A stretch of DNA of 64,000 bases from Chloroflexota bacterium (lineage in GTDB: Bacteria > Chloroflexota > Dehalococcoidia > Bin125): contig VXQT01000013.1 of NCBI GenBank assembly GCA_009838915.1, positions 1-64,000 on the forward strand, in the 5' to 3' direction. Under the pieces are notes generated by a model. The model was not told the DNA's origin and did not search any database. It saw only the letters and a list, made by a program, of their open reading frames with translations. Of the stretch, positions 1-64,000 are shown in pieces. The translations under genes and the position numbers were made by a program. How positions within the stretch are numbered: position 1 is the first letter of the stretch; each line of letters starts with the position of its first letter.

Positions 1-15
1 AGTATCAGCCGAGCG

Positions 16-198
16 TTGACTGGCAGTCGTTGGCAAGTTTACCGTATAATCCCCGAGTTGTTCTTGGTGCGGGACCAAACCAATCAGCGGATTTATGACC
101 TCCAGTGCGCGGTGTTCTGGGCCTTCGGCCTGCCGGCCGGCCTACTGCTGATTCTGTTCGCTACGCCGTTGGGCGTGATCCTTAGCGGGCCGGGGTAG
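16..198 (+). CDS. Possible small single-span membrane protein
   Basis: An open frame of 60 codons ends at a TAG 8 bases before the next gene. It starts at TTG at base 16, with further possible starts at TTG 64 and GTG 67. The frame lies at the window edge, so it may begin upstream. The only recognisable feature is one hydrophobic stretch near the C terminus (residues about 33-55), which would form a membrane helix. No family is recognised. The same-strand, close spacing to the next gene suggests a two-gene unit, but this could be a chance frame. Confidence 0.3.
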   Translation: MTGSRWQVYRIIPELFLVRDQTNQRIYDLQCAVFWAFGLPAGLLLILFATPLGVILSGPG

Positions 199-206
199 GA
201 GCCGAC

Positions 207-509
207 ATGGCCGAGTACGTCACTCAGGCGGAAGCTGACGCGATCAAGCAGCGCATCTACCTCATGGAAGGCCAGATTAGTGCGGTCGAGCTACTGGTCT
301 CGATGATTAGGCCGACCATTGTGAGTGACGGAGAAGATCTCAGCAACCAGCTCGATGATCTGTTCGGTCGAGTCGAGGAAAACTTGGATGTGGATGATGA
401 TCGGCAAGAGCAGTTCATGGAGGGCTTCAAGGAGGCTCTCGAACGGATGCTGCTCAGTGAGCCTCCTCGTCGGGCGAGATTCACTTTGACAATCAGCGAG
501 AGTGACTGA
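207..509 (+). CDS. Small acidic hypothetical protein
   Basis: This frame encodes 100 residues from an ATG preceded by a good ribosome site (GTAGGAG, about 6 bases upstream). The protein is acidic and rich in Glu, Asp and Gln. It is predicted mostly helical, with a short basic patch (PPRRAR) near its end. It has no signal peptide or membrane span. I do not recognise a family. It lies 8 bases after the small putative membrane protein and may be co-transcribed with it. Confidence 0.6.
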   Translation: MAEYVTQAEADAIKQRIYLMEGQISAVELLVSMIRPTIVSDGEDLSNQLDDLFGRVEENLDVDDDRQEQFMEGFKEALERMLLSEPPRRARFTLTISESD

Positions 510-857
510 AGCGTGTCACCCAACGCCCGGCAGTGGAGCCTTATCATGCAGCCCTTGCAGCGGTATTGGGACCTTGCGGGTGGGAAGTGACCAAGGGAGC
601 TTGGTTGCTTGCATCGATAGTTCCCCCGCGGAGGATGTATAGCACCTCAGAGGTCGGGTCGCCGTAGGCGGCGGGGGCGTCGAGAGTGAATTCGTGGACT
701 CTGGCTCGGGTGTTGGTGAGGTTGGTGGAGAATCTCCCGGGGAGCTAGATGTCAAACTCGAGCCTCAACTCGAGGGTTCTCGATGTAGTTCACGTCGGAA
801 GGTGATCTGGCAGGCCTCGGTAGGTTGTAGAATCCAAGGACGCGGGAGCGATCAGAG
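510..857. other. Gap of 348 bases, mostly without recognisable genes
   Basis: No intact gene was found between the acidic protein and the Uma2 gene. The reverse strand carries an interrupted protein-like stretch, listed separately. No tRNA, hairpin terminator or clear promoter was seen. Confidence 0.5.
541..815 (-). pseudogene. Possible decayed gene fragment
   Basis: On the reverse strand, protein-like text (for example RVHEFTLDAPAAYGDP and EVLYILRGG) runs from about base 740 to a stop near 546. It is interrupted by a TAG in what would be LEFDI-stop-LPGRF. Upstream, a second frame reads ITFRRELHREP, so a frameshift is also needed to join the pieces. This looks like a degraded coding region, but I cannot name the family, and high-GC DNA often gives such frames by chance. 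Confidence 0.2.
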
Positions 858-1415
858 ATGACGACCACAGAGCCAAGGCTGCTGACCGCTGGCGACCTGT
901 TCCGCCTCTACAGCGAGGGCGTCCGCGGCGAACTGATCCGAGGGGTGTTCTGCGAGATCATGTCCACGGGAGAACTGCACGGCAAGATCGTTGCGAACCT
1001 GATCGGTGAACTTTGGGTGTTCGTCAAGCCGCAGCGGCTGGGGACGCTCCTCGCATCGGATGCTGGCGTGTGGCTCGAGCGTGACCCGGACACCGTGCGC
1101 GAGCCCGACATCGCCTTCATCTCGGCGGAGCGTCTTGCGCTAGATGCTTGGAATCCCGGCTACTCGGAGGTGGTTCCCGACCTCGTCATCGAGGTGGCGT
1201 CGCCGTCTGACAGCCGTCGCGAACTCAATGACAAGGCGAGGATGTGGCTCAGCCATGGCGTGCGACTAGTCTGGGTGATTCACCCGGACACGCGCTCTGT
1301 CGACGTGCATGAGCCGGACGGATTTATCGTCACGCTCGGCGAGCACGAGTCGCTCAACGGCCACGATATTCTACCTGACTTTGGTTGCGCCGTGAGCGCG
1401 ATCTTCGATGCATAG
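858..1415 (+). CDS. Uma2 family (DUF820) restriction-endonuclease-like protein
   Basis: The product is 185 residues, the usual length for Uma2 (PF05685). This family has a PD-(D/E)XK nuclease fold and is very common in Cyanobacteria and Chloroflexota; its biological role is unsettled. Family landmarks are visible: an N-terminal ELIRGVFCEIMS strand, VREPDIAFIS (conserved Pro-Asp), PDLVIEVASPSD carrying the Glu of the nuclease core, and the K-x-x-x-W-x-x-x-GV segment followed by a VWVIHPDTRSVDV strand. No partner toxin or antitoxin gene is adjacent. The start is an ATG at 858. Confidence 0.9.
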   Translation: MTTTEPRLLTAGDLFRLYSEGVRGELIRGVFCEIMSTGELHGKIVANLIGELWVFVKPQRLGTLLASDAGVWLERDPDTVREPDIAFISAERLALDAWNPGYSEVVPDLVIEVASPSDSRRELNDKARMWLSHGVRLVWVIHPDTRSVDVHEPDGFIVTLGEHESLNGHDILPDFGCAVSAIFDA

Positions 1416-1690
1416 CACCAAGCAGCGTCTCGGCCCCGCCTCGCGTACGCTTACAGGCTGACAGTCCACTCAAAAGTTCGCAGTTCGGTAGCGTTACGCC
1501 CACCAACCTGGACAACATCGAGCACCTTCGAGTTGCGGTTCAGGTTGGACCTATGATGCTTTCCCATTGGGCGTTCGCCCGATCTGTTCGGAAGCGGATG
1601 ACTCGAGCACAATAGCCCTACAGATCAAGAGGCGGCGCAACAGCTCGCAGAAGCAGATCCGATGTCGCAAACTCGAGTGGCGATCGTCGA

Positions 1691-1885
1691 TCAGGACGCG
1701 CCAGCGTCGACGGTGTTGGGCCACACGCCCAGAGAGATTCGGATCTCATTCAGGGACATACCGGAACTGATGGTCGCAGCCGCCAGGAGCGCTTCACCTT
1801 CACTGACAGTGCTTTGATCGCGAATCTCGTTGGATAGTTGGAGGGTCATGCGCCGGCGCAGTTCTGCAGGGGTCGGGGAGGCCAT
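1691..1885 (-). CDS. Small hypothetical protein (64 residues)
   Basis: A reverse-strand frame starts at ATG 1885, with an AAAGGA ribosome site 6 bases upstream. That site is the main reason to believe it. The protein begins MASPTPAELRRRMTL and is helical, with charged and polar residues and no membrane segment. No family is recognised. It lies between Uma2 and the MFS exporter. The 275 bases between the Uma2 stop and this gene hold only a short palindrome (GGGCG-TT-CGCCC at about 1569-1580). Confidence 0.4.
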   Translation of the reverse strand: MASPTPAELRRRMTLQLSNEIRDQSTVSEGEALLAAATISSGMSLNEIRISLGVWPNTVDAGAS

Positions 1886-2016
1886 GGAAGGTCCTTTCAA
1901 GAGTCAATCGGCTGGCCGCATCCTACGGACCTACCCGGGATTGGGAAAAGAGCGATCCGATAGCAAGACGAGTAGCGGAGTGACCACATCCCCTTGGATA
2001 CTTCAGGCGGCCCAGG

Positions 2017-3303
2017 CTAGCGATCGGCATCGCTCGCGCGCATCCAGTCGGCGGCGGTGAGGTCTGTGTACATGCGGCGCCGCCAGAGCCACCAGCGGAC
2101 GCGCGGCATCGAGAGGGCGAGCAAGGAGGCGCCGAGCAAACAGGCGGCCATCGTCAGCAACCCTCCTTGCGGCCCGAGTGAGTCGACCAACGCGCCGGCA
2201 ACCAGGGCGCCAATCAGGATCGTGCCCTGGACCAGGTTCATCAAGGTGAGCGCCTGTCCACGCATTTCTTCGGGAGCATGGGCGAGGAGAGCGAGGTTGG
2301 CCACCGTGGCCATGTTGTAGACGCACGCGGTGGCGAAGAATATGCAGACCGCAACAACTGCCAGGTGTGGCGCCAGGGCGATCCCGATCAGGGAGGCGCC
2401 GCCCGTCGCGATCAGTCCGATCATCAACAGGTTCGGCGAGCGGATCTCCTTAAGCGAAGCGAGCCAGACTGCGCCCACGGTCGCGCCGAGACCGCCTACC
2501 GCCGCCAGGTAGCCGACCCAGGAGCGGTGCTGGCCCAATTCGTCGATCACGACCAGTGGCATGAGCACCGCCTCGTAGGGCTGAAGGAACATGTAGGACA
2601 TCGCCGAGATGACCAGCACCGCGATCGGCCAGCGCGTGTCGATGGCCCATCGCGCTCCGGCGGTGATCTGGCCGACGATGGAGCGATCTTCGGCTGCGGC
2701 GTCCCGCTTCGGTTCCTGCCGGGTCTGAATCAACGTTCCAAGCAGCGCGGCCAGCAGGCTGAACGCGGTCATCAGCCCGAACATCCAGGTGAAGTCGGCG
2801 ATGCTCAACAACAGTCCGGCGAGCAGCGCGCCACCGATCTTCACTGACGTCTGTCCGGTCTGCGAGAGCGCCGTGGCCGAGCGCAGATGGGAGGCCTCGA
2901 CAATGGCTGGCAGCAATGCGCGTCGGGCAAGGTTGAAGAACACGAAGCCGATGCCGGACAGGGCCGACAACGCAATCACCTGCCAGCTCTGAGCCTGATC
3001 GACGATCAACAGGATGAAGAGCACGCCGGACGCCGCCGCATTGGCTAGAAATGAGCCGATCAACACCCGCCGATAGGGGTAGCGGTCGACGATCGCGCCG
3101 GCGAATGGCGAGAGCAACAGATTGGGTGCCATCCAGGCCGCGAGCACCGCGCCCAGCAGGACGGCGGAGCCAGTCAGTTCGACGATCAATACGGCTCGGG
3201 CGACCAACTCCAACGCCAAAGCGGCCGAGCGGACGAACGTCGCCGCCCAGAGGACGCGGAAGTCGCGGTAGCTGAACGCCGAAAAGGTCTCCGGATTGAA
3301 CAA
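2017..3303 (-). CDS. MFS transporter, MFS_3/EntS-like exporter family
   Basis: The product is a 428-residue polytopic inner-membrane protein with about 12 predicted helices. The N terminus (FSAFSYRDFRVLWAATFVR) and the helix 2-3 loop (FAGAIVDRYPYRRVLI) match the D-R-x-x-R-R motif of MFS drug and siderophore exporters of the PF05977 type. Start is TTG 3303, with a GAGGAG ribosome site 7 bases upstream. It is divergent from the two-component system at 3638. The substrate cannot be read from the sequence; no siderophore genes lie nearby. Confidence 0.92.
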   Translation of the reverse strand: MFNPETFSAFSYRDFRVLWAATFVRSAALALELVARAVLIVELTGSAVLLGAVLAAWMAPNLLLSPFAGAIVDRYPYRRVLIGSFLANAAASGVLFILLIVDQAQSWQVIALSALSGIGFVFFNLARRALLPAIVEASHLRSATALSQTGQTSVKIGGALLAGLLLSIADFTWMFGLMTAFSLLAALLGTLIQTRQEPKRDAAAEDRSIVGQITAGARWAIDTRWPIAVLVISAMSYMFLQPYEAVLMPLVVIDELGQHRSWVGYLAAVGGLGATVGAVWLASLKEIRSPNLLMIGLIATGGASLIGIALAPHLAVVAVCIFFATACVYNMATVANLALLAHAPEEMRGQALTLMNLVQGTILIGALVAGALVDSLGPQGGLLTMAACLLGASLLALSMPRVRWWLWRRRMYTDLTAADWMRASDADR

Positions 3304-3637
3304 TGGGCGCTCCTCGACGCTCGCAAACCTAAGGAGTTCCGCGCACGGTGACTTTCAGCACCGATTGCGCGACAACGAACGAGTCCAATAGCAAGAGTGT
3401 CGGACACAGATTCGCGGATCTCGCGACGGCGGCGTGACGTCCTCCTGCTCCGCAGTTGCGATACAGCATTTCACTGCGCGCGTGGGTTGCGATAGAAGAA
3501 GCCGACTGCAGTGTGCTTTCACTTTTGCCTGCTTCACCTGTAGCGATGTGCCTACCTGACTTTGGTACGGGGCGCGCTCGTCGGCGCTGGCTAACCGACG
3601 TACATTCGCAGTAACGAAGGACGGACAACCTGCAACA
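3304..3637. other. 334-base divergent intergenic region
   Basis: This spacer separates the MFS exporter (reverse) from the histidine kinase (forward) and must hold both promoters. I found no convincing consensus promoter pair, hairpin, repeat or small gene in it. Confidence 0.5.
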
Positions 3638-4942
3638 ATGCGACACGATGCGTTTCGGTTGAGTCAGACTCGGGCAATGCACGATGCGCCGGAACCCCGG
3701 GTGTCCGTGCTATCGGCCGCCGCGGACGCCGTGCGGAACAGCCTCACGCCGGGCAGCCTGGGCGAGCCGGACGTTGTCGACTACGCGACCCGGATCTCGC
3801 TCTGGGGCCGCTGGTTCATCTGGCTGGTAGTCGTGTTCCTGACCGCGTATCGGCCGAGCTTCTGGTATCCGGACATGGCCGAAGCGCTCGCCCTGCCGAT
3901 CCTGCAACTGCTGGTCAACGGCATGGTCCACTATCGGTTGCGCAAGCGTCGACCGATCACCCAGCGCCTGTTGTTGTTGCTGAGCGCCAGCGACATCGCC
4001 CAGATCACGTTTGCAGTCCTACTCCTCGGCGGATACTCGAGCTTCGCGTTTGTCGCCTTCTACCCCGCGCTGGGCCTGTTCGCGGTGCTGTTCCCGTCGC
4101 TCTGGGCGACGCTCGGCTGGACATCCCTGGCTGCGTTGCTCTACATCGCGGCCTGCCTCTGGAGCGGCGACGGACTGAACCTTGTGTTGGGTCAGGAGAA
4201 GGTCCTGGTTGGCCGCGTGGTCACGATGTACGTCGTCGCGGTTGGCATCGGCATGATTGTGCGCTACGAACGCATCCGCTGGCAGTCGGCGCTCTCACGC
4301 GAGCAGCGGTTGCTCAAAGAACGGATTGAGCTCTCCCAGAAGATCCACGACACCACCGCCCAGACGGCTTCAATGATCAACCTGGGCATTCACCGCGCTA
4401 AAGCGCTGGCCGACGAATCCGATCATGAACTGCATTCCGCGCTCGACGCGACCGCCGAGCTGACCAGGTCGGCGATGTGGGAGATGCGCGGTCCGATTGA
4501 CGCCGGGCACATTGTCGAAGGTCGGGAGTTGGGGCGGGTCTTGTGGTCGCACTGCGCGACGTTTGAGCGGATCACCGGTATCCCTACCTCGCTCTCGCAG
4601 TCGGGGACGGAGCGAGCATTGTCGACGACGGTTCGCTCCCAACTCTTTGCCATCGCCCACAACGCGCTCACCAACGCCTTCCTGCACGCCGTTCCGAGCA
4701 AGGTCGAGGTCGATCTCAGTTTCAACAGCGAGCAGATCTGTTTGCAGGTCGCGGACGACGGCGTCGGGCTGCCAAACGACTACGCCGCCCGCGGACGCGG
4801 CATCTTCGGCATGATGGACGATGCCAAGGCAATGGGCGGGACGTTCAGAGTGGACGGCGCGGGCCCTGCGGGTGGAACGCGAATCACCTGCATCGTCCCC
4901 CGCGAGCCAAACGAGAGCGGAGACTTCCATGTCAGCGACTGA
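3638..4942 (+). CDS. Membrane sensor histidine kinase, NarL/DegS-type (HisKA_3-like)
   Basis: The product has 434 residues. An N-terminal region (about 50-210) has five or six hydrophobic helices. A dimerisation and phosphoacceptor helix follows (LSQKIHDTTAQTA, His237). The C-terminal ATPase domain has an N box (AHNALTNAFLHA), DDGVGLP and a glycine-rich GRGIFGM. There is no separate periplasmic sensor domain, so the signal is probably sensed in or at the membrane. The next gene is its LuxR-type response regulator, and the two frames overlap by 14 bases, so they are almost certainly partners. ATG 3677 is an alternative start; neither has a strong ribosome site. Confidence 0.92.
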   Translation: MRHDAFRLSQTRAMHDAPEPRVSVLSAAADAVRNSLTPGSLGEPDVVDYATRISLWGRWFIWLVVVFLTAYRPSFWYPDMAEALALPILQLLVNGMVHYRLRKRRPITQRLLLLLSASDIAQITFAVLLLGGYSSFAFVAFYPALGLFAVLFPSLWATLGWTSLAALLYIAACLWSGDGLNLVLGQEKVLVGRVVTMYVVAVGIGMIVRYERIRWQSALSREQRLLKERIELSQKIHDTTAQTASMINLGIHRAKALADESDHELHSALDATAELTRSAMWEMRGPIDAGHIVEGRELGRVLWSHCATFERITGIPTSLSQSGTERALSTTVRSQLFAIAHNALTNAFLHAVPSKVEVDLSFNSEQICLQVADDGVGLPNDYAARGRGIFGMMDDAKAMGGTFRVDGAGPAGGTRITCIVPREPNESGDFHVSD

Positions 4943-5612
4943 GTCAGTCACAGTCCTGATCGTCGATGACCATCCGATCATGAGGAAGGGCCTTCGCGAC
5001 GTGCTGGAAGGCTCCGGGCGGTTCGCCGTCGTGGGCGAGGCTGGGGACGGCGAGGAGGCGCTGCGCGCTGCCGTGGAACTCAAGCCTCAAGTCGTAGTCA
5101 TGGACGTGATCATGCCCCGAGTGGACGGGATCGACGCCTGTCGAGAACTGATGGCGCTGCTGCCGGATACCCGCGTCATAATGTTGACCGTCGCGCCGCA
5201 GGAGGATGCGGTGATCGACGCCATCGCCGCGGGCGCCACCGGTTATCTCGAGAAGTATGCGCCGCCGGAGGAGTTGGTCACCGCTGTGCTCGACGTGGCC
5301 GCAGGACGATTGAACGTACCCGACGAGGCAGTCAAGCGCGTCTTCGCAATGCTGCAAGGACAGCAGCCAATGGCATCCCGCAAGCCGCTGGAGCGATTGA
5401 CGGCGATCGAGCGGGAGACGCTGACGTACTTCGCCAGCGGAACGCCATATGGCGAGATAGCCAGACACCGGGGGATCAGCGTCGTCACGGTGCGCAACAC
5501 CCTGTATCGCATCCAGGACAAGCTGGGCATCGAGACCAAACCGGAACTCGTCATCTGGGCGGTCCGCAATGGTCTGGTTGACGACATTGTGGTCGGCATT
5601 GACGAGCAGTGA
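4929..5612 (+). CDS. NarL/LuxR-family response regulator
   Basis: The protein has 227 residues from ATG 4929, which overlaps the end of the kinase gene; a GCGGAG ribosome site precedes it. The receiver domain (1-125) has the acidic pair DD13-14, phospho-acceptor Asp59 in VVMDVIMP, and conserved Thr and Lys positions (LTVAP, YLEKYAPP). The C-terminal domain (about 160-225) is a LuxR helix-turn-helix (GEIARHRGISVVTVRNTLYR). Phosphorylation by the upstream kinase would activate DNA binding. The next gene downstream is the large exported repeat protein, a plausible target given the position; this is inference. Confidence 0.93.
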   Translation: MSATESVTVLIVDDHPIMRKGLRDVLEGSGRFAVVGEAGDGEEALRAAVELKPQVVVMDVIMPRVDGIDACRELMALLPDTRVIMLTVAPQEDAVIDAIAAGATGYLEKYAPPEELVTAVLDVAAGRLNVPDEAVKRVFAMLQGQQPMASRKPLERLTAIERETLTYFASGTPYGEIARHRGISVVTVRNTLYRIQDKLGIETKPELVIWAVRNGLVDDIVVGIDEQ

Positions 5613-5815
5613 TTCAGCTCATTTGTCTGCGCAGCTTCGTCCGAACAGTCCGTCTCAGCCCGGAAGCCCTGATGGCGAACAGCAGGCGCTCGACGAAGAG
5701 ACCAAGCGCTACACCGCGCCAGTACTAAGCGAAAGTCCAAGTTTGCACTTCTGATCTGTTGCCGCGCCAATGCTCGAAGTGAGAATTCGACGCAGGCGTC
5801 CTCGGGAGGATCAGA

Positions 5816-8800
5816 ATGCGTATTCACTTCAAGAAGGCTCGGCTCCTTGAGAGTCGAACTGCCATCTGTGCTGTTGTTCTAATTGCGGCGGTTATCACCG
5901 TGGTGGCGCAGGTCCTGAGCGGCCAGGACGCCCGCAGCCAGGAGCCACGCGGTGACGGCGCTGCCGAGGTGCGCATTGCGGCGCAACGTCTGGAAGACGG
6001 CGAGGTTCGATTCGGCCTACGGGTGCGAGACGGCAGCCGCGGGTGGGCGGAGCCAGTGACGCCTCGCGCGCATCGATTCGATTCTGCCACGGCCTCCATC
6101 GGGCGTTGGCTGGTTAGTTCTCCGCTGACGCTGGAGGTCGACGGATCCGGCCGCGCCCGACTCGCGCGCAGCGACCAGTTCGAGCCCTCGACAGGCGGTG
6201 AAGTAGAGCTCGTCAGCGGAGTGGAAGGCTGGGCCGGCGACTCGCACTACTCCGCATACCACAGCGAGGATGGCGGCCTCGTCACCAGCGTCTCGATGTA
6301 CAGCACTTCGGTCGGCACGCCTGACGGCGAACTCCGGACAACTATCACCTGTCGAGACGGCGAGACCTCGGTCAGCATCGGTGGCCTGCCGAGCCACCCA
6401 AGCAACGGCGCGCTCACGCAGCAGATCTCGGTGGCGTGGAGCGTTGACAATGGGACGCGGCACAGAGAACATCGCGCGTTGACATCGGGCGCGAACGGAC
6501 CCGAGCTCGTCGAGAGTACTGAGAGTCAACTGGCCCGAGCGTTGCTCGGTGGCGGTTCGCAGCTCGCCCTGTCGATCGGCACCACTCCTGAGCTCGCGGC
6601 CAACGTCGACCTCGACGCGCTGCGTGCGCTGCCTGTCTACGACAACCTCCGTTACTGCGCCGCGGAAGCAGTCCAGTCGGGACGCACTGAATTGCGCATC
6701 CGCGCGCAGGTCCGTGCCGACGAGCGCATCGAGTTCGCCGTTCAACAACGGATCGGCGGCGGCTGGAGCGAGAACATCCGCCCTCGCGCGCGAGTCATCC
6801 CGGCGTTCGGCGAGGCCACCAACTGGCTGTCTTCAACTCCCGTCTCTGTTCGAGTGGAGTTGGACCACTCTCAGGCAGTGATCCGGCCCGAGCTGGCGCT
6901 ACGCCAGATTCCCGAGCCGATTACTCCCGTGCTTCGTGGCGGGTATCGCACCAACGCGATCATCTACCAGGCGTTCACACAAGACGTTCAGGGCTCTTAC
7001 CCAACCAAGCTGAGCTCCGTGGTGGCTGCCGTGAGCGAGCAGGGCCTGCAACTGGAGGTCGGATGCCTGGGCGACGAACGTCGGGTGGCGCTGGGCGTCG
7101 CGCCGGCCGACGCAACGGGCGAGTTGTCCCTGGCGTTTGACGATGTCCAATTGATCGCCAACTGGACCGTCCGCGGCGGCGAAGGCTCCTCATCGTTGGA
7201 GCCCACAGATGTGGATCGAACCATTCAGAGGCTCCGCCAGGCGCAGTCGCTCTCTGTCCAACCCGGAGACGGCGATGCCGCTCCAATCACGTTCGACCTG
7301 GTTGAGCTGTTCAAGACGCCGATCCAGGCGAACATCGATCAGTGCGGGAACTATGCGGCGCCCCAGTGGCAGCCTGTGACTACCAGTCTCTTCGTGAACA
7401 ACGAACTCGCCGAGTACTACAGAGTCTCCTATTCGGAGGGGAACAATCCTCAGAGGGTCAGTCAGGTCCGCGTCACAGCAGTCGAAGGGATGCCAGCGGC
7501 AGGAGCCGACCGCCTCGATCTGGTCATGACTTGCAGCTCACGAGAGATGTCGTACGGGATCTGGGGACTGCCGCCCGCTGGCCGTCCGGATTCGATCAGA
7601 CTTCGAATCGACGACGGCGAGTGGTTTGACGAGCCGATCAGTGTCTTTGTCAACCCGGACGGCACCGCATCCACTGAGTTCAGCACCGACTTCGACCAAC
7701 TCCGACAGGGTCGCGTACTTGCGTTCGAGTACGGGTCCGAAGAGCCGGCGCGGGGAGCGTTCGACCTGACCAATCTGCTGGGCACGCCGATCCAGGTCAA
7801 CTTCGACAACTGCGGCCGCGACTTCTGGCAGCAGGCAAGGACGTTCGTGCCCCTCGTCATTGCGCAGCAGCAGAGTTCGCGAAGTCTGTCGTATCTGGGG
7901 CAACTCAACGACGACGGCACGGTGACCACAGTCGTTCGACTCAGCGCCTCGGACACAACCGGGAACGATGGCGTTTCTACGATCCAGTCGTCATGCATCG
8001 TCAGCGACGCCTTCCAGATGAATGTCGGTGTTCCGTTTGCGGTGGAGCCTGGTGACGTGAGCGTCAGTCTGACCATCGATGACCGGCCCGCGGATATCTC
8101 GACCTGGATCGCCACGACATTGGGAACCCGCGGGGAGTTGCACCCGCCGTCCAACGCCCGACTGATGGCCGAGCTGCGCCGGGCGTCGGTCGTAGTCGTT
8201 GAGGCGCCCGAGTTGTTCGCAGGACCAATCACGTTTCATGTGAGCGGCATGTTCGACACGCCGGTGCAGGGAAATCTCGACGAGTGCGGCTACTACAAGC
8301 CCGGTGAACTGCGGAGACCCCTGCTCCCGCTGAACGTCTATGAGGTACAGAGGACGCACGACGCCGACCGCGATCTGACGATTATCAAGTTCTGGGAGCG
8401 GATACCCGGAGTGATCGCTCCCTCAACGGGAACCATTGAACAACACGTAGACGAAACCGGGATGGTGATTGGTCTCTCCGTGTTCTGTGGAGGATTTGGC
8501 GCCAGGCTGTCGGTCTATGGCCCTGTCACCGGCGCGTTCACAGGTGATCATGTGCAGGTGGAGTGGAGCACGGATGGGACCACGACACAGCGCGAAACCT
8601 GGAACGTGCGACTGAGCGGGGGTTCCAATAGCATCAGTCCGCCGCAAGCGAGCGCGATCATCGCACAGTGGCGTCACGCCGCTCAACTCGAGCTCAGACT
8701 GCCTGGCGCACGCTCGGACGTTCACCGTTTCGACCTCGCGGGCATGTTTGACATCCCGATCATTGAGACCATGGACGACTGTCTGGCCAGGCCGTCTCCG

Positions 8801-9304
8801 AGCCAGTCACCACCCGTCACGGGCATTCCCACGACAGTCCAGGGTGTGCTCTCGTACCATGCCGATCCCCTGGACGGCTCGTCCTGGCTCACCAGTTACA
8901 TCCTCCTCCGCGACAGCGGGGAAGCGCCTGCGGATCCCAGTGAGTCGGACACTCGCTCATCGCTGTTCATCGCCTGTACGGTCGACGGCATCGGACTCTG
9001 GCTGACACGTGTTGGGGCAGCGGAATCGGTCTCCATCCACGGCGACACCGTGGATGTCACCTGGACCATCGACGGGCGGACCCGGGCCGAGGTCTGGGAC
9101 GCATGGACGCAAACATTCACCTACGCCATCGCCGCGCGGGACCACCGCGCGATGTACGAGGCCCTGAGAGGCGCGAACGCCCTGACGATCCGGATTGAGT
9201 CGGATCCGCCGGTGACGAAGACCTACGACCTGGCGAGACACGGACTCTGGCGCACGCCGGTACAACCGAATCTCGATGCTTGTGGCGACGAACCTGGGCC
9301 ATAA
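5816..9304 (+). CDS. Large exported protein with six ~160-residue modules
   Basis: The protein has 1162 residues and an N-terminal signal or anchor helix (residues 16-36, AICAVVLIAAVITVVAQVL). Residues 51-108 and about 292-349 carry the motif shared with two other exported proteins here (RIAAQRLEDGEVRFGLRVR, then GRWLVSSPLTLEV). The rest is six repeats, each ending in a signature like TPIQANIDQCG, TPIQVNFDNCG, TPVQGNLDECG or TPVQPNLDACG. Signature positions are about 6629, 7316, 7783, 8257, 8752 and 9250. Each module also has an upstream Cys (TITCRDG, VMTCSS, FIACTV), suggesting disulfide-stabilised beta domains outside the cell. The ribosome site is GGGAGGATC before ATG 5816. It lies directly after the LuxR regulator. 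Function is unknown. Confidence 0.85.
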   Translation: MRIHFKKARLLESRTAICAVVLIAAVITVVAQVLSGQDARSQEPRGDGAAEVRIAAQRLEDGEVRFGLRVRDGSRGWAEPVTPRAHRFDSATASIGRWLVSSPLTLEVDGSGRARLARSDQFEPSTGGEVELVSGVEGWAGDSHYSAYHSEDGGLVTSVSMYSTSVGTPDGELRTTITCRDGETSVSIGGLPSHPSNGALTQQISVAWSVDNGTRHREHRALTSGANGPELVESTESQLARALLGGGSQLALSIGTTPELAANVDLDALRALPVYDNLRYCAAEAVQSGRTELRIRAQVRADERIEFAVQQRIGGGWSENIRPRARVIPAFGEATNWLSSTPVSVRVELDHSQAVIRPELALRQIPEPITPVLRGGYRTNAIIYQAFTQDVQGSYPTKLSSVVAAVSEQGLQLEVGCLGDERRVALGVAPADATGELSLAFDDVQLIANWTVRGGEGSSSLEPTDVDRTIQRLRQAQSLSVQPGDGDAAPITFDLVELFKTPIQANIDQCGNYAAPQWQPVTTSLFVNNELAEYYRVSYSEGNNPQRVSQVRVTAVEGMPAAGADRLDLVMTCSSREMSYGIWGLPPAGRPDSIRLRIDDGEWFDEPISVFVNPDGTASTEFSTDFDQLRQGRVLAFEYGSEEPARGAFDLTNLLGTPIQVNFDNCGRDFWQQARTFVPLVIAQQQSSRSLSYLGQLNDDGTVTTVVRLSASDTTGNDGVSTIQSSCIVSDAFQMNVGVPFAVEPGDVSVSLTIDDRPADISTWIATTLGTRGELHPPSNARLMAELRRASVVVVEAPELFAGPITFHVSGMFDTPVQGNLDECGYYKPGELRRPLLPLNVYEVQRTHDADRDLTIIKFWERIPGVIAPSTGTIEQHVDETGMVIGLSVFCGGFGARLSVYGPVTGAFTGDHVQVEWSTDGTTTQRETWNVRLSGGSNSISPPQASAIIAQWRHAAQLELRLPGARSDVHRFDLAGMFDIPIIETMDDCLARPSPSQSPPVTGIPTTVQGVLSYHADPLDGSSWLTSYILLRDSGEAPADPSESDTRSSLFIACTVDGIGLWLTRVGAAESVSIHGDTVDVTWTIDGRTRAEVWDAWTQTFTYAIAARDHRAMYEALRGANALTIRIESDPPVTKTYDLARHGLWRTPVQPNLDACGDEPGP
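5966..6139 (+). repeat. Shared ~55-residue motif, copy 1 (second copy at about 6686-6862)
   Basis: These are coding repeats. The pattern is RIxAxRxxxGxVxFAL, a Trp, then P-R-x-R-F, and finally W-x-x-S-x-P with an aliphatic strand. The second copy (ELRIRAQVRADERIEFAV ... NWLSSTPVSVRVE) is more diverged. Related copies sit in the reverse-strand gene at 10040 and at the C terminus of the giant adhesin. Confidence 0.75.
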
Positions 9305-9351
9305 GCGCGGCTCAGGCGCGTCGCACAGGGGGAATCGGCCCGGCGTCCCCG

Positions 9352-10035
9352 TCAGCCGAGGATCTCCGGCTCGGTCGCGCAGGATGCGACGTTGGTGACC
9401 ACCACGCCCCTGCCGCCGCCAGGCGGGAACTGGGTGCGGTAGCCCCAGATCCTGGACATCCGCGTGTTGACGGCAAATGAATTCGCCGCCTCGTATGCGT
9501 CGCGCTGGTACTGGTACCGGATCCAGACCCAGTCGTTGCCGACCCGGTAGACGTGCTTGGGGTTGATCTCATAGCCCCGGAGTTCATGAGCGATGCCGCC
9601 CCACTGGTTCTGTCGCCTCCGCAGTTCGCTGCAGATGTCGCCCGCGTAGACCAACTGGCTGACGACCCTGTTGATGATCGTGGTCAAGGTGGGATCCCAG
9701 TAGCCCTCCTCCGAGAATGCCTGCGGAGACGAGCCGACTTCGCGGATCAGCGGGAATCCGTCCGAGCGGAACTGGTGGGTCGGTATCCAGCCGTCCGGTT
9801 TCTCCGTCGTGTTGAAGTTATGCAGGACCCATCCGCTTTCGATCCACTCGTTGTCCCGGGTGCAGAAGAACTCCTGCAGGACCCAGGAGTTGATCCGCTC
9901 GTTCCAGGTGATCCGCTTGGTGAACGTGCCTTGCGAGCAGCCGCTTTCCAACCCCGCGGAGGCCGGTTGCGTGAGCATCAGCCCCCCCCCCGCGATAGCC
10001 ACGAAGGCGAGCAGGGCCAAGAGTGCGAGTTTCAT
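9352..10035 (-). CDS. Exported hypothetical protein with four cysteines
   Basis: The protein has 227 residues, starting MKLALLALLAFVAIAGGG. It has a clear Sec signal peptide, probably cleaved after ASA at residues 25-27. The mature part is rich in Trp, Tyr and Arg, with Cys in ESGCSQG, FFCTRD, GDICSEL and ASCATEP, which may form two disulfides. No family is recognised. It is the last gene of a reverse-strand run of four exported proteins, 4 bases after the previous gene. Ten consecutive G residues (coding strand) encode Gly-Gly-Gly in the signal peptide, a possible slippage site. Confidence 0.8.
   Translation of the reverse strand: MKLALLALLAFVAIAGGGLMLTQPASAGLESGCSQGTFTKRITWNERINSWVLQEFFCTRDNEWIESGWVLHNFNTTEKPDGWIPTHQFRSDGFPLIREVGSSPQAFSEEGYWDPTLTTIINRVVSQLVYAGDICSELRRRQNQWGGIAHELRGYEINPKHVYRVGNDWVWIRYQYQRDAYEAANSFAVNTRMSRIWGYRTQFPPGGGRGVVVTNVASCATEPEILG
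9982..9991 (-). repeat. Ten-base homopolymer inside a signal-peptide coding region
   Basis: A run of 10 C (10 G on the coding strand) lies about 45-54 bases after the start codon of the exported-protein gene. A change of one base would shift the frame and switch the protein off. No other run of this length was noticed in the window. Confidence 0.7.
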
Positions 10036-10039
10036 CCGA

Positions 10040-10696
10040 TCATCCTTCCTTCCAGTCGTCCGGTTCGGTGGCGTGGAACTCCTCAGGGCGTCCGATGTCG
10101 ACGCCGTGGTACTCCGAGCATTGGGCGTGCCAGGCGGCGCTCAGCCGAAAGTCCAGCCAGTCCGCTTCGGGAAAGCCTTCCAGCCCGAGCGCGCGCGCCC
10201 AGCCCGACCAGATCCCGGCCGAGTAGACGCCGAAGGCAGTGCTGTGGCCCGTCGCCTCGCCCGTCTGCTCGTCCGTCCAGGACCAGGTGTTGCCGTCCTC
10301 GTCCGTCTGCTCCAGGCAGACCAGCCCGCCGTCCTCATGGTCCGAAGGCCGCACGGAGAGCCGGACCACGGGCGGCTCGACCGGCACCTCGACGATCCGC
10401 TCCACGACCTCGGGCACAGGCACGGGCGCGTCGACCGAGATGGTCACCGGCGAGGAGCGCAGCCAGCGCCCGGTCTCGAACCTGGGCAGGACGAAGCGGG
10501 AGTCAGGCAAGTGGCGCTCGCCGCCGTGCTCCAACGCCACCTCGACGGCGCCGCTCTCGTGCCGTTGCGCGGCGATGCGCAGCTCGACGGGCACGGAGAC
10601 GGTCTGCGCAATCACGAACCCGACCCCGCCGGCCAGGATGATCGCAGCGCAGCACAGTGCAGCGAGACGCCTGGAGTACCGCACAGCTAGCTGCAA
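10040..10696 (-). CDS. Exported protein carrying the shared RIAAQR motif
   Basis: The protein has 218 residues from a TTG start (GTG four codons on is an alternative). It has an N-terminal signal or anchor helix (LAALCCAAIILAGGVGFVIA). Residues about 36-90 match the motif of the large exported protein: ELRIAAQRHESGAVEVALE, LPDSRFVLPRF, GRWLRSSPVTISV. A proline- and valine-rich linker follows (VVERIVEVPVEPPVV), then a Trp-rich C-terminal part with two Cys. Its start overlaps the end of the upstream gene by 10 bases, suggesting translational coupling. The mature domain is unrecognised. Confidence 0.8.
   Translation of the reverse strand: MQLAVRYSRRLAALCCAAIILAGGVGFVIAQTVSVPVELRIAAQRHESGAVEVALEHGGERHLPDSRFVLPRFETGRWLRSSPVTISVDAPVPVPEVVERIVEVPVEPPVVRLSVRPSDHEDGGLVCLEQTDEDGNTWSWTDEQTGEATGHSTAFGVYSAGIWSGWARALGLEGFPEADWLDFRLSAAWHAQCSEYHGVDIGRPEEFHATEPDDWKEG
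10433..10590 (-). repeat. Shared ~55-residue motif in the 10040-10696 gene
   Basis: This is a coding repeat of the family found at 5966-6139 and 24336-24693. The start (RIAAQR), the central PxSRF and the closing GRWLRSSPVTI are the most similar parts. Confidence 0.7.
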
Positions 10697-11337
10697 TCAG
10701 TGGGGACGTTCGCGGCGTTCGGCCACCAGTACATCGACTGCAGCCCCCCACCCTGACAGAGGTAGTAGGCGTTCCAGATCACGCTTCTCAGGGCATGGAG
10801 TTCGGGTTGGTGTGTCCGGAAACTCTTGTACTCCGTCGACCGGACCCACTGGCCCCGTACGCGTTCCTCGCGGTAGTACTTCCCGTCCCAGCCCAGGACT
10901 GCCCGGTGGTTGCCGTCGTCGGACTCCCACAAGAGTGTGCCGCGCTGAACGCCTCGGTAGACCAGCGGACCCGGTGGCGCCTCAGCGATGATGTTGCGTC
11001 TGGTCTCACCCCGATAAACGCCAACCGGGCCGCCGCTGGTCGTGTACTCCATCAGCACGCCGGGCTCTGGCGCGTCCGAGCGGATGGGATTGCCGTCCAG
11101 GTCGCGCACCAGGTCGGCGCTGCCGCAGTGAAACCCCCAGTAGACGTAGCCCCCGTGGTTGAACGACACGGATTGCCCGCGCTTGCTCTCATCGCAGATG
11201 TAGGGATTGGGGCTGGTGGGCAACCCGTTGCTCGGGTTCGCGCCCGCGACCGTAAACAGGCCGGCAACCAGCACCGCGGCCAGCCCGGCGACGATTCCGA
11301 TGCTCATTCTCTTTGGTCGGATCGACCCGGTGGTCAT
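10687..11337 (-). CDS. Exported four-cysteine protein, paralogue A
   Basis: The 216-residue product starts at ATG 11337, where AAGGAG lies 8 bases upstream; the frame stays open further upstream but lacks such a site. The signal peptide is RMSIGIVAGLAAVLVAGLFTVAGA. The mature part shares long blocks with the next upstream gene: DLDGNPIRSDAPEPG, GVYRGETRRNI, HRAVLGWDGKYYREERVRG and SVIWNAYYLCQGG. Four Cys are conserved between the two paralogues (ICD, a mid-protein Cys, YxC, and the C-terminal Cys), consistent with two disulfides in an extracellular fold. The family is unrecognised. Confidence 0.82.
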   Translation of the reverse strand: MTTGSIRPKRMSIGIVAGLAAVLVAGLFTVAGANPSNGLPTSPNPYICDESKRGQSVSFNHGGYVYWGFHCGSADLVRDLDGNPIRSDAPEPGVLMEYTTSGGPVGVYRGETRRNIIAEAPPGPLVYRGVQRGTLLWESDDGNHRAVLGWDGKYYREERVRGQWVRSTEYKSFRTHQPELHALRSVIWNAYYLCQGGGLQSMYWWPNAANVPTDCS

Positions 11338-11528
11338 AACCCATCTCCTTCTCAGGAACAGATCTGAACGGCCTGTTGTCAACGTCGTGCTCCCACCGTT
11401 TGTCGCACTCCGCACCCAGGGCATTTCGCTGTGCAACGCGCTGCGGCGCAGCTGCGAACTCGGCCGACCGGCGCGAATCGCCTCGTTGTCGCGGACAGAA
11501 ACTCACAGGGCCCTGCCGTACGGCACGC

Positions 11529-12185
11529 CTAGTCGCAACTCGTCCCGTAAAGTTGCCCCCACCAGTTCTTCGACTGCAATTCTCCGCCCTGGCAGCGGTA
11601 GTAGGCGTTCCAGATCACGCTTCTTCCTGTCTGGACGATCCCAAAATGGTGGTTGTATGCCGCCGACCGGACCCACCTGCCGCGTATGAGCTCCTCGCGG
11701 TAGTAGCTCCCGTCATCGCCGTACACTGCGCGATGGCGGCCATCGTTGGACTCCCAGATTGCTTCGCCATCCTGAACCGCCCCCTGGTTGTCGCGGTAGG
11801 TCAGCGGACCCTTCGGCGCCCCTGGTGCGATGTTCCGTCGGCGCTCGCCCTCGTAGACACCGATCGATTTCACCAAGCCGTCAGGCTGCAGCTCGCGCAG
11901 GATGCCAGGCGCCGGCGCGTCGGAACGAACGGGATTGCCGTCCAGGTCGAGCACCGGTTCAGCAACGGCGCCACAGTTCTGCCCGAAGTACACACGTCCC
12001 TCGAAGTTGAACCGCTCCCACTGTCCCGCCCGACTCGAATCGCAGATGGACTGTTTGTTGCTGTTGCGCAGCCCGTTGTCCGGGTTCGCGCTGGCGACGG
12101 TAAACAGGCCGGCAACCAGCACCGCGGCCAGCCCGGCGAGGATGGCGATGCTCGTGTTCCTGGCTCCGATCCACGCAATGGTCAT
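11529..12185 (-). CDS. Exported four-cysteine protein, paralogue B
   Basis: The 218-residue product starts at ATG 12185, with AGGGGAGA 7 bases upstream. The signal peptide (SIAILAGLAAVLVAGLFTVASA) is nearly identical to that of paralogue A, and the block order is the same, ending SVIWNAYYRCQGG. This is a tandem duplication; the signal-peptide DNA is more conserved than the mature region, which suggests recent duplication or selection for diversity in the mature part. The 190-base gap to paralogue A could hold a second promoter. It is transcribed divergently from the sensor-regulator fusion at 12367, so that regulator may control this cluster (inference). Confidence 0.82.
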   Translation of the reverse strand: MTIAWIGARNTSIAILAGLAAVLVAGLFTVASANPDNGLRNSNKQSICDSSRAGQWERFNFEGRVYFGQNCGAVAEPVLDLDGNPVRSDAPAPGILRELQPDGLVKSIGVYEGERRRNIAPGAPKGPLTYRDNQGAVQDGEAIWESNDGRHRAVYGDDGSYYREELIRGRWVRSAAYNHHFGIVQTGRSVIWNAYYRCQGGELQSKNWWGQLYGTSCD

Positions 12186-12303
12186 GGCGCATCTCCCCTT
12201 GAGAACTAATGGAGCGCTTGACAGGGCTACGGGGAAAGGCTACCAGCCATGTGATAACTTTCATGTAATCATCAGGCTCGATTGCTAGAACTTCCTGTAA
12301 CTT

Positions 12304-12330
12304 GACAGGGATTCTGCCAGGTGAGACAGG
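12304..12330 (+). promoter_or_regulatory. Candidate operator with three GACAGG-like repeats
   Basis: GACAGG (12304), GCCAGG (12316) and GACAGG (12325) lie in the 181-base divergent spacer, 37 bases before the fusion regulator. A further CTTGACAGGG copy lies at 12217. Tandem half-sites are usual for OmpR-family winged-helix proteins, but the spacing (12 and 9) is imperfect. Confidence 0.22.
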
Positions 12331-12366
12331 GCAGCGCCGCCAAGTCGGCAGGGCTCGGAGGGACAC

Positions 12367-14760
12367 ATGAAGCAGCAAGACGAACGAGACCAACGGATCC
12401 AGGAGCTGGAAGAGCGGCTCTCTCGGCTGGGCGAGGCCAGCCTACGCATCTCGCAGGCCAGCCTGGGCATCTCCGAGAGCGAGGATTTCGACACCGTACT
12501 GCGCGAGGTGGTCGACAGCGCCCGGGTGCTGGTCGGCGCGCGCTACGGGGCAATGACCGTGCGCCGTGAGGTCGGGCGCATGTCCGACCTGCTTGTCTCC
12601 GGCCTGTCCAGCATCGAGCGCCAGGGACTGCTGGAGATGCCCGACGCCCCGGCCCTGTTCGAGTACCTGAGCACGCTGGACGCGCCGTTGCGGTTGGCCG
12701 ATGTTCAGGCGCATCTGCAAGCGCTGGGTATGCCCGCCTTCCAGCCGCCGGTGCCCGCGGCCTCCTTGCTGGTCGCGCCAATCCGAGACCGGGGCGAAGG
12801 GCTGGGCACGATCTACCTGGCCCACGACGAGACCGACCGCGAGTTCACGCCGGAGGACGAGGATCTGCTGGTCATGTTCGCCTCGCAAGCGGCGATGGTG
12901 ATCGCCAATGCCCGCCGCCACCGGCAGGAACAGCAGACCCGGGCCGACCTGGAGACGTTGGTCGACACGTCACCCGTGGGCGTGGTCGTGTTTGACGCCG
13001 GATCGGCCCTGCCCAAGTCGTACAACCGCGAAGTCTCACGGATCATCGACCGGCTCCGCGACCCGGAGGAGTCGCCCGAGGAGTTGTTGCAGCGGGTGAC
13101 ATTCCGCCGCGGCGACGGTCGCGAGTTCTCGATGCGCGAATTCCAGCTGGCCCATCTGCTCGCCATCGACGAGACGGTGCGGGCAGAAGAGATCGTCCTC
13201 AGCGTCGCCGACGGGCGCAGCGTTTCACTGCTCCTCAATGCCACGCCAATTGTCTCCGACGAGGGCACGGTGGAGTCATTCGTCGTGACGTTGCAGGACA
13301 TGGCCGCGGTGGAAGAGCTGGAACGGCTGCGGGCCGAGTTCCTGGCGATGGTCAGCCACGAGCTGCGAGCGCCGCTGACCTCGATCAAGGGTTCGGCCTC
13401 GATCGCGCTCGATTCGGACGTGGAACTCGACCCGGGGTTGGTGCGCCAGTACTTCCGGATCATCGCGGAGCAGGCCGATCAGATGAACGGCCTGGTCTCC
13501 GACCTGCTCGACGTGGCGCGGCTGGAGAGCGGCACCCTGCCGGTCAGCCCCGAACCGGCCGAGCTGGCGGTCCTGGTCGACCGCGCGCGCAGCGCCTTCA
13601 GCAACACCGGTGGCGGCAACCCGCTGCAGATCGACATCGAACCGCAGCTGCCCCTGGTCATGGCGGATCGACGGCGGATCGTCCAGGTGCTGACCAACCT
13701 GCTGAGCAACGCGGCGCGCAACTCGCCGGAGGGGTCGGTGATCCAGGTGAGCGCCGTGCGCGAGGACGTGCACGTGGCCGTCTTCGTCTCTGACCGCGGC
13801 CGCGGGATCCCGGCGGAGAGTCTGCCGCACCTGTTCCGCAAGTTCTCCGGCGCGCGCTCGGAGGAACAGGGCGGCGACACGGGCCTGGGGCTGGCGATCT
13901 GCAAAGGCATCGTCGAGGCGCACGGCGGCCGGATCTGGGCCGAGAGCGATGGACCCGGGCTGGGCGCGCGCTTCACCTTCACGCTGCCCACGGTCGAGGC
14001 GGCCGGATTCGGTTCGCCGGACCCATCGCCATTGGCGGCGGAGGTCGCCTCGCCGTCCGAGCGCGGGGAGAAGGCCCGCATCCTCGCGGTCGACGACGAT
14101 CCGGAGGCCTTGCGCTACGTCCGCGACGCGCTGACCGCCGACGGCTTCGAGCCGGTCGTTACCGGGGACCCCCGGGAGGCGCTGCGGCTGTTGGAGGAGC
14201 GCCAGCCGCAGCTGGTGCTGCTGGATCTCGTGCTACCGGACACCGACGGCATCGAGCTGATGGGCGAGATATTCAAAGTCAAGGACGTACCGGTCATCTT
14301 CCTGTCGGCCTACGGACGCGATGAGCTGATCGCCCAGGCGTTCGAGCAGGGCGCCGCCGACTATGTGGTCAAGCCCTTCTCGACGACCGAACTGGTGGCG
14401 CGGGTTAAGGCGGCCCTGCGCCGTATCGAGGTGTCGGTGCCGCCGCCGCCCTACGTCCTGGGCGAGCTGCGGGTCGACTACGCGCAGCACACGGTGACGC
14501 TCGGCGGCGAACCACTCCAGCTGACGTCGACCGAGTACCGGATGCTGGCCGAGCTCTCGGCCCACTCCGGCGGAGTGGTGACCTACCAGCGTCTGCTGGA
14601 CCGCGCCTGGGGCGCCAATAACAGCGGCGATCTGCGGCCGATGCGGACGATGATGGGCAAACTGCGCCGCAAGCTGGGCGAGGACTCTGAACAGCCCAGG
14701 TACATCTTCACCGAGCCTCGGGTCGGCTACCGGATGCCCAGGGGCGAGACGGAGGGCTAG
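12367..14760 (+). CDS. GAF-PAS-histidine kinase-receiver-winged helix fusion
   Basis: This is one 797-residue protein that holds a whole two-component system. A coiled start (1-35) is followed by a GAF domain (about 38-185) and a PAS-like domain (about 195-310). HisKA has His331 in MVSHELRAPLTSIKG. HATPase_c has NLLSNAARNSPEGS, DRGRGIP and GDTGLGLAICKGIVE. The receiver has VDDD, Asp620 in LLDLVLPD and VVKPFS. The C-terminal OmpR/PhoB winged helix (about 695-790) contains LTSTEYRMLAEL and YIFTEPRVGYRMP. There is no membrane span, so it senses a cytoplasmic signal. An OmpR-type output on the same chain as its kinase is uncommon. It has a close paralogue at 30850 and lies between the exported-protein cluster and the giant adhesin gene. 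The start is ATG 12367 (GGAGGGACAC). Confidence 0.95.
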   Translation: MKQQDERDQRIQELEERLSRLGEASLRISQASLGISESEDFDTVLREVVDSARVLVGARYGAMTVRREVGRMSDLLVSGLSSIERQGLLEMPDAPALFEYLSTLDAPLRLADVQAHLQALGMPAFQPPVPAASLLVAPIRDRGEGLGTIYLAHDETDREFTPEDEDLLVMFASQAAMVIANARRHRQEQQTRADLETLVDTSPVGVVVFDAGSALPKSYNREVSRIIDRLRDPEESPEELLQRVTFRRGDGREFSMREFQLAHLLAIDETVRAEEIVLSVADGRSVSLLLNATPIVSDEGTVESFVVTLQDMAAVEELERLRAEFLAMVSHELRAPLTSIKGSASIALDSDVELDPGLVRQYFRIIAEQADQMNGLVSDLLDVARLESGTLPVSPEPAELAVLVDRARSAFSNTGGGNPLQIDIEPQLPLVMADRRRIVQVLTNLLSNAARNSPEGSVIQVSAVREDVHVAVFVSDRGRGIPAESLPHLFRKFSGARSEEQGGDTGLGLAICKGIVEAHGGRIWAESDGPGLGARFTFTLPTVEAAGFGSPDPSPLAAEVASPSERGEKARILAVDDDPEALRYVRDALTADGFEPVVTGDPREALRLLEERQPQLVLLDLVLPDTDGIELMGEIFKVKDVPVIFLSAYGRDELIAQAFEQGAADYVVKPFSTTELVARVKAALRRIEVSVPPPPYVLGELRVDYAQHTVTLGGEPLQLTSTEYRMLAELSAHSGGVVTYQRLLDRAWGANNSGDLRPMRTMMGKLRRKLGEDSEQPRYIFTEPRVGYRMPRGETEG

Positions 14761-14767
14761 GTCGAAT

Positions 14768-14802
14768 GGGCGGCTGAGCGAGGGAACGCGCTCAGGCCGC
14801 CC
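14768..14802 (+). terminator. Strong hairpin after the fusion regulator
   Basis: GGGCGGC-TGAGCG pairs with CGCTCA-GCCGCCC, with one bulged G and an 8-base loop. It begins 8 bases after the stop codon. It has no T-run, so it is either a GC-type terminator or an mRNA-stabilising hairpin. Confidence 0.5.
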
Positions 14803-14917
14803 CCACCCACGACCGACCAGGTCCCGGCGGACCGACCCGCACGGAGACCTCAAGGCATTCGCATGGCCGTCCTGCCTACAACTCTGCCCAGCGCATGAGG
14901 TGTTGGTGTAAACATAC

Positions 14918-14933
14918 CTACCAGAAATGGTAG
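14918..14933. promoter_or_regulatory. Palindrome upstream of the giant adhesin gene
   Basis: CTACCA-GAAA-TGGTAG is a perfect 6-base inverted repeat in a locally AT-rich patch, 20-35 bases before ATG 14953. It may be an operator or a leader hairpin. A TATAGC hexamer follows at 14939, but no good -35 partner was seen. Confidence 0.35.
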
Positions 14934-14952
14934 ATTTGTATAGCCGCGCGGA

Positions 14953-17900
14953 ATGCAATCAGCGCTTCCAGCGGATGTGTGGGGGGTGATGAGCGCGATG
15001 GCCATGGAGCGGGCGCACAAGGGCACCAGCGATCGGCGGTGGTTCCGGTTTGCCAACATCAGGCTGACGGCGTTGTTGGCCATGATTGCGTTGGCTGGGC
15101 TGCTGACGGTCTCGCAGGACGGCGTCCACGCCGACGCCACCTGCAACGTCCCGCCGATCAACCTGGCCAGTGCGCTGGGCGAGGACAACGCGTCGGTCGT
15201 GCTGAACTGGGAGGCCTCGGGCGAGTGCACGCCGGACGAATACGCCGTCTACCGCCGCGACATGGACGTCGAAGGCTCGCGGATGACGAAGATCGCCAGC
15301 GTCGACGGCGACGTCCTGACCTACACCGACACGACGGTCACCGCCGGAGAGGACTATCGCTACCGGATCCGCTCAAACGACCAGGGATCGAGGTCGAACC
15401 GGACCGACATCACGATTCCCGAAGCCACAGCCACCGAGCCGGAGCCCGAGTCGGACCCTGTTGAGCAGAGCAGCGAGTCGCAACCCCGCTCCGTCCCGCG
15501 CAACGAGGTCACGCTGGTCGGGAACTTCAACCAATCGGGTTCGACGTCCGAAGCATCCAGCATCCAGGCACAGGCGTTCACGACGGGCAGCAACTCTGTC
15601 CAGTACGTCCTCAACACAGTCGAGCTGCGTTTCACAGGCACGAGCAACGCGACGACCCTGCTGGTCAAGATCTTTACGACGAACAGCGACGGGACCCCGA
15701 ACGCGGAGCACGCCACTCTGACCAACCCCGATTCCATCGGTAACGGGACGCAGGCGTTCACCGCGCCCGACGACACGACACTCGACCCCAGCACCACGTA
15801 CGCCGTCGTGATCACCAGTAGTATTGGCGGCTCGCTTGCTGGAAACGTTGAACGGATTGATTCGACTGGCGAGGACAGCGGTGGCGCCGACGGATGGACG
15901 ATCGCCGACAACCGCCTCTGGAAGAGCGTACCCGAGGATGCTTGGACCAGCGACGATACGAACCTGCTCAAAATCAGGATCAAGGGAACAATCCTGGGAA
16001 ACAACGAGCCAGAGTTCGACGCCGAGACCGCCACGCGCACGGTGCCGGAGAACAGCGTGTCGGGGACGAACGTCGGGGATCCCGTGTCGGCAATGGATGA
16101 CGACAGCGAAGACACCTTGGAGTATCGATTGACGGGAACGGATGCGTCGTCGTTCACCATCGAATCGGCCAGCGGGCAGATCAAGACCAGCGCTGCACTG
16201 AACTTCGAGAGCAAGGACAGCTACTCGGTTGTGGTTGAGGTGCGTGACAGCAAGAACGACGCAGGGGCAGCCGACACCGTCTGGGACGACACCATCGCCG
16301 TGACGATCAACGTTGACGACGTGGATGAGCCGCCAGTCATCACGAGCACAGGGGCCGGCTTCGCCACCATCAGTGTCGCGGAGAACACGCCGGACACGAC
16401 CATCCTCGCCACTTACACGGCAGACGACCCAGAGAACGGAACGCTGGTCTGGACGCTGACCGGCGCCGATTCGAACCTGTTTGATCTCTTTGGTGCAGAC
16501 CTGCATTTCAAGGACTCCCCCGACTATGAGGACCGCCGGGACAGCGGTCAAGACAACGTCTACAACGTGACGGTCAATGTTCGCGATACGGCTGACGCCG
16601 TTATCGACGACACCATTGCGGTCGCCATCACCGTCACCAACGTCAACGAGCCGCCCTCCATCGGTACTGTGCTCATTTCAGGCGAGAGACGCGAGGGCAC
16701 GCCGACCTCGGAGGTTCTCGCCACCTACAACGCCAGCGACCCGGAATCGGACCAGTTGATCTGGTCGTTGTCCGGTCCCGACGCGGGCGACTTCACCATC
16801 GGTTCTGGGAATGGCGAGCTTCGGTTCAGCAACGTGCCCGATTACGAGAATCCGGCAGACCAGGGCGGGAACAACGTCTACAACGTGACGGTGCAAGTGC
16901 GCGACGGCAAGAACTCCCAGGGCGGTTCCGACAGCGCTATCGACGACACCGTTGCCGTGACCTTTGAAGTCGTCAACGTCAACGAGGCGCCCGTGATCAC
17001 GACCACGGGGACCAGCTTCACCACCATCAGTAGGCCGGAGAACACTGCGACCACGGCAGTCCTCCAAACCTACGCGGCGGACGACCCCGAAACTACCGAT
17101 GCGTTGACATGGACGGTGACCGGACCAGACGCGGCCAGATTCGCCATCGCCGACCACGGCGACGGACAAGTCGATCTCAAGTTCAGCGCCGTGCACGACT
17201 ATGAGAACCCAACGGACGTGGGCACGGACAACGTCTACAACGTGACCGTGCAGGTGCGCGACAGCAAGATAAACACCCCCGGAAACACCAACGGCAACGC
17301 CGACACCATGACCGACGACTTCATCAACGTCGTTGTCACGGTCACCAACGTGGACGAGCCCGGCACGGTGACAATCACGGGGATGGAGTCGGGCGGCCAG
17401 GAGCTGACGGCGTCGGTGACCGACATTGACGGGACTGTCACAAGCGAGTCGTGGAGTTGGCATCGGCAGGGTTCGACTCCGGGTTCGTTCAGCGGGATCC
17501 CTGGAGCAACATCCAACACCTACACGACTGTGGCCGCAGACGTAGGCAAGAAGTTGAAGGCCATCGTCCTGTACACCGATCCGCAGGGCTCCGGGAAGTC
17601 GGCCAATGCCGAGACGGGCACGATCGGCGCCAGCAACGTCGAGCCGTCATTCAGCAGTATGACCGCAACCCGCAGCGTGGCGGAGAACAGCGGATTGGGC
17701 GTGAATGTTGGCTCACCGGTCTCGACCACGGATGACGATGGGGACTCGTTGCACTACTCACTCTCGGGCACGGACGCGTCTTCGTTCACCATCGTCTCGA
17801 CCAGCGGCCAGATTCAGACGAAGTCGGGGATCACCTACAACTACGAGTCGAAGAGCAGCTATAGCGTGACTGTCCATGTTCGCGACAACAAAGACGCCGC

Positions 17901-20900
17901 CGGCAACGTGAACTCGGCCAACGACGACGACATCGCGGTCACGATTAACCTCACGGACGTCAATGAAACGCCGACGATTGAGACCACCACGACCTCAATC
18001 TCCGTCGCGGAGAACCAGACCGGTGTCCTCACCTATGCCGCAGACGACCCGGACAACGACAACAACGAGGCGCACGACGCGAGCAACACGCTGACTTGGT
18101 CGGTGGAGACCGCCGACGACGGGAGCTTCTTTGAGATCGGCGCGACCAGCGGCGTGCTCACGTTCAAGAACGCGCCGAACTTCGAGAACCGGCAGGACGC
18201 CGGCAATGACGGGGTCTACAACGTCACGGTCACGGTCACCGACAACGGCATCGACGGCGCCAGGGGCGCGTCGAACCACCTCAGCGTCTCCAAGTCGCTG
18301 GCCGTGACTGTCACTGACGTCAACGAGACGCCCACACTGACCACGGCTCCCGCCGCCGTCTCGTTCGACGAGAACGCGACGGGCGTCGTTGCGACCTACA
18401 TCGCGACCGACCCGGACGCGACGACGGGAACGATGAGCTGGGACTTGATGGGTAACGACGCGGGCGACTTCAACATCACCTCAAACGTGAACGGGACAGC
18501 CGAGCTCAGGTTCAAGAGTCCGCCGGACTACGAGATGCCGGACGACACCGGCGGCAACAATGTCTACGACCTGACAGTGCGTGTGAGAGACAACGCGAGC
18601 CCCAGGCTGGAAGACACGCAGACCATCGCCGTCACCGTCAACGATCTAAACGAGACCCCTGTGATCGCGGGTGATGCCGGGCCAAGCTTCGCGGAGATCG
18701 AGTTCGATCACACGGCGACGGCATCAGAGCTCGTGATCGGCACCTACACAGCCACCGACGACGACAACGCGGACAACGCCGGCCTGCAAACGATCACGTT
18801 CGACGTGTCCGGCACGGACGCGGCTCACTTCAGCATTGACGCGAACACCGGCGTGCTGTCCTTCAGCATCGAGCCCGACTTTGAGAATCCCGCCGATTTG
18901 GCGGACTCAAACATGATGGGCGCCTCCGACAACATGTACGAGATCGTCGTGGAGGCGGACGACGGAGCGGGCGAGTCGAACAGCGTCGGGACATTCCCAG
19001 TCACCGTGACCGTCACCGGGGTCAACGAAACGCCGGAGGTGCCGGCCGGCGTTCCCGATGAGAACTTCGCAGAGATCGAATGGGATGCCGATTCCGCCGA
19101 CCTGGACGTGATGACCTACATCCCCCGGGACGAGGAGATCAGCATCCTCACCCAGCTGTCTTGGTCGCTGGCCGGTACCGATGCCGCCGACTTCCAGATC
19201 ACCGAGGACTCGACCACCGGCCACGGCACGCTGAGCTTCCGCAACCGGCCCAACTTCGAAGATCCGACCGACCGCGTGAACACCGCCGAGAGCCACACGG
19301 CCGGCGACAACATGTACGAATTCATCGTCAAGCTCAGCGACGGCCCGAACACGCGCGAGTATCCGATGACCGTGACGGTCACCAACATCAACGAGACGCC
19401 CGGGTTCACAGCGGTTTCGACTGGTCGGCACGCCGACGAGATCGAGTATGACTCTGGGATCACTGCAGCTGAGATGTCGACCATTCCCGCCACGGTGCCA
19501 AACCAGGCCTACTGGTACCGGGTCGAGGCTCGCGACGAGGAGGGCGACGACATCATCTGGACGATCGCCGGTCCAGACGCGGCTGACTTTGTCATTGCTG
19601 AGGACGCCGATTTCGTCATGACCGCCGATGCGGACGAGAGCGCCATCGCCCGCTGGAACATCGTGCCGGACTTCGAGGATCCGATGGGTTCCTCAACCGA
19701 TGTCGGCGCTAACGGCTACGTCTTCACGGTGAATGCGTCCGACGGCACCAATACCGCGATGCATGAGGTCTTCATCCGTATCTTCGACGTCAACGAGCGG
19801 CCGGAGTTCACGGGAACCGTCGAGACCGCGATCGCGCTCGACGAACACGACGCAACCCTGGACGCGGACTTCTCGGAGCCGCCCTATGCCTTCCCCACGA
19901 TCGCGACCTACACCGGTCGCGACGAGGAGGGCGGGGTTACATGGTCGCTGACGGGAACGGACGCGGGCGACTTCGAGATCGACTCGGGCGGCAACGTCGT
20001 CTTCAAAGAGACGCCCAGCTTCGAGGATCCCAAGGACTCCGGCGGCGACAACGTCTACAACTTCACCGTCGTGACCACCGACATCCTGAGTAAGACGAAC
20101 CGCCGCACCGCCGAGCAGCCCGTCACCGTGACGGTGCGCGATATCGAGGAGACGGGCGTGATCCAGGTGAGCAACCTGGATCCGGTCGTAGGGGACACGA
20201 TTTCGTTCACGTTGTCGGACCCTGACGGCAACATCGACACAACTGCTACAAACATCAGCTGGACCCTGAGGGGGCAGGAATCCGGAGTCTGGCAGCCAAT
20301 CACTATCGGCAGCGCCGCCTCGACCACGCTGAGCTACACGGTTGACGAGGACGACGCCGGGAAGCCGTTGCGGGCCGAGGTGTCCTACTTCGACCGGCGA
20401 AACGCGGACCGCAACTTCGCCAATCGCAAGATGCTGACCAGCGGCGAGACGTCGCCGGTGCAGGCCGACCCTCTACCCAATGTGAAACCTCGATTCCGCT
20501 CGGGAACCAGCCAGGCGATCGAAGAGGGGCCCGCAGGGAGGATTCTGCCCGAACGAATCACGGCCACGGACCGCGACGGCGACAACCTCACCTTCGCCAT
20601 TGATCCGGGGCAGGACTCTGCGCTCTTCGAGATCGATCCATCATCCGGACAGATCACGGCCGTCGGCGACCTGGATTTCGAGACGGCGGGGCCGCAGGGA
20701 CTGTTGTTCTTCACCGTGAGCCTGCATGACGGCAAGGGCCTGGACATCAATGACATGGTGATCAATGACGACTCGGTCGACGTGACAACCGATGTGTCGG
20801 TGCGCGTGATCGACGTAGAGGAGGAGGGTGTCGTCACCCTCTCGGACACAGAGCCCGAGGCAGGGACGCCGGTGACGGCGACCCTCACGGACGGCGATGG

Positions 20901-23900
20901 CGGGGTCACAGGCCAGAGCTGGCAGTGGTCCCGCTCGCAGGACGGACGCTCAGGCTGGTCGCCCGCAACGGGATCGGGAGCAACCACCAACAGGTACACC
21001 CCCACGGTGAGCGATGAGGACTCCTACCTGCGGGCCGTGGTGGAGTACACGGACCGGCGCGGCGGCGGCAAGCGGGCGGAAGCAATCACCAACCCGGTGC
21101 CCAGCGAGAACCGCCGGCCGCTGTTCCCCTCGTCGGAGACGGGCCAGCGCACGGTGGATGAGAACTCGCGGGCGGGGACCAACGTCGGCGCGCCGGTGGC
21201 AGCGGAAGACCCTGAGAACGACCGGTTGACCTACACGCTGACCGGCGCCGACGCCGCCTCGTTCACGATCACGGGCAGCGGCCAGATTCGAGTTGGCTCG
21301 GGCGCGACACTGGACTTCGAGACCAAGTCCAGCTACCGCGTCACCGTGGAGGTGCACGACGGCAAGGACGGCGCCGGCGCCACATCAACCGCAATCGACG
21401 ACACGCAAAACGTGACGATCACAGTGGCGAACGTCGAAGAACCCGGTTCCGTCACTCTTTCCTCGGAGACGGCGACGATCCAGGCGCGGGTCCCGGTGAC
21501 GGCCACGCTGGAGGACGACGACATTCCGACCAACGTCACCTGGCAATGGTCGCGCTCCCGCAGCAGCACCTCAGGATGGGCCAACATCGCCGGGGCGACG
21601 TCCGCCGTGTTCACTCCGGACGACACCGACGCGGGCAACTACATCCGGGCGATCGCCAGCTACGACGATGGCGAAGGCTCGGGTAAGACGGCGGTCAAGG
21701 TGTCGCCGCGGATCGGACAGCCGCCGCCGGTCAACTCGGCGCCGGCGTTCCCGGCGACGGAGCGAGGCCAGCGCGAGCTGCAAGAGAACGCCAACGCCGG
21801 AGATCCAGTGGGCGATCCCGTTGCCGCCACGGACTTCAACAACGACCCGCTGACGTACACGCTCAGCGGCACAGACGCGCCGCTGTTCACAGTCGGCGCG
21901 AACGACGGGCAGTTGCGAGTTGCCTCCGGCGCGCAACTGGACTTCGAGACGAAGCGCACACTGCGGGTCACGGTCGAGGTCTCGGACGGCGCGGACTCGC
22001 TGGGCGACCCGGACGACGACGCGATCGACGACCGGCAGAGCGTGGTCATCACGCTCATCGACGTGAACGAAGCGCCTGTCGTCACCGGCGAAGACATGCC
22101 CTCCTTCCCGGAGAACTCCGATCGGGCAGTCGCGACATACACCGGCACGGACCCGGAGCGCGACAAGCTGAATTGGTCCGTGGACAACGATGACGATTTC
22201 TTCATCACCCAGAGCGGAGCGTTGTACTTCGCCTCGCCGCCCGACTACGAGGACCAGACCTCTTACTCGGTGACCATTACTGCCACTGACGACGATCCAG
22301 TCCAAAGTCTTTCTGGTTCTCTGTCGGTAACCGTCTCGGTGACGGATGTGGAGGAGTCTGGGGTAGTCACTATCACCCCGCCGCGCGGCTGGGTGGACGT
22401 GTCAACGCAGCTCACGGCTGGCTTGGAAGACGACGACGGCAGCGTCTCAGGCGAGCAGTGGCAGTGGTCGCGTTCCAGTAACCGCTCGAGCTGGTCGGAC
22501 ATTCCCGGCGCAAACAATGCGAGTTACACGGCAACCAGTGACGACGTCAACCAGTACTTGCGCGCAACAGTCTCGTACACCGACCGTCGGGGCGGCAACA
22601 AGGAGGCCTCGGCCTCGACCCAGGCGCGAATCGGCGCGACCCGTCCAGGCACCAATAGCGCGCCTGACTTCACGGAGACGTCGACAACGCGCAGCATCCG
22701 TCAGGGATCTGGGAAGGGCCGTCCGGTTGGCGCGCCGGTGCGCGCCATGGACGACGACGAAGGCGAAGTCCTTACCTATGAACTGGAAGGAGCCGACGCG
22801 GAGCACTTCACGATCGATCCGTTGACCGGTCAAATCAGGACGAGCGACGTGCTGGTCGAAGCGGATCAGGACACATACAGCCTCGACGTGACCGTCAACG
22901 ACGGCTTCGATGCTTCGTACGACGCAGACGATGGCGTAGACGACAGGATCCAGGTAGTGATCACGGTCACGGGCGGCGCCTTCATTCGCTCCGGTTCCTC
23001 AGGCGGCGGCGGGGGATTCGGCTTCGTGCTACCTCCCCCCGTGGCTCCCTCCGCGGCCGACTTCGACTGGAACGTCGACCGCGACTTGGACGAACTCGAC
23101 CCCAAGAACGAGAATCCGACCGGCATCTGGTCGGACGGCGAGACCATCTGGGTGCTGGAGAACTCAACCAGCGGCCTTGGCCGCGTCTTCGCATACGAGC
23201 TCCACAGCGGCGATCGCCTCGAGGAAGCCGAGTTCGAACTAGATTCCGGCAACCGCTTTTCCCACGACATCTGGTCGGATGGTGAGGTGATGTGGGTCGC
23301 CGACAGCGGGCAGGACAAGCTCTTCGCCTATCGGCTCGAGGATGGCGCGCGGCTCCCCGACCGCGATCTCGAACTTGATGAGCGCAATCGTGACCCACGC
23401 GGTATCTGGTCTGACGGCACCCTCATGTACGTCGTTGACAGCAGACAGGATGCGCTCTTCGTCTATGAACTGGCCAGCGGCGAGCTGCTGGCTGAGTACG
23501 AGCTCGACTCGCTCAACCGCAGTCCGCGCGGCACTTGGTCCGACGGCGTCACGATCTGGATCTCCGACGATGGCGCCAACCGTGTGTTCGCGTATCGCAT
23601 CGAGGAAGGCGCGTTGACGCGCCTTGAGTCGGAAGAGTTCAGTTTCCGCTTCCTGCTCAAGGCCGGCAATGGCGACGCACGCGGTATCTGGTCCGATCTC
23701 GAGGTACTGCTGGTTGCGGATGCACAGGACGCCAAGCTCTACAGCTACAACATGCCCGACGCGTTTGATGCGCGGTTGAAATCGCTGTCGCTCAGTTCAG
23801 TCGAGTTCGGTCCCTTCTCTCCTCTGCGCACGGAGTATCGCGGAACATCGAGCGCCGACTTCACCACTGTCGACGTGGAGGCGGCGCAGGATGATGCCAG

Positions 23901-24702
23901 CGTCAAGATTGAACCGGCCGACACCGACAGCGACGCTGAGAGCGGGCACCAGGTCGCGCTGTCGGCAGGTGTTCGGGTCATCATCACGGTGATCTCGCCC
24001 GACGGCAGCCGAACGCGCGCCTACCGCGTGACGGTGGAGACCGGCAACCAGGCCCCAAGGTCCACCGCGCTACCGAGGCTCCAGCTCATCACAGGTGAAG
24101 ACCCGACCCGAATCGATCTGGCCACGTACTTCAGCGACCCGGACGGTGATCCGCTTGACTACACGCTGGGCCGATCCTCGGATCTGGGCGTAGCGACCGC
24201 GGTGCTGGACAACGGCGTGCTGGTCGTGACTCCGGTTGGTCCGGGTACGGCGAGCGTGATCGTGTCGGCAAGCGACGGATCGCTGAACAGCCCCACGAGC
24301 AGGTTGAGCGTTACGGTCGCGCCGGCGCCGACAGTGGCGGAGGCGCGTATCGCCGCTCGTCGCGTCGCGGCCGGCCGCGTCGAGTTTGCGCTCCAGGTTC
24401 GCGCCCGAGGTGAGTCCTGGCAGTCGTTGATCCTGCCTCAGCGGCGCTTCCTGGCCGCGGACTCGCCGACGGGCGCATGGCGCGTCAGCACGGTGATCGA
24501 GGTGGGAGCGGAACAGTCGGCCCGCAACCTCCGGATTGTCGCACGCCGCCTCGCAAGCGGCAGCGTCGAGTTCGCTTTGCTCAACCGCCTCGAAGACGGG
24601 ACCTGGAGCGCTCGCCTCCTGCCTCGCGCCCGATTCCTCCCTGCTACCGCCGCGTTCGACCGCTGGCACTTCAGCACGCCCCTGGATGTCGCCTCACCAT
24701 AG
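14953..24702 (+). CDS. Giant cadherin-repeat surface adhesin (3249 residues)
   Basis: The N-terminal signal or anchor helix is at residues 37-55 (IRLTALLAMIALAGLLTVSQ). Next come a fibronectin III-like domain (about 60-155) and a choice-of-anchor type beta domain (about 190-350). Sixteen cadherin-like modules follow (about 355-2685), recognised by PEN near the start, LTGTDA-like cores, YNVTVxVRD and a closing D/NVNExP. Five Ig-like modules (for example WQWSRSRSSTSGW) are inserted after modules 4, 11, 12, 13 and 15. Then come five or six WSDGxTxWV propeller-like repeats (about 2715-2935), a cadherin-like beta sandwich, an Ig-like domain and two copies of the shared RIAARR motif at the C terminus. 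Cadherin modules usually bind calcium. No LPXTG, PEP-CTERM or type IX sorting signal was seen. ATG 14989 and 14998 are alternative starts. Likely role: cell-cell or particle adhesion. Confidence 0.93.
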   Translation: MQSALPADVWGVMSAMAMERAHKGTSDRRWFRFANIRLTALLAMIALAGLLTVSQDGVHADATCNVPPINLASALGEDNASVVLNWEASGECTPDEYAVYRRDMDVEGSRMTKIASVDGDVLTYTDTTVTAGEDYRYRIRSNDQGSRSNRTDITIPEATATEPEPESDPVEQSSESQPRSVPRNEVTLVGNFNQSGSTSEASSIQAQAFTTGSNSVQYVLNTVELRFTGTSNATTLLVKIFTTNSDGTPNAEHATLTNPDSIGNGTQAFTAPDDTTLDPSTTYAVVITSSIGGSLAGNVERIDSTGEDSGGADGWTIADNRLWKSVPEDAWTSDDTNLLKIRIKGTILGNNEPEFDAETATRTVPENSVSGTNVGDPVSAMDDDSEDTLEYRLTGTDASSFTIESASGQIKTSAALNFESKDSYSVVVEVRDSKNDAGAADTVWDDTIAVTINVDDVDEPPVITSTGAGFATISVAENTPDTTILATYTADDPENGTLVWTLTGADSNLFDLFGADLHFKDSPDYEDRRDSGQDNVYNVTVNVRDTADAVIDDTIAVAITVTNVNEPPSIGTVLISGERREGTPTSEVLATYNASDPESDQLIWSLSGPDAGDFTIGSGNGELRFSNVPDYENPADQGGNNVYNVTVQVRDGKNSQGGSDSAIDDTVAVTFEVVNVNEAPVITTTGTSFTTISRPENTATTAVLQTYAADDPETTDALTWTVTGPDAARFAIADHGDGQVDLKFSAVHDYENPTDVGTDNVYNVTVQVRDSKINTPGNTNGNADTMTDDFINVVVTVTNVDEPGTVTITGMESGGQELTASVTDIDGTVTSESWSWHRQGSTPGSFSGIPGATSNTYTTVAADVGKKLKAIVLYTDPQGSGKSANAETGTIGASNVEPSFSSMTATRSVAENSGLGVNVGSPVSTTDDDGDSLHYSLSGTDASSFTIVSTSGQIQTKSGITYNYESKSSYSVTVHVRDNKDAAGNVNSANDDDIAVTINLTDVNETPTIETTTTSISVAENQTGVLTYAADDPDNDNNEAHDASNTLTWSVETADDGSFFEIGATSGVLTFKNAPNFENRQDAGNDGVYNVTVTVTDNGIDGARGASNHLSVSKSLAVTVTDVNETPTLTTAPAAVSFDENATGVVATYIATDPDATTGTMSWDLMGNDAGDFNITSNVNGTAELRFKSPPDYEMPDDTGGNNVYDLTVRVRDNASPRLEDTQTIAVTVNDLNETPVIAGDAGPSFAEIEFDHTATASELVIGTYTATDDDNADNAGLQTITFDVSGTDAAHFSIDANTGVLSFSIEPDFENPADLADSNMMGASDNMYEIVVEADDGAGESNSVGTFPVTVTVTGVNETPEVPAGVPDENFAEIEWDADSADLDVMTYIPRDEEISILTQLSWSLAGTDAADFQITEDSTTGHGTLSFRNRPNFEDPTDRVNTAESHTAGDNMYEFIVKLSDGPNTREYPMTVTVTNINETPGFTAVSTGRHADEIEYDSGITAAEMSTIPATVPNQAYWYRVEARDEEGDDIIWTIAGPDAADFVIAEDADFVMTADADESAIARWNIVPDFEDPMGSSTDVGANGYVFTVNASDGTNTAMHEVFIRIFDVNERPEFTGTVETAIALDEHDATLDADFSEPPYAFPTIATYTGRDEEGGVTWSLTGTDAGDFEIDSGGNVVFKETPSFEDPKDSGGDNVYNFTVVTTDILSKTNRRTAEQPVTVTVRDIEETGVIQVSNLDPVVGDTISFTLSDPDGNIDTTATNISWTLRGQESGVWQPITIGSAASTTLSYTVDEDDAGKPLRAEVSYFDRRNADRNFANRKMLTSGETSPVQADPLPNVKPRFRSGTSQAIEEGPAGRILPERITATDRDGDNLTFAIDPGQDSALFEIDPSSGQITAVGDLDFETAGPQGLLFFTVSLHDGKGLDINDMVINDDSVDVTTDVSVRVIDVEEEGVVTLSDTEPEAGTPVTATLTDGDGGVTGQSWQWSRSQDGRSGWSPATGSGATTNRYTPTVSDEDSYLRAVVEYTDRRGGGKRAEAITNPVPSENRRPLFPSSETGQRTVDENSRAGTNVGAPVAAEDPENDRLTYTLTGADAASFTITGSGQIRVGSGATLDFETKSSYRVTVEVHDGKDGAGATSTAIDDTQNVTITVANVEEPGSVTLSSETATIQARVPVTATLEDDDIPTNVTWQWSRSRSSTSGWANIAGATSAVFTPDDTDAGNYIRAIASYDDGEGSGKTAVKVSPRIGQPPPVNSAPAFPATERGQRELQENANAGDPVGDPVAATDFNNDPLTYTLSGTDAPLFTVGANDGQLRVASGAQLDFETKRTLRVTVEVSDGADSLGDPDDDAIDDRQSVVITLIDVNEAPVVTGEDMPSFPENSDRAVATYTGTDPERDKLNWSVDNDDDFFITQSGALYFASPPDYEDQTSYSVTITATDDDPVQSLSGSLSVTVSVTDVEESGVVTITPPRGWVDVSTQLTAGLEDDDGSVSGEQWQWSRSSNRSSWSDIPGANNASYTATSDDVNQYLRATVSYTDRRGGNKEASASTQARIGATRPGTNSAPDFTETSTTRSIRQGSGKGRPVGAPVRAMDDDEGEVLTYELEGADAEHFTIDPLTGQIRTSDVLVEADQDTYSLDVTVNDGFDASYDADDGVDDRIQVVITVTGGAFIRSGSSGGGGGFGFVLPPPVAPSAADFDWNVDRDLDELDPKNENPTGIWSDGETIWVLENSTSGLGRVFAYELHSGDRLEEAEFELDSGNRFSHDIWSDGEVMWVADSGQDKLFAYRLEDGARLPDRDLELDERNRDPRGIWSDGTLMYVVDSRQDALFVYELASGELLAEYELDSLNRSPRGTWSDGVTIWISDDGANRVFAYRIEEGALTRLESEEFSFRFLLKAGNGDARGIWSDLEVLLVADAQDAKLYSYNMPDAFDARLKSLSLSSVEFGPFSPLRTEYRGTSSADFTTVDVEAAQDDASVKIEPADTDSDAESGHQVALSAGVRVIITVISPDGSRTRAYRVTVETGNQAPRSTALPRLQLITGEDPTRIDLATYFSDPDGDPLDYTLGRSSDLGVATAVLDNGVLVVTPVGPGTASVIVSASDGSLNSPTSRLSVTVAPAPTVAEARIAARRVAAGRVEFALQVRARGESWQSLILPQRRFLAADSPTGAWRVSTVIEVGAEQSARNLRIVARRLASGSVEFALLNRLEDGTWSARLLPRARFLPATAAFDRWHFSTPLDVASP
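24336..24693 (+). repeat. Two shared-motif copies at the C terminus of the giant adhesin
   Basis: Copy one (24336-24504) reads ARIAARRVAAGRVEFALQ ... GAWRVSTVIEV. Copy two (24523-24693) reads LRIVARRLASGSVEFALL ... DRWHFSTPLDV. They close the protein, where a surface-anchoring or sorting domain would be expected. Confidence 0.75.
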
Positions 24703-24801
24703 GAGACTCTTCCCCACACTCGCTGGGCCTGCTTCCGGCGGGCAGCGCTCTCGACTCAGACCGCCCCGTACTGGCATGTGGGGTGCTCTGGTTGGTCGTC
24801 G

Positions 24802-25185
24802 CTACGTCTGCATGATCTGGATCAGGTTGCCGCAGGTGTCGTCGAAGACCGCAATAGTGACAGCGCCCATCTCTGTCGGCCCGATGGAGAATGCCACGCC
24901 CAGTGACTTCAATCTCTCGAACTCCGCCTGGATGTCTGTCACGCCAAAGGACGCCGCTGGGATGCCCTGTTCAAACAACCCTCTCTGATAAGCCTCTGCC
25001 ACTGAGTTTTCATTCGGTTCAAGCAGAAGCTCGGTCCCATCCGGGTCATCGGGCGAGACGACGGTGAGCCACTTGAACTCCCCAACAGGAACGTCTTGCT
25101 TCTTCACGAAGCCGAGGGTATCGGTGTAGAACCGCAGGGCTTCGTCCTGGTCACTTACGAAGACGTTGGTGAGCGTGATTCGCAT
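24802..25185 (-). CDS. VOC-family (glyoxalase/bleomycin-resistance-like) protein
   Basis: The 127-residue product starts at ATG 25185, with AGAGGGGG upstream; the frame stays open further upstream, but that part is not conserved-looking. It has the beta-alpha-beta-beta-beta fold of the VOC superfamily: NVFVSDQDEALRFYTDTLGF at the start, ELLLEPN in the middle, and VAFSIGPTEMG with CGNLIQIMQT at the end. Members use a divalent metal to act on varied small molecules; the substrate cannot be told. It is convergent with the giant adhesin gene and divergent from the DUF35 gene. Confidence 0.9.
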   Translation of the reverse strand: MRITLTNVFVSDQDEALRFYTDTLGFVKKQDVPVGEFKWLTVVSPDDPDGTELLLEPNENSVAEAYQRGLFEQGIPAASFGVTDIQAEFERLKSLGVAFSIGPTEMGAVTIAVFDDTCGNLIQIMQT

Positions 25186-25377
25186 GTTGGGGCCCCCTCT
25201 GCTGTTCGTGCTGTCACTTGACTCACCGATCCATGACAACCCCGAGCGGTTCATCGGTGAAGACGAGCATCCGACACTTGCCACGTTTCATCGCACAACC
25301 GAACTGTATCCTGCAGCCATGCCGCAGGCGCCCCGCAAGAGCGTTAGGCCTGTGCCGCTTAGCGATGGAGAGAACCG

Positions 25378-25791
25378 ATGGCCAAGCAAGGCGTCGAGCC
25401 GGACGAACTGACTCAACCATTCTGGGATGCCGCGAACGAACAGCGGTTGGTTATCCAGTACTGCGTCGACTGCGATCGACTGCAGCATCCGCCCTCCGAC
25501 AGCTGCCGCGATTGCGACGACGGCGGGGAGCTCGGATGGAAGCAAGTCAGCGGACGCGGCAGGATCTACAACTACGGCGTCGTCCACGACTGCCCCATCC
25601 GCCTCTTGCAGGAGGACCAGCCGTTCAATCTCGCCGTGATCATGCTCGACGACGACCCGGGAATCCAGATGTACTCGCATCTGCCCGGCATACCGGTCGA
25701 CGACGTGCCGGTCGGCGCGGCTGTCGAGGTGATCTTCGAACCCTCGGCCAACGGACAGCTCGTGCCTGAGTGGCGCGTGATTGCCGACTGA
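25378..25791 (+). CDS. DUF35 zinc-ribbon/OB-fold acyl-CoA-binding protein
   Basis: The product is 137 residues from ATG 25378 (GGAGAGAACC upstream). The N-terminal rubredoxin-like zinc ribbon has CVDC and CRDC around QHPPSDS. The C-terminal OB fold includes GRGRIYNYGVVHDCPI and the closing VEVIFEPSANGQLVPEWRV. DUF35 proteins pair with thiolase-like enzymes and supply part of the acyl-CoA site; in actinobacterial steroid degradation a DUF35 domain (ChsH2) binds the Ltp2 aldolase. The thiolase-like partner is the next gene, 42 bases on, so the two probably form a complex. Confidence 0.93.
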   Translation: MAKQGVEPDELTQPFWDAANEQRLVIQYCVDCDRLQHPPSDSCRDCDDGGELGWKQVSGRGRIYNYGVVHDCPIRLLQEDQPFNLAVIMLDDDPGIQMYSHLPGIPVDDVPVGAAVEVIFEPSANGQLVPEWRVIAD

Positions 25792-25833
25792 TCCTCTTCC
25801 GTTCGATAACCCGACTGGCTTGGAGTACCCGAC

Positions 25834-27156
25834 ATGACCACACCAACCGCACCCGATGCGATGTACCGCAATGACGAGGGGCTAGGGATCTGGGAGCACC
25901 GGGGCAAGGTGGCCGCGGTCGGCGTTGGCCATGCGCCAACGTCGCGCCGCTGGGACGGCCGGCCCGAGACTTGCGTCGGCGCGATCACTATCGACGCGCT
26001 GCGCAAGGCGATCGACGACGCCGGCGTCGCGCCAGACCAGATTGATGGCCTGGTCATTGTCCCTGTAACTACCACAGGGGCGTTCTGGGAAGCGGGCAAG
26101 CCGCTCCCGATGGATGTAATCCAGAGCTTCAACCAGACCGACGATCCGCTCGACGGCATCGCCAAACTCAGCGCCGAGTGGCTGCTCGCCAACATGCCCG
26201 AGCTGACCAACGTCAACTTCACCATGTACGGCCCTGGCTGCATGTCCAACGCGCTCAACGTCACCGCCCAGGCCGTGGGCGACGGTCTGGCTCACACCTG
26301 CCTCGTCGTCAAGAGTTGGCACAACTTCGAGGGCCGCTACTACCAGGGCGGCGCCAACGCCGGCAACGCCTTGCCGGGGACTCCGGCGATCACCCAGCTC
26401 TGGGGAGGTCCCGCTTCCTACAGCACGGCCCTGCAATTCGCCGAATATTGCCGCAAGTACGGCAAAGCCCACGACATGATGGCGCCGTTCATGGAGAACT
26501 CGCGCCGCAATGGACTCAGGTTCCCCGAGGGTTACTGGGCCCAGCATCGGCCGGAGGAACTGGGGCCCGAGGACTATCTCGCCTCGCGCTGGATCGCGAA
26601 GCCGGCTAACCTGTTCGACAACGACATTCCGATCATGATGTCGGGCGCCTACCTGTTCTCCACGGCCGAGCGCGCGCAAGACATGAAGCAGAAGCCGGTC
26701 TACATCCTCAATCACGCCTCCAGCAACACCCGACCGCGCAGCCTGCTGCCCACGCTGGATGAAGTAGAAGCCGACACTGCCCTCACCGGCCGCAAGATCT
26801 ACGAGGGCGCCGGGATCACCGCCGACGATCTCTCCTTCGAGAACATGTACGACGGTTTCTCGCTATTCCATCAGTTCCACCTCGAAGGCCTGGGCTATCG
26901 GGGGATCAAGTTCGGCGAGGCGCTGGACTTCTACCAGACCGATATCAGCATCGAGGGACCGAATCCGGTCTCCCCAAGCGGGGGCAATGTCGGTAGCGGT
27001 CGCAGCCGGGTCTGGATGCACACGGACTGTATCCAACAGTTGCAGGGCCGCGCCGGCGCGCGGCAGGTCACCGGTGTCAAACCGGAGGTGGGAGTTTCCG
27101 GCGGGCCGATGCCGCTCGGAGGCAACTACACCGTCTGGAGCGCCAGCCCCGACTAG
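25834..27156 (+). CDS. Thiolase-like protein (SCP-x/Ltp2-type, probable lyase or retro-aldolase)
   Basis: The 440-residue product has a thiolase fold. Visible are an N-terminal VAAVGVGHAPTSR strand, the pattern TIDALRKAIDDAGVAPDQIDG, and Cys136 in YGPGCMSNALN near where the nucleophile lies in true thiolases. The C-terminal GGNVGSGRSRVWMHTDCI occupies the place of the usual GGHPxGxSG segment, but the GHP catalytic His is absent. Loss of that His argues against ordinary thiolysis and for an Ltp2-like carbon-carbon lyase working with the DUF35 protein. The substrate would be a CoA-linked side chain; its identity is unknown. Confidence 0.9.
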   Translation: MTTPTAPDAMYRNDEGLGIWEHRGKVAAVGVGHAPTSRRWDGRPETCVGAITIDALRKAIDDAGVAPDQIDGLVIVPVTTTGAFWEAGKPLPMDVIQSFNQTDDPLDGIAKLSAEWLLANMPELTNVNFTMYGPGCMSNALNVTAQAVGDGLAHTCLVVKSWHNFEGRYYQGGANAGNALPGTPAITQLWGGPASYSTALQFAEYCRKYGKAHDMMAPFMENSRRNGLRFPEGYWAQHRPEELGPEDYLASRWIAKPANLFDNDIPIMMSGAYLFSTAERAQDMKQKPVYILNHASSNTRPRSLLPTLDEVEADTALTGRKIYEGAGITADDLSFENMYDGFSLFHQFHLEGLGYRGIKFGEALDFYQTDISIEGPNPVSPSGGNVGSGRSRVWMHTDCIQQLQGRAGARQVTGVKPEVGVSGGPMPLGGNYTVWSASPD

Positions 27157-27168
27157 AACAATCTCCCG

Positions 27169-27207
27169 CTTCCCCCTCTGGGGGAAGCTGCCGAAGGCTG
27201 AAGGGGG
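27169..27207. repeat. GC-rich palindromic intergenic repeat, copy A
   Basis: CTTCCCCC-TCT-GGGGGAAG is a perfect 8-base stem, followed by the tail CTGCCGAAGGCTGAAGGGGG. It lies 12 bases after the thiolase-like stop. Its last arm also sits where the ribosome site of the HAD gene should be. Confidence 0.7.
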
Positions 27208-27215
27208 CGCCCGCG

Positions 27216-27593
27216 ATGTCGGAGACCGAGGAGCAGTCCGTGACGATACTGATCAGCTTCGATATCGACGGCACGCTGGAAGTAGGCGATCCCCCCGGCC
27301 CGCTGACCATGGACATGGTCCGCCTGGTCCGCGACAAGGACTTCCTGATCGGCAGCTGTTCCGATCGCACCCTGAGCAGCCAACGAGCGCTCTGGCAAGA
27401 CCATGACATCGAGGTTGACTTCGTCGTCGGTAAGCACATGCTGGCCGACGTCAAGGACCGGTTCGACGCCGATGTCTACCTGCACATCGGCGACCGCGAG
27501 GATCTCGATCGGCAATACGCGCTCAAGGCCGGCTTCGATTTTCTCTGGCCCGATGAGGCCGTGGCCCATCCGCACTTCCAGCCGGACATCTGA
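27216..27593 (+). CDS. Small HAD-superfamily protein
   Basis: The product is 125 residues. HAD motif I is present (ISFDIDGTLE, Asp16 and Asp18). Motif II is the Ser in GSCSDRTLSSQ, a Lys lies in VVGKHMLAD, and a GD-x-x-D-like motif is in HIGDREDLDRQYA. It is shorter than most HAD phosphatases and has no cap domain, so it may act on a macromolecular or protein-bound substrate. The substrate is unknown. It lies between the thiolase-like gene and the dimethylformamidase-like operon, same strand. The repeat copy A supplies GAAGGGGG about 8 bases before the ATG. Confidence 0.8.
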   Translation: MSETEEQSVTILISFDIDGTLEVGDPPGPLTMDMVRLVRDKDFLIGSCSDRTLSSQRALWQDHDIEVDFVVGKHMLADVKDRFDADVYLHIGDREDLDRQYALKAGFDFLWPDEAVAHPHFQPDI

Positions 27594-27622
27594 CCCCCTC
27601 TCCCTCTGGGAGAGGGAGGGGG
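27594..27622. repeat. GC-rich palindromic intergenic repeat, copy B
   Basis: CCCTCTCCC-TCT-GGGAGAGGG forms a perfect 9-base stem at 27596-27616, flanked by CC and AGGGGG. It begins at the HAD stop codon, so it may terminate that transcript. Confidence 0.7.
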
Positions 27623-27645
27623 TGAGGGTCCGTTGTTCTGGTCGC

Positions 27646-27858
27646 CTACGATTTGTCCCGAATCGGCTCGTCCCAGTCAATCCCGCAACTTGAGCACCAG
27701 CGCCGCAACCAGACATCCCCGGTTTCGCTCTCGTCCCCGCGCTCCGCATGGATTTGTCCGCCGCATCGACACGCACGCGGGAAGGAACGCCAGCAACCAC
27801 CGCAGTCATCCTCGGCCCGATGGTCGTTGAGAAACTGAGGATGCGTGGAGAGGCTCAT
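27646..27858 (-). CDS. Possible small zinc-ribbon protein
   Basis: This is a reverse-strand frame of 70 residues from ATG 27858 (GAAGG about 11 bases upstream). Cysteines come in pairs: CGGC, CRCGG and CSSCG, the last after a basic Trp-Arg-Arg-Trp segment. CxCG followed by CxxCG is typical of zinc ribbons. It lies alone in an antisense position inside the 27.6-28.0 kb gap. The Cys spacing makes a chance frame less likely, but no family is recognised. Confidence 0.42.
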   Translation of the reverse strand: MSLSTHPQFLNDHRAEDDCGGCWRSFPRACRCGGQIHAERGDESETGDVWLRRWCSSCGIDWDEPIRDKS

Positions 27859-27994
27859 CCGCAATCAGACCTTCGGCATCAATGCCCGTAGGGAGGTCAG
27901 TCTATTGGCCCCGACGCCAGCGGGCGCCGGCCTCGTCGGTTGCATCCCTCTCGCGCCCGGCCTAGCCTGAGCCACCAAACCAGCGAGGGTGCGG

Positions 27995-28309
27995 ATGCCT
28001 TCTCAGTACCCGATTGACCCCAGCCGCACAGATCTCGCGCGTGAGTTCATGGCTAATCCCATGGGTCCGCACAGCGCAGCGCTGCAGCGCATCGTCACGC
28101 GTATGCGCGACACCGAGGCGGCCGGCCGCTATGTGCTCGTCACCCGCGTTCCCTACCAGGAGTGGGGTCTCGCCCAGCTCTCCGGACAGCGCGGCGTCGA
28201 TGTCACCCTGCTCGAAGACCAGGTCTTCAACTCCCTCGAAGATGCGGAGCGAGCGGTCTTCAGGATGCGCTGGGAACTGATCACTGGAACGCCACTCGTC
28301 CTCGATTGA
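27995..28309 (+). CDS. N,N-dimethylformamidase small (alpha) subunit-like protein
   Basis: The product has 104 residues from ATG 27995 (GCGAGGG upstream; GTG 27989 is possible). The order of small patches fits the DMFase small subunit: ANPMGPHSAALQRI, then GRYVLVTRVPYQEW, then an F-x-x-x-E-D-A-x-x-AVFRMRWEL end. In characterised DMFases this helical subunit (about 130 residues) packs on the large subunit. The strongest support is the next gene, 22 bases on, which is the large subunit. On its own this short sequence would not be enough. Confidence 0.65.
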   Translation: MPSQYPIDPSRTDLAREFMANPMGPHSAALQRIVTRMRDTEAAGRYVLVTRVPYQEWGLAQLSGQRGVDVTLLEDQVFNSLEDAERAVFRMRWELITGTPLVLD

Positions 28310-28331
28310 TGTAGCCCCTGGGGAACAGTCC

Positions 28332-30590
28332 ATGCTCGAAAAGAAGATCGCCGGCTACAGCGACGAGATCAGCGTCGCTCCGGGCGAGCGCATCCGCTTC
28401 ATGGTCAGCTGCGAACCGGGCGTCGATCGCTACCAGGCGGACATCGTCCGCCTGATCTCCGGCGACCGCCAGCCCGACGGGCCCGGCTACCGCGACGAAC
28501 TCCTGCCAACGTCCGTGAGCGGTGAGTATCCCGCCCGAACGCAGGAGACCTACTGCGGCTCCTATGCCGTGGTCCCGGACGGCCCGGCCTTTCGCGCCCT
28601 AGGCGATCTCTCCCTCCAGGCCACCATCTTCCCTACGCTGCCTGCCGTCCGCCGAGCTTGCCTGATCTCCAAGATGGACGTCGACGCCGGTCGCGGCTTC
28701 GCGCTCTGGACGGATCCGTCCGATGGTCTCGTCCTACAACTCGGAGACGGCGCGGGCGGTCTGTCCGAGCACGCCCTGGGCCAGCCGTTCGTCTCCCGCG
28801 AGTGGTACCTGGTCAGCGCCACGTACAACTCGGCCAACGGCGAGGTGCTTCTGCGGCAACACCTTCTCGACTCCTACGCCCGCGACACCTCGAGCGGCGA
28901 AGCCCGTCACGCTAGCGACGGGGCTGCGGCCGTCGATTGCGACGCGCCGCTCTTAATCGCCGCGGCCAGCCGCGAGGAGGCCCGCGGGAAACCGGTCGGA
29001 GAGATGATTTTCAACGGGCGGATCGAGCGCCCGGTCGTCGCTTCCCGCGTACTTGAGCCCAGTGAAATCGAAGCGCTGCGCTCAGGACCGGTTCCCGTCG
29101 ATCTGCGGACCGACATCTGTGCCGCCTGGGACTTTGGCCAGGCGTTTGAGACCGACGAGATCATTGACATTTCGCCCAACCGCGCCAATGGAGAATTGAT
29201 CAACCTTCCGATCCGCGCTGTGCGCGGCTCCAACTGGACAGGCGACGAACTCAGCTATCGCCACGCGCCCGATCAGTACGCTGCCATCCATTTCCTCGAT
29301 GACTCGCTCTACGACTGCGAGTGGGACGCCGACTTCGAGCTTGAAGTCCCTGCCGACACGCCCAGCGGTCTCTACGCCGCCCGCCTCAGCTCCGGCGACC
29401 AGGAAGATCACATCACGTTTGTTGTGCGTCCACCGCGCGAACTCAGTGAGCGCAAGGATCGTGCCGATCGGGCCACTGCATCGCTCGCGTTGCTAATTCC
29501 CACGGCCAGCTACATGGCTTACGGCAATTCTCGCGGCAGTATCGAATTCGGCAATGAACTGCTCGCCAATCACCTCGCTGTGATCGGGCCTGACGAACGC
29601 TACCTCAACCGGCATCCCGAGTACGGCAACTCGATGTATGACCACCACAACGACGGTACGGGCGTCTGCTACTCCTCGCGGCTGCGTCCGCTAATCAACA
29701 TCCGTCCAACCCATCCCTGGCTCTGGCAGCTCAGCGCCGACATGCATCTGGTCGAGTGGCTCGAGGCGCAAGGCATTCCCTTCGACGTGATCACTGACGA
29801 AGATATGCATCATGACGGCGTCTCGCTTCTGGAGCGCTACTCCTGCGTGATGACCTGTAGTCATCCGGAGTACTACTCCACGCAGATGTGGGACGCCGTT
29901 CATGCCTTCACCCAGCGCGGCGGCCGGCTGATGTACATGGGCGGCAACGGCTTCTACTGGCGCGTCGCCTACCGCGACGACAAGCCTGGGGCCATGGAAA
30001 TGCGCCGCACCGAGGACGGCTCTCGCTCCTGGGCCAGCGAGCCGGGCGAGTACTACATGGCCTTCACCGGCGAGTACGGCGGCCTCTGGTGGCGCGCCGG
30101 CCGCACGCCGCAGTCACTGGTCGGCAACGGATTTATCGCCCAGGGCTTTGACCACTCCTCCTACTTCCGGCGGACAGACGACAGCCACGACCCGCGCGTT
30201 GCCTTCATCTTCGAGGGCGTCGAGAATGAGATCATCGGCGACTTCGGCCTGATCGGAGGCGGCGCGGCCGGGCTGGAACTGGACTCGGCCAGCCGCGCCT
30301 ACGGCACGCCGCCCCACGCCCTGACCGTGGCAACCTCCGAGCAGCACACCGACGCCTATATTCGCGTGAACGAGGACATCGGTCACATGCTGCTCTCGAT
30401 CGGCGGGCAGGACGATCCGCAGGTACACGCAGACGTGGTCTTCTTCGAGACGCCGCGCGGAGGCGCCGTGTTCTCGACCGGTTCGATCGGCTGGAGCTCG
30501 GCGCTGTTCCATAACGATCACGACAACAACGTCTCGCGCATCACGCGCAACGTGCTCGACCGATTCCTCGATCCGACTCCGCTCGCCTAG
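28332..30590 (+). CDS. N,N-dimethylformamidase large (beta) subunit-like amidohydrolase
   Basis: The 752-residue product matches the usual DMFase large-subunit length. It has an N-terminal beta region, a LamG/concanavalin-like segment (about 75-250) and a C-terminal DMFA2-type domain (about 365-750). Candidate iron ligands, by similarity to the two-Tyr one-Glu site described for the Paracoccus enzyme, are a Tyr of SYMAYGN (394/397), Tyr436 in MYDHHNDGTGVCYSSR, and Glu513 in SHPEYYSTQMWD. Known DMFases hydrolyse dimethylformamide to dimethylamine and formate, but relatives in marine bacteria probably act on other N-substituted amides, so the substrate is open. It follows the small-subunit gene. 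The ribosome site is GGGGAAC. Confidence 0.85.
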   Translation: MLEKKIAGYSDEISVAPGERIRFMVSCEPGVDRYQADIVRLISGDRQPDGPGYRDELLPTSVSGEYPARTQETYCGSYAVVPDGPAFRALGDLSLQATIFPTLPAVRRACLISKMDVDAGRGFALWTDPSDGLVLQLGDGAGGLSEHALGQPFVSREWYLVSATYNSANGEVLLRQHLLDSYARDTSSGEARHASDGAAAVDCDAPLLIAAASREEARGKPVGEMIFNGRIERPVVASRVLEPSEIEALRSGPVPVDLRTDICAAWDFGQAFETDEIIDISPNRANGELINLPIRAVRGSNWTGDELSYRHAPDQYAAIHFLDDSLYDCEWDADFELEVPADTPSGLYAARLSSGDQEDHITFVVRPPRELSERKDRADRATASLALLIPTASYMAYGNSRGSIEFGNELLANHLAVIGPDERYLNRHPEYGNSMYDHHNDGTGVCYSSRLRPLINIRPTHPWLWQLSADMHLVEWLEAQGIPFDVITDEDMHHDGVSLLERYSCVMTCSHPEYYSTQMWDAVHAFTQRGGRLMYMGGNGFYWRVAYRDDKPGAMEMRRTEDGSRSWASEPGEYYMAFTGEYGGLWWRAGRTPQSLVGNGFIAQGFDHSSYFRRTDDSHDPRVAFIFEGVENEIIGDFGLIGGGAAGLELDSASRAYGTPPHALTVATSEQHTDAYIRVNEDIGHMLLSIGGQDDPQVHADVVFFETPRGGAVFSTGSIGWSSALFHNDHDNNVSRITRNVLDRFLDPTPLA

Positions 30591-30740
30591 CACTCGGAGA
30601 CGCGTCCACCCGCGGCGCGGATCTCCACGTCATACGGCGATCCGACTTCAGGCCGTCAATCCTTGCCCGATGAAGGCTGAGATTGATGTGCATTGTTTGC
30701 CCTCGTCTCCGCTGTTCAAGACTCGAAGCTATTGGAGTCT

Positions 30741-30790
30741 GTCAATTCGCATGTCACTGCATGGTCACTGCGGAAACGGCGTTGTATGAT
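30741..30790 (+). promoter_or_regulatory. Pho-box-like direct repeats and -10 before the second fusion regulator
   Basis: GTCAATTC (30741), GTCACTGC (30753) and GTCACTGC (30764) repeat at 12- and 11-base steps, one helical turn each. This is the layout bound by PhoB/OmpR winged-helix proteins. A TATGAT hexamer at 30785-30790 lies 13 bases after the last exact repeat, with no -35 hexamer needed if the repeats replace it. The downstream gene itself encodes such a winged helix, so autoregulation is plausible. Confidence 0.45.
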
Positions 30791-30849
30791 GCTCTGTGAC
30801 GGTCAAGATCGAGTCATAAGGAAGCTCCGACAGACGGAAGAGGACAGGC

Positions 30850-33282
30850 ATGGCCCAGGATGAAGTGCAGGCACGGCGTATCGCGACCTTGGAGGAGCGT
30901 CTCTCGCGACTGGGCGAGGCGAGCCTGCGGATCTCGGAGAGCCTTGACTTCGACACCGTGCTGCAGGAAGTAGTTGACGGCGCCCGGGCGCTGACGGGTT
31001 CACGCTACGGCGCGATCATGGTCATGAGCGACGACGGGCTGACCTCCGACCTGATCGTCTCAGGCGTTTCAGAAGACGAACGGCAGGCGCTGCTGGAGAT
31101 GCCTGAGGCGCCGGCGTTCTTCTCTTACCTGAGCGGAGTGAACGAGCCGCTGCGCATCTCGGACATCGACAGCCACATGAGCCCTGAGGGGATGCCAAGC
31201 TTCCGCCCGCCGCTGCCGGCGACGTCGCTGATGGTCGCGCCGGTCCGTCACCAGGGCGTCGGCGTGGGCACGATTTACCTGGCCCATGATCGAGACGACC
31301 GGCAGTTCAGCGGGGAGGACGAGGAGACGCTGGTCATGTTCGCCTCGCAGGCGGCGTTGGTGATCGCCAACGCCCGCCGCCATCGCGACGAGCAGCGCGC
31401 CCGCGCCGACCTGGAGGCGTTGATCGACACCTCACCGGTGGGCGTGGTGGTGTTCGATGCCCGCACCGGCGCGCCGCGATCGTTCAACCGAGAGGCATCG
31501 CGCATCGTCGATCGGCTGCGCGATGCCGATCAGTCGCCGGAAGAGTTGTTGGAGGTAGTGAGCTTCCGCCGCGGCGACGGGCGCGAGGTGTCTCTGCGGG
31601 AGTTCCAGATGACGGAGCTGCTGAGCATCGAAGAGACGGTGCGCGCAGAAGAGGTGGTGTTGCGCGTCGCCGACGGGCGCAGCGTCACCGTGCTGCTCAA
31701 CGCGACGCCGATCGTCTCCGGCGACGGCGCGGTCGAAACAGTCGTGGTGACGCTGCAAGACATGGCGTCGGTGGAGGAGATGGAGCGTCTGCGGGCCGAG
31801 TTCCTGGCCATGGTCAGCCACGAGTTGCGCGCGCCGCTGTCGACGATCAAGGGCTCGGCCACGACCGTACTGGACTCGGCCGTGGAGTTTGACCCGGCGG
31901 TCGTGCGCCAGTTCGTCCGGATCATCTCCGAGCAGGCCGATCATCTCAACGGTCTGGTCTCGGACCTGCTCGACGCGGCGCGGATTCAGACCGGCGAGCT
32001 GCCGGTCAGTCCGGAGCCGGCGGAGGCGACGGTGTTAGTCGACCGGGCGCGGAGTGCGTTCGCCAACGCCGGCGACGGGAATCCCGTGCAGATCGACATC
32101 GAGCCGAACATGCCGCTGGTCATGGCCGATCGGCGGCGAATCGTCCAGGTGCTTGTCAACCTGCTGAAGAACGCGAGCCGCAACTCGCCAGAGGGATCCA
32201 TCATCACACTGAGCGTCGCGCGTACGGACGTGCATCTTGCGTTCACCGTGTCCAACCGAGGCAGCGGCATTCCGCAGGAGCGTCTGCCCAACCTGTTTCG
32301 CAAATTCTCCGCTGGTCAGTCGGAAGGCCAGGTCAGCGACACGGGGTTGGGACTGGCGATCTGCAAGGGCATCGTCGAAGGCCACGGTGGCCGCATCTGG
32401 GCGGAGAGCGACGGTGTCGGCAAGGGCGCGCGTTTCACGTTCACGCTGCTGACCGTCGAGGCGGCCGGCCTGGGCTCGCCGTCCGATACGACGCTGATCG
32501 AAGAGCTTCCCCAGCCGGAAGAACAACCCGGACCCCGCATCCTGGCCGTCGACGACGATCCCCAGGCGTTGCGCTTTGTGCGCGAAGTCCTCGTCGCCGA
32601 CGGCTTCGACGCGGTCGTGACCGGCGATCCGCAGGAGGCGATGCAACTGATGACCGAGGAGCGGCCCCAACTGGTGCTGCTTGACCTGGTACTGCCGGAC
32701 ACCGACGGTATCGACCTGATGGTAGAGATGCGCAAGCGAGCCGACGTGCCGGTGATTTTTCTCTCGGCCTATGGCCGCGACGAGTTAATCGCTCGAGCCT
32801 TTGAACAGGGCGCGTCGGACTACGTGGTCAAGCCGTTCTCGCCGACCGAGCTGTCGGCGCGGATCAAGGCGGCCCTGCGCCGCCGCGAGGTATCGGTCCC
32901 TCCGCCGCCCTACACGTTCGAGGAACTGCGTGTCGACTACGTCAGGCGCCGCGTGACGCTCGCCGGCGAGGCGCTGCAACTGACGCCTACCGAGTACCGC
33001 ATGCTGGTCGAACTCTCGGCAAACGGCGGCAAGCTGGTCACGTACGAACAGATCCTGGATCGGGTCTGGGGCAAGGATCCGGAATCCGATCTTCGGCCGA
33101 TGCGGACGATGATGGGCAAGCTGCGCAGCAAGCTTGGCGAAGACACGGGAGAGCCCCGATACATCTTCACCGAGCCCCGCGTCGGCTATCGGATGCCGAT
33201 CGGAACACCAATCGAACCTGACGACCAGAGCAATCCTGAGGCTGCCGAACAAGAGCCGGGCAACCCGACGCCGTCGTCCTAA
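30850..33282 (+). CDS. Second GAF-PAS-histidine kinase-receiver-winged helix fusion
   Basis: The 810-residue product has the same architecture as the 12367 gene, with long identical blocks. His324 lies in MVSHELRAPLSTIKG, the N box is NLLKNASRNSPEGS, the G box is SDTGLGLAICKGIVE and the phospho-Asp is Asp612 in LLDLVLPD. The C-terminal winged helix has LTPTEYRMLVEL and YIFTEPRVGYRMP. It is soluble. The N-terminal GAF domains differ most, so the two proteins probably sense different ligands but bind similar DNA. It follows the dimethylformamidase-like operon on the same strand after 259 bases, so it could regulate that operon (inference). ATG 30850 is preceded by GGAAGAGGACAGGC. Confidence 0.95.
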   Translation: MAQDEVQARRIATLEERLSRLGEASLRISESLDFDTVLQEVVDGARALTGSRYGAIMVMSDDGLTSDLIVSGVSEDERQALLEMPEAPAFFSYLSGVNEPLRISDIDSHMSPEGMPSFRPPLPATSLMVAPVRHQGVGVGTIYLAHDRDDRQFSGEDEETLVMFASQAALVIANARRHRDEQRARADLEALIDTSPVGVVVFDARTGAPRSFNREASRIVDRLRDADQSPEELLEVVSFRRGDGREVSLREFQMTELLSIEETVRAEEVVLRVADGRSVTVLLNATPIVSGDGAVETVVVTLQDMASVEEMERLRAEFLAMVSHELRAPLSTIKGSATTVLDSAVEFDPAVVRQFVRIISEQADHLNGLVSDLLDAARIQTGELPVSPEPAEATVLVDRARSAFANAGDGNPVQIDIEPNMPLVMADRRRIVQVLVNLLKNASRNSPEGSIITLSVARTDVHLAFTVSNRGSGIPQERLPNLFRKFSAGQSEGQVSDTGLGLAICKGIVEGHGGRIWAESDGVGKGARFTFTLLTVEAAGLGSPSDTTLIEELPQPEEQPGPRILAVDDDPQALRFVREVLVADGFDAVVTGDPQEAMQLMTEERPQLVLLDLVLPDTDGIDLMVEMRKRADVPVIFLSAYGRDELIARAFEQGASDYVVKPFSPTELSARIKAALRRREVSVPPPPYTFEELRVDYVRRRVTLAGEALQLTPTEYRMLVELSANGGKLVTYEQILDRVWGKDPESDLRPMRTMMGKLRSKLGEDTGEPRYIFTEPRVGYRMPIGTPIEPDDQSNPEAAEQEPGNPTPSS

Positions 33283-33348
33283 GCGACGAGTCCGCACGAG
33301 GGGATGTCTGGGCGTTGTGATTCTCTTGTAAGAGGAGCTTCACTTGAC

Positions 33349-33365
33349 GGTGACTGCACGTCACC
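33349..33365. promoter_or_regulatory. Inverted repeat after the second fusion regulator
   Basis: GGTGAC-TGCAC-GTCACC is a perfect 6-base inverted repeat next to a TTGACG hexamer (33344-33349). It may be an operator for the small gene at 33520. GTGACTGCA resembles the inverse of the GTCACTGC repeats at 30753, though orientation differs. Confidence 0.3.
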
Positions 33366-33519
33366 GAGATGGTTGACTGTTGCCGTCCTGCCGGCCAGCT
33401 TGCGACCGCGAGTTTCGGAACGCGCACAAAGAATGCGACTGACGGCGCAATGTAGAGAGAGTGGCAGGCTGTACTTGCATTGATCTTGTGACCGCCTATC
33501 ATCTGGCAACGGAGGCGCG

Positions 33520-33777
33520 ATGACTATCACGACTGCTCAAGTCGAGGCGGCGTTAATCGAGTGCGAGCCGAAGGCCGAGTACCGGGTGAACGGCCTGGCG
33601 CTCTTCACCGAGCGAGCCAACGGCGAACTCAGTACCTGGGGACATGCCGGTCACGACGTCTCGCTGGAGCGGGTGATACCGTTCTACGGCGATCCTCGCG
33701 TCCTGCGTCTGGCCTTCTGGTGCGAGACCTGCCACGTCTCGCAGCTTGCGTTGCTCGCGCGCCCCGATGTCGAGTGA
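33520..33777 (+). CDS. Small hypothetical protein with a CxxC motif
   Basis: The product is 85 residues from an ATG with a GGAGG ribosome site 7 bases upstream. It has no signal peptide. A CETC pair followed by His (FWCETCHVSQ) near the C terminus could bind a metal. The middle reads as alternating strands (YRVNGLALF, VLRLAFWCE). No family is recognised. It is convergent with the replication-relaxation gene. Confidence 0.6.
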   Translation: MTITTAQVEAALIECEPKAEYRVNGLALFTERANGELSTWGHAGHDVSLERVIPFYGDPRVLRLAFWCETCHVSQLALLARPDVE

Positions 33778-33850
33778 GTACGTCGAGCGTCTGCGACTGA
33801 ACTCCAGCTCGACCTCCTCACAGATCGGAAGCGCGCCACTGCGTGGCCGA

Positions 33851-35593
33851 TCAGGTGGCGCAGTGAAGCGGCACGGGTCGATCCTGCTCTGACCAAATGG
33901 TGCGATCTCCAGTGAGGGGTCCCACCATGGCTTCGGTGAGCGTGGTGGCGAGGAGCGGAAGGCTGCCTCGTTCCCGAATGAAGATGTCGCGGGCGCGGCG
34001 AGTCTGGCAGACAAACAGGACGGGAACCGCGCGGCGCGCCGCGGCCGCTCGTCGGTAGGGACGCAGCTTGCCCGCGATCAGGACCGGTTCCCGCGCGCGA
34101 CGCTCGAACTCGATCGCATGCGGACCGGATCCAAATGGTCCGTCCTCGACGAGCAGCAACAGGTCGGGTCGGATCTGGGTCAGACCAGGCAGGTTGACCT
34201 CGCCTCGCCAACCCGCGTACGCCCTGACTCCCTCACGGGCTAGTTGCAGTACGAGATCGTTGACGCCATCGTCGTGGCGCTGCTCCCTGAGCCTCCACTT
34301 GCGCTGCAGATAGAACCCGTGTCGGCTGCGGATCACAGCCGGCCGGACGCGGCTGAAGTTAGCGGCGCGGCGTATCCCGGCCTCGCCCAGGTAGTAGCGC
34401 TCTTCGAAGCATGCGGCGAGATCAAGGTCATCGAGGCGCTGCAGAATGCGGCGCACGCGTTCCTGCTGCCCGCCTGAGAGTTCCTGAAGCCAGCCTGCGC
34501 GCATTGCCGGAAACTCTGCGATCAACTGGAAAAGGCGGTAGGCAAGGGGTTCGGCGATCACGTCGAAGTCGCGATTTCGATGTAACCAGTGCCCGATGCG
34601 CTCGGGTCGACCGACTCTGATCCTCGACTGCGGATCGGAGATCAGGTCGCGCGAGGGCCGAGGCGTGATTGGCGCGGAGCAGCGGCGGTCAGGAGTGCAG
34701 ACCAGGATCGGTGGGTCATCGTCGAGCGTGCGCCGGGCGAGGTCGGCCGCCCAGCCGTCGGCGGCGACAACGACCAACGCCGACGGCTCGACCCGCTGCT
34801 CCGGATCCTCGTAGAACGCGCGGTTACTGATCCGAAACAGGCGCTTGCGCTGCGCGGAGTAGCAGTCGAGATTCCAGAAGCGGTGGTCTTGCTTGCGCCG
34901 CAGCGCACGCTCGGTGGCATGCAGTCCGGCATACGTGAGCGGTATCCAGATCGTCTCGCCGTACCTTGCGACAGCCGAGAAGAAGCTGCCATTACGCATC
35001 AGCCTGAGGTCGCTGAACGGAGGCGGCATGTCCCAATCCGGATGCCGCAAATGTCCGTCCAGTAGCAGCCCAGGCGCGAGCTGGTAGAGGGTTTCCAGCA
35101 TGGGCAGCCGGCGCAGGCAGGTCTGCAGTCCGCGCGCCGTCGCGGTCCAGGGCGGATGCTCGTGTCCGGGCCCGGCATCGACCGCCCTCGAGAGGAAGGG
35201 CGAGAACTCAAGGCGGTCGCGGTGACCGTAGTGTTCATGGTCGAGCGCAATTCGCGTGCCCTCGGCGCGACTTGAGGCCAGCATGTCGGCGATAGCTGGC
35301 TTCGGCGTGCCGTCCCGCAACAGTTCGCGGGGACCGAGGTGAGTGTGATCGGTGGTGTAGAGCTCGGTCAGCGAACGAGCGGTGAGGTACCAGCGCTGTC
35401 GAGGAACCTCGACCATGCCGCGCCGCAGCGAGCCCATCCAGCCGCCCAGGACGAGCGCATCGAGCTGGGCTTGGAGTTCTATCTCTGGTTCACTCACGAT
35501 GAGGGCCAGGTCTGCCGTGGCCGCCAGTGGCATCTGACCGATCAAACGCAACAGTCGCCGCTGCTCCGGCGTAAGTTGCCGCCCGCCAACCAT
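33851..35593 (-). CDS. Replication-relaxation family protein
   Basis: The 580-residue product begins with a winged-helix region (LTPEQRRLLRLIGQMPLA, about 5-70). The C-terminal half has a nuclease-like pattern: IRPDLLLLVED, HAIEFERRAREP, KLRPYRRA, then VPVLFVCQT. This resembles the PD-(D/E)XK-like part of replication-relaxation proteins (PF13814), which are usually found on plasmids and integrated conjugative elements. Here the gene stands alone, with no transfer or replication gene nearby, so it may be a remnant or a domesticated gene. The middle (about 90-400) is not recognised. Codon use looks like that of its neighbours. Confidence 0.55.
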   Translation of the reverse strand: MVGGRQLTPEQRRLLRLIGQMPLAATADLALIVSEPEIELQAQLDALVLGGWMGSLRRGMVEVPRQRWYLTARSLTELYTTDHTHLGPRELLRDGTPKPAIADMLASSRAEGTRIALDHEHYGHRDRLEFSPFLSRAVDAGPGHEHPPWTATARGLQTCLRRLPMLETLYQLAPGLLLDGHLRHPDWDMPPPFSDLRLMRNGSFFSAVARYGETIWIPLTYAGLHATERALRRKQDHRFWNLDCYSAQRKRLFRISNRAFYEDPEQRVEPSALVVVAADGWAADLARRTLDDDPPILVCTPDRRCSAPITPRPSRDLISDPQSRIRVGRPERIGHWLHRNRDFDVIAEPLAYRLFQLIAEFPAMRAGWLQELSGGQQERVRRILQRLDDLDLAACFEERYYLGEAGIRRAANFSRVRPAVIRSRHGFYLQRKWRLREQRHDDGVNDLVLQLAREGVRAYAGWRGEVNLPGLTQIRPDLLLLVEDGPFGSGPHAIEFERRAREPVLIAGKLRPYRRAAAARRAVPVLFVCQTRRARDIFIRERGSLPLLATTLTEAMVGPLTGDRTIWSEQDRPVPLHCAT

Positions 35594-35852
35594 CTCCGTC
35601 CCTGCGCTTCCGTGGGCCGGCGTCGCGGAGGTGAGTCCACGACAGGCCTGGATGCTGCAGGGGAACTGCAGGTTGACCGGGTTCCGACCGCGCGCTTCGT
35701 CCCAGCGTCACGTCGGAACGACAATGCTGCTCCGATGCGTCCGACGGTATGTCCGGCGCGGAGCGCAGATCGTCGTCGAATGTCATGTCCAGGTAAGACG
35801 GGCGATCGGTCTACTGAGACACGCTGACGAGATGTACGCGACTACAGAAGGT

Positions 35853-35881
35853 CCTCTCTCCCCGTGAAGCGAGGGGAGGGG
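35853..35881. repeat. GC-rich palindromic intergenic repeat, copy C
   Basis: CTCCCC pairs with GGGGAG around the loop GTGAAGCGA. It lies 5 bases downstream of the Anbu stop and may end that operon. The rest of this 292-base gap shows nothing else. Confidence 0.6.
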
Positions 35882-35885
35882 CAAG

Positions 35886-36623
35886 TCAGGAAGCAGGGTC
35901 GAGGCCGATGGATTGGGCGAGGGCGGCAAAGGGCGCGGCCGACTGCTCGACAGCGTGTTCGATGGCGCCCTGCCAGAACTGGGCGATCGGCTCCAGTTCC
36001 TCGGCGCTGAAGCGGTGCTCGTTGGCGTCGAAGGAGTCGGCGCGATAGACAACGGCGTCCATCGGCGGTCCGACATCGGCAGAGCTGGCCTCGGTCGAGT
36101 TGAACGAGAGCACGCCGAGCCGCAGCGATTCCTCCAACGAAGCTTCGTAGCGCAGCGCACGGTCAAGAATCGGCTTGCCGAAGCGCGTCTCGCCGATGAT
36201 CAGGTATGGCGTGCCCCTTGACACCTCCACCCAGTTGCCCTGCGGATAGAGCAGGAAGAGGTGGGGCGCGTCGTCCTCGGTCATCTGGCTGCCCACGATG
36301 CAATGCAGATCGAAGTGCAGTCCGGCCTTGAGCAGCCACTCGTTGTCCTCGTTGTAGACCCGTCGCATCTCCTCGGCCAGCGCGTTGACGGCCTGATAGG
36401 AGCGGGTGAGGTCGTGCTCGTTCCGACGAAGGCGTTCCTCGAAGTAGGTGATCGCCTTGTCGCGGACCGAGCGCAGACCGCTGGTGAGGATGAACATCGT
36501 GTGCCCGTCGCCCCGATGGACGGCAATCTTCTTGGCCATCGAGACCTCGGAGCCGCTCGTGATCCGGGTGTCGGCGATCGCAATCAGGCCGTCCTGGCAC
36601 TTGATGCCGAGGCAGAAAGTCAT
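35886..36623 (-). CDS. Anbu-type proteasome homologue peptidase
   Basis: The product is 245 residues. The mature N terminus would be Thr2 after Met removal (MTFCLGIKCQDGLIAIADTR), giving the N-terminal nucleophile of the 20S-beta family. ADTRI and the Lys in AMAKKIAVHR-like SMAKKIAVHR are also family positions. Anbu (COG3484) is the ancestral-type bacterial proteasome homologue; published structures show open-ring or helical assemblies rather than closed barrels, and its substrate is unknown. It ends an operon with alpha-E and circularly permuted ATP-grasp genes, the classic Anbu neighbourhood. One base separates it from the alpha-E stop. The usual transglutaminase-like partner is absent here. 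Confidence 0.93.
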   Translation of the reverse strand: MTFCLGIKCQDGLIAIADTRITSGSEVSMAKKIAVHRGDGHTMFILTSGLRSVRDKAITYFEERLRRNEHDLTRSYQAVNALAEEMRRVYNEDNEWLLKAGLHFDLHCIVGSQMTEDDAPHLFLLYPQGNWVEVSRGTPYLIIGETRFGKPILDRALRYEASLEESLRLGVLSFNSTEASSADVGPPMDAVVYRADSFDANEHRFSAEELEPIAQFWQGAIEHAVEQSAAPFAALAQSIGLDPAS

Positions 36624-36624
36624 C

Positions 36625-37602
36625 TCAACCCCGGTCGCTGGCGGCCGTTCGCTGCAACTGGCCGTGGCTGGGCTCCGCGCGGAAGATGTCGTCCGTGATC
36701 GAGCGATCGATGTCGATCAGGCGCTGCTGAAAGTCGTCGATGAACTCGTGCAGTCCCTCGTCAATCAGTTGGTCCATGTCCCGTGCGCCGATGTCCAGGT
36801 GCAGCAAGGTGATGCCGCGTTCGGCGCCGGCTCGGCGGCGCTTGGGCGTCTGACCGGTCGCCTGGTGAAAGTGCCGTTGTAGCGCCTGCACGCAGAAAGC
36901 GAGGCTGCGCGGGAACTCCTGCGAAAAGACCAGCAACTGGGCAACGATGATGCCGTCGACTTCGCTGTTGCCCATCCGCCAGTAAGCTTCGCGGGCCGAT
37001 GCGGACCGAAGCACGGCCATCCACTGGAATCGGTCGAACGGCCCGCCGACCGAGTCGCCGCGCGGCAGCAGGATGTGATACTTGGCGTCGATGATCCGGC
37101 TGGTCATATCGGCGCGTTCGAGGTACATGCCGCAACGGAACCATTCGCGTCCCTCGTCGCGCAACACCGTGTTGTCGTAGAGCCCGAGAATCGTCTGGGT
37201 GCGACGCTGGGTCTCGGTGCAGAACTGCTGGATATCGCTGGCGATGTACTCCTTGCGCAGGGCGAGATAGAGATAGAGTGCGTTGATCTCCTCCCAGACC
37301 TCGCGGGAGATGTGTTCGCGCAGTCCTCGCGCCAGTTCGCGGGCGCGGACCAGCGTGGCGCGCAGCGAGGCCGGGTTTTGCATCGAGTAGATCAAGAACT
37401 CGGAGTGAGTCAGGTCGGGAGAGTCGGCGAGCGTGTCCCAGAAGAGCTGGTTCGACGCCGTGGTGCTGACCAGGCTGTGCCAGATTTCCTGGCCGCTCTC
37501 CAGCGAGACCTCGTGCTCGACACGCGCCATGCGGGCGATGTTCTCGGCCCGCTCGAGGTAGCGTCCGAGCCAGAAGAGGTTTTCCGCGACTCGGCTGAGC
37601 AT
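36625..37602 (-). CDS. Alpha-E domain protein (DUF403)
   Basis: The 325-residue all-helical protein has the family start MLSRVAENLFWLGRYLERAENIARM. A later stretch (LERADMTSRIIDAKYHILLP) and an FLVFSQEFPRSLAFCVQAL-like segment, where family members contact partners, also fit. The biochemical role is unknown; genomic studies link it to ATP-grasp enzymes that may make a peptide-like product. Its ATG overlaps the stop of the ATP-grasp gene by one base, so translation is coupled. Confidence 0.93.
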   Translation of the reverse strand: MLSRVAENLFWLGRYLERAENIARMARVEHEVSLESGQEIWHSLVSTTASNQLFWDTLADSPDLTHSEFLIYSMQNPASLRATLVRARELARGLREHISREVWEEINALYLYLALRKEYIASDIQQFCTETQRRTQTILGLYDNTVLRDEGREWFRCGMYLERADMTSRIIDAKYHILLPRGDSVGGPFDRFQWMAVLRSASAREAYWRMGNSEVDGIIVAQLLVFSQEFPRSLAFCVQALQRHFHQATGQTPKRRRAGAERGITLLHLDIGARDMDQLIDEGLHEFIDDFQQRLIDIDRSITDDIFRAEPSHGQLQRTAASDRG

Positions 37603-39068
37603 TACTCAGGCTCCTCGTTCAGCACCCAGGTGTCCTTGCTGCCTCCGCCTTGCGAGGAGTTGACGATGTAGGAGCCCTCGCGCAGTGCGACTCGGGTCAG
37701 GCCGCCGGGGATCACCCAGGTCTCGCGTCCCGAAAGGATGAACGGCCGCAAGTCGGAGCGGCGCGGCTTGAGCAGATCACCGTCGAAGGTCGGGATCGAG
37801 CTGAACTCAAGCAGTGGTTGGGCGATCCAGTTGCGCGGCTCGGCCTCGACCTGGGCCAGCGTGTCCTCGAGTTCGGCTTCCGATGCCTGCGATCCGATCA
37901 GGACGCCGTAGCCGCCGGACGCGTTGGCGGGCTTGATCACCAGCTCTCGCGCGTGGGCGCGGATGTGGTCCAGCTCGGACGGTATCAGCGCCGAGAAGGT
38001 CTCGACGTTGGGCAGGATCGGTTCCTCATCGAGGTAGAAGCGGATGATCTCGGGCACCCAGCGGTAGACCACCTTGTCGTCGGCGACGCCGGCGCCGGGC
38101 GCGTTGACCAGGCTCACGTGTCCCTTGTGGTAGGCGCGCATCAGTCCCGGCACGCCCAGCAGCGAGTCGGGACGATAGAACTCGGGATCGAGATAGTCGT
38201 CGTCAATCCTGCGGTACACGACATCTACGCGCTCGAGCCCGGTGGTTGAGCGCAGATAGACGAAGTCGTCGTCGCCGACGGTCAGGTCGGAGCCTTCGAC
38301 CAACGGAATGCCCATCTGGTTGCTGAGGAACGAGTGCTCGAAGTAGGCGGAGTTGTAGAGTCCGGGCGTCAGCAACACGGCTCGCGGCGGATCGCCGCTG
38401 ACCGACGGGCGCACCGAGAGCAGCATTGACATGAGCTGACTGGGATAGTCGGCGACGGCGCGCACGCCCCATCGGGGAAACAGGTCGGGCACCACGCGCA
38501 GCATCACAGCGCGGTTCTCGAGCACGTAGGAGACGCCCGAGGGCGTTCTCAGGTTGTCCTCGAGGACGACCATGCCTTGCTGACGGTCGCGGACCAGGTC
38601 GCAGCCGGCGATGTGCGCGTAGATGTCGAGCGGCGGTCGAAAGCCGGCCATCTTCGGCTGGTAGCCGGGCGAGCTGAGCACGATCTCTTCGGGAATCACC
38701 TGCTCCTTGATGATGCGCTGAGCGCCGTACACATCGATCAGGAACATGTTCAGCGCTTGCAGGCGCTGCTTGAGTCCTGACTCGATCTCCGCCCACTCCT
38801 GCGCCCCGACGATTCGAGGGATCAGTGAGAAGGGGAAGATGCGCTCCGTTCCCTCTTCCTCCGAGTAAACGTTGAACGTGATTCCGGCGCTGAGCAGGGC
38901 GAGATCGGCGCGCTCTTCACGTTCGAGGTGGTCGTCAGCCGACCACTGCTGCAGCAATTCCCCTAGCTCGCGGTACTCGGGTCGAAACGCGCCGTCGGCG
39001 TCGAACATCTCGTCCGACGCCATGCCGTCGTCGGAGTATCCGTCGAGCAGACTGTTCGTCACTCGCAC
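37602..39068 (-). CDS. Circularly permuted ATP-grasp protein (DUF404/DUF407)
   Basis: The 488-residue product is full length for the family. Visible segments include GITFNVYSEEEGTERIFPF, FLIDVYGAQRIIKE, DLVRDRQQGMVVLEDNLRTP, ENRAVMLRVVPDLFP, GVADDKVVYRWVPEIIRFYL, and the C-terminal VIKPANASGGYG and SSQGGGSKDTWVL. ATP-grasp enzymes join carboxyl and amine groups with ATP; this permuted type is predicted to form an amide or peptide product whose nature is unknown. It lies 4 bases after the STAS gene and is translationally coupled to alpha-E. Confidence 0.94.
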   Translation of the reverse strand: MRVTNSLLDGYSDDGMASDEMFDADGAFRPEYRELGELLQQWSADDHLEREERADLALLSAGITFNVYSEEEGTERIFPFSLIPRIVGAQEWAEIESGLKQRLQALNMFLIDVYGAQRIIKEQVIPEEIVLSSPGYQPKMAGFRPPLDIYAHIAGCDLVRDRQQGMVVLEDNLRTPSGVSYVLENRAVMLRVVPDLFPRWGVRAVADYPSQLMSMLLSVRPSVSGDPPRAVLLTPGLYNSAYFEHSFLSNQMGIPLVEGSDLTVGDDDFVYLRSTTGLERVDVVYRRIDDDYLDPEFYRPDSLLGVPGLMRAYHKGHVSLVNAPGAGVADDKVVYRWVPEIIRFYLDEEPILPNVETFSALIPSELDHIRAHARELVIKPANASGGYGVLIGSQASEAELEDTLAQVEAEPRNWIAQPLLEFSSIPTFDGDLLKPRRSDLRPFILSGRETWVIPGGLTRVALREGSYIVNSSQGGGSKDTWVLNEEPE

Positions 39069-39072
39069 GTCC

Positions 39073-39408
39073 CTAGAACGCTTCGAGCGCCGTGTCGCGG
39101 TCGTCGTGGATCTGGATGATCTCGGCGAAACCGGAGAACTTGAAGACGTCGTGCACCTGGTCCTGCACTTCGCAAAGGATGAGCGAGCCGGCGGCTTCTC
39201 CAGCGCGCCGGGAGGCCATCAGCAGCACGCGCAGGCCGGCGGAGGAGATGTAGCTGATCCGCTGGCAGTCGAGCAGAATCTTGCTGTTGCCGGCCTTGAT
39301 CCGATCCAGCAGCGTGTCCTCGTACTCTTTCGCGTTTGCGCCGTCGATGCGGCCGGTCGGACTGAGCACAAGTACGTCGTCCTGAAGTTCGTCTTGCATC
39401 TCGATCAC
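39073..39408 (-). CDS. STAS-domain anti-anti-sigma factor (SpoIIAA/RsbV-like)
   Basis: The product is 111 residues from GTG 39408 with AAGGAGAGG upstream. The fold is typical: VLVLSPTGRIDGANAKEYE, then ILLDCQRISYISSAGLRVLL with the phosphorylatable Ser (ISSAG), then FKFSGFAEII. Such proteins release a sigma factor by binding its anti-sigma kinase when unphosphorylated. No anti-sigma factor is adjacent. It is the first gene of the Anbu operon, 4 bases before the ATP-grasp gene, which is not a neighbour I know as standard for Anbu. Confidence 0.93.
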   Translation of the reverse strand: MIEMQDELQDDVLVLSPTGRIDGANAKEYEDTLLDRIKAGNSKILLDCQRISYISSAGLRVLLMASRRAGEAAGSLILCEVQDQVHDVFKFSGFAEIIQIHDDRDTALEAF

Positions 39409-39582
39409 GGCGAGTCCTCTCCTTCGTTCCTCCGGTTCTCTGTCCGCAGGATAAACAGTCTCTCTACAGCTTCCGTTCTCAGTCTCAACCTACGCCCCCG
39501 CTTCGGCTGTGCTAGCTTGGCCATCCTGGTCGAGCGCCGGGGCAGGTCTCCGGCCGGGTGCACAGGGCCTTGGAGACGGATC

Positions 39583-39978
39583 ATGAGCGAACACCAGGAA
39601 CGAGTCGAGGCAGGCGCGATTGCGTTTGCGATGCACTATCGCGACGACATTGCGGGCGACGAGGGACTGTGCATCGAGGTGCGGGCGGAAGTTGAGGGCG
39701 AAGACACGGAGTTGCTCAGGTTCGACTGCTTCCGCGTCGCGCCGCACTATCACTACGGACCGCAGGCCGACGACGAGCGGCTGATGCTCGACCTGACCGC
39801 CGCCGGAAACGCGCTGGACTGGACCCTGGACTGCTTCCAACGCGGTCGGCTGGGACCGATGATCGAGCGGGCGGGGTATCCCGGCGTGGCCGAGTCGCTC
39901 GATGCCGGAGCACTGGGTGCCGCGATGCCGAACGTGGTCAGCGCGGCGAGGGAGATTGCTGCCTCGCGCCAGTCGTAG
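39583..39978 (+). CDS. Conserved-looking hypothetical protein (131 residues)
   Basis: It starts at ATG 39583 with GGAGACGG upstream; the frame is open much further upstream, but that part is antisense to the STAS operon. It contains LCIEVRAEVEGEDTELLRFD, then APHYHYGPQADDERLMLD, suggesting a beta sheet with a His/Tyr-rich turn, and a helical C terminus. No family with known function is recognised. Its 3' end overlaps the convergent ASCH-like gene by 41 bases. Confidence 0.7.
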   Translation: MSEHQERVEAGAIAFAMHYRDDIAGDEGLCIEVRAEVEGEDTELLRFDCFRVAPHYHYGPQADDERLMLDLTAAGNALDWTLDCFQRGRLGPMIERAGYPGVAESLDAGALGAAMPNVVSAAREIAASRQS

Positions 39979-40591
39979 CCGGCTGAGGTCGCCGGAGAGC
40001 GTCGAGCACGACTCGACCGCGCGGCGAGAGCCGATAGCCGACTTCGAGGCTGATCGTCAGACCCAGCTTCTTGAGCTTGCGTACATCGGTCTTGAACTTC
40101 GCGGTCTCGCGCTGCTGCGCTGCGGCCAACTCGGCGGCGCGCCTTCCCGGTGCGGCGTCGATCGCCTCGAGCGTGTCATGGATCCACGCACCATGCTGCG
40201 AGCGAGCATCCATCTTGCCGAGTCGCGCGGTGAGTTCGGCGACTTCGGCTGGTTTCAGATGATCATCAGCCGCGAGTTCGGCGCGAGGATCGGCCTTGGG
40301 ACCGAGTGAGCGGAATCCGATCCGATACAGCGGGGCGTCCGGGTCGCCAGACGAACGCTGGTTGGCGCGGATGGCGTCGAGCGCGGCCTGCGGGGAGTCA
40401 TGACCGGCGGCCCGGGCATCCGCGACTGAGATGTCGCCGGCTTCAACCTGTTCGACCGAGGTGACCTCGATCACGTGCGTTCCAACGCGGTAGCGGCCAC
40501 CCGCTTTCGCCTGCGGACGACGCCAGCGCCGGAAGGTCACGGTCAGGGCGCCGCGAGCAATGGCGTCCTTGTCTCGCTGGCGAAACTGCAT
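39938..40591 (-). CDS. ASCH/PUA-like protein with C-terminal helix-turn-helix-like end
   Basis: The product is 217 residues from ATG 40591 (GGAG 14 bases upstream). The N-terminal part (MQFRQRDKDAIARGALTVTF, then GGRYRVGTHVIEVTSVEQV) resembles the ASCH fold, a PUA-like beta barrel tied to RNA binding. The C-terminal part (RKLKKLGLTISLEVGYRLSP) looks like a winged helix. Nucleic-acid binding is likely. Divergent from the flavin monooxygenase gene. Confidence 0.5.
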   Translation of the reverse strand: MQFRQRDKDAIARGALTVTFRRWRRPQAKAGGRYRVGTHVIEVTSVEQVEAGDISVADARAAGHDSPQAALDAIRANQRSSGDPDAPLYRIGFRSLGPKADPRAELAADDHLKPAEVAELTARLGKMDARSQHGAWIHDTLEAIDAAPGRRAAELAAAQQRETAKFKTDVRKLKKLGLTISLEVGYRLSPRGRVVLDALRRPQPATTGARQQSPSPR

Positions 40592-40726
40592 GGATCGTTC
40601 ATCTCCAGTGTCACAACAGCCTAGACATCTCTTCCTGCTTTGTTCGGACGCAACCGGCGTCTGAGGCTCGTAGACTGCGCCCACGGCTGCTCGAATGGCG
40701 ATTGCTGCACCTGGAGGCAAGACAAC

Positions 40727-42019
40727 ATGTTCATTGGCTACTTTACGGAGCGGCCCTACCAGGACCCGAACTCAGGCCATTTCGGCGCGGCCGGGCGGGA
40801 TATCCAGGACCTCGATCTGAGCAACGGCAGCTATGACCCTCGAATCGGCGCCGAGCTGTACAACCGTTACCTCGACGAGAAGATCTACGCAGAAGAGATG
40901 GGCTTCGACGGGCTGATGCTCAACGAGCATCACTCGACGCCGTTCTGCATGGGCGGCGTGATGAACGTCGAAGCGGCGATCCTCGCGCGGATCACCAAGA
41001 CGGCCAAGATCGTTCTACTGGGCAACGTGTTGCCAATCTGGGACGACCCACTCTGGCTGGCCGAGGAATTGGCGGAGATCGACATGATCTCGCGCGGCCG
41101 CCTGGTCAGCGGCTGGGTGCGCGGCACCGGGCGAGAGTCGGTGGCGCACAACTCGGCTTCCCCGTTCAACTGGGAGCGTTACCAGGAGGCGCACGACTTC
41201 ATCGTCAAGGCCTGGACCACGCCCGGCCCGTTCCGCTGGGAAGGCGAGCACTACCAGTACCGCTACGTGAATCCCTGGGCGCGTCCCTACTCGGACCCGC
41301 ATCCTCCGATCTGGATACCCGGCGTGATGTCGCGCAACACGGTCAAGTGGGCGGCCGAGCGTCGCTATCCATACGTCATGCTGGCGACCGACATAGGTCC
41401 GACCAAGGAGTCCTTCCAGTACTACCGCGATTGCGCGCGCGAGGCCGGCTACGAGGCCGGCACGCAGCACACCGCGTACCTGTTCAAAGTCCACGTGGAT
41501 GAAACCGACGAGCTGGCCGAAGACACGGCGCGCAAGTACCTCCAGGGTCCGAGCAACCCGTTCCTCGAAGGAAACCAGGGCAAGGTGCGGCCGTTCCTGC
41601 AATCGCTGCCGGGATTGACCTCGCGAACCGAGGTGCTGCCGACCTCGCAGATTCGCGCCATCGCCGCCTCGCGGGGTCGGACGGAGCGGCAACAAGCGCT
41701 GACCGGCGCCGCTGCGCCGGCGGAGCCGCGTGACTATCGCGGCACGTTCCAGGAGCAGGTCGACAAGCTCAGCATCATCCACGGCACGCCGGCGACTGTG
41801 CTGCCCAAGATTCGGCACGTGCTGGAGGAGTTACGGCCAGGGGCGATCATCTTCTGGGACGGCGACGGATCGATGGATCACGACGACGCAATGCGCAGCC
41901 TGCGCCTGATGGGCGAAGAGGTACTGCCGGCGGTTCGTGAGATGGGCGCGGAGTTGGACTTGAATGGACCGTTTGAAATCGACCCGACCACTAATGAGCA
42001 AGTCGCGGCTGCCGGTTGA
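40727..42019 (+). CDS. LLM-class flavin-dependent oxidoreductase (luciferase-like)
   Basis: The 430-residue product starts at ATG 40727, with CTGGAGGC 8 bases upstream. It has a luciferase-like TIM barrel: GYFTERPYQDP at the start, EEMGFDGLMLNEHHSTPFC, LLGNVLPIWDDPLWLAEELA, ISRGRLVSGWVRGTGRESV and YVNPWARPYSDPHPPIWIPG. These FMN or F420 enzymes oxidise many organics using a separate reductase; none is adjacent. Marine SAR202 genomes are known for large expansions of this family. The next gene, 41 bases on, is a Baeyer-Villiger-type monooxygenase, so they may act in series. Substrate unknown. Confidence 0.93.
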   Translation: MFIGYFTERPYQDPNSGHFGAAGRDIQDLDLSNGSYDPRIGAELYNRYLDEKIYAEEMGFDGLMLNEHHSTPFCMGGVMNVEAAILARITKTAKIVLLGNVLPIWDDPLWLAEELAEIDMISRGRLVSGWVRGTGRESVAHNSASPFNWERYQEAHDFIVKAWTTPGPFRWEGEHYQYRYVNPWARPYSDPHPPIWIPGVMSRNTVKWAAERRYPYVMLATDIGPTKESFQYYRDCAREAGYEAGTQHTAYLFKVHVDETDELAEDTARKYLQGPSNPFLEGNQGKVRPFLQSLPGLTSRTEVLPTSQIRAIAASRGRTERQQALTGAAAPAEPRDYRGTFQEQVDKLSIIHGTPATVLPKIRHVLEELRPGAIIFWDGDGSMDHDDAMRSLRLMGEEVLPAVREMGAELDLNGPFEIDPTTNEQVAAAG

Positions 42020-42060
42020 TCAGTCCGCGCGAGCCCCGGTGCTGAGCGAAGGAGAGCAAG

Positions 42061-43677
<1,617 letters not shown>

Positions 43678-43710
43678 CGCATCCATGACTAGTGATGGCT
43701 TGGTCATCTG

Positions 43711-43779
43711 CTGAACTGCGCGTAGCGCCCGAATCGCGGACCATCTTGCATACATCTCCAACTGAACAGCGCGTAGGGC
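43711..43779 (+). repeat. Imperfect direct repeat in the gap before the M16 gene
   Basis: CTGAACTGCGCGTAGCGC (43711) and CTGAACAGCGCGTAGGGC (43762) match at 16 of 18 positions and lie 51 bases apart. Their meaning is unknown; they could be operator sites or mobile-repeat debris. Confidence 0.4.
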
Positions 43780-43806
43780 GCTGAGCAAGGAATTGGTAGC
43801 GCATTG

Positions 43807-46800
43807 ATGATTCGCTTGATGTCATTTCGGTCACTGTTGCTCTTCAGCCTGCTGCTCGCGACGGTCGTGGCTTGCTCGAGTGACACTCCGCCATCAGACC
43901 GCCCTGAACGGGTCATCAGCCAAGCGCAGAGCGCCGATCCAGTGCAAGAGGCTGATCAGACTGACGCGGCCACGCAGGAGTCACAGGACGAGCAACCGTC
44001 GGAAGCCGAGTCCCAGGCAGCCGAAGCACCGGATCAGGCGGCAGTGGATGCCGAACAGGCGCAGACCGCGGCAGAAGCCGCTGACGAGGAGGCGGACCAG
44101 GAGTCCGAGCCGGAACTGCCCGTCTTTGATCCCGACGATCCGTTGCCCTTCGATCCCGACGTGACGGTCGGCACGCTGAGCAATGGGTTGACCTACTACA
44201 TCCGCCAGAACTCGGAGCCACAGGGTCGGGCGCACCTCTCGCTCGTCGTGCGCGCAGGGTCGGTCCTGGAGGAAGAGCAACAGCGCGGGCTGGCGCACTT
44301 CGTCGAGCACATGGCGTTCAACGGCACCGAGCGCTTCGAGAAGCAGGAGATCATTGAGTACCTGGAGTCGATCGGCAGCGATTTCGGCGCTCACCTGAAC
44401 GCCTACACGGGTCTCGATGAGACGGTCTACTTCCTCGAAGTGCCTACCGACGACGCCGAGATCATGGAGACCACATTCCAGATTCTCAGCGACTGGGCCT
44501 ACGGGATCGCATTCGATCCAGAGGAAGTGGAGCTGGAGCGCGGCGTCGTGATCGAAGAGCGGCGCCTGTTCCAGGGCTTTGACTCGCGCTTCTACAGCAA
44601 TCTCTATCCGCTGCTGTTCGGCTCTTCGCAATACGCCACGCGCGATCCGATCGGCTTGCTCGAAGTGCTCGAGACAGCGCCGGTCGAAGAGCTTCGCGCC
44701 TTCTACGAGCGCTGGTACCGACCGAGTCTGATGGCAGTGGTCGCTGTTGGCGACTTCGACGTCGCAGAGATGGAATCGAAGATCGCCCAGCACTTCGCGC
44801 CTGCGCCGGAAGGACAGGCGACTCAGGATCGAGCCGCAGTCGCCGAGGCCGTGGAGCGACCCTTGTTCGAGGTTCCCGGCAATGAGGAGCCGCAGGTGGA
44901 CGTGTTCACCGATCCTGAGGCGCCATACACGCAGGTTGTGCTCGTACGCAAACTGTCGCCGGAGACGGAACGAGATGTCGCCGCCCTGCAGCGCGGGCTG
45001 ACCAGCCGGCTGGCATTTGCGATGCTCAACGCGCGGCTGTTCGAGCGCGGCCAGGATGCGGATCCGCCCTATCTGGGCTCGTTCGCCGGCGCTGGGCCGT
45101 TCGTGCTCACGCTTGACATCGAGCAGTTTGCTGTGGCCACGACCCAGGAAGGGGTCCGGCGCGGCGTCACCGCCATGCTGGAGGAAATCCAGCGTGCCGG
45201 ACAGCACGGATTCACCGAGTCGGAACTGGAGCGCGAGAAGGTCAATCTGCTCAGTGGAGCCGAGCGGCAGTACACGAACCGCAATCAGATTGACTCATCG
45301 GAAATCGCGGGCTGGTATCGAGAGCACTTCTTGAGCGGCGCCCCGGCAACAGGCATTGTGGCGCAGTGGGAGCTGTACCAGGCACTGTTGCCGCAGATCA
45401 CCCTGGCCGATGTCGACGTTGTCTCCGAAACCTGGACCGCGTCTCGTAACAGCGTGCTCCTGGTACTAGGACCCGAGGGAATCGATCCAAGCGGCGGTGA
45501 AGAACTCGAAGCAGTGCTGGCGGCGCAACTCAGCAGCGCAAACGCGATGGTGGTCGAGCCGTACGCGGACGAATCGAGCGACGAACCGCTGATCGCCTCG
45601 ATTCCAACGCCTGGCAGCATCATCGAAGAAGAGACCATTGAGGTCATTGATGCGGTTCGTTGGACACTATCCAACGGCATCACGGTTGTCGCCAAGCAGA
45701 CCGATTTCAAGGACGACGAAGTGCGATTCACCGCGTTCAGCCCGGGCGGCACATCGCTTGTCTCGGACGAAGATTACGTTTCGGCGCTGTACGCGGACGA
45801 TCTCATCGACGGCAGCGGCGTCGGCGCACATGACAGTGTGGAGCTGGACAGATTGCTGACCGGCACGCGGGTTTCGGTGGTTCCCTACATCGATTCCTTG
45901 CATGAAGGACTGCGCGGCAACGCGTCGCCTAAAGATCTTGAGGTGATGTTCCAACTGGTCCACCTGTATGTGACCGCGCCGCGACTGGATCCCGACTTCT
46001 ATTCGACCTTTGAAGAGCGGCTGCGGTCGTCTGCCGAACTACGCCCAACTCAACCCGACGCCGTGCTCTACGACCGCGTGAACTCGCTGCTCAGTCAGGG
46101 TCATTTGCGGGGGCGGCCGTTCAGCCTCGATGTGGTCGAGGAGTTGGACATGGAGCGGGCGGAGGCGGTCTACGCCGAGCGCTTTGCGGACTTCGGCGAC
46201 GCTCGGTTCGCGTTCGTTGGCGCCTTCGACTGGGACGAGCTGCGCTCATTCACCGAGACCTACATTGCCAGCCTGCCGACTTCGGGACGTATTGAAGAGT
46301 GGGTTGACCACAACGTCGACCCGCCGCCTGGGGTGATTGATGAAACCGTACGCAGCGGCATTGAGCAACGCAGCAACACGGTCTGGGTCTTCGAGGGCGA
46401 GGGCGTCTGGAGCCGCGAAGAAGCGCTCGCCGTGGAGGTTGCAGGAGAGATGCTGGGAACCCGCTTGCGCGAGCGGATTCGCGAGGCTCTTGGAGGCACG
46501 TACAGCATCTCCGTGTGGGGACGCCTGAGTTCAATTCCGGACTCCGAGTACCAGGCCGGGATCATCTTCGGCAGCGACCCCGACCGCGTCGAAGAGTTGC
46601 TGGGCGAGATCGAGATCGAGTTGGACTGGATCCGCGACGGCGGTGAGCAGAGCTACCTCGACACGGTCAAGGAGCAACTGCGTGTCGCCTTCGAGGAAGA
46701 CCTGCGCGAGAACTCCTTCTGGGTCAGGGAGATCGAGACCGTGCTAATCCGCGGTGAACCGTTCGAGCTGATCACCAACTACGAAGAGCGGGTCGATGCG

Positions 46801-46890
46801 TTGACGCTCGACCAGGTGGTCGCCGCGGCCGGCCGCATCCTCCCGACTGATCGCTGGGTCCGCGTAGTGCTCTATCCGGAAGAGGAGTAG
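43807..46890 (+). CDS. M16 (pitrilysin-like) zinc peptidase lipoprotein
   Basis: The product is 1027 residues from ATG 43807 (TTG 43804 is possible). The signal peptide ends in a lipobox (ATVVAC), giving Cys23 as the lipidated residue. An acidic Gln/Glu/Ala linker (about 30-105) follows. The catalytic motif is inverted HxxEH (HFVEH, residues 164-168), with the third zinc ligand Glu244 in ELERGVVIEER, at the expected 76-residue spacing. The second half (from about 600) is the usual inactive M16 pair (VRWTLSNGITVVAKQ, lacking HxxEH). It is probably anchored to the outer face of the membrane and degrades peptides. The enoyl-CoA hydratase gene follows by 8 bases. Confidence 0.94.
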   Translation: MIRLMSFRSLLLFSLLLATVVACSSDTPPSDRPERVISQAQSADPVQEADQTDAATQESQDEQPSEAESQAAEAPDQAAVDAEQAQTAAEAADEEADQESEPELPVFDPDDPLPFDPDVTVGTLSNGLTYYIRQNSEPQGRAHLSLVVRAGSVLEEEQQRGLAHFVEHMAFNGTERFEKQEIIEYLESIGSDFGAHLNAYTGLDETVYFLEVPTDDAEIMETTFQILSDWAYGIAFDPEEVELERGVVIEERRLFQGFDSRFYSNLYPLLFGSSQYATRDPIGLLEVLETAPVEELRAFYERWYRPSLMAVVAVGDFDVAEMESKIAQHFAPAPEGQATQDRAAVAEAVERPLFEVPGNEEPQVDVFTDPEAPYTQVVLVRKLSPETERDVAALQRGLTSRLAFAMLNARLFERGQDADPPYLGSFAGAGPFVLTLDIEQFAVATTQEGVRRGVTAMLEEIQRAGQHGFTESELEREKVNLLSGAERQYTNRNQIDSSEIAGWYREHFLSGAPATGIVAQWELYQALLPQITLADVDVVSETWTASRNSVLLVLGPEGIDPSGGEELEAVLAAQLSSANAMVVEPYADESSDEPLIASIPTPGSIIEEETIEVIDAVRWTLSNGITVVAKQTDFKDDEVRFTAFSPGGTSLVSDEDYVSALYADDLIDGSGVGAHDSVELDRLLTGTRVSVVPYIDSLHEGLRGNASPKDLEVMFQLVHLYVTAPRLDPDFYSTFEERLRSSAELRPTQPDAVLYDRVNSLLSQGHLRGRPFSLDVVEELDMERAEAVYAERFADFGDARFAFVGAFDWDELRSFTETYIASLPTSGRIEEWVDHNVDPPPGVIDETVRSGIEQRSNTVWVFEGEGVWSREEALAVEVAGEMLGTRLRERIREALGGTYSISVWGRLSSIPDSEYQAGIIFGSDPDRVEELLGEIEIELDWIRDGGEQSYLDTVKEQLRVAFEEDLRENSFWVREIETVLIRGEPFELITNYEERVDALTLDQVVAAAGRILPTDRWVRVVLYPEEE

Positions 46891-46898
46891 GTCCTCCA

Positions 46899-47768
46899 AT
46901 GACGAACGAGCCGGACACCAGCACCTGGAAGCAGACGCCGGACGGAATCGCAGTTCCACCGCCGTCGCCCGACGATGTGCTCTACGAGGCGGCCGACGGC
47001 GTGGCCCGGATCACGCTCAACCGGCCGATCGTGCTCAACGCGATCAACAAGAACGTGATCCGCCTGCTCGACCGGGCATTGGATCGTGCAGAGAACGACG
47101 ACGATGTCCGGGCAGTCATCCTGACCGGCGCAGGGCGAGCCTTCTCTGCGGGCGGCGACTTGTGGTCGTCGCTCTATCCGGACGACGATCCCGCCCCAAG
47201 CTCGATCGACGTGATGATGCGCATCTGGTCGTTCGGCAAGCCGGTGATTGCGGCGGTGCGCGGTCACGCGGTCGGTCAGGGCTGCGAGTTGGCCGGCGTC
47301 TGCGATCTGACGGTGGCCTCCAAGGACGCGCGCCTGGGCGAGATCCAGATTCGCCACGGCTTCGGCGTGCCTGTGCTGATCACGCCATTCCTGGTCGGTC
47401 AGAAGCTAGCCAAGGAGGTGCTGCTGCTGGGCGAAGTGGTCGGCGCGCAGGACGCGTTGCGGATGGGACTGGTCAATCGCGTCGTGCCGGATGCCGAACT
47501 GGATGACGCCGCGGACGAGATGGCGCGCAAGCTGGCCGCGCTGCCGCCCTCGGTGGTTCGACTGAACAAACGCCTCGTCAACCTGGTCTACGAGCAGATG
47601 GGCCTGAGCGACGCCGTTGGCTACCGCGACCACGAGGCGCTGCGAGAACTGTTGGATGCCGAAGATCAGGTTGGTGCAGGCCGTCAGCGAGTCCGCGAGG
47701 AGCAGGGTTGGTCGGCCTTCAAGCGTGAGCGCGATCGGGGATACGACGAAGGCGGCGCGAGCGGATGA
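46899..47768 (+). CDS. Enoyl-CoA hydratase/isomerase family protein
   Basis: The 289-residue product has crotonase motifs: VARITLNRPIVLNAINK, the oxyanion-hole segment GAGRAFSAGGDL, and GHAVGQGCELAGVCDLTVAS followed by ARLGEIQIRHG. The Glu of ARLGE is at the place of a catalytic acid. It catalyses hydration or isomerisation of an acyl-CoA; substrate is not known. ATG 46899 has GGAG about 10 bases upstream, over the M16 stop codon, so the two may be co-transcribed, though their roles do not obviously connect. Confidence 0.92.
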   Translation: MTNEPDTSTWKQTPDGIAVPPPSPDDVLYEAADGVARITLNRPIVLNAINKNVIRLLDRALDRAENDDDVRAVILTGAGRAFSAGGDLWSSLYPDDDPAPSSIDVMMRIWSFGKPVIAAVRGHAVGQGCELAGVCDLTVASKDARLGEIQIRHGFGVPVLITPFLVGQKLAKEVLLLGEVVGAQDALRMGLVNRVVPDAELDDAADEMARKLAALPPSVVRLNKRLVNLVYEQMGLSDAVGYRDHEALRELLDAEDQVGAGRQRVREEQGWSAFKRERDRGYDEGGASG

Positions 47769-47794
47769 TGTAGGCGCGATCGAGCTGCACTCCG

Positions 47795-48835
47795 TCAGGT
47801 GAGCAGCCTCGACACCTCTGCGTGCAGGTCGAGCAGCGCGGGAATGGTCTCGGCGGGACGCCGGCCGAAGCCGCACTCGGTTGCGACGCCAAAGTCGTCG
47901 ACGAATCGGCGGGCGGCGGCGATTCGCGGTCGCGCGCCGTCCATGCCATCGGTGATGTGGACCAGGCCGAGATAGAGCTCGGTCTCGGGGTGCAGCCGGA
48001 GGTCTCCAAGCGGAGCGAAGTAGTCGGCGTCGCTGCGATCTCGTGGAACCGGCATGTGGATCCAGTTGAGCGGTCGATCCAGTCCGGCGGCGACGCCGTT
48101 GGCGATGGCGACGAGCTTGCCCGTGTCGGCGGGTTGGACGAAGTGCTGGTGCTCGACATCGCCGTAACAGAGGTGGTAGCCCATCTCGACGTCAGTGGGC
48201 ACGTGATCGCCGAGCTGCAGCAGGCGGTCGAGGATGTCCGGCTCGGGATCTGCCACGAACGTGTCCAGCAGTCCCTCGAGCACGGCGAACTCGACCGCAG
48301 TGTCCCACTGGATCGCGAGCTGATCGGCCGGGATCGCCTCGACGATGTCATCGAGTTCGCCCAGCAGTTTGTCTTCATATGCCTGCTCGACCGCGCCCTG
48401 CGCTGCCGGCACGATGCGGATGTGGGTGACCGCCAGCGGCGTCGGCAAGCAGACCTGGAAACGGGTCGCCGGCGCGATCACGCCCTCGTGCTTCAATCGC
48501 GAGAAGACCAGCCAGGACTCCAGCGCGGCGTCGCGATAGCCGGTGTCGGGCAGGTCGGATGCGGTGATCGATTCGCCGTCACGCAACTTGAAGCGGGGCC
48601 CCCACGGACCCGGCTCTTCGTCCGCGGTTTCCAGTTGCGCGACCAGAGCCAGCAGCGGCCATTGCCACTGAATCCAGTTGGTGCGGATGCCGGTCTCGCC
48701 GTCGGGGATGCGACGCAGGCGGCTGCCCAGCCGGGTCGCAGCCTCGCGGAAGACCGATTCGCTGTCGGCGAGCGGGACGCTGCCGACGAGATGCGCGCCG
48801 AGCGGCAAGCGGTTGAGTGAAGAAGCTGTGGTCAC
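47795..48835 (-). CDS. MetE-like (cobalamin-independent methionine synthase C-domain-like) protein
   Basis: The product is 346 residues from GTG 48835. It has the UROD/MetE-like barrel: GAHLVGSVPLADSES, a zinc-site pattern YHLCYGD (His-x-Cys) and a final Cys in ATECGFGRR. The three ligands match those of MetE. It lacks the MetE N-terminal domain, so it is not a normal methionine synthase; relatives transfer methyl groups from varied donors to thiols. The start is set by the conserved SLNRLPLGAHLVGSVP region; upstream codons do not look coding. It is divergent from the Nudix gene. Confidence 0.8.
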   Translation of the reverse strand: MTTASSLNRLPLGAHLVGSVPLADSESVFREAATRLGSRLRRIPDGETGIRTNWIQWQWPLLALVAQLETADEEPGPWGPRFKLRDGESITASDLPDTGYRDAALESWLVFSRLKHEGVIAPATRFQVCLPTPLAVTHIRIVPAAQGAVEQAYEDKLLGELDDIVEAIPADQLAIQWDTAVEFAVLEGLLDTFVADPEPDILDRLLQLGDHVPTDVEMGYHLCYGDVEHQHFVQPADTGKLVAIANGVAAGLDRPLNWIHMPVPRDRSDADYFAPLGDLRLHPETELYLGLVHITDGMDGARPRIAAARRFVDDFGVATECGFGRRPAETIPALLDLHAEVSRLLT

Positions 48836-48950
48836 CTGGATTCCAGTCTCCAATGGCCTAGTGCCATCTCGACGAAGACTAGTCAACTTCTGCCATGCCG
48901 GGCGTGGCGTAGGCTGGGGAGGCAGGCGCATGTTCGGACGGTGAGCTTCG

Positions 48951-49571
48951 ATGCCCGACTACGTGGATCAAGAACACGAGGCCGAGGCGATCGGTGACGT
49001 GCGTTCGGCCGCGGCCAGCCATGACATTCAGAAGCTGCCGGAGGATATCGGTCGTTGGCGGGCGGCAGTGCTGATCGCGCTCCTGCCGTACGACGACCCT
49101 GAGGTCGTGCTGACCGTACGCTCGCATGAAGTCGAGCATCACAAGGGCGAAATCTCATTCCCCGGCGGCGCGTTGGACTCGGCCGATGAGCACCCGATGG
49201 CGGCGGCGCTGCGCGAGGCGGACGAAGAGGTCGGGCTGCGGGCGGAGCACGTGGACATCCTCGGCGAACAGTCGCACTACCGGACTATGTCCGACTTCCA
49301 CGTCACCCCGTACGTGGGCCTGATCGATCGCGCGCCGTACCCGTTCCGTCCGCTGGCGATCGAGGTGGGCGAGATCATCACGCCGTCCTTGTCGCACCTG
49401 CTGGACCCGTCCAACGTGGCATTCGAGCGTCGCGAACGCGACGGCCAGGTCTTCCACATGCGCGAGTACTGGTACGAGGGCCACCGCATCTTCGGCGCGA
49501 CGGCGACGATGCTGGGCCGGTTCCTGGACGACCTGGCGCGACTGCGCGGCCTGCCGATTCCGAGTGCGTAG
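48951..49571 (+). CDS. Nudix hydrolase, CoA pyrophosphatase-like
   Basis: The product is 206 residues. The upstream patch SHEVEHHKGEISFPGGALD is typical of CoA pyrophosphatases (NudL/PCD1). The Nudix box continues HPMAAALREADEEVGL, with the READEE metal site intact. It probably cleaves CoA or its derivatives to phosphopantetheine and 3',5'-ADP. Start ATG 48951 has GGTGAG upstream. Convergent with the small gene after rarA. Confidence 0.9.
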   Translation: MPDYVDQEHEAEAIGDVRSAAASHDIQKLPEDIGRWRAAVLIALLPYDDPEVVLTVRSHEVEHHKGEISFPGGALDSADEHPMAAALREADEEVGLRAEHVDILGEQSHYRTMSDFHVTPYVGLIDRAPYPFRPLAIEVGEIITPSLSHLLDPSNVAFERRERDGQVFHMREYWYEGHRIFGATATMLGRFLDDLARLRGLPIPSA

Positions 49572-49577
49572 CGGAAG

Positions 49578-49919
49578 CTATGCGTTCGGCGCGGTCAACA
49601 CGACGTGACCACTGCGCGCGACCGTGAGCACGCCGTCTTCGCCGAAGCGGGCGATGAACTCCAGCTCGTCGATGACCTCGACTGCGGCGACTCCCTTGAC
49701 TACCCACATATGCGGTCCGACCGTGACGTCAATACGGCTGATGGCGGGCCAGAGCAGGACGCGGATGTTGCCGGTCTCTGCGCGGTAGAGCACTTCCCAG
49801 ACGCCGATCGGATCGTCGGGCAGATTCCATTCCTGGCGCACCGGCTCGGTCTCGAACAGCGCGGCAATCGCCTCGACGGCCGGCATGTCCAGATCGTCGA
49901 ACCGCTGTCTGGGCTTCAC
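49578..49919 (-). CDS. Hypothetical protein coupled to rarA (113 residues)
   Basis: The GTG start at 49919 overlaps the rarA stop codon as GTGA, a classic translational coupling; the frame's upstream extension inside rarA is not needed. The protein has WEVLYRAETGNIRVLLWPAI, then RIDVTVGPHMWVVKGV and VEVIDELEFIARFGEDG, and looks like a small beta-rich domain. No family is recognised. Confidence 0.7.
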   Translation of the reverse strand: MKPRQRFDDLDMPAVEAIAALFETEPVRQEWNLPDDPIGVWEVLYRAETGNIRVLLWPAISRIDVTVGPHMWVVKGVAAVEVIDELEFIARFGEDGVLTVARSGHVVLTAPNA

Positions 49920-51205
49920 GGGCGCATGTCCCGCTCGGAGGGTTCGTAGAACGCGGCGCCAGAGAGTGCGTCGGGCAGGTGCTGCTGGTCGGCCGCGACG
50001 CCGCCCTCGTGGTCGTGCGCGTACTGGTAATCCTTGCCGTAGCCGTGCGCGGCCATGAGCCCGGTCGCCGCGTTGCGCAGATGCAGCGGCACCGGCAACG
50101 CGCCCAACTCGTGCACGGCGCCGGCGGCGGCCGAGTACGCCTTCATCGCGGAGTTGCTCTTGGGAGCGCGGGCGAGATAGATGGCTGCCTCGGATAGCAC
50201 GAGCGTGCATTCGGGCATCCCGATCAGGTGTGTCGCCTGCTGCGCCGCCACGGCGACCGACAGCGCCTGCGGATCGGCCAGCCCGACGTCCTCGGCGGCC
50301 AGGATGACGATCCGCCGGGCGACGAACATCGGGTCTTCGCCCGCCTCGAGCATCCGCGCCAGCCAGTAGACGGCGGCGTCGGGATCGGAGCCGCGAACCG
50401 ACTTGATGAACGCGCTGATCGTGTCGTAGTGGGCGTCTCCGCCCTTGTCGTAGGGCAGCGCGCGCTGCGCGACCTCGGACACGTCGTCGACGGTGATGGC
50501 ACGGTCCTGCCCGGCGAGGCTGTCGACGACCGCCTGGAGCGTGTTCAGAGCCACGCGCGCGTCGCCGCCGGACACCCGAGCGATGGCGTCGAGCGCGACT
50601 TCGTCGATCGCCCGCGGATCGCGACCCAGACCACGTTCGGGATCGGCAAGAGCTCGATCCAACAGCCGGCGGATGTCGGCGGTGTCGAGCGGTTCAAGCT
50701 TGAAGACGCGCGTCCGGCTGAGCAGCGGTGCAATGACCTCGAACGACGGGTTCTCGGTGGTCGCCCCGATCAACGTAATCGTGCCGTCCTCGACCGCGTG
50801 CAGCACAGCGTCCTGCTGGGCCTTGTTGAAGCGATGAATCTCGTCAATGAAGAGCAGGGTCCGCGCCAGGCCGTCACGGCGGCCGGACTCGGCGGCGGCG
50901 ATCATCTTGCGCAGATCGGCGACGCCGCTGGAGACGGCGGAGAGCGTGGCGAACTCCGTCTGCGTCTCTCCGGCGATCACTCGGGCGATCGTCGTCTTGC
51001 CGCAGCCGGGCGGTCCCCAGAGGATGCACGAGGGCGGCGCATCGGCCTCGATCGCACGGCGCATCGGCGCGCCGTCGCCGACCAGGTGTTGCTGGCCGAC
51101 GATTTCGTCAAGGTTTCGCGGTCGCATCCGTGCGGCGAGGGGCGCAGAGGCGTCAGTAACCTCGGCGTCGAACAGGCCTCTCATGCCGGCGCTTCGAGTC
51201 GTCAT
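49916..51205 (-). CDS. rarA: Replication-associated recombination protein A (RarA/MgsA)
   Basis: The 429-residue AAA+ ATPase starts at ATG 51205. It has the family N terminus (PLAARMRPRNLDEIVGQQHL), Walker A GPPGCGKTT, Walker B LLFIDEIHRFNKAQQDA, sensor 1 GATTENPSFEV and the C-terminal RarA domain (VRGSDPDAAVYWLARMLEAG). It acts at stalled replication forks and SSB-coated DNA. It lies downstream of mutS2 and a small unknown gene, separated from the latter by repeat copy D. Confidence 0.97.
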   Translation of the reverse strand: MTTRSAGMRGLFDAEVTDASAPLAARMRPRNLDEIVGQQHLVGDGAPMRRAIEADAPPSCILWGPPGCGKTTIARVIAGETQTEFATLSAVSSGVADLRKMIAAAESGRRDGLARTLLFIDEIHRFNKAQQDAVLHAVEDGTITLIGATTENPSFEVIAPLLSRTRVFKLEPLDTADIRRLLDRALADPERGLGRDPRAIDEVALDAIARVSGGDARVALNTLQAVVDSLAGQDRAITVDDVSEVAQRALPYDKGGDAHYDTISAFIKSVRGSDPDAAVYWLARMLEAGEDPMFVARRIVILAAEDVGLADPQALSVAVAAQQATHLIGMPECTLVLSEAAIYLARAPKSNSAMKAYSAAAGAVHELGALPVPLHLRNAATGLMAAHGYGKDYQYAHDHEGGVAADQQHLPDALSGAAFYEPSERDMRP

Positions 51206-51235
51206 GGCCTGAGGGTAGCGTCGAACACCTACGCT

Positions 51236-51303
51236 CCCTCTCACCCCGCTCAGCGGGGGGAGACGCCGAAAGCCTGCCCCCGCGAAGGCGGGGGGCAGAG
51301 GGG
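51236..51303. repeat. GC-rich palindromic intergenic repeat, copy D (double hairpin)
   Basis: Hairpin 1 is CCCCGCT-C-AGCGGGG (51244-51258). Hairpin 2 is CTGCCCCCGC-GAAG-GCGGGGGGCAG (51274-51298). Between them is AGACGCCGAAAG, close to the cores of copies A and F. It lies between the small unknown gene and rarA. Confidence 0.7.
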
Positions 51304-51310
51304 TGCTCCG

Positions 51311-51940
51311 TCAGATGATCCGGCGGCCCTGGGAGCGGCGGGACTGGGACCAGCCTTCGAGCAGCATCTCGGCTCGTCCCTGGGCTTTCTTCCAGGCGAC
51401 CTCGGGTCCATGCTGCTCGACCTGATCCGGATGTGCGGCGCTCCATGCCGGGCGAATCTCGTCCGGCCGCAGCTCGCCGACCATCGCGCCGCGCAGCAGC
51501 GCCAGACGGAGGATCTCGGTCGCCTGATCGGTCGGCACGAGCGGCGCGCCGCTTGCGTTCGGAGGCTGAAACAACATCACGGCTGCATCGACAAAGCCGA
51601 CCAACGAGTCGGCGTCTATGCCATCGAGACTGTGCAGCACCTGCTCGGTCGAGCGCTTCTCCTGCACGTACGGTTGCACGGCGGCCTGATCGACGTAGAC
51701 CTGCCCGATCAGCGTCATCGCGTAGCGCTGTCGGCGCTGGCTGAGCAGCGCCATGCTCCAGAACGCGGGATGGGCGAGGTTGGAGACATCCCAACCGCTC
51801 ACACCCCAGTTGCCCGAACGTCCCTTGCGCTGCGGCAGTTGCTTGACGAAGTCGTCGGCGGCGAGCTGGAGGATGCTGCGGCGCACGCGACCTGTGTTGG
51901 GTCGTCGGTCGATCGCCTCGGCGATGCGTCGCAGCACCAT
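51311..51940 (-). CDS. Hypothetical protein downstream of mutS2
   Basis: The 209-residue product starts 11 bases after the mutS2 stop, same strand, so co-transcription is likely. It is mainly helical with one Trp-rich patch (GNWGVSGWDVSNLAHPAFW) and a helix-turn segment with an HPDQ motif (PAWSAAHPDQVEQHGPEVAW) reminiscent of the J-domain HPD loop, but the rest does not look like a J domain. Family not recognised. Confidence 0.75.
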   Translation of the reverse strand: MVLRRIAEAIDRRPNTGRVRRSILQLAADDFVKQLPQRKGRSGNWGVSGWDVSNLAHPAFWSMALLSQRRQRYAMTLIGQVYVDQAAVQPYVQEKRSTEQVLHSLDGIDADSLVGFVDAAVMLFQPPNASGAPLVPTDQATEILRLALLRGAMVGELRPDEIRPAWSAAHPDQVEQHGPEVAWKKAQGRAEMLLEGWSQSRRSQGRRII

Positions 51941-51951
51941 GCACAGCCCTA

Positions 51952-54375
51952 CTATCCGACCAGCGTGACGATGGTGACGCCATCACCGCCCTGCTTGGGC
52001 TCGGCGCTCTCGAAGTTCGTGACGAGTGGGTGCCGCCGGAGCAAGTCGCGGACCGCGCGCCGCAACGCGCCCGTGCCCTTGCCGTGCACGACCTCCAGCC
52101 GCGTTTGACCGGCGCGGTAAGCAACATCGAGAAACGAGTCGACCATCGGCAACGCGTCGTCCGTGATCTGCCCGCGCAGGTCGATTTTCGAGCCGGGATC
52201 GACCGGCGGTCGAGGGACGTTGCCGACAGTGGCGCCCATGCCGCGCAGCGGACGCTCGGCCTCTGGTGTGCGTGCGCCGGCCGGCGCGAGGCGCTCGATC
52301 TGCTCGACCCGGACGCGGGTTCGGAGGGATCCGAGCTGGACGTCGAGCGCGCCGCCCTGGACCGGCGTGAGTACTTCGCCCGGCTCCGGCAGCCCCCGCA
52401 GGTAGATGAAGTCTCCGCTGCTCAGGCCCTCGGGATCGAACGAGGACTCTTCTGGCCGCCACTTTGCCTGCCTGCGGCGCTGGTTGGACCGCTCGCGGCG
52501 GACTCGCTGCAGGCGCTCGCGTCCCTGCTCGGCTCGTTGTTCGGCCAGCTCCTCGGCCCGGTCGCGCGACTGCCGTAGCTCGAGTTCCTTCAGCGAGGCT
52601 CGCAGCGAGCGCCGAAACTGGGCGAGTTCGTCCTCCATCGCCCGCTCGGTGCGGGCGAGTACGGCGTCGCGCTCGGCCTCGATCGCCTCCCGACGCTCGG
52701 CCAGGTTGGTGCGGATCTCTTCCGCTTCTTCGCGCGCGACGCGCTCGGCGCGCACCTGTCCGGCGATCGCGTCGCGCTCGCGCTGAAGCTCGGCGAGCAG
52801 GTGTTCGAGCGTGGCCGCCTCAGTCGTCGCGTCCTCACGGGCACGCGCGAGGATGCGCTCGGGCATGCCCAGCCGCTGGGCGATGGCCAGCGCGTTTGAG
52901 CGTCCCGGCGTGCCCATGATGATCCGGTATGTGGGCTGCAGCGTCTGCGTATCGAACTCGGCAGAGGCGTTGATGATGCCGTCAGAGGCGTGCGCAAACA
53001 CCTTGAGCTCGCCGTGATGAGTCGTCGCCACCAAGAGGCAGTCAAGTTCGAGGAACTCCTCAAGCAGCGAGCGGGCCAGCGCCGCGCCCTCTGCCGGATC
53101 CGTGCCGGCGCCAAGTTCGTCCAGCAACACGAGTGTGCCTGGGCCGGCGGCGTCGATGATCCGCACGATGTTCGTCATGTGCGCGGAGAAGGTCGAGAGC
53201 GACTGCTCGATCGACTGCTCGTCGCCGATGTCGGCGAAGATGTCCTGCAGCACAGGCAGGCGGGTGCCCAGCTCCGCCGGGATCGGCAGCCCGGACTGCG
53301 CCATCAGGCAGAGCAAGCCGACGGTCTTCAGGGCGACCGTCTTGCCGCCCGTGTTCGGTCCGGTAATCAGCACGCAGCGCGCGTCGGCGTTGAGCGTGGC
53401 CGAGATCGGTACCACCTCGCCGGTCAGCAGGGGATGTCGGGCCGAGTGCAGGGTCAGATCCGCCGACTCGTCCGAGATCCAGTTGAGCTGGTCATCGTCA
53501 GCCGGCAGCGGCGCGTCAAGTTCGGCCGCGAGCCGTGCCTTGGCTTGGGCCAGATCGATGGCCGACAGACAGCGAATCGCGGCGCGGATCGCACCGGCAT
53601 CTTCACCGATCTCCTGGCATAGCGCCCGCAGAATGCGCTCGACTTCGCGCTCTTCCTCCCTCCGTGCTTCGCGCAGCCGATTTCCAGGTTCGACTACCGC
53701 AAGCGGTTCGACGAACAAGGTTGCGCCGGATGCGGAGACATCGTGAACAACGCTAGGCAGCGCCCCGCGCAGCTCCGCCTTGATCGGAATCACATATCGC
53801 CCGTCGCGCTCGGTAATGAGCGATTCCTGGGCGATGCCCTCGGAGACAGCGTGCCGCAGCGTTCGTTCGATTTGGCGTTCGAGTCGGTCTTGCATCGTGC
53901 GCACGAGCGCCCGCACTTCCGCCAGCGCGGGAGACGCATGGTCCGGCACTTCGCCGCGCTCTTCGATGGTGGACTCGATCTCCCCGATCAGCGGCGAAAA
54001 GTCGTCGATTCGCTGCGCAAGGCGTGCGAGCTGGGGCAACTCTCGCGAGAGCGGCGCAACCTGGTTCTTGGCGTGACGCGCAGTACGCAGCAGGATCGCG
54101 ATCTCGAGGATGTCCGTCGCGGGCAGGATCGCGGCGCGGGAGGCGGCGATCAGCTTCGACTCAATGTCGGGCGCCTGGCCCAGATGGAAGTTTGGTTTGA
54201 GCGAGGCAAGACGGCGAGCCTCGGCGGTGGCAGCCAGCCGGCGGCGGACCTCGTCCGCGTCCGAGCTCGGCATCAGTGCGAGCGCCAGCTCGCGTCCGCC
54301 GGGACTACCGCAGAGCCCGGCGAGTCGATCGATGATCTTGGGAAACTCAAGGACGTCGATGCTCTTGGCGTCCAC
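51952..54375 (-). CDS. mutS2: Endonuclease MutS2
   Basis: The 807-residue product from a GTG start is full length. N-terminal core: DVLEFPKIIDRLAGLCGSPGGRELA. The ATPase domain has Walker A GPNTGGKTVALKT (about residue 339) and the STFSAHM, VLLDELGAGTDP and TTHHGELK motifs. A long Glu/Arg coiled coil follows (about 520-640). The C-terminal Smr domain has KIDLRGQ and VVHGKGTGALR. The protein limits recombination and, in some bacteria, acts in ribosome rescue on collided ribosomes. The downstream genes look co-transcribed. Confidence 0.97.
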   Translation of the reverse strand: MDAKSIDVLEFPKIIDRLAGLCGSPGGRELALALMPSSDADEVRRRLAATAEARRLASLKPNFHLGQAPDIESKLIAASRAAILPATDILEIAILLRTARHAKNQVAPLSRELPQLARLAQRIDDFSPLIGEIESTIEERGEVPDHASPALAEVRALVRTMQDRLERQIERTLRHAVSEGIAQESLITERDGRYVIPIKAELRGALPSVVHDVSASGATLFVEPLAVVEPGNRLREARREEEREVERILRALCQEIGEDAGAIRAAIRCLSAIDLAQAKARLAAELDAPLPADDDQLNWISDESADLTLHSARHPLLTGEVVPISATLNADARCVLITGPNTGGKTVALKTVGLLCLMAQSGLPIPAELGTRLPVLQDIFADIGDEQSIEQSLSTFSAHMTNIVRIIDAAGPGTLVLLDELGAGTDPAEGAALARSLLEEFLELDCLLVATTHHGELKVFAHASDGIINASAEFDTQTLQPTYRIIMGTPGRSNALAIAQRLGMPERILARAREDATTEAATLEHLLAELQRERDAIAGQVRAERVAREEAEEIRTNLAERREAIEAERDAVLARTERAMEDELAQFRRSLRASLKELELRQSRDRAEELAEQRAEQGRERLQRVRRERSNQRRRQAKWRPEESSFDPEGLSSGDFIYLRGLPEPGEVLTPVQGGALDVQLGSLRTRVRVEQIERLAPAGARTPEAERPLRGMGATVGNVPRPPVDPGSKIDLRGQITDDALPMVDSFLDVAYRAGQTRLEVVHGKGTGALRRAVRDLLRRHPLVTNFESAEPKQGGDGVTIVTLVG

Positions 54376-54386
54376 CGCAGTTGGTC

Positions 54387-55175
54387 CTAGCTGACTTCGA
54401 TGAGGGACGTGACATAACCAACGCCCCAGGGATGCTCTGACGCAAGGATATGCGGATTGACGTCGATCCCGCGCAGGGCGCCCATCAGGATCAGCGTGGA
54501 CGAGATGACCGACTCGTCCACTTCACGCCGCAGGTGCTCGTCGATCGCGCAGAGCGCCGGGGGCTCCCACGCCAGCAACGCCGACTCGTACTGCTGCTGG
54601 ACCTCGTCTGCGCGGCGGTGATGTCCATAGGCGGAAGCGTCCAACAGCGTGTGCACGGCGTCCCCGGACGCGAGAATTGCGGTCGGTTCCTTGATTCTCG
54701 CCAGCGCCGCGCCGATGGCCTCGCCGAAGCGCAGGTGCTCCTCCGGCGGGCGGAAGCTAATGCTGACCACAGCAGACTGCTCGGGCACCGCATCACCGAG
54801 CAACCGCATCGGCACGCCCAGTGAGTGATCAGATTCCTCCCACTGCGTAGCCACTGTCAGCGGCACGTCCGCGTCTGCGGCGCAGGCGACCACAGCGTTG
54901 GTCAGGTCAAGGTCGATGTCACGTCCAAACGTAACGCCGGGCGAGTCGAAACGGGACAGGTTGCCGCTCAGCGACTCGGCGAGGATGTGAAAGCGGTTGA
55001 GCGTGACGATGCCGTGAGTCGAGATCATGATCAGACGGCGCGCGTCGAGTTCGCAAAGTCTCCGAGCCACGATGGCGTAGGCGTCCAGCGTCGCGCGCGC
55101 TTCGTGCTCCCGTCCCTGGCCGACCTCGGGCAGGAGCACCGGAGGATGCGGCAGCACCGCGCCGAGCACGATCAA
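54387..55175 (-). CDS. Class III extradiol dioxygenase (LigB)-like protein
   Basis: The product is 262 residues. The start TTG 55175 overlaps the selA stop as TTGA (GTG 55169 is possible). It has the LigB-type start LGAVLPHPPVLLPEVGQG, a histidine in LIMISTHGIVTLN and EESDHSLGVPMRLL, placed as in this metal-binding fold, and ASGDAVHTLLDASAYGHH. True dioxygenases of this family open catechol rings, but many close homologues belong to AmmeMemo-type clusters with unknown reactions. Both readings are possible. It lies between selA and mutS2 on the same strand. Confidence 0.8.
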   Translation of the reverse strand: MIVLGAVLPHPPVLLPEVGQGREHEARATLDAYAIVARRLCELDARRLIMISTHGIVTLNRFHILAESLSGNLSRFDSPGVTFGRDIDLDLTNAVVACAADADVPLTVATQWEESDHSLGVPMRLLGDAVPEQSAVVSISFRPPEEHLRFGEAIGAALARIKEPTAILASGDAVHTLLDASAYGHHRRADEVQQQYESALLAWEPPALCAIDEHLRREVDESVISSTLILMGALRGIDVNPHILASEHPWGVGYVTSLIEVS

Positions 55176-56566
55176 GGCGGCGCTCCAATCACGTCGCGCA
55201 GCGCCTCGATCACACAGCCGTCTTCGCCGGGTAACACCGTGCGTGGATCGAGCAGCAGGCGGCCGTGCTCCACCCGCGCAATGACCGGCGGCTCGTGCTG
55301 GCGCAGCAAGCGGGCGGCCTCCGTTGGATGCGGATGCGCAAGGCCCAGGACTCGCGTCGGCCGGGTCTCGGCTGGCAGCGATCCGCCGCCGATCGGCGAT
55401 TCGGCAGGTTCGATCTCGCCCGCGCCGAGCGCATCGCGCCAGGCGCGGGCTCGCGCGTCCAACTCGTCGACATCAGCCGCGATCATCCGCCAGACCGGGA
55501 CCGTTTCGACCGCCTCGCCGACCACGTAGTGATGCAACGTGGCGGCGAGACCGGCAATCGCTGATTTGTCCAGCCGCAGCGCACGCATCAGTGGATGATG
55601 CCGGAGCGGGTCGACCGTTTCCGACCTGCCGACGATCAGGCCTGCTTGCGGTCCGCCGAGCAGCTTGTCGCCGCTGAACAGCACGAGGTCGGCGCCGGCG
55701 GCGACGCTGTCTTGCGGTCGCGGCTCGTAGCTGAGACCGAAGTGCCGCGTATCGAGCAGGCAGCCGCTGCCGAGATCGTCGATCAGCAATGCGTCCGCCT
55801 CATCGGCGACGCGCCGCAGCTCCGCGAGCGACGGTTCTTCGGTGAATCCCACGATGCGGAAGTTGGATGAGTGCACGCGGAGGATGGCGGCGGTGTCTTC
55901 GCTGACGGCGTCGGCATAGTCCTGGGCCGCTGTTCGGTTGGTGGTGCCCACTTCGACCAGCCGCGCACCCGACTGCCGCAGCACGTCGGGGATGCGGAAT
56001 CCGCCGCCGATCTCGACCGCCTGTCCTCGGGACACGATGACCTCGCGTCCCGCGCAGAATGCGTTGAGCGCGAAGTACAGCGCCGCCGCGTTGTTGTTCA
56101 CCGCGATACCCGCCTGCGCTCCGCTGACGGCGCAGAGCAAGGACTCCAGGTGGCCGGCTCGGGTGCCGCGCGTTCCCGAGTCAAGGTCATACTCGAGATT
56201 CGAGTATCCGGACGCCGCCCGGGCCATTGCGAGTTCGGTCGCCTCGGACACCGGTGCGCGGCCAAGGTTGGTGTGGATGACGACCCCGGTCGCGTTGATC
56301 ACCGGACGCAGCGACGGCCGCACGAGCGAACGCAGCGACTGCGCGGCAATCCGCGCAAGCTCGGCCGAGTCGGTCGGTGCGGCGCGGTCGGCTATCAGTG
56401 CGTCGCGCGCGCCCGAGATGGCTCTTCGGACTGCCTCAGTGACGTCACTGCGCGAGAGCCGGTCCAGCATGTCCGTCAGCGCCGGCTCGGCGAGCACGCG
56501 ATCAACGCTTGGCAGCGTGCGCAGCTTCGCAGTGTGTTCCGTTGCCTCGTGAGCAGAGTGGGGCAT
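55172..56566 (-). CDS. selA: L-seryl-tRNA(Sec) selenium transferase (SelA)
   Basis: The product is 464 residues from ATG 56566, the usual SelA length. Motifs: LRTLPSVDRVLAEPAL, RPVINATGVVIHTNLGRAP, YSNLEYDLDSGTRGTRAGH, VEVGTTNRT, and the PLP lysine in FSGDKLLGGPQAG (Lys301). It converts seryl-tRNA(Sec) to selenocysteyl-tRNA, so this organism makes selenoproteins. selB, selC and selD are not in the window. It is divergent from the aminotransferase-serA pair. Confidence 0.97.
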   Translation of the reverse strand: MPHSAHEATEHTAKLRTLPSVDRVLAEPALTDMLDRLSRSDVTEAVRRAISGARDALIADRAAPTDSAELARIAAQSLRSLVRPSLRPVINATGVVIHTNLGRAPVSEATELAMARAASGYSNLEYDLDSGTRGTRAGHLESLLCAVSGAQAGIAVNNNAAALYFALNAFCAGREVIVSRGQAVEIGGGFRIPDVLRQSGARLVEVGTTNRTAAQDYADAVSEDTAAILRVHSSNFRIVGFTEEPSLAELRRVADEADALLIDDLGSGCLLDTRHFGLSYEPRPQDSVAAGADLVLFSGDKLLGGPQAGLIVGRSETVDPLRHHPLMRALRLDKSAIAGLAATLHHYVVGEAVETVPVWRMIAADVDELDARARAWRDALGAGEIEPAESPIGGGSLPAETRPTRVLGLAHPHPTEAARLLRQHEPPVIARVEHGRLLLDPRTVLPGEDGCVIEALRDVIGAPP

Positions 56567-56687
56567 CCGCAGGTCCAGTAGAGAGTTGGACGGGCAGGCG
56601 GCGCTGATACGCTTCGAGCGATTGCCGTCCAGACGCCGGTCCGCCCGGCGCACACATCTTCATCCTAGAGAACGGTTCGCCAGCAGT

Positions 56688-57812
56688 ATGTCCACGAATC
56701 TTAGAATTCCCGGCCCCACGCCCTGCCCTCCCGAGGTGCTGGCGGCGGCGAGCGGCGAGATGATCAACCATCGCGGTCCCGAATTCGCGGAACTGCTGGA
56801 ACGTCTGACCAGCGGCATCCGTCCATTCTTCCGTACCGAGCAGGAGATCATGATCATCTCGGCGTCGGGAACCGGAGCGATGGAAGCCGCCATTGTCAAC
56901 ACGCTCTCGCCCGGCGACAACGTGCTCTGCATCACCGTGGGATCGTTCGGCGACCGATTCGGAACAATCGCCGAACGCTACGGAGCGGTTGTCGCTCGCT
57001 CGGAGATCGAGTGGGGGGAGGCCGCGACGCCTGAGCTGGTTGCCGGCCTGGTCCAGCAGGACGACTATGACGCTCTGCTGATTACGCACAACGAGACGTC
57101 GACCGGTGTGACCAATCCGATTGGCGAGATCGCGGCGGCCGTACGCGAGGTCGCGGATCCGCTGATCATCGTCGACGCCGTGTCGTCGCTCGGCTCGATC
57201 GAGATGCGCATGGACGACTGGGGCCTCGACGCCGTGGTCACCGCCTCCCAGAAGGGCTGGCTGTCGCCTCCGGGGATCGCGATGGCGGCACTGTCGGAGC
57301 GCGGCTGGCAGGCCGCCGAGCGGTCGGCGATGCCCAGCTTCTATTTTGACCTGACCACACACCACGACTACGCCGAACGCGGTCAGCCGCCCTGGACGCC
57401 GGCCCTGCCCACCATGTATGCGATGGACGCGGCCCTGCCGATGCTGATCGACGAAGGCGCCGAAGCGATCTACGCCCGGCATCGTCGCTTCGCGTCCTGG
57501 ACCCGCTCCGCAGCGAAGTCGCTGGGACTCGAACTGCTGGCCGACGAGCAGTACGCGTCGGACACCGTGACGGCCGTGAAGGTACCGAACGGCATGAGCG
57601 GCCCGGCAGTGACAAAGCGTCTGCGCGAGCAACACGACGTGGTGATCGCAGGCGGACAGGGCAAGCTCGCGCCCTCGATCTGGCGGATCGGCCACCTGGG
57701 CTATCTGGATGAGAGCGAGTTCGCCGCCTGCTTCTCGGCGCTGCAGCAGGCGCTCGTGGCCGAGGGATACTCGCCGGCGGAAGGCGCAATCATCCCGGGC
57801 ATCGACGGATAG
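56688..57812 (+). CDS. Class V aminotransferase (serine/alanine-glyoxylate type)
   Basis: The product is 374 residues from ATG 56688. It has RIPGPTPCPPEVLAA, the SGTGAMEAAI phosphate site, a VDAVSSLG Asp for the PLP ring, and Lys189 in VTASQKGWLSPPG. The family interconverts small amino acids and oxo acids (serine/pyruvate/glyoxylate). The gene 23 bases downstream is serA, so it may provide phosphoserine aminotransferase activity, as class V enzymes do in several lineages without SerC, or recycle serine. Confidence 0.93.
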   Translation: MSTNLRIPGPTPCPPEVLAAASGEMINHRGPEFAELLERLTSGIRPFFRTEQEIMIISASGTGAMEAAIVNTLSPGDNVLCITVGSFGDRFGTIAERYGAVVARSEIEWGEAATPELVAGLVQQDDYDALLITHNETSTGVTNPIGEIAAAVREVADPLIIVDAVSSLGSIEMRMDDWGLDAVVTASQKGWLSPPGIAMAALSERGWQAAERSAMPSFYFDLTTHHDYAERGQPPWTPALPTMYAMDAALPMLIDEGAEAIYARHRRFASWTRSAAKSLGLELLADEQYASDTVTAVKVPNGMSGPAVTKRLREQHDVVIAGGQGKLAPSIWRIGHLGYLDESEFAACFSALQQALVAEGYSPAEGAIIPGIDG

Positions 57813-57835
57813 CAGCCGGAAACCTCGAAGACGCC

Positions 57836-59449
57836 GTGAGCCACCGCATTCTCGTCAGTGAGACGCTTGCCGAGGAGGGCCTGGCGATCCTTCGTGAGGC
57901 GGCCGAGCTGGATGCCCGGGACGCAATCGAGCGACCTGAGCTGATTGCGGCGATTCGCAGGTGCCATGGGTTGATCGTCCGCAGCGGTACCCGCGTCGAC
58001 CGCGAGCTGATCGAGTCGGCGCCGCTACTCCGCGTGATCGGCCGGGCGGGCGCCGGAGTCGACAATATCGATCTCGACGCCGCTTCGGAACGTGGGATCA
58101 TCGTGCTCAATACGGCGGGCGGCAACACCGTCTCGGCAGCCGAACTCGCCGTCGGACTGTTGCTCTCGCTGTCGCGGCATCTCGCCGCGGCCAACGCCTC
58201 GTTGCGCTCGGGCGAGTGGAACCGCTCGGCGTTCATCGGCGCGGAACTGCGCGGGAAGACGGCCGGGATCATCGGACTGGGACTGGTCGGCGCAGCGGTT
58301 GCGCGGCGATTGCAGGCGATGGAGATGCGCACGATCGCGTTTGATCCGTTCGTCTCCGAGGAGCGCGCCCGCAGCGTGGGGACGGCACTTGCGCCGCTAA
58401 CCGAGCTGCTCGCCGAAGCCGACGTCGTGACCCTGCACTCGTCCGCCTCGCCGGACGCCCCGCCGCTGTTGGGCGACGCGGAGTTGTCCGCGATCAAGCC
58501 CGGCGCGCTTTTGGTCAATACTGCGCGCGGACGCCTGATCGACGAGTCGGCGCTGCTCGACGCGCTCGACTCAGGCCGCCTGGCCGGCGCGGCGCTCGAT
58601 GTCTTCGCCGCCGAGCCGGCGCACGAGAATCCGCTGGTCCAGCATCCGCTCGTGCTCGCCACTCCGCACCTGGGCGCCTCCACACAGGAGGCGCAGGAAC
58701 GCGTCGCCGTCGAGATCGCGACCGAGACGCTCAAGGTGCTCTCCGGTCGACCCTCGCAGGCGGCCGTGAATACGCCGCTGATCGATCCGGAGTCATTGGA
58801 GGCAGTCGGACCGTACCTCTCGGTTGCCGAGATGTGCGGTCGCCTGGCGACTCAGCTCGCCTCGGGACAGTGGCGCGACATTATGATCAGTTATCGCGGC
58901 GAGATCGCCAGTCACGACGTGACGCCGCTCAAGGCGTCGGTGGTGGCCGGTCTGCTAGCGCCGATCTCGGACGAACACGTGAACCTGGTCAACATCAACA
59001 ACGTGATCGCGCACCGCGGCTGGCGCATTGTCGAGCGCAAGTCGCCGGATGCCGAGCCCTACACCTCGTCGATCACCGTTGAGTTGCGAACATCTGCCGG
59101 GCAGACCTCGCTGATGGGCACGCTGGAACACGGTCGAGCGGCGGTAGTTGAGATCAACAGTTTCCACGTACACATTGCGGCGAGTCTGCCGAGACCCGGT
59201 CGGGCGCTGGACCATCTGCATCTGCTTGTGCTGCGCAACGAGGACCGTCCCGGCCGGATCGGTGAGGTGGGCATGGCTCTGGGCAAGTTGGAAGTCAACA
59301 TCGCCGCCATGGACGTTGGCTTCAGCCCGGACGACCCCGGTGAGAAGTCGCTCATGGCGCTGACCATCTCCCGCGCCCTAACGCCGGAAGAAGCCGCCGT
59401 GATCGCGTCCATCGACGGCATCGAAGAAGTCGCCCAGGCGCAAATGTAG
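57836..59449 (+). CDS. serA: D-3-phosphoglycerate dehydrogenase (SerA)
   Basis: The 537-residue long-type enzyme starts at GTG 57836. Substrate domain: LIVRSGTRVDRELI. NAD domain: GIIGLGLVGAAVARRLQ. Catalytic residues: Arg in NTARGRLIDE, Glu in FAAEPAHENP and His in ATPHLGASTQEA. An intervening ASB domain is followed by a C-terminal ACT domain (LVLRNEDRPGRIGEVGMAL), the usual serine-feedback site. First step of serine synthesis, coupled to the upstream aminotransferase. Confidence 0.97.
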   Translation: MSHRILVSETLAEEGLAILREAAELDARDAIERPELIAAIRRCHGLIVRSGTRVDRELIESAPLLRVIGRAGAGVDNIDLDAASERGIIVLNTAGGNTVSAAELAVGLLLSLSRHLAAANASLRSGEWNRSAFIGAELRGKTAGIIGLGLVGAAVARRLQAMEMRTIAFDPFVSEERARSVGTALAPLTELLAEADVVTLHSSASPDAPPLLGDAELSAIKPGALLVNTARGRLIDESALLDALDSGRLAGAALDVFAAEPAHENPLVQHPLVLATPHLGASTQEAQERVAVEIATETLKVLSGRPSQAAVNTPLIDPESLEAVGPYLSVAEMCGRLATQLASGQWRDIMISYRGEIASHDVTPLKASVVAGLLAPISDEHVNLVNINNVIAHRGWRIVERKSPDAEPYTSSITVELRTSAGQTSLMGTLEHGRAAVVEINSFHVHIAASLPRPGRALDHLHLLVLRNEDRPGRIGEVGMALGKLEVNIAAMDVGFSPDDPGEKSLMALTISRALTPEEAAVIASIDGIEEVAQAQM

Positions 59450-59462
59450 GCCCCGATCGCGA

Positions 59463-60680
59463 TCAATCGAGCCCGTGCAACACCAGACCGGTCGGCAGCT
59501 TGGGCACGAAGTACGTGCTCTTCTGGGGCATGAAGCTGCCGGCGTCGGCGGTGTCAATCACGTCTTGCAGCGTAGGCGCGGGAAGCACGAATCCAGCGGA
59601 CGCTGCACCGCTAGCGACGGCGTCGGTCAGCTCGTCAAGATGGTGCGTGTACGTGACGGCCTGACCGCCGGCGAGGACATCGGTGTCGATGCCGAGGATC
59701 GGCTCGAGGATGGCGTGCTGCAGGATGGCCGGCGCGAGCGTGCGCCAGGCGTCCGGAATGCCCTCCGGCATTGACCGCATCGCTGCGTCCGTCGGCTCAA
59801 GCAGCCAGGCGCCGTCGCGGGTGATCAGTCCGATGAGGGAACTGCCTTCGGTCAGCAGCTCATTGAGCGCTGAGGCATCCGTCTCGTCGATCCGAAAGCC
59901 GCGACCCAGTTGGGCGACCAGGCTGGCCGGAATGTCGCTGTGGACGATGCGATGGGTCGCGCCGACGACCAGGCCTGGATCGTTGGCGCAGACGATGCCC
60001 ATCAGCACGCGCCGTGAGCCAGGTCGGTCGTCGATTGCGTCAAGCGCCGACTCGTAGCGGTGGTGTCCATCGGCCATGTAGATAGTGTCATTGGCGAAGG
60101 CGTCGCCGATGCGCATGACGGTGTTGGCTCCGTCAATGCGGCGCAGCGTGTGCGTATCGCCCATCGGATCCGTCCCCTGGCAAAGCAGCGGGAGTTGACG
60201 TGCGAGTTCGATCAGCTCGGCCAGCACGCCGTCGGCGTCGGGAACGAACGCCATCAGCGGGGAGACGTCGGCTCCGACTGCCGAGCGCAGCGCGGTGCGC
60301 GTGGCCCTGGGACCAGGCATGGTACGTTCGTGAGCCATCACGCCGTCGCCCCAGGGCGCGAGTTCGACCGCGCCGAAGATCGCCCACCGCATCCGACGCT
60401 CGGTTGCGCCGCCGAACCGGTGCTCGTGCAGGTAGTAGGACGGTGCCTGGTCCCGAACAATCGTGCCGGCAGCACGCCAGTCCCGCAGCGTCTGCGCGGC
60501 GTCGACAATCTCGTCGCCGCCGGCGGTTTCGATGTGCGCGATCTGGTGCGGACTTGATGCCTTGAGCGCCGCCGTCTGCGCCGCGTCGACGATGTCGTAG
60601 GGCGGTCCGAGCACGGCGCCCCAGTCGCCGACGACGTCGGGGTCGTAGCGCAGGCCTCGGAAGGGTTGAACGTTGACCAT
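59463..60680 (-). CDS. DUF1015 family protein
   Basis: The 405-residue product has the family pattern: VQPFRGLRYDPDVVGDWGAV, PPYDIVDAAQ, YYLHEHRFGG, GVMAHERTMPGPRATR, and IYMADGHHRYESALD. ATG 60680 has AAGGATG upstream. DUF1015 proteins (PF06245) are widespread; function is unknown. It is often found near serine-pathway or dehydrogenase genes in Firmicutes and Chloroflexota, and here it is convergent with serA. Confidence 0.93.
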   Translation of the reverse strand: MVNVQPFRGLRYDPDVVGDWGAVLGPPYDIVDAAQTAALKASSPHQIAHIETAGGDEIVDAAQTLRDWRAAGTIVRDQAPSYYLHEHRFGGATERRMRWAIFGAVELAPWGDGVMAHERTMPGPRATRTALRSAVGADVSPLMAFVPDADGVLAELIELARQLPLLCQGTDPMGDTHTLRRIDGANTVMRIGDAFANDTIYMADGHHRYESALDAIDDRPGSRRVLMGIVCANDPGLVVGATHRIVHSDIPASLVAQLGRGFRIDETDASALNELLTEGSSLIGLITRDGAWLLEPTDAAMRSMPEGIPDAWRTLAPAILQHAILEPILGIDTDVLAGGQAVTYTHHLDELTDAVASGAASAGFVLPAPTLQDVIDTADAGSFMPQKSTYFVPKLPTGLVLHGLD

Positions 60681-60714
60681 CGCTGTGCATCCTTGGCGGG
60701 CGAGGCCCGAGCGG

Positions 60715-60735
60715 GTCCCCGCGTGAAGCGGGGAC
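60715..60735. repeat. GC-rich palindromic intergenic repeat, copy E
   Basis: GTCCCCGC-GTGAA-GCGGGGAC is a perfect 8-base stem. The loop and flanking bases match copy C (CCCCGTGAAGCG). It lies between the divergent DUF1015 and HIT-like genes. Confidence 0.7.
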
Positions 60736-60811
60736 TGGGAACTCGATCATGGTGGTCTGATCGTATCTCACGGGTTTGCGCGGTCGGGGGATTGGTGCGA
60801 CGCTGAGGCCC

Positions 60812-61678
60812 ATGCCGAACAAGCCGGGACAGCGTCCGTCGCGATTCTGCGTCTTTTGCGGAATCGCGGATGGCAGCGAGTCGGCGCTGTTCTTTCGCGA
60901 CGGCGAGCGCCGCTTCACCGACTCGCGGCGCGGCGACCCGTCGGCGCCCTGGTCCGAGTCGCGTCCCGATGTGTTCGTCTTCGAGAACCAGTTCTTGTTC
61001 TTCGACTTGACCTCGCTCGTAATCCCCGGTTGGCACTCGGAGACGGCGACGCCCTTCCATGGACAGCAGTACGAGCTCTGGACCGACTTGGGCGAAGTGG
61101 GAACGACGGCGCGTGACCATGGACAGCAGGCCGTGGCCTGGTTTCGGGATCGAAATGCGGAGCGCGCGCCGAGCGGATTCCGCGTCTTCTGCAACTTCGG
61201 CTCGATGGGCGAGCAGTCGCAGCCGCACGCGCATTTGCAGGTCCACGCCGCCCGGGAACTGGACCGTTCCCGCTTCGCGCCAACCGGCGAACCCTGGCTG
61301 GACGCCGTCAGCCGCAATGGCCACTCCATCGTCCACGAGACGGAATCGACGATCTTCTACGATGCGCTTCCCGTGCTTGAAGCCGGACGCTCAAGCCTCT
61401 GGCAGGTGACGGTGTCAGTTGGATTCTCATCGCCGAATCGGGCGCTGCCGAAAATGGCGCTACTGGCGGTTCCCCGCAGCGGCGTCTCGCAGTTCGCGTT
61501 GTGGGAGGACGTGGGCCAGGTTGGAGCGGACGTGGTTGAGTACGGCCAGGAGGCCTCGCCGGGCGGCTTTCGGGTGATGAGCAACTTCCCGGGTCAACAA
61601 TCGGACGAGGAGTACGGGCCAGCGCACGTGCTGCTCGTCGGCGGCAGCCACCTCGGTCTGTACGCGGACTACTTCTGA
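60812..61678 (+). CDS. HIT-like (GalT/Ap4A phosphorylase-related) protein, internally duplicated
   Basis: The product is 288 residues from ATG 60812 (TGAGG upstream). A CVFCG zinc-type pair starts the protein. The first half ends in the histidine motif QPHAHLQVH with the upstream GFRVFCNFGSMG. The second half repeats the pattern as GFRVMSNFPGQQ, then GPAHVLLVGG, in which the triad is degenerate. HIT relatives transfer nucleotides or hydrolyse dinucleoside polyphosphates. One active and one decayed site fits a GalT-like history. Its end overlaps the convergent rph gene by 10 bases. Confidence 0.7.
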   Translation: MPNKPGQRPSRFCVFCGIADGSESALFFRDGERRFTDSRRGDPSAPWSESRPDVFVFENQFLFFDLTSLVIPGWHSETATPFHGQQYELWTDLGEVGTTARDHGQQAVAWFRDRNAERAPSGFRVFCNFGSMGEQSQPHAHLQVHAARELDRSRFAPTGEPWLDAVSRNGHSIVHETESTIFYDALPVLEAGRSSLWQVTVSVGFSSPNRALPKMALLAVPRSGVSQFALWEDVGQVGADVVEYGQEASPGGFRVMSNFPGQQSDEEYGPAHVLLVGGSHLGLYADYF

Positions 61679-62373
61679 TCGATAGCTGCATGCTGTGCGG
61701 CGAACATCTTCTTGAGCTCCAATTGAGCTGCAGCCACCATCTGGCTGAGCTGTTCGGGAGTGAACGTCTCACCTTCCGCCGTTCCCTGCACTTCGACCAG
61801 ACCTCCCGACGCCAGGCCGACGATGTTGCAGTCGACATCGGCGCTGGAGTCCTCCTCGTAGTTGAGGTCCACCAGTATCTCGCCGTCGATGATGCCCACG
61901 CTGACCGCGGCGACGGCGGAGACGATCGGCGAGCGGTCGTATGCGAGCGTGTTGATGGCCCGGGAGACCGCAACGAACGCGCCGGTGATCGCCGCTGTGC
62001 GCGTGCCGCCGTCGGCATTGAGCACGTCGCAATCGATGTTGAACGTGCGCTCGCCCAGCGCCCCCAGGTTGACGGCGGCGCGCAGGCTGCGGCCGATCAG
62101 ACGCTGAATCTCCTTTGTCCGACCAGCCGACAGCACGCGCTCCCGATTCGAGCGAGTGTTCGTCGCCGCCGGCAGCATGCTGTACTCGGCCGTCAGCCAG
62201 CCGCTGCCTGTGCCGCGCATCCAGCGCGGCACCTGTTCCTCCACCGTGACCGCGCAGAGTACCGACGTGTCGCCCAATGAGACCACGCATGAGCCGTCGG
62301 CATGCCGCTGCACGTCCAGTTCAAAGCTGAGCGGACGTAACTCGTGAGGTTGGCGTCCGTCGATGCGTACCAT
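61669..62373 (-). CDS. rph: Ribonuclease PH
   Basis: The 234-residue product has RIDGRQPHELRPLSFELD, GDTSVLCAVTVEEQVPRW, SMLPAATNTRSNRE, the RTKEIQRLIGRSLRA phosphate-binding Arg cluster, CDVLNADGGTRTAAITG, and DLNYEEDSSADVDCN. It trims tRNA 3' ends phosphorolytically. It is divergent from the amidase by 27 bases, with little room for two promoters. Confidence 0.97.
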   Translation of the reverse strand: MVRIDGRQPHELRPLSFELDVQRHADGSCVVSLGDTSVLCAVTVEEQVPRWMRGTGSGWLTAEYSMLPAATNTRSNRERVLSAGRTKEIQRLIGRSLRAAVNLGALGERTFNIDCDVLNADGGTRTAAITGAFVAVSRAINTLAYDRSPIVSAVAAVSVGIIDGEILVDLNYEEDSSADVDCNIVGLASGGLVEVQGTAEGETFTPEQLSQMVAAAQLELKKMFAAQHAAIDQK

Positions 62374-62400
62374 GCGTAGAGCTTAGGAGAGGACATACAC

Positions 62401-63846
62401 ATGGCAATCCAGGGTTACTCGGATCTCGATGCCGTCGAACTGGCGCGCATGGTCGCCCACCGCGAGGTGTCGGCGATCGAACTGTTGGAGGAGGCGATTG
62501 AGCGGGCCGAGCGGGTCAATCCACAGATCAACGCGGTCGTCTACCCCTGGTACGACCATGCGCGAGAGAACGCGCTCAGCGGTCTGCCCGAGGGTCCGCT
62601 GCACGGTGTGCCGTTCCTGCTCAAGGACCTGGGCACGCTCTACGCCGGACAGCCGATCTCCAGCGGCTCCAAGGTCTTCGCCGATACGATCCCCGACCAC
62701 GACTCGGAGATGGTGATCCGCTACAAGGCGGCGGGCCTGTCGATCTTCGGTCGGACGACGTCGCCCGAGATGGGTATCACCTCGACGACCGAGTCGCAGC
62801 TGCACGGCAAGACGCGCAATCCCTGGAACCTCGATCACACCGCGGGCGGATCGTCGGGCGGCGCCGCTGCCGCCGTGGCGACCGGGATCATCCCCGCCGC
62901 CAACGCCTCCGACGGCGGCGGATCGATCCGCATTCCCGCGACATGCAACGGCCTGTTCGGTCTCAAGCCGACGCGAGCCCGCACGCCCGCCGGTCCCGAC
63001 GTGGGCGAGGGCTGGGCCGGCATGTCGACCGTGCACGCGGTCTCACGCTCGGTTCGCGACTCCGCGGTACTGCTCGACGCGACCGCTGGACCCGACATCG
63101 GCGCGCCCTACTTCGCGCCGCCGCCGGAGCGTCCCTGGACGGAGGAAGTCGGGCGCGACCCGGGCACGCTGCGAATCGGCGTGATTCTCAAGCCGTTCAA
63201 CGAGTGCGAAATTGACGGCGATTGCATCGCCGCCGCCGAGCACTCGGCACAGCTCCTGCGCTCGCTCGGTCACGAGGTCGAGGACGCGGTGCTCGAGATT
63301 CCCGAGGAAGTACGCAACCCGCTCTTCGACATCGTCCGTCCCTCGACCAAGCTGGCCTTCGATCAGAAGGCGGAGGAGTTGGGCCGCACGCCGAATCCCG
63401 AGGACATGGAGCCGATCACCTGGCGGATGATCTCGGGCGACATGCCGAGCGCGACCGAGTACATCGCCGCCACCCGCGCCGTGCACGCGATCGGTCGCTA
63501 CGTCGGCCGCTGGTTCGCCGGCGTCGATGGTCCCGGCTACGACGTGATGCTCACGCCGACGATGGCCACCCCGCCGCTGGAGCTGGGCAAGCTGTCGCTG
63601 GACCGCGACGACATGCTGGCGCAGGGACAGGACGTGCAGCGCACGGTCGGGTTCACTTCGCTGTTCAACGCCTCGGGCAACCCCGCCGCCTCGGTGCCGC
63701 TCTACTGGAACGAGGCCGGGCTGCCGGTGGGCACGCAGCTCGTCGCGCCCTACGCCGACGAGGCCACCCTCTTCCGGCTCGCCGCCCAGCTCGAAGCCGC
63801 CCAACCATGGGCCGACCGCAAGCCTCCCGTACACTCCGACGCATGA
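62401..63846 (+). CDS. Amidase signature family protein
   Basis: The 481-residue product has the Ser-cisSer-Lys triad positions: Lys in [11 protein letters not shown], then [14 protein letters not shown] and [20 protein letters not shown]. The N terminus ([20 protein letters not shown]) and C terminus ([19 protein letters not shown]) match the family. Hydrolyses a C-N amide bond; substrate unknown, possibly another N-compound activity alongside the dimethylformamidase-like operon. ATG 62401 has TAGGAGAGG upstream. Confidence 0.95.
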
Positions 63847-63848
63847 GA

Positions 63849-63893
63849 TCCCCTCTCCTCCTTTCGCGGGGGAGATGCCGATGGCAGAGGGGA
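63849..63893. repeat. GC-rich palindromic intergenic repeat, copy F
   Basis: The outer stem TCCCCTCT/AGAGGGGA encloses the sequence CGGGGGAGATGCCGATGGC. The GCCGA core matches copies A and D. It follows the amidase stop codon and may end that transcript. Confidence 0.7.
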
Positions 63894-63917
63894 CGCTTGG
63901 AACCAAGGATCGCAACC

Positions 63918-64000
63918 ATGAGAACCGCAAACGCCATTGCCGAGATGCTCAAGCGAGAAGGCGTCGACTTCGTCGTCGGCTATCCCGTCAATCCGATCTT
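63918..64000 (+). CDS. Start of a TPP-dependent enzyme (acetolactate synthase-like), partial
   Basis: Only 27 codons are in the window: MRTANAIAEMLKREGVDFVV and GYPVNPI. The pattern matches the N-terminal TPP-binding domain of acetolactate synthase-like enzymes. AAGGATCGC precedes the ATG. The gene runs off the right edge, so the exact enzyme cannot be told. Confidence 0.6.
   Translation, partial: MRTANAIAEMLKREGVDFVVGYPVNPI

Follow-up and report, generated by a model that had tools for sequence, protein, structure and literature searches.

The two adjacent genes at 27995-30590 of the window (the whole stretch of 64,000 nucleotides that was analysed) are, judged by homology, the gene pair for both subunits of an enzyme of the N,N-dimethylformamidase (DMFase) superfamily. 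With good confidence, they can be read as one transcription unit for a heteromeric, Fe(III)-dependent amide hydrolase whose substrate is probably something other than dimethylformamide (DMF). The pair thus belongs to an already known enzyme family; what is not secure is the DMF reading and the link to a neighbouring regulator. The metal identity, the activity and the subunit assembly of the window enzyme are those that we infer from the sequences of the pair, whose genes and ribosome-binding sites are the following:

27985 to 27990, forward strand: putative ribosome-binding site of the small subunit, GAGGGT (G27985, G27987 and G27988 kept in at least 10 of 11 loci)
27995 to 28309, forward strand: small (DmfA1-type) subunit, 104 amino acids, ATG start (profile match, Foldseek, dN/dS)
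28320 to 28325, forward strand: putative ribosome-binding site of the large subunit, GGGGAA, replaced by GAGGGA in most relatives (a run of purines ahead of the ATG is kept across 11 aligned sequences)
28332 to 30590, forward strand: large (DmfA2-type) subunit, 752 amino acids (6lvb_A homology, PF20254, dN/dS)

The large subunit matches, at full length, both the Paracoccus DMFase (PDB 6lvb_A, residues 5-750, E 1.7e-144) and the N-acetyl-(R)-beta-phenylalanine acylase (8huy_A, E 1.3e-139), and it is recognized by the Pfam family PF20254 (DMFA2_C) with an E of 5e-96 and a score of 322.7 bits (curated cut-off 27). The small subunit, matched by no Pfam family, is too diverged to be placed by a single-sequence search (E 0.04); a profile made of 12 small ORFs located just upstream of large-subunit genes has 6lvb_B as its only PDB match (E 1e-23), and a Foldseek search with the predicted fold (model pLDDT 63.5) returns DMFase small-subunit chains at ranks 1-3 (E 1.5e-4). 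These three lines, namely the full-length match of the large subunit and the profile and fold matches of the small one, indicate that both subunits are real. The predicted model of the large subunit (pLDDT 47, from a 12-sequence alignment) also ranks DMFase and the acylase first in Foldseek, with a TM of 0.5 that adds nothing beyond the sequence match.

The preliminary description, which had placed small and large subunits 22 bases apart, was right in its coordinates (28309 is the last base of the small gene and 28332 the first of the large one, both on the forward strand) and in taking both as homologues of the DMFase subunits. The mechanical ORF of the small gene opens at GTG 27989, but the alignment of all the genus orthologues begins at ATG 27995, the start already used in the preliminary description; wherever the large start was likewise set to the aligned ATG, the spacer between the two genes of the genus loci is 21-35 bases. 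Comparison with six genus relatives gives a dN/dS of 0.02-0.06 in the small gene and of 0.07-0.10 in the large one; purifying selection on both is thus strong, and they are no chance ORFs.

Regarding the active site, the structure of DMFase has Fe(III) held by Tyr399, Tyr440 and Glu521, an essential His519 that is no ligand, Asn547 lining the site, and Phe693, contributed by the neighbouring large subunit, narrowing the pocket (PMC7686228). By alignment, the corresponding codons in the window are:

29520 to 29522, forward strand: Tyr397, predicted Fe ligand (6lvb Tyr399), invariant
29637 to 29639, forward strand: Tyr436, predicted Fe ligand (6lvb Tyr440), invariant
29862 to 29864, forward strand: His511, predicted catalytic His (6lvb His519), invariant
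29868 to 29870, forward strand: Glu513, predicted bidentate Fe ligand (6lvb Glu521), invariant
29946 to 29948, forward strand: Asn539, predicted active-site Asn (6lvb Asn547), Asp in one homologue (L030)
30384 to 30386, forward strand: His685, at the position of the DMFase pocket gate Phe693

Across the 32 proteins compared, both Tyr residues, the His and the Glu are always identical, and the Asn differs only once. The iron ligands proposed earlier are thus retained in Tyr397, Tyr436 and Glu513, whereas Tyr394, offered as an alternative to Tyr397, drops out, since it aligns with the non-ligand Tyr396 of 6lvb. The reaction catalysed is very probably an Fe(III)-dependent hydrolysis of amides: the iron centre would polarise the amide carbonyl and activate water, His511 would be required for catalysis, and a carboxylate and an amine would be the products released, with the small subunit presumably packing on domain III, stabilising the enzyme and helping to shape the channel that leads to the active site. 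Because the same site residues are identical in the acylase, they speak for the chemistry and are silent on the substrate. The gate position is more variable, with Phe in both known DMFases, Ser in the acylase, various residues elsewhere and His in the window genus, where it is kept in 11 of 11 relatives, although this assignment is that of one alignment column within a variable loop. The gate Phe693 expected of a two-subunit DMFase (EC 3.5.1.56) is accordingly His685 in the window protein.

The gene pair is present in 12 of the 15 genus genomes (its own included), the small subunit accompanies the large one in all genus loci that carry the latter, and the large subunit is a single-copy gene without paralogues in the same genome; a search of viral contigs for it found none. 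In the Chloroflexota as a whole, most large-subunit genes have no small subunit adjacent, and a profile search that recovers the small subunits of the window and of another Chloroflexota genome (G246) found none anywhere in ten large-only Chloroflexota genomes. The DMFase family is divided into a large-plus-small and a large-only form. On the tree these two forms require at least two changes, and three in the best one, and a tree that unites all two-subunit proteins in one clade is weakly rejected (p-AU 0.028, for groups that were fixed before the test but after the tree had been seen). The window genus forms a long isolated branch of the two-subunit type, which in the best tree lies outside the well-supported 6lvb clade (a grouping with that clade is not firmly rejected, p-AU 0.078) and far from the acylase clade. 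A gene for a PLP-dependent decarboxylase (PF00282) comes after the large-only Chloroflexota genes, directly or one gene later, in 5/5 loci (L069, L070, L071, L072 and L076), a neighbour hinting that the large-only relatives might act on an N-acyl amino acid.

The preliminary description considered the natural substrate to be open, and indeed the family name does not reveal it: DMFase (37.5% identity) and the N-acetyl-(R)-beta-phenylalanine acylase (39.1%) are equally distant from the large subunit, so neither name is transferable. The label "N,N-dimethylformamidase-like" consequently fits the fold and the metal site, but not the substrate. Rather than on DMF, the enzyme would most likely act on a different small amine or amino acid with an N-acyl group (formyl, acetyl or similar). 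This preference for a natural compound is founded on the two identities, the gate His, the behaviour of a homologue on the Paracoccus pAMI5 chromid, the lack of a DmmC match in the host, and the neighbours of two-subunit homologues elsewhere, which include primary-amine oxidases, AmiS/UreI amide channels, D-amino acid dehydrogenases and an N-formylglutamate amidohydrolase.

A more specific possibility, which we regard as tenable without leaning towards it, is an N-acyl amino acid acylase, possibly for beta- or D-amino acids, like the Burkholderia N-acetyl-(R)-beta-phenylalanine acylase. The latter (8huy, 8i59 and 8i5a) has the same large-subunit fold and site residues at 39% identity, and acts on an N-acetyl beta-amino acid. 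Moreover, two-subunit homologues of Burkholderia and Rhizobium are found near genes for D-amino acid dehydrogenase, alanine racemase or N-formylglutamate amidohydrolase, and their small subunits are 39-40% identical to that of the window (46% in Variovorax, 22-34% in the other lineages outside the genus); the decarboxylase adjoining the large-only relatives points in the same direction. However, the acylase PDB entries hold the large chain only, whereas the window has a small subunit, the acylase clade is distant, and no amino-acid gene is conserved beside the pair in the window genus.

It is improbable, on the other hand, that the pair encodes a true N,N-dimethylformamidase, which would release formate and (di)methylamine from DMF or N-methylformamide. 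The architecture does match, since the enzyme of Paracoccus sp. strain DMF (6lvb; DmfA1/DmfA2) is likewise encoded by a large and a small gene in the same order and with all domains, and the 2-Tyr-1-Glu iron ligands, the catalytic His and the Asn are shared. Nevertheless, the catalytic residues are kept equally in the acylase, which is no DMFase, the large subunit is only 37.5% identical and on the best tree falls, though not firmly, outside the DMFase clade, the gate Phe is a His, and the small subunit is shorter than in Paracoccus (104 vs 132 amino acids). Unlike the DMFase locus, that of the window has no DmfR-like LuxR gene upstream. The dimethylamine pathway was searched for through DmmC, DmmD and GmaS, and DmmC (dimethylamine monooxygenase) was not found in the host or three relatives, in a search without a positive control of its own; a DmmD match (about 32% identical) is probably GcvT, and the GmaS matches (30-38%) are probably ordinary glutamine synthetases.

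Two further pairs help to delimit the DMF reading. The dmfA1-dmfA2-like locus on the pAMI5 chromid of Paracoccus aminophilus JCM 7686 (L030) has two genes and the iron ligands, is 41% identical to the window protein and likewise 41% to 6lvb, carries Asp at the Asn547 position and the gate Phe, and has an AmiS/UreI transporter among its neighbours. Once P. aminophilus has lost its DMFase plasmid pAMI2, the pAMI5 pair, with an identity to DMFase of 40% or less, gives no growth on DMF (PMC4543880), so a two-subunit homologue about as distant from DMFase as the window enzyme does not confer this ability. The nearest relative found outside the genus, the pair of the Chloroflexota genome G246 (L038/L066; 48% identity, small subunit present), differs from that of the window in falling within the DMFase clade (100/99 support) and in keeping the gate Phe. 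The window pair also serves as a warning about the "dimethylformamidase" label, which is being transferred at some 40% identity, a level at which one genetic test did not detect any use of DMF.

Returning to the preferred reading, that of an amide hydrolase for a natural N-acyl compound, a stronger version of it seems to us evenly balanced between right and wrong: that the pair may represent a separate two-subunit branch, fixed in one largely uncultured and at least partly sponge-associated genus, with a pocket remodelled by His685 and an amide used by no characterised member, and that the small subunit may have been gained or lost more than once, so that it would mark a functional split. According to public records, the pair-bearing genus genomes are Chloroflexota/Dehalococcoidia MAGs, one of which, bin125, was obtained from the sponge Aplysina aerophoba (PMC5649159); through kinship to it, a sponge may also be the source of the window's own genome. 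In the literature library that was searched, nothing was found on the DMFase family in sponges. Since DMF dates only from 1893 (PMC7686228), natural substrates of the DMFase family must be older than this compound. DMFase owes its renown to the breakdown of a man-made solvent, and the pair would be a natural, non-xenobiotic branch of the family; being slowly evolving, and having a large-only sister form, it provides a clean comparison for the study of natural substrates and of the role of the small subunit.

As for the transcription of the pair, it is predicted that both genes share one conserved σ70-type promoter. This promoter and the regulator gene that follows the pair are located as follows:

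27940 to 27968, forward strand: putative σ70-type promoter, -35 TTGCAT (27940-27945), 17-base spacer, -10 TAGCCT (27963-27968), from conservation
30850 to 33282, same strand as the pair: fused GAF-PAS-kinase-receiver-wHTH protein, starting 259 bases after the large gene

The pattern TTGC(A/G)N-N17-TAG(C/A)CT is found in 11/11 genus loci, always with a spacer of 17 and with 25-27 bases to the ATG, and has a single match within the window. Identity across these loci drops from 0.89/0.95 in the two hexamers to 0.63 within the spacer and to 0.51 in the DNA upstream, and no conserved operator-like site lies 5' of the -35 box in the 11 aligned loci. The blocks common to the window and its relatives start, in three of the relatives, about 55 bases 5' of the small ATG and end at the large stop codon, and no third gene is conserved beside the pair across 10 genus loci.

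The preliminary description stated that a regulator follows directly and suggested a test of induction with amides, and a sensor kinase/response regulator gene does start 259 bases downstream. Its family is, however, adjacent to the pair in only 3 of the 12 pair-bearing genus genomes (in G001 and G004 on the opposite strand, convergent) and not adjacent in the remaining nine, and in G003 a 91%-identical regulator, together with the following DNA (89% identity), occurs without the pair. The regulator is therefore placed outside the unit, and its co-transcription with the pair is not conserved. A promoter-like site at 30762-30790 may belong to the regulator itself, although this match to the pattern could be due to chance. 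That this kinase-regulator senses an amide and induces the pair is very unlikely, even though it stands adjacent and on the same strand in the window, the DMFase locus of pAMI2 has a neighbouring LuxR-type regulator, DmfR (PMC4543880), and kinase or regulator genes lie near the pAMI5 and Aminobacter pairs: against it stand the distribution just described, a promoter of the pair without a conserved upstream site, and a 72%-identical paralogue of the regulator at 12367-14760 in the same window.

Some observations on the surroundings can be added. The regulator family has expanded within the genus, where one genome can carry up to 4 copies, and the G003 locus (L093, 1-5400) lacks most of the stretch 33771-35882, which in the window holds a Replic_Relax gene. 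Upstream of the pair, at 25378-27593, there are OB-fold (ChsH2-like), thiolase-like and small HAD-like genes, kept beside it in 3/10 genus loci (L017, L018 and L027). Between the HAD-like gene and the pair, at 27600-27618, lies the perfect palindrome CTCCCTCTGGGAGAGGGAG, the sole copy in the genome. Further upstream, 14953-24702 is one ORF of 3249 amino acids in which cadherin-like motifs recur and which in part resembles ORFs located near the pair in L017. Among the homologues, the Aminobacter DMFA1 pair (L031) is preceded by a flotillin-domain gene, and flotillin-rhodopsin clusters of marine bacteria are reported to contain a gene annotated as N,N-dimethylformamidase (PMC10308929).
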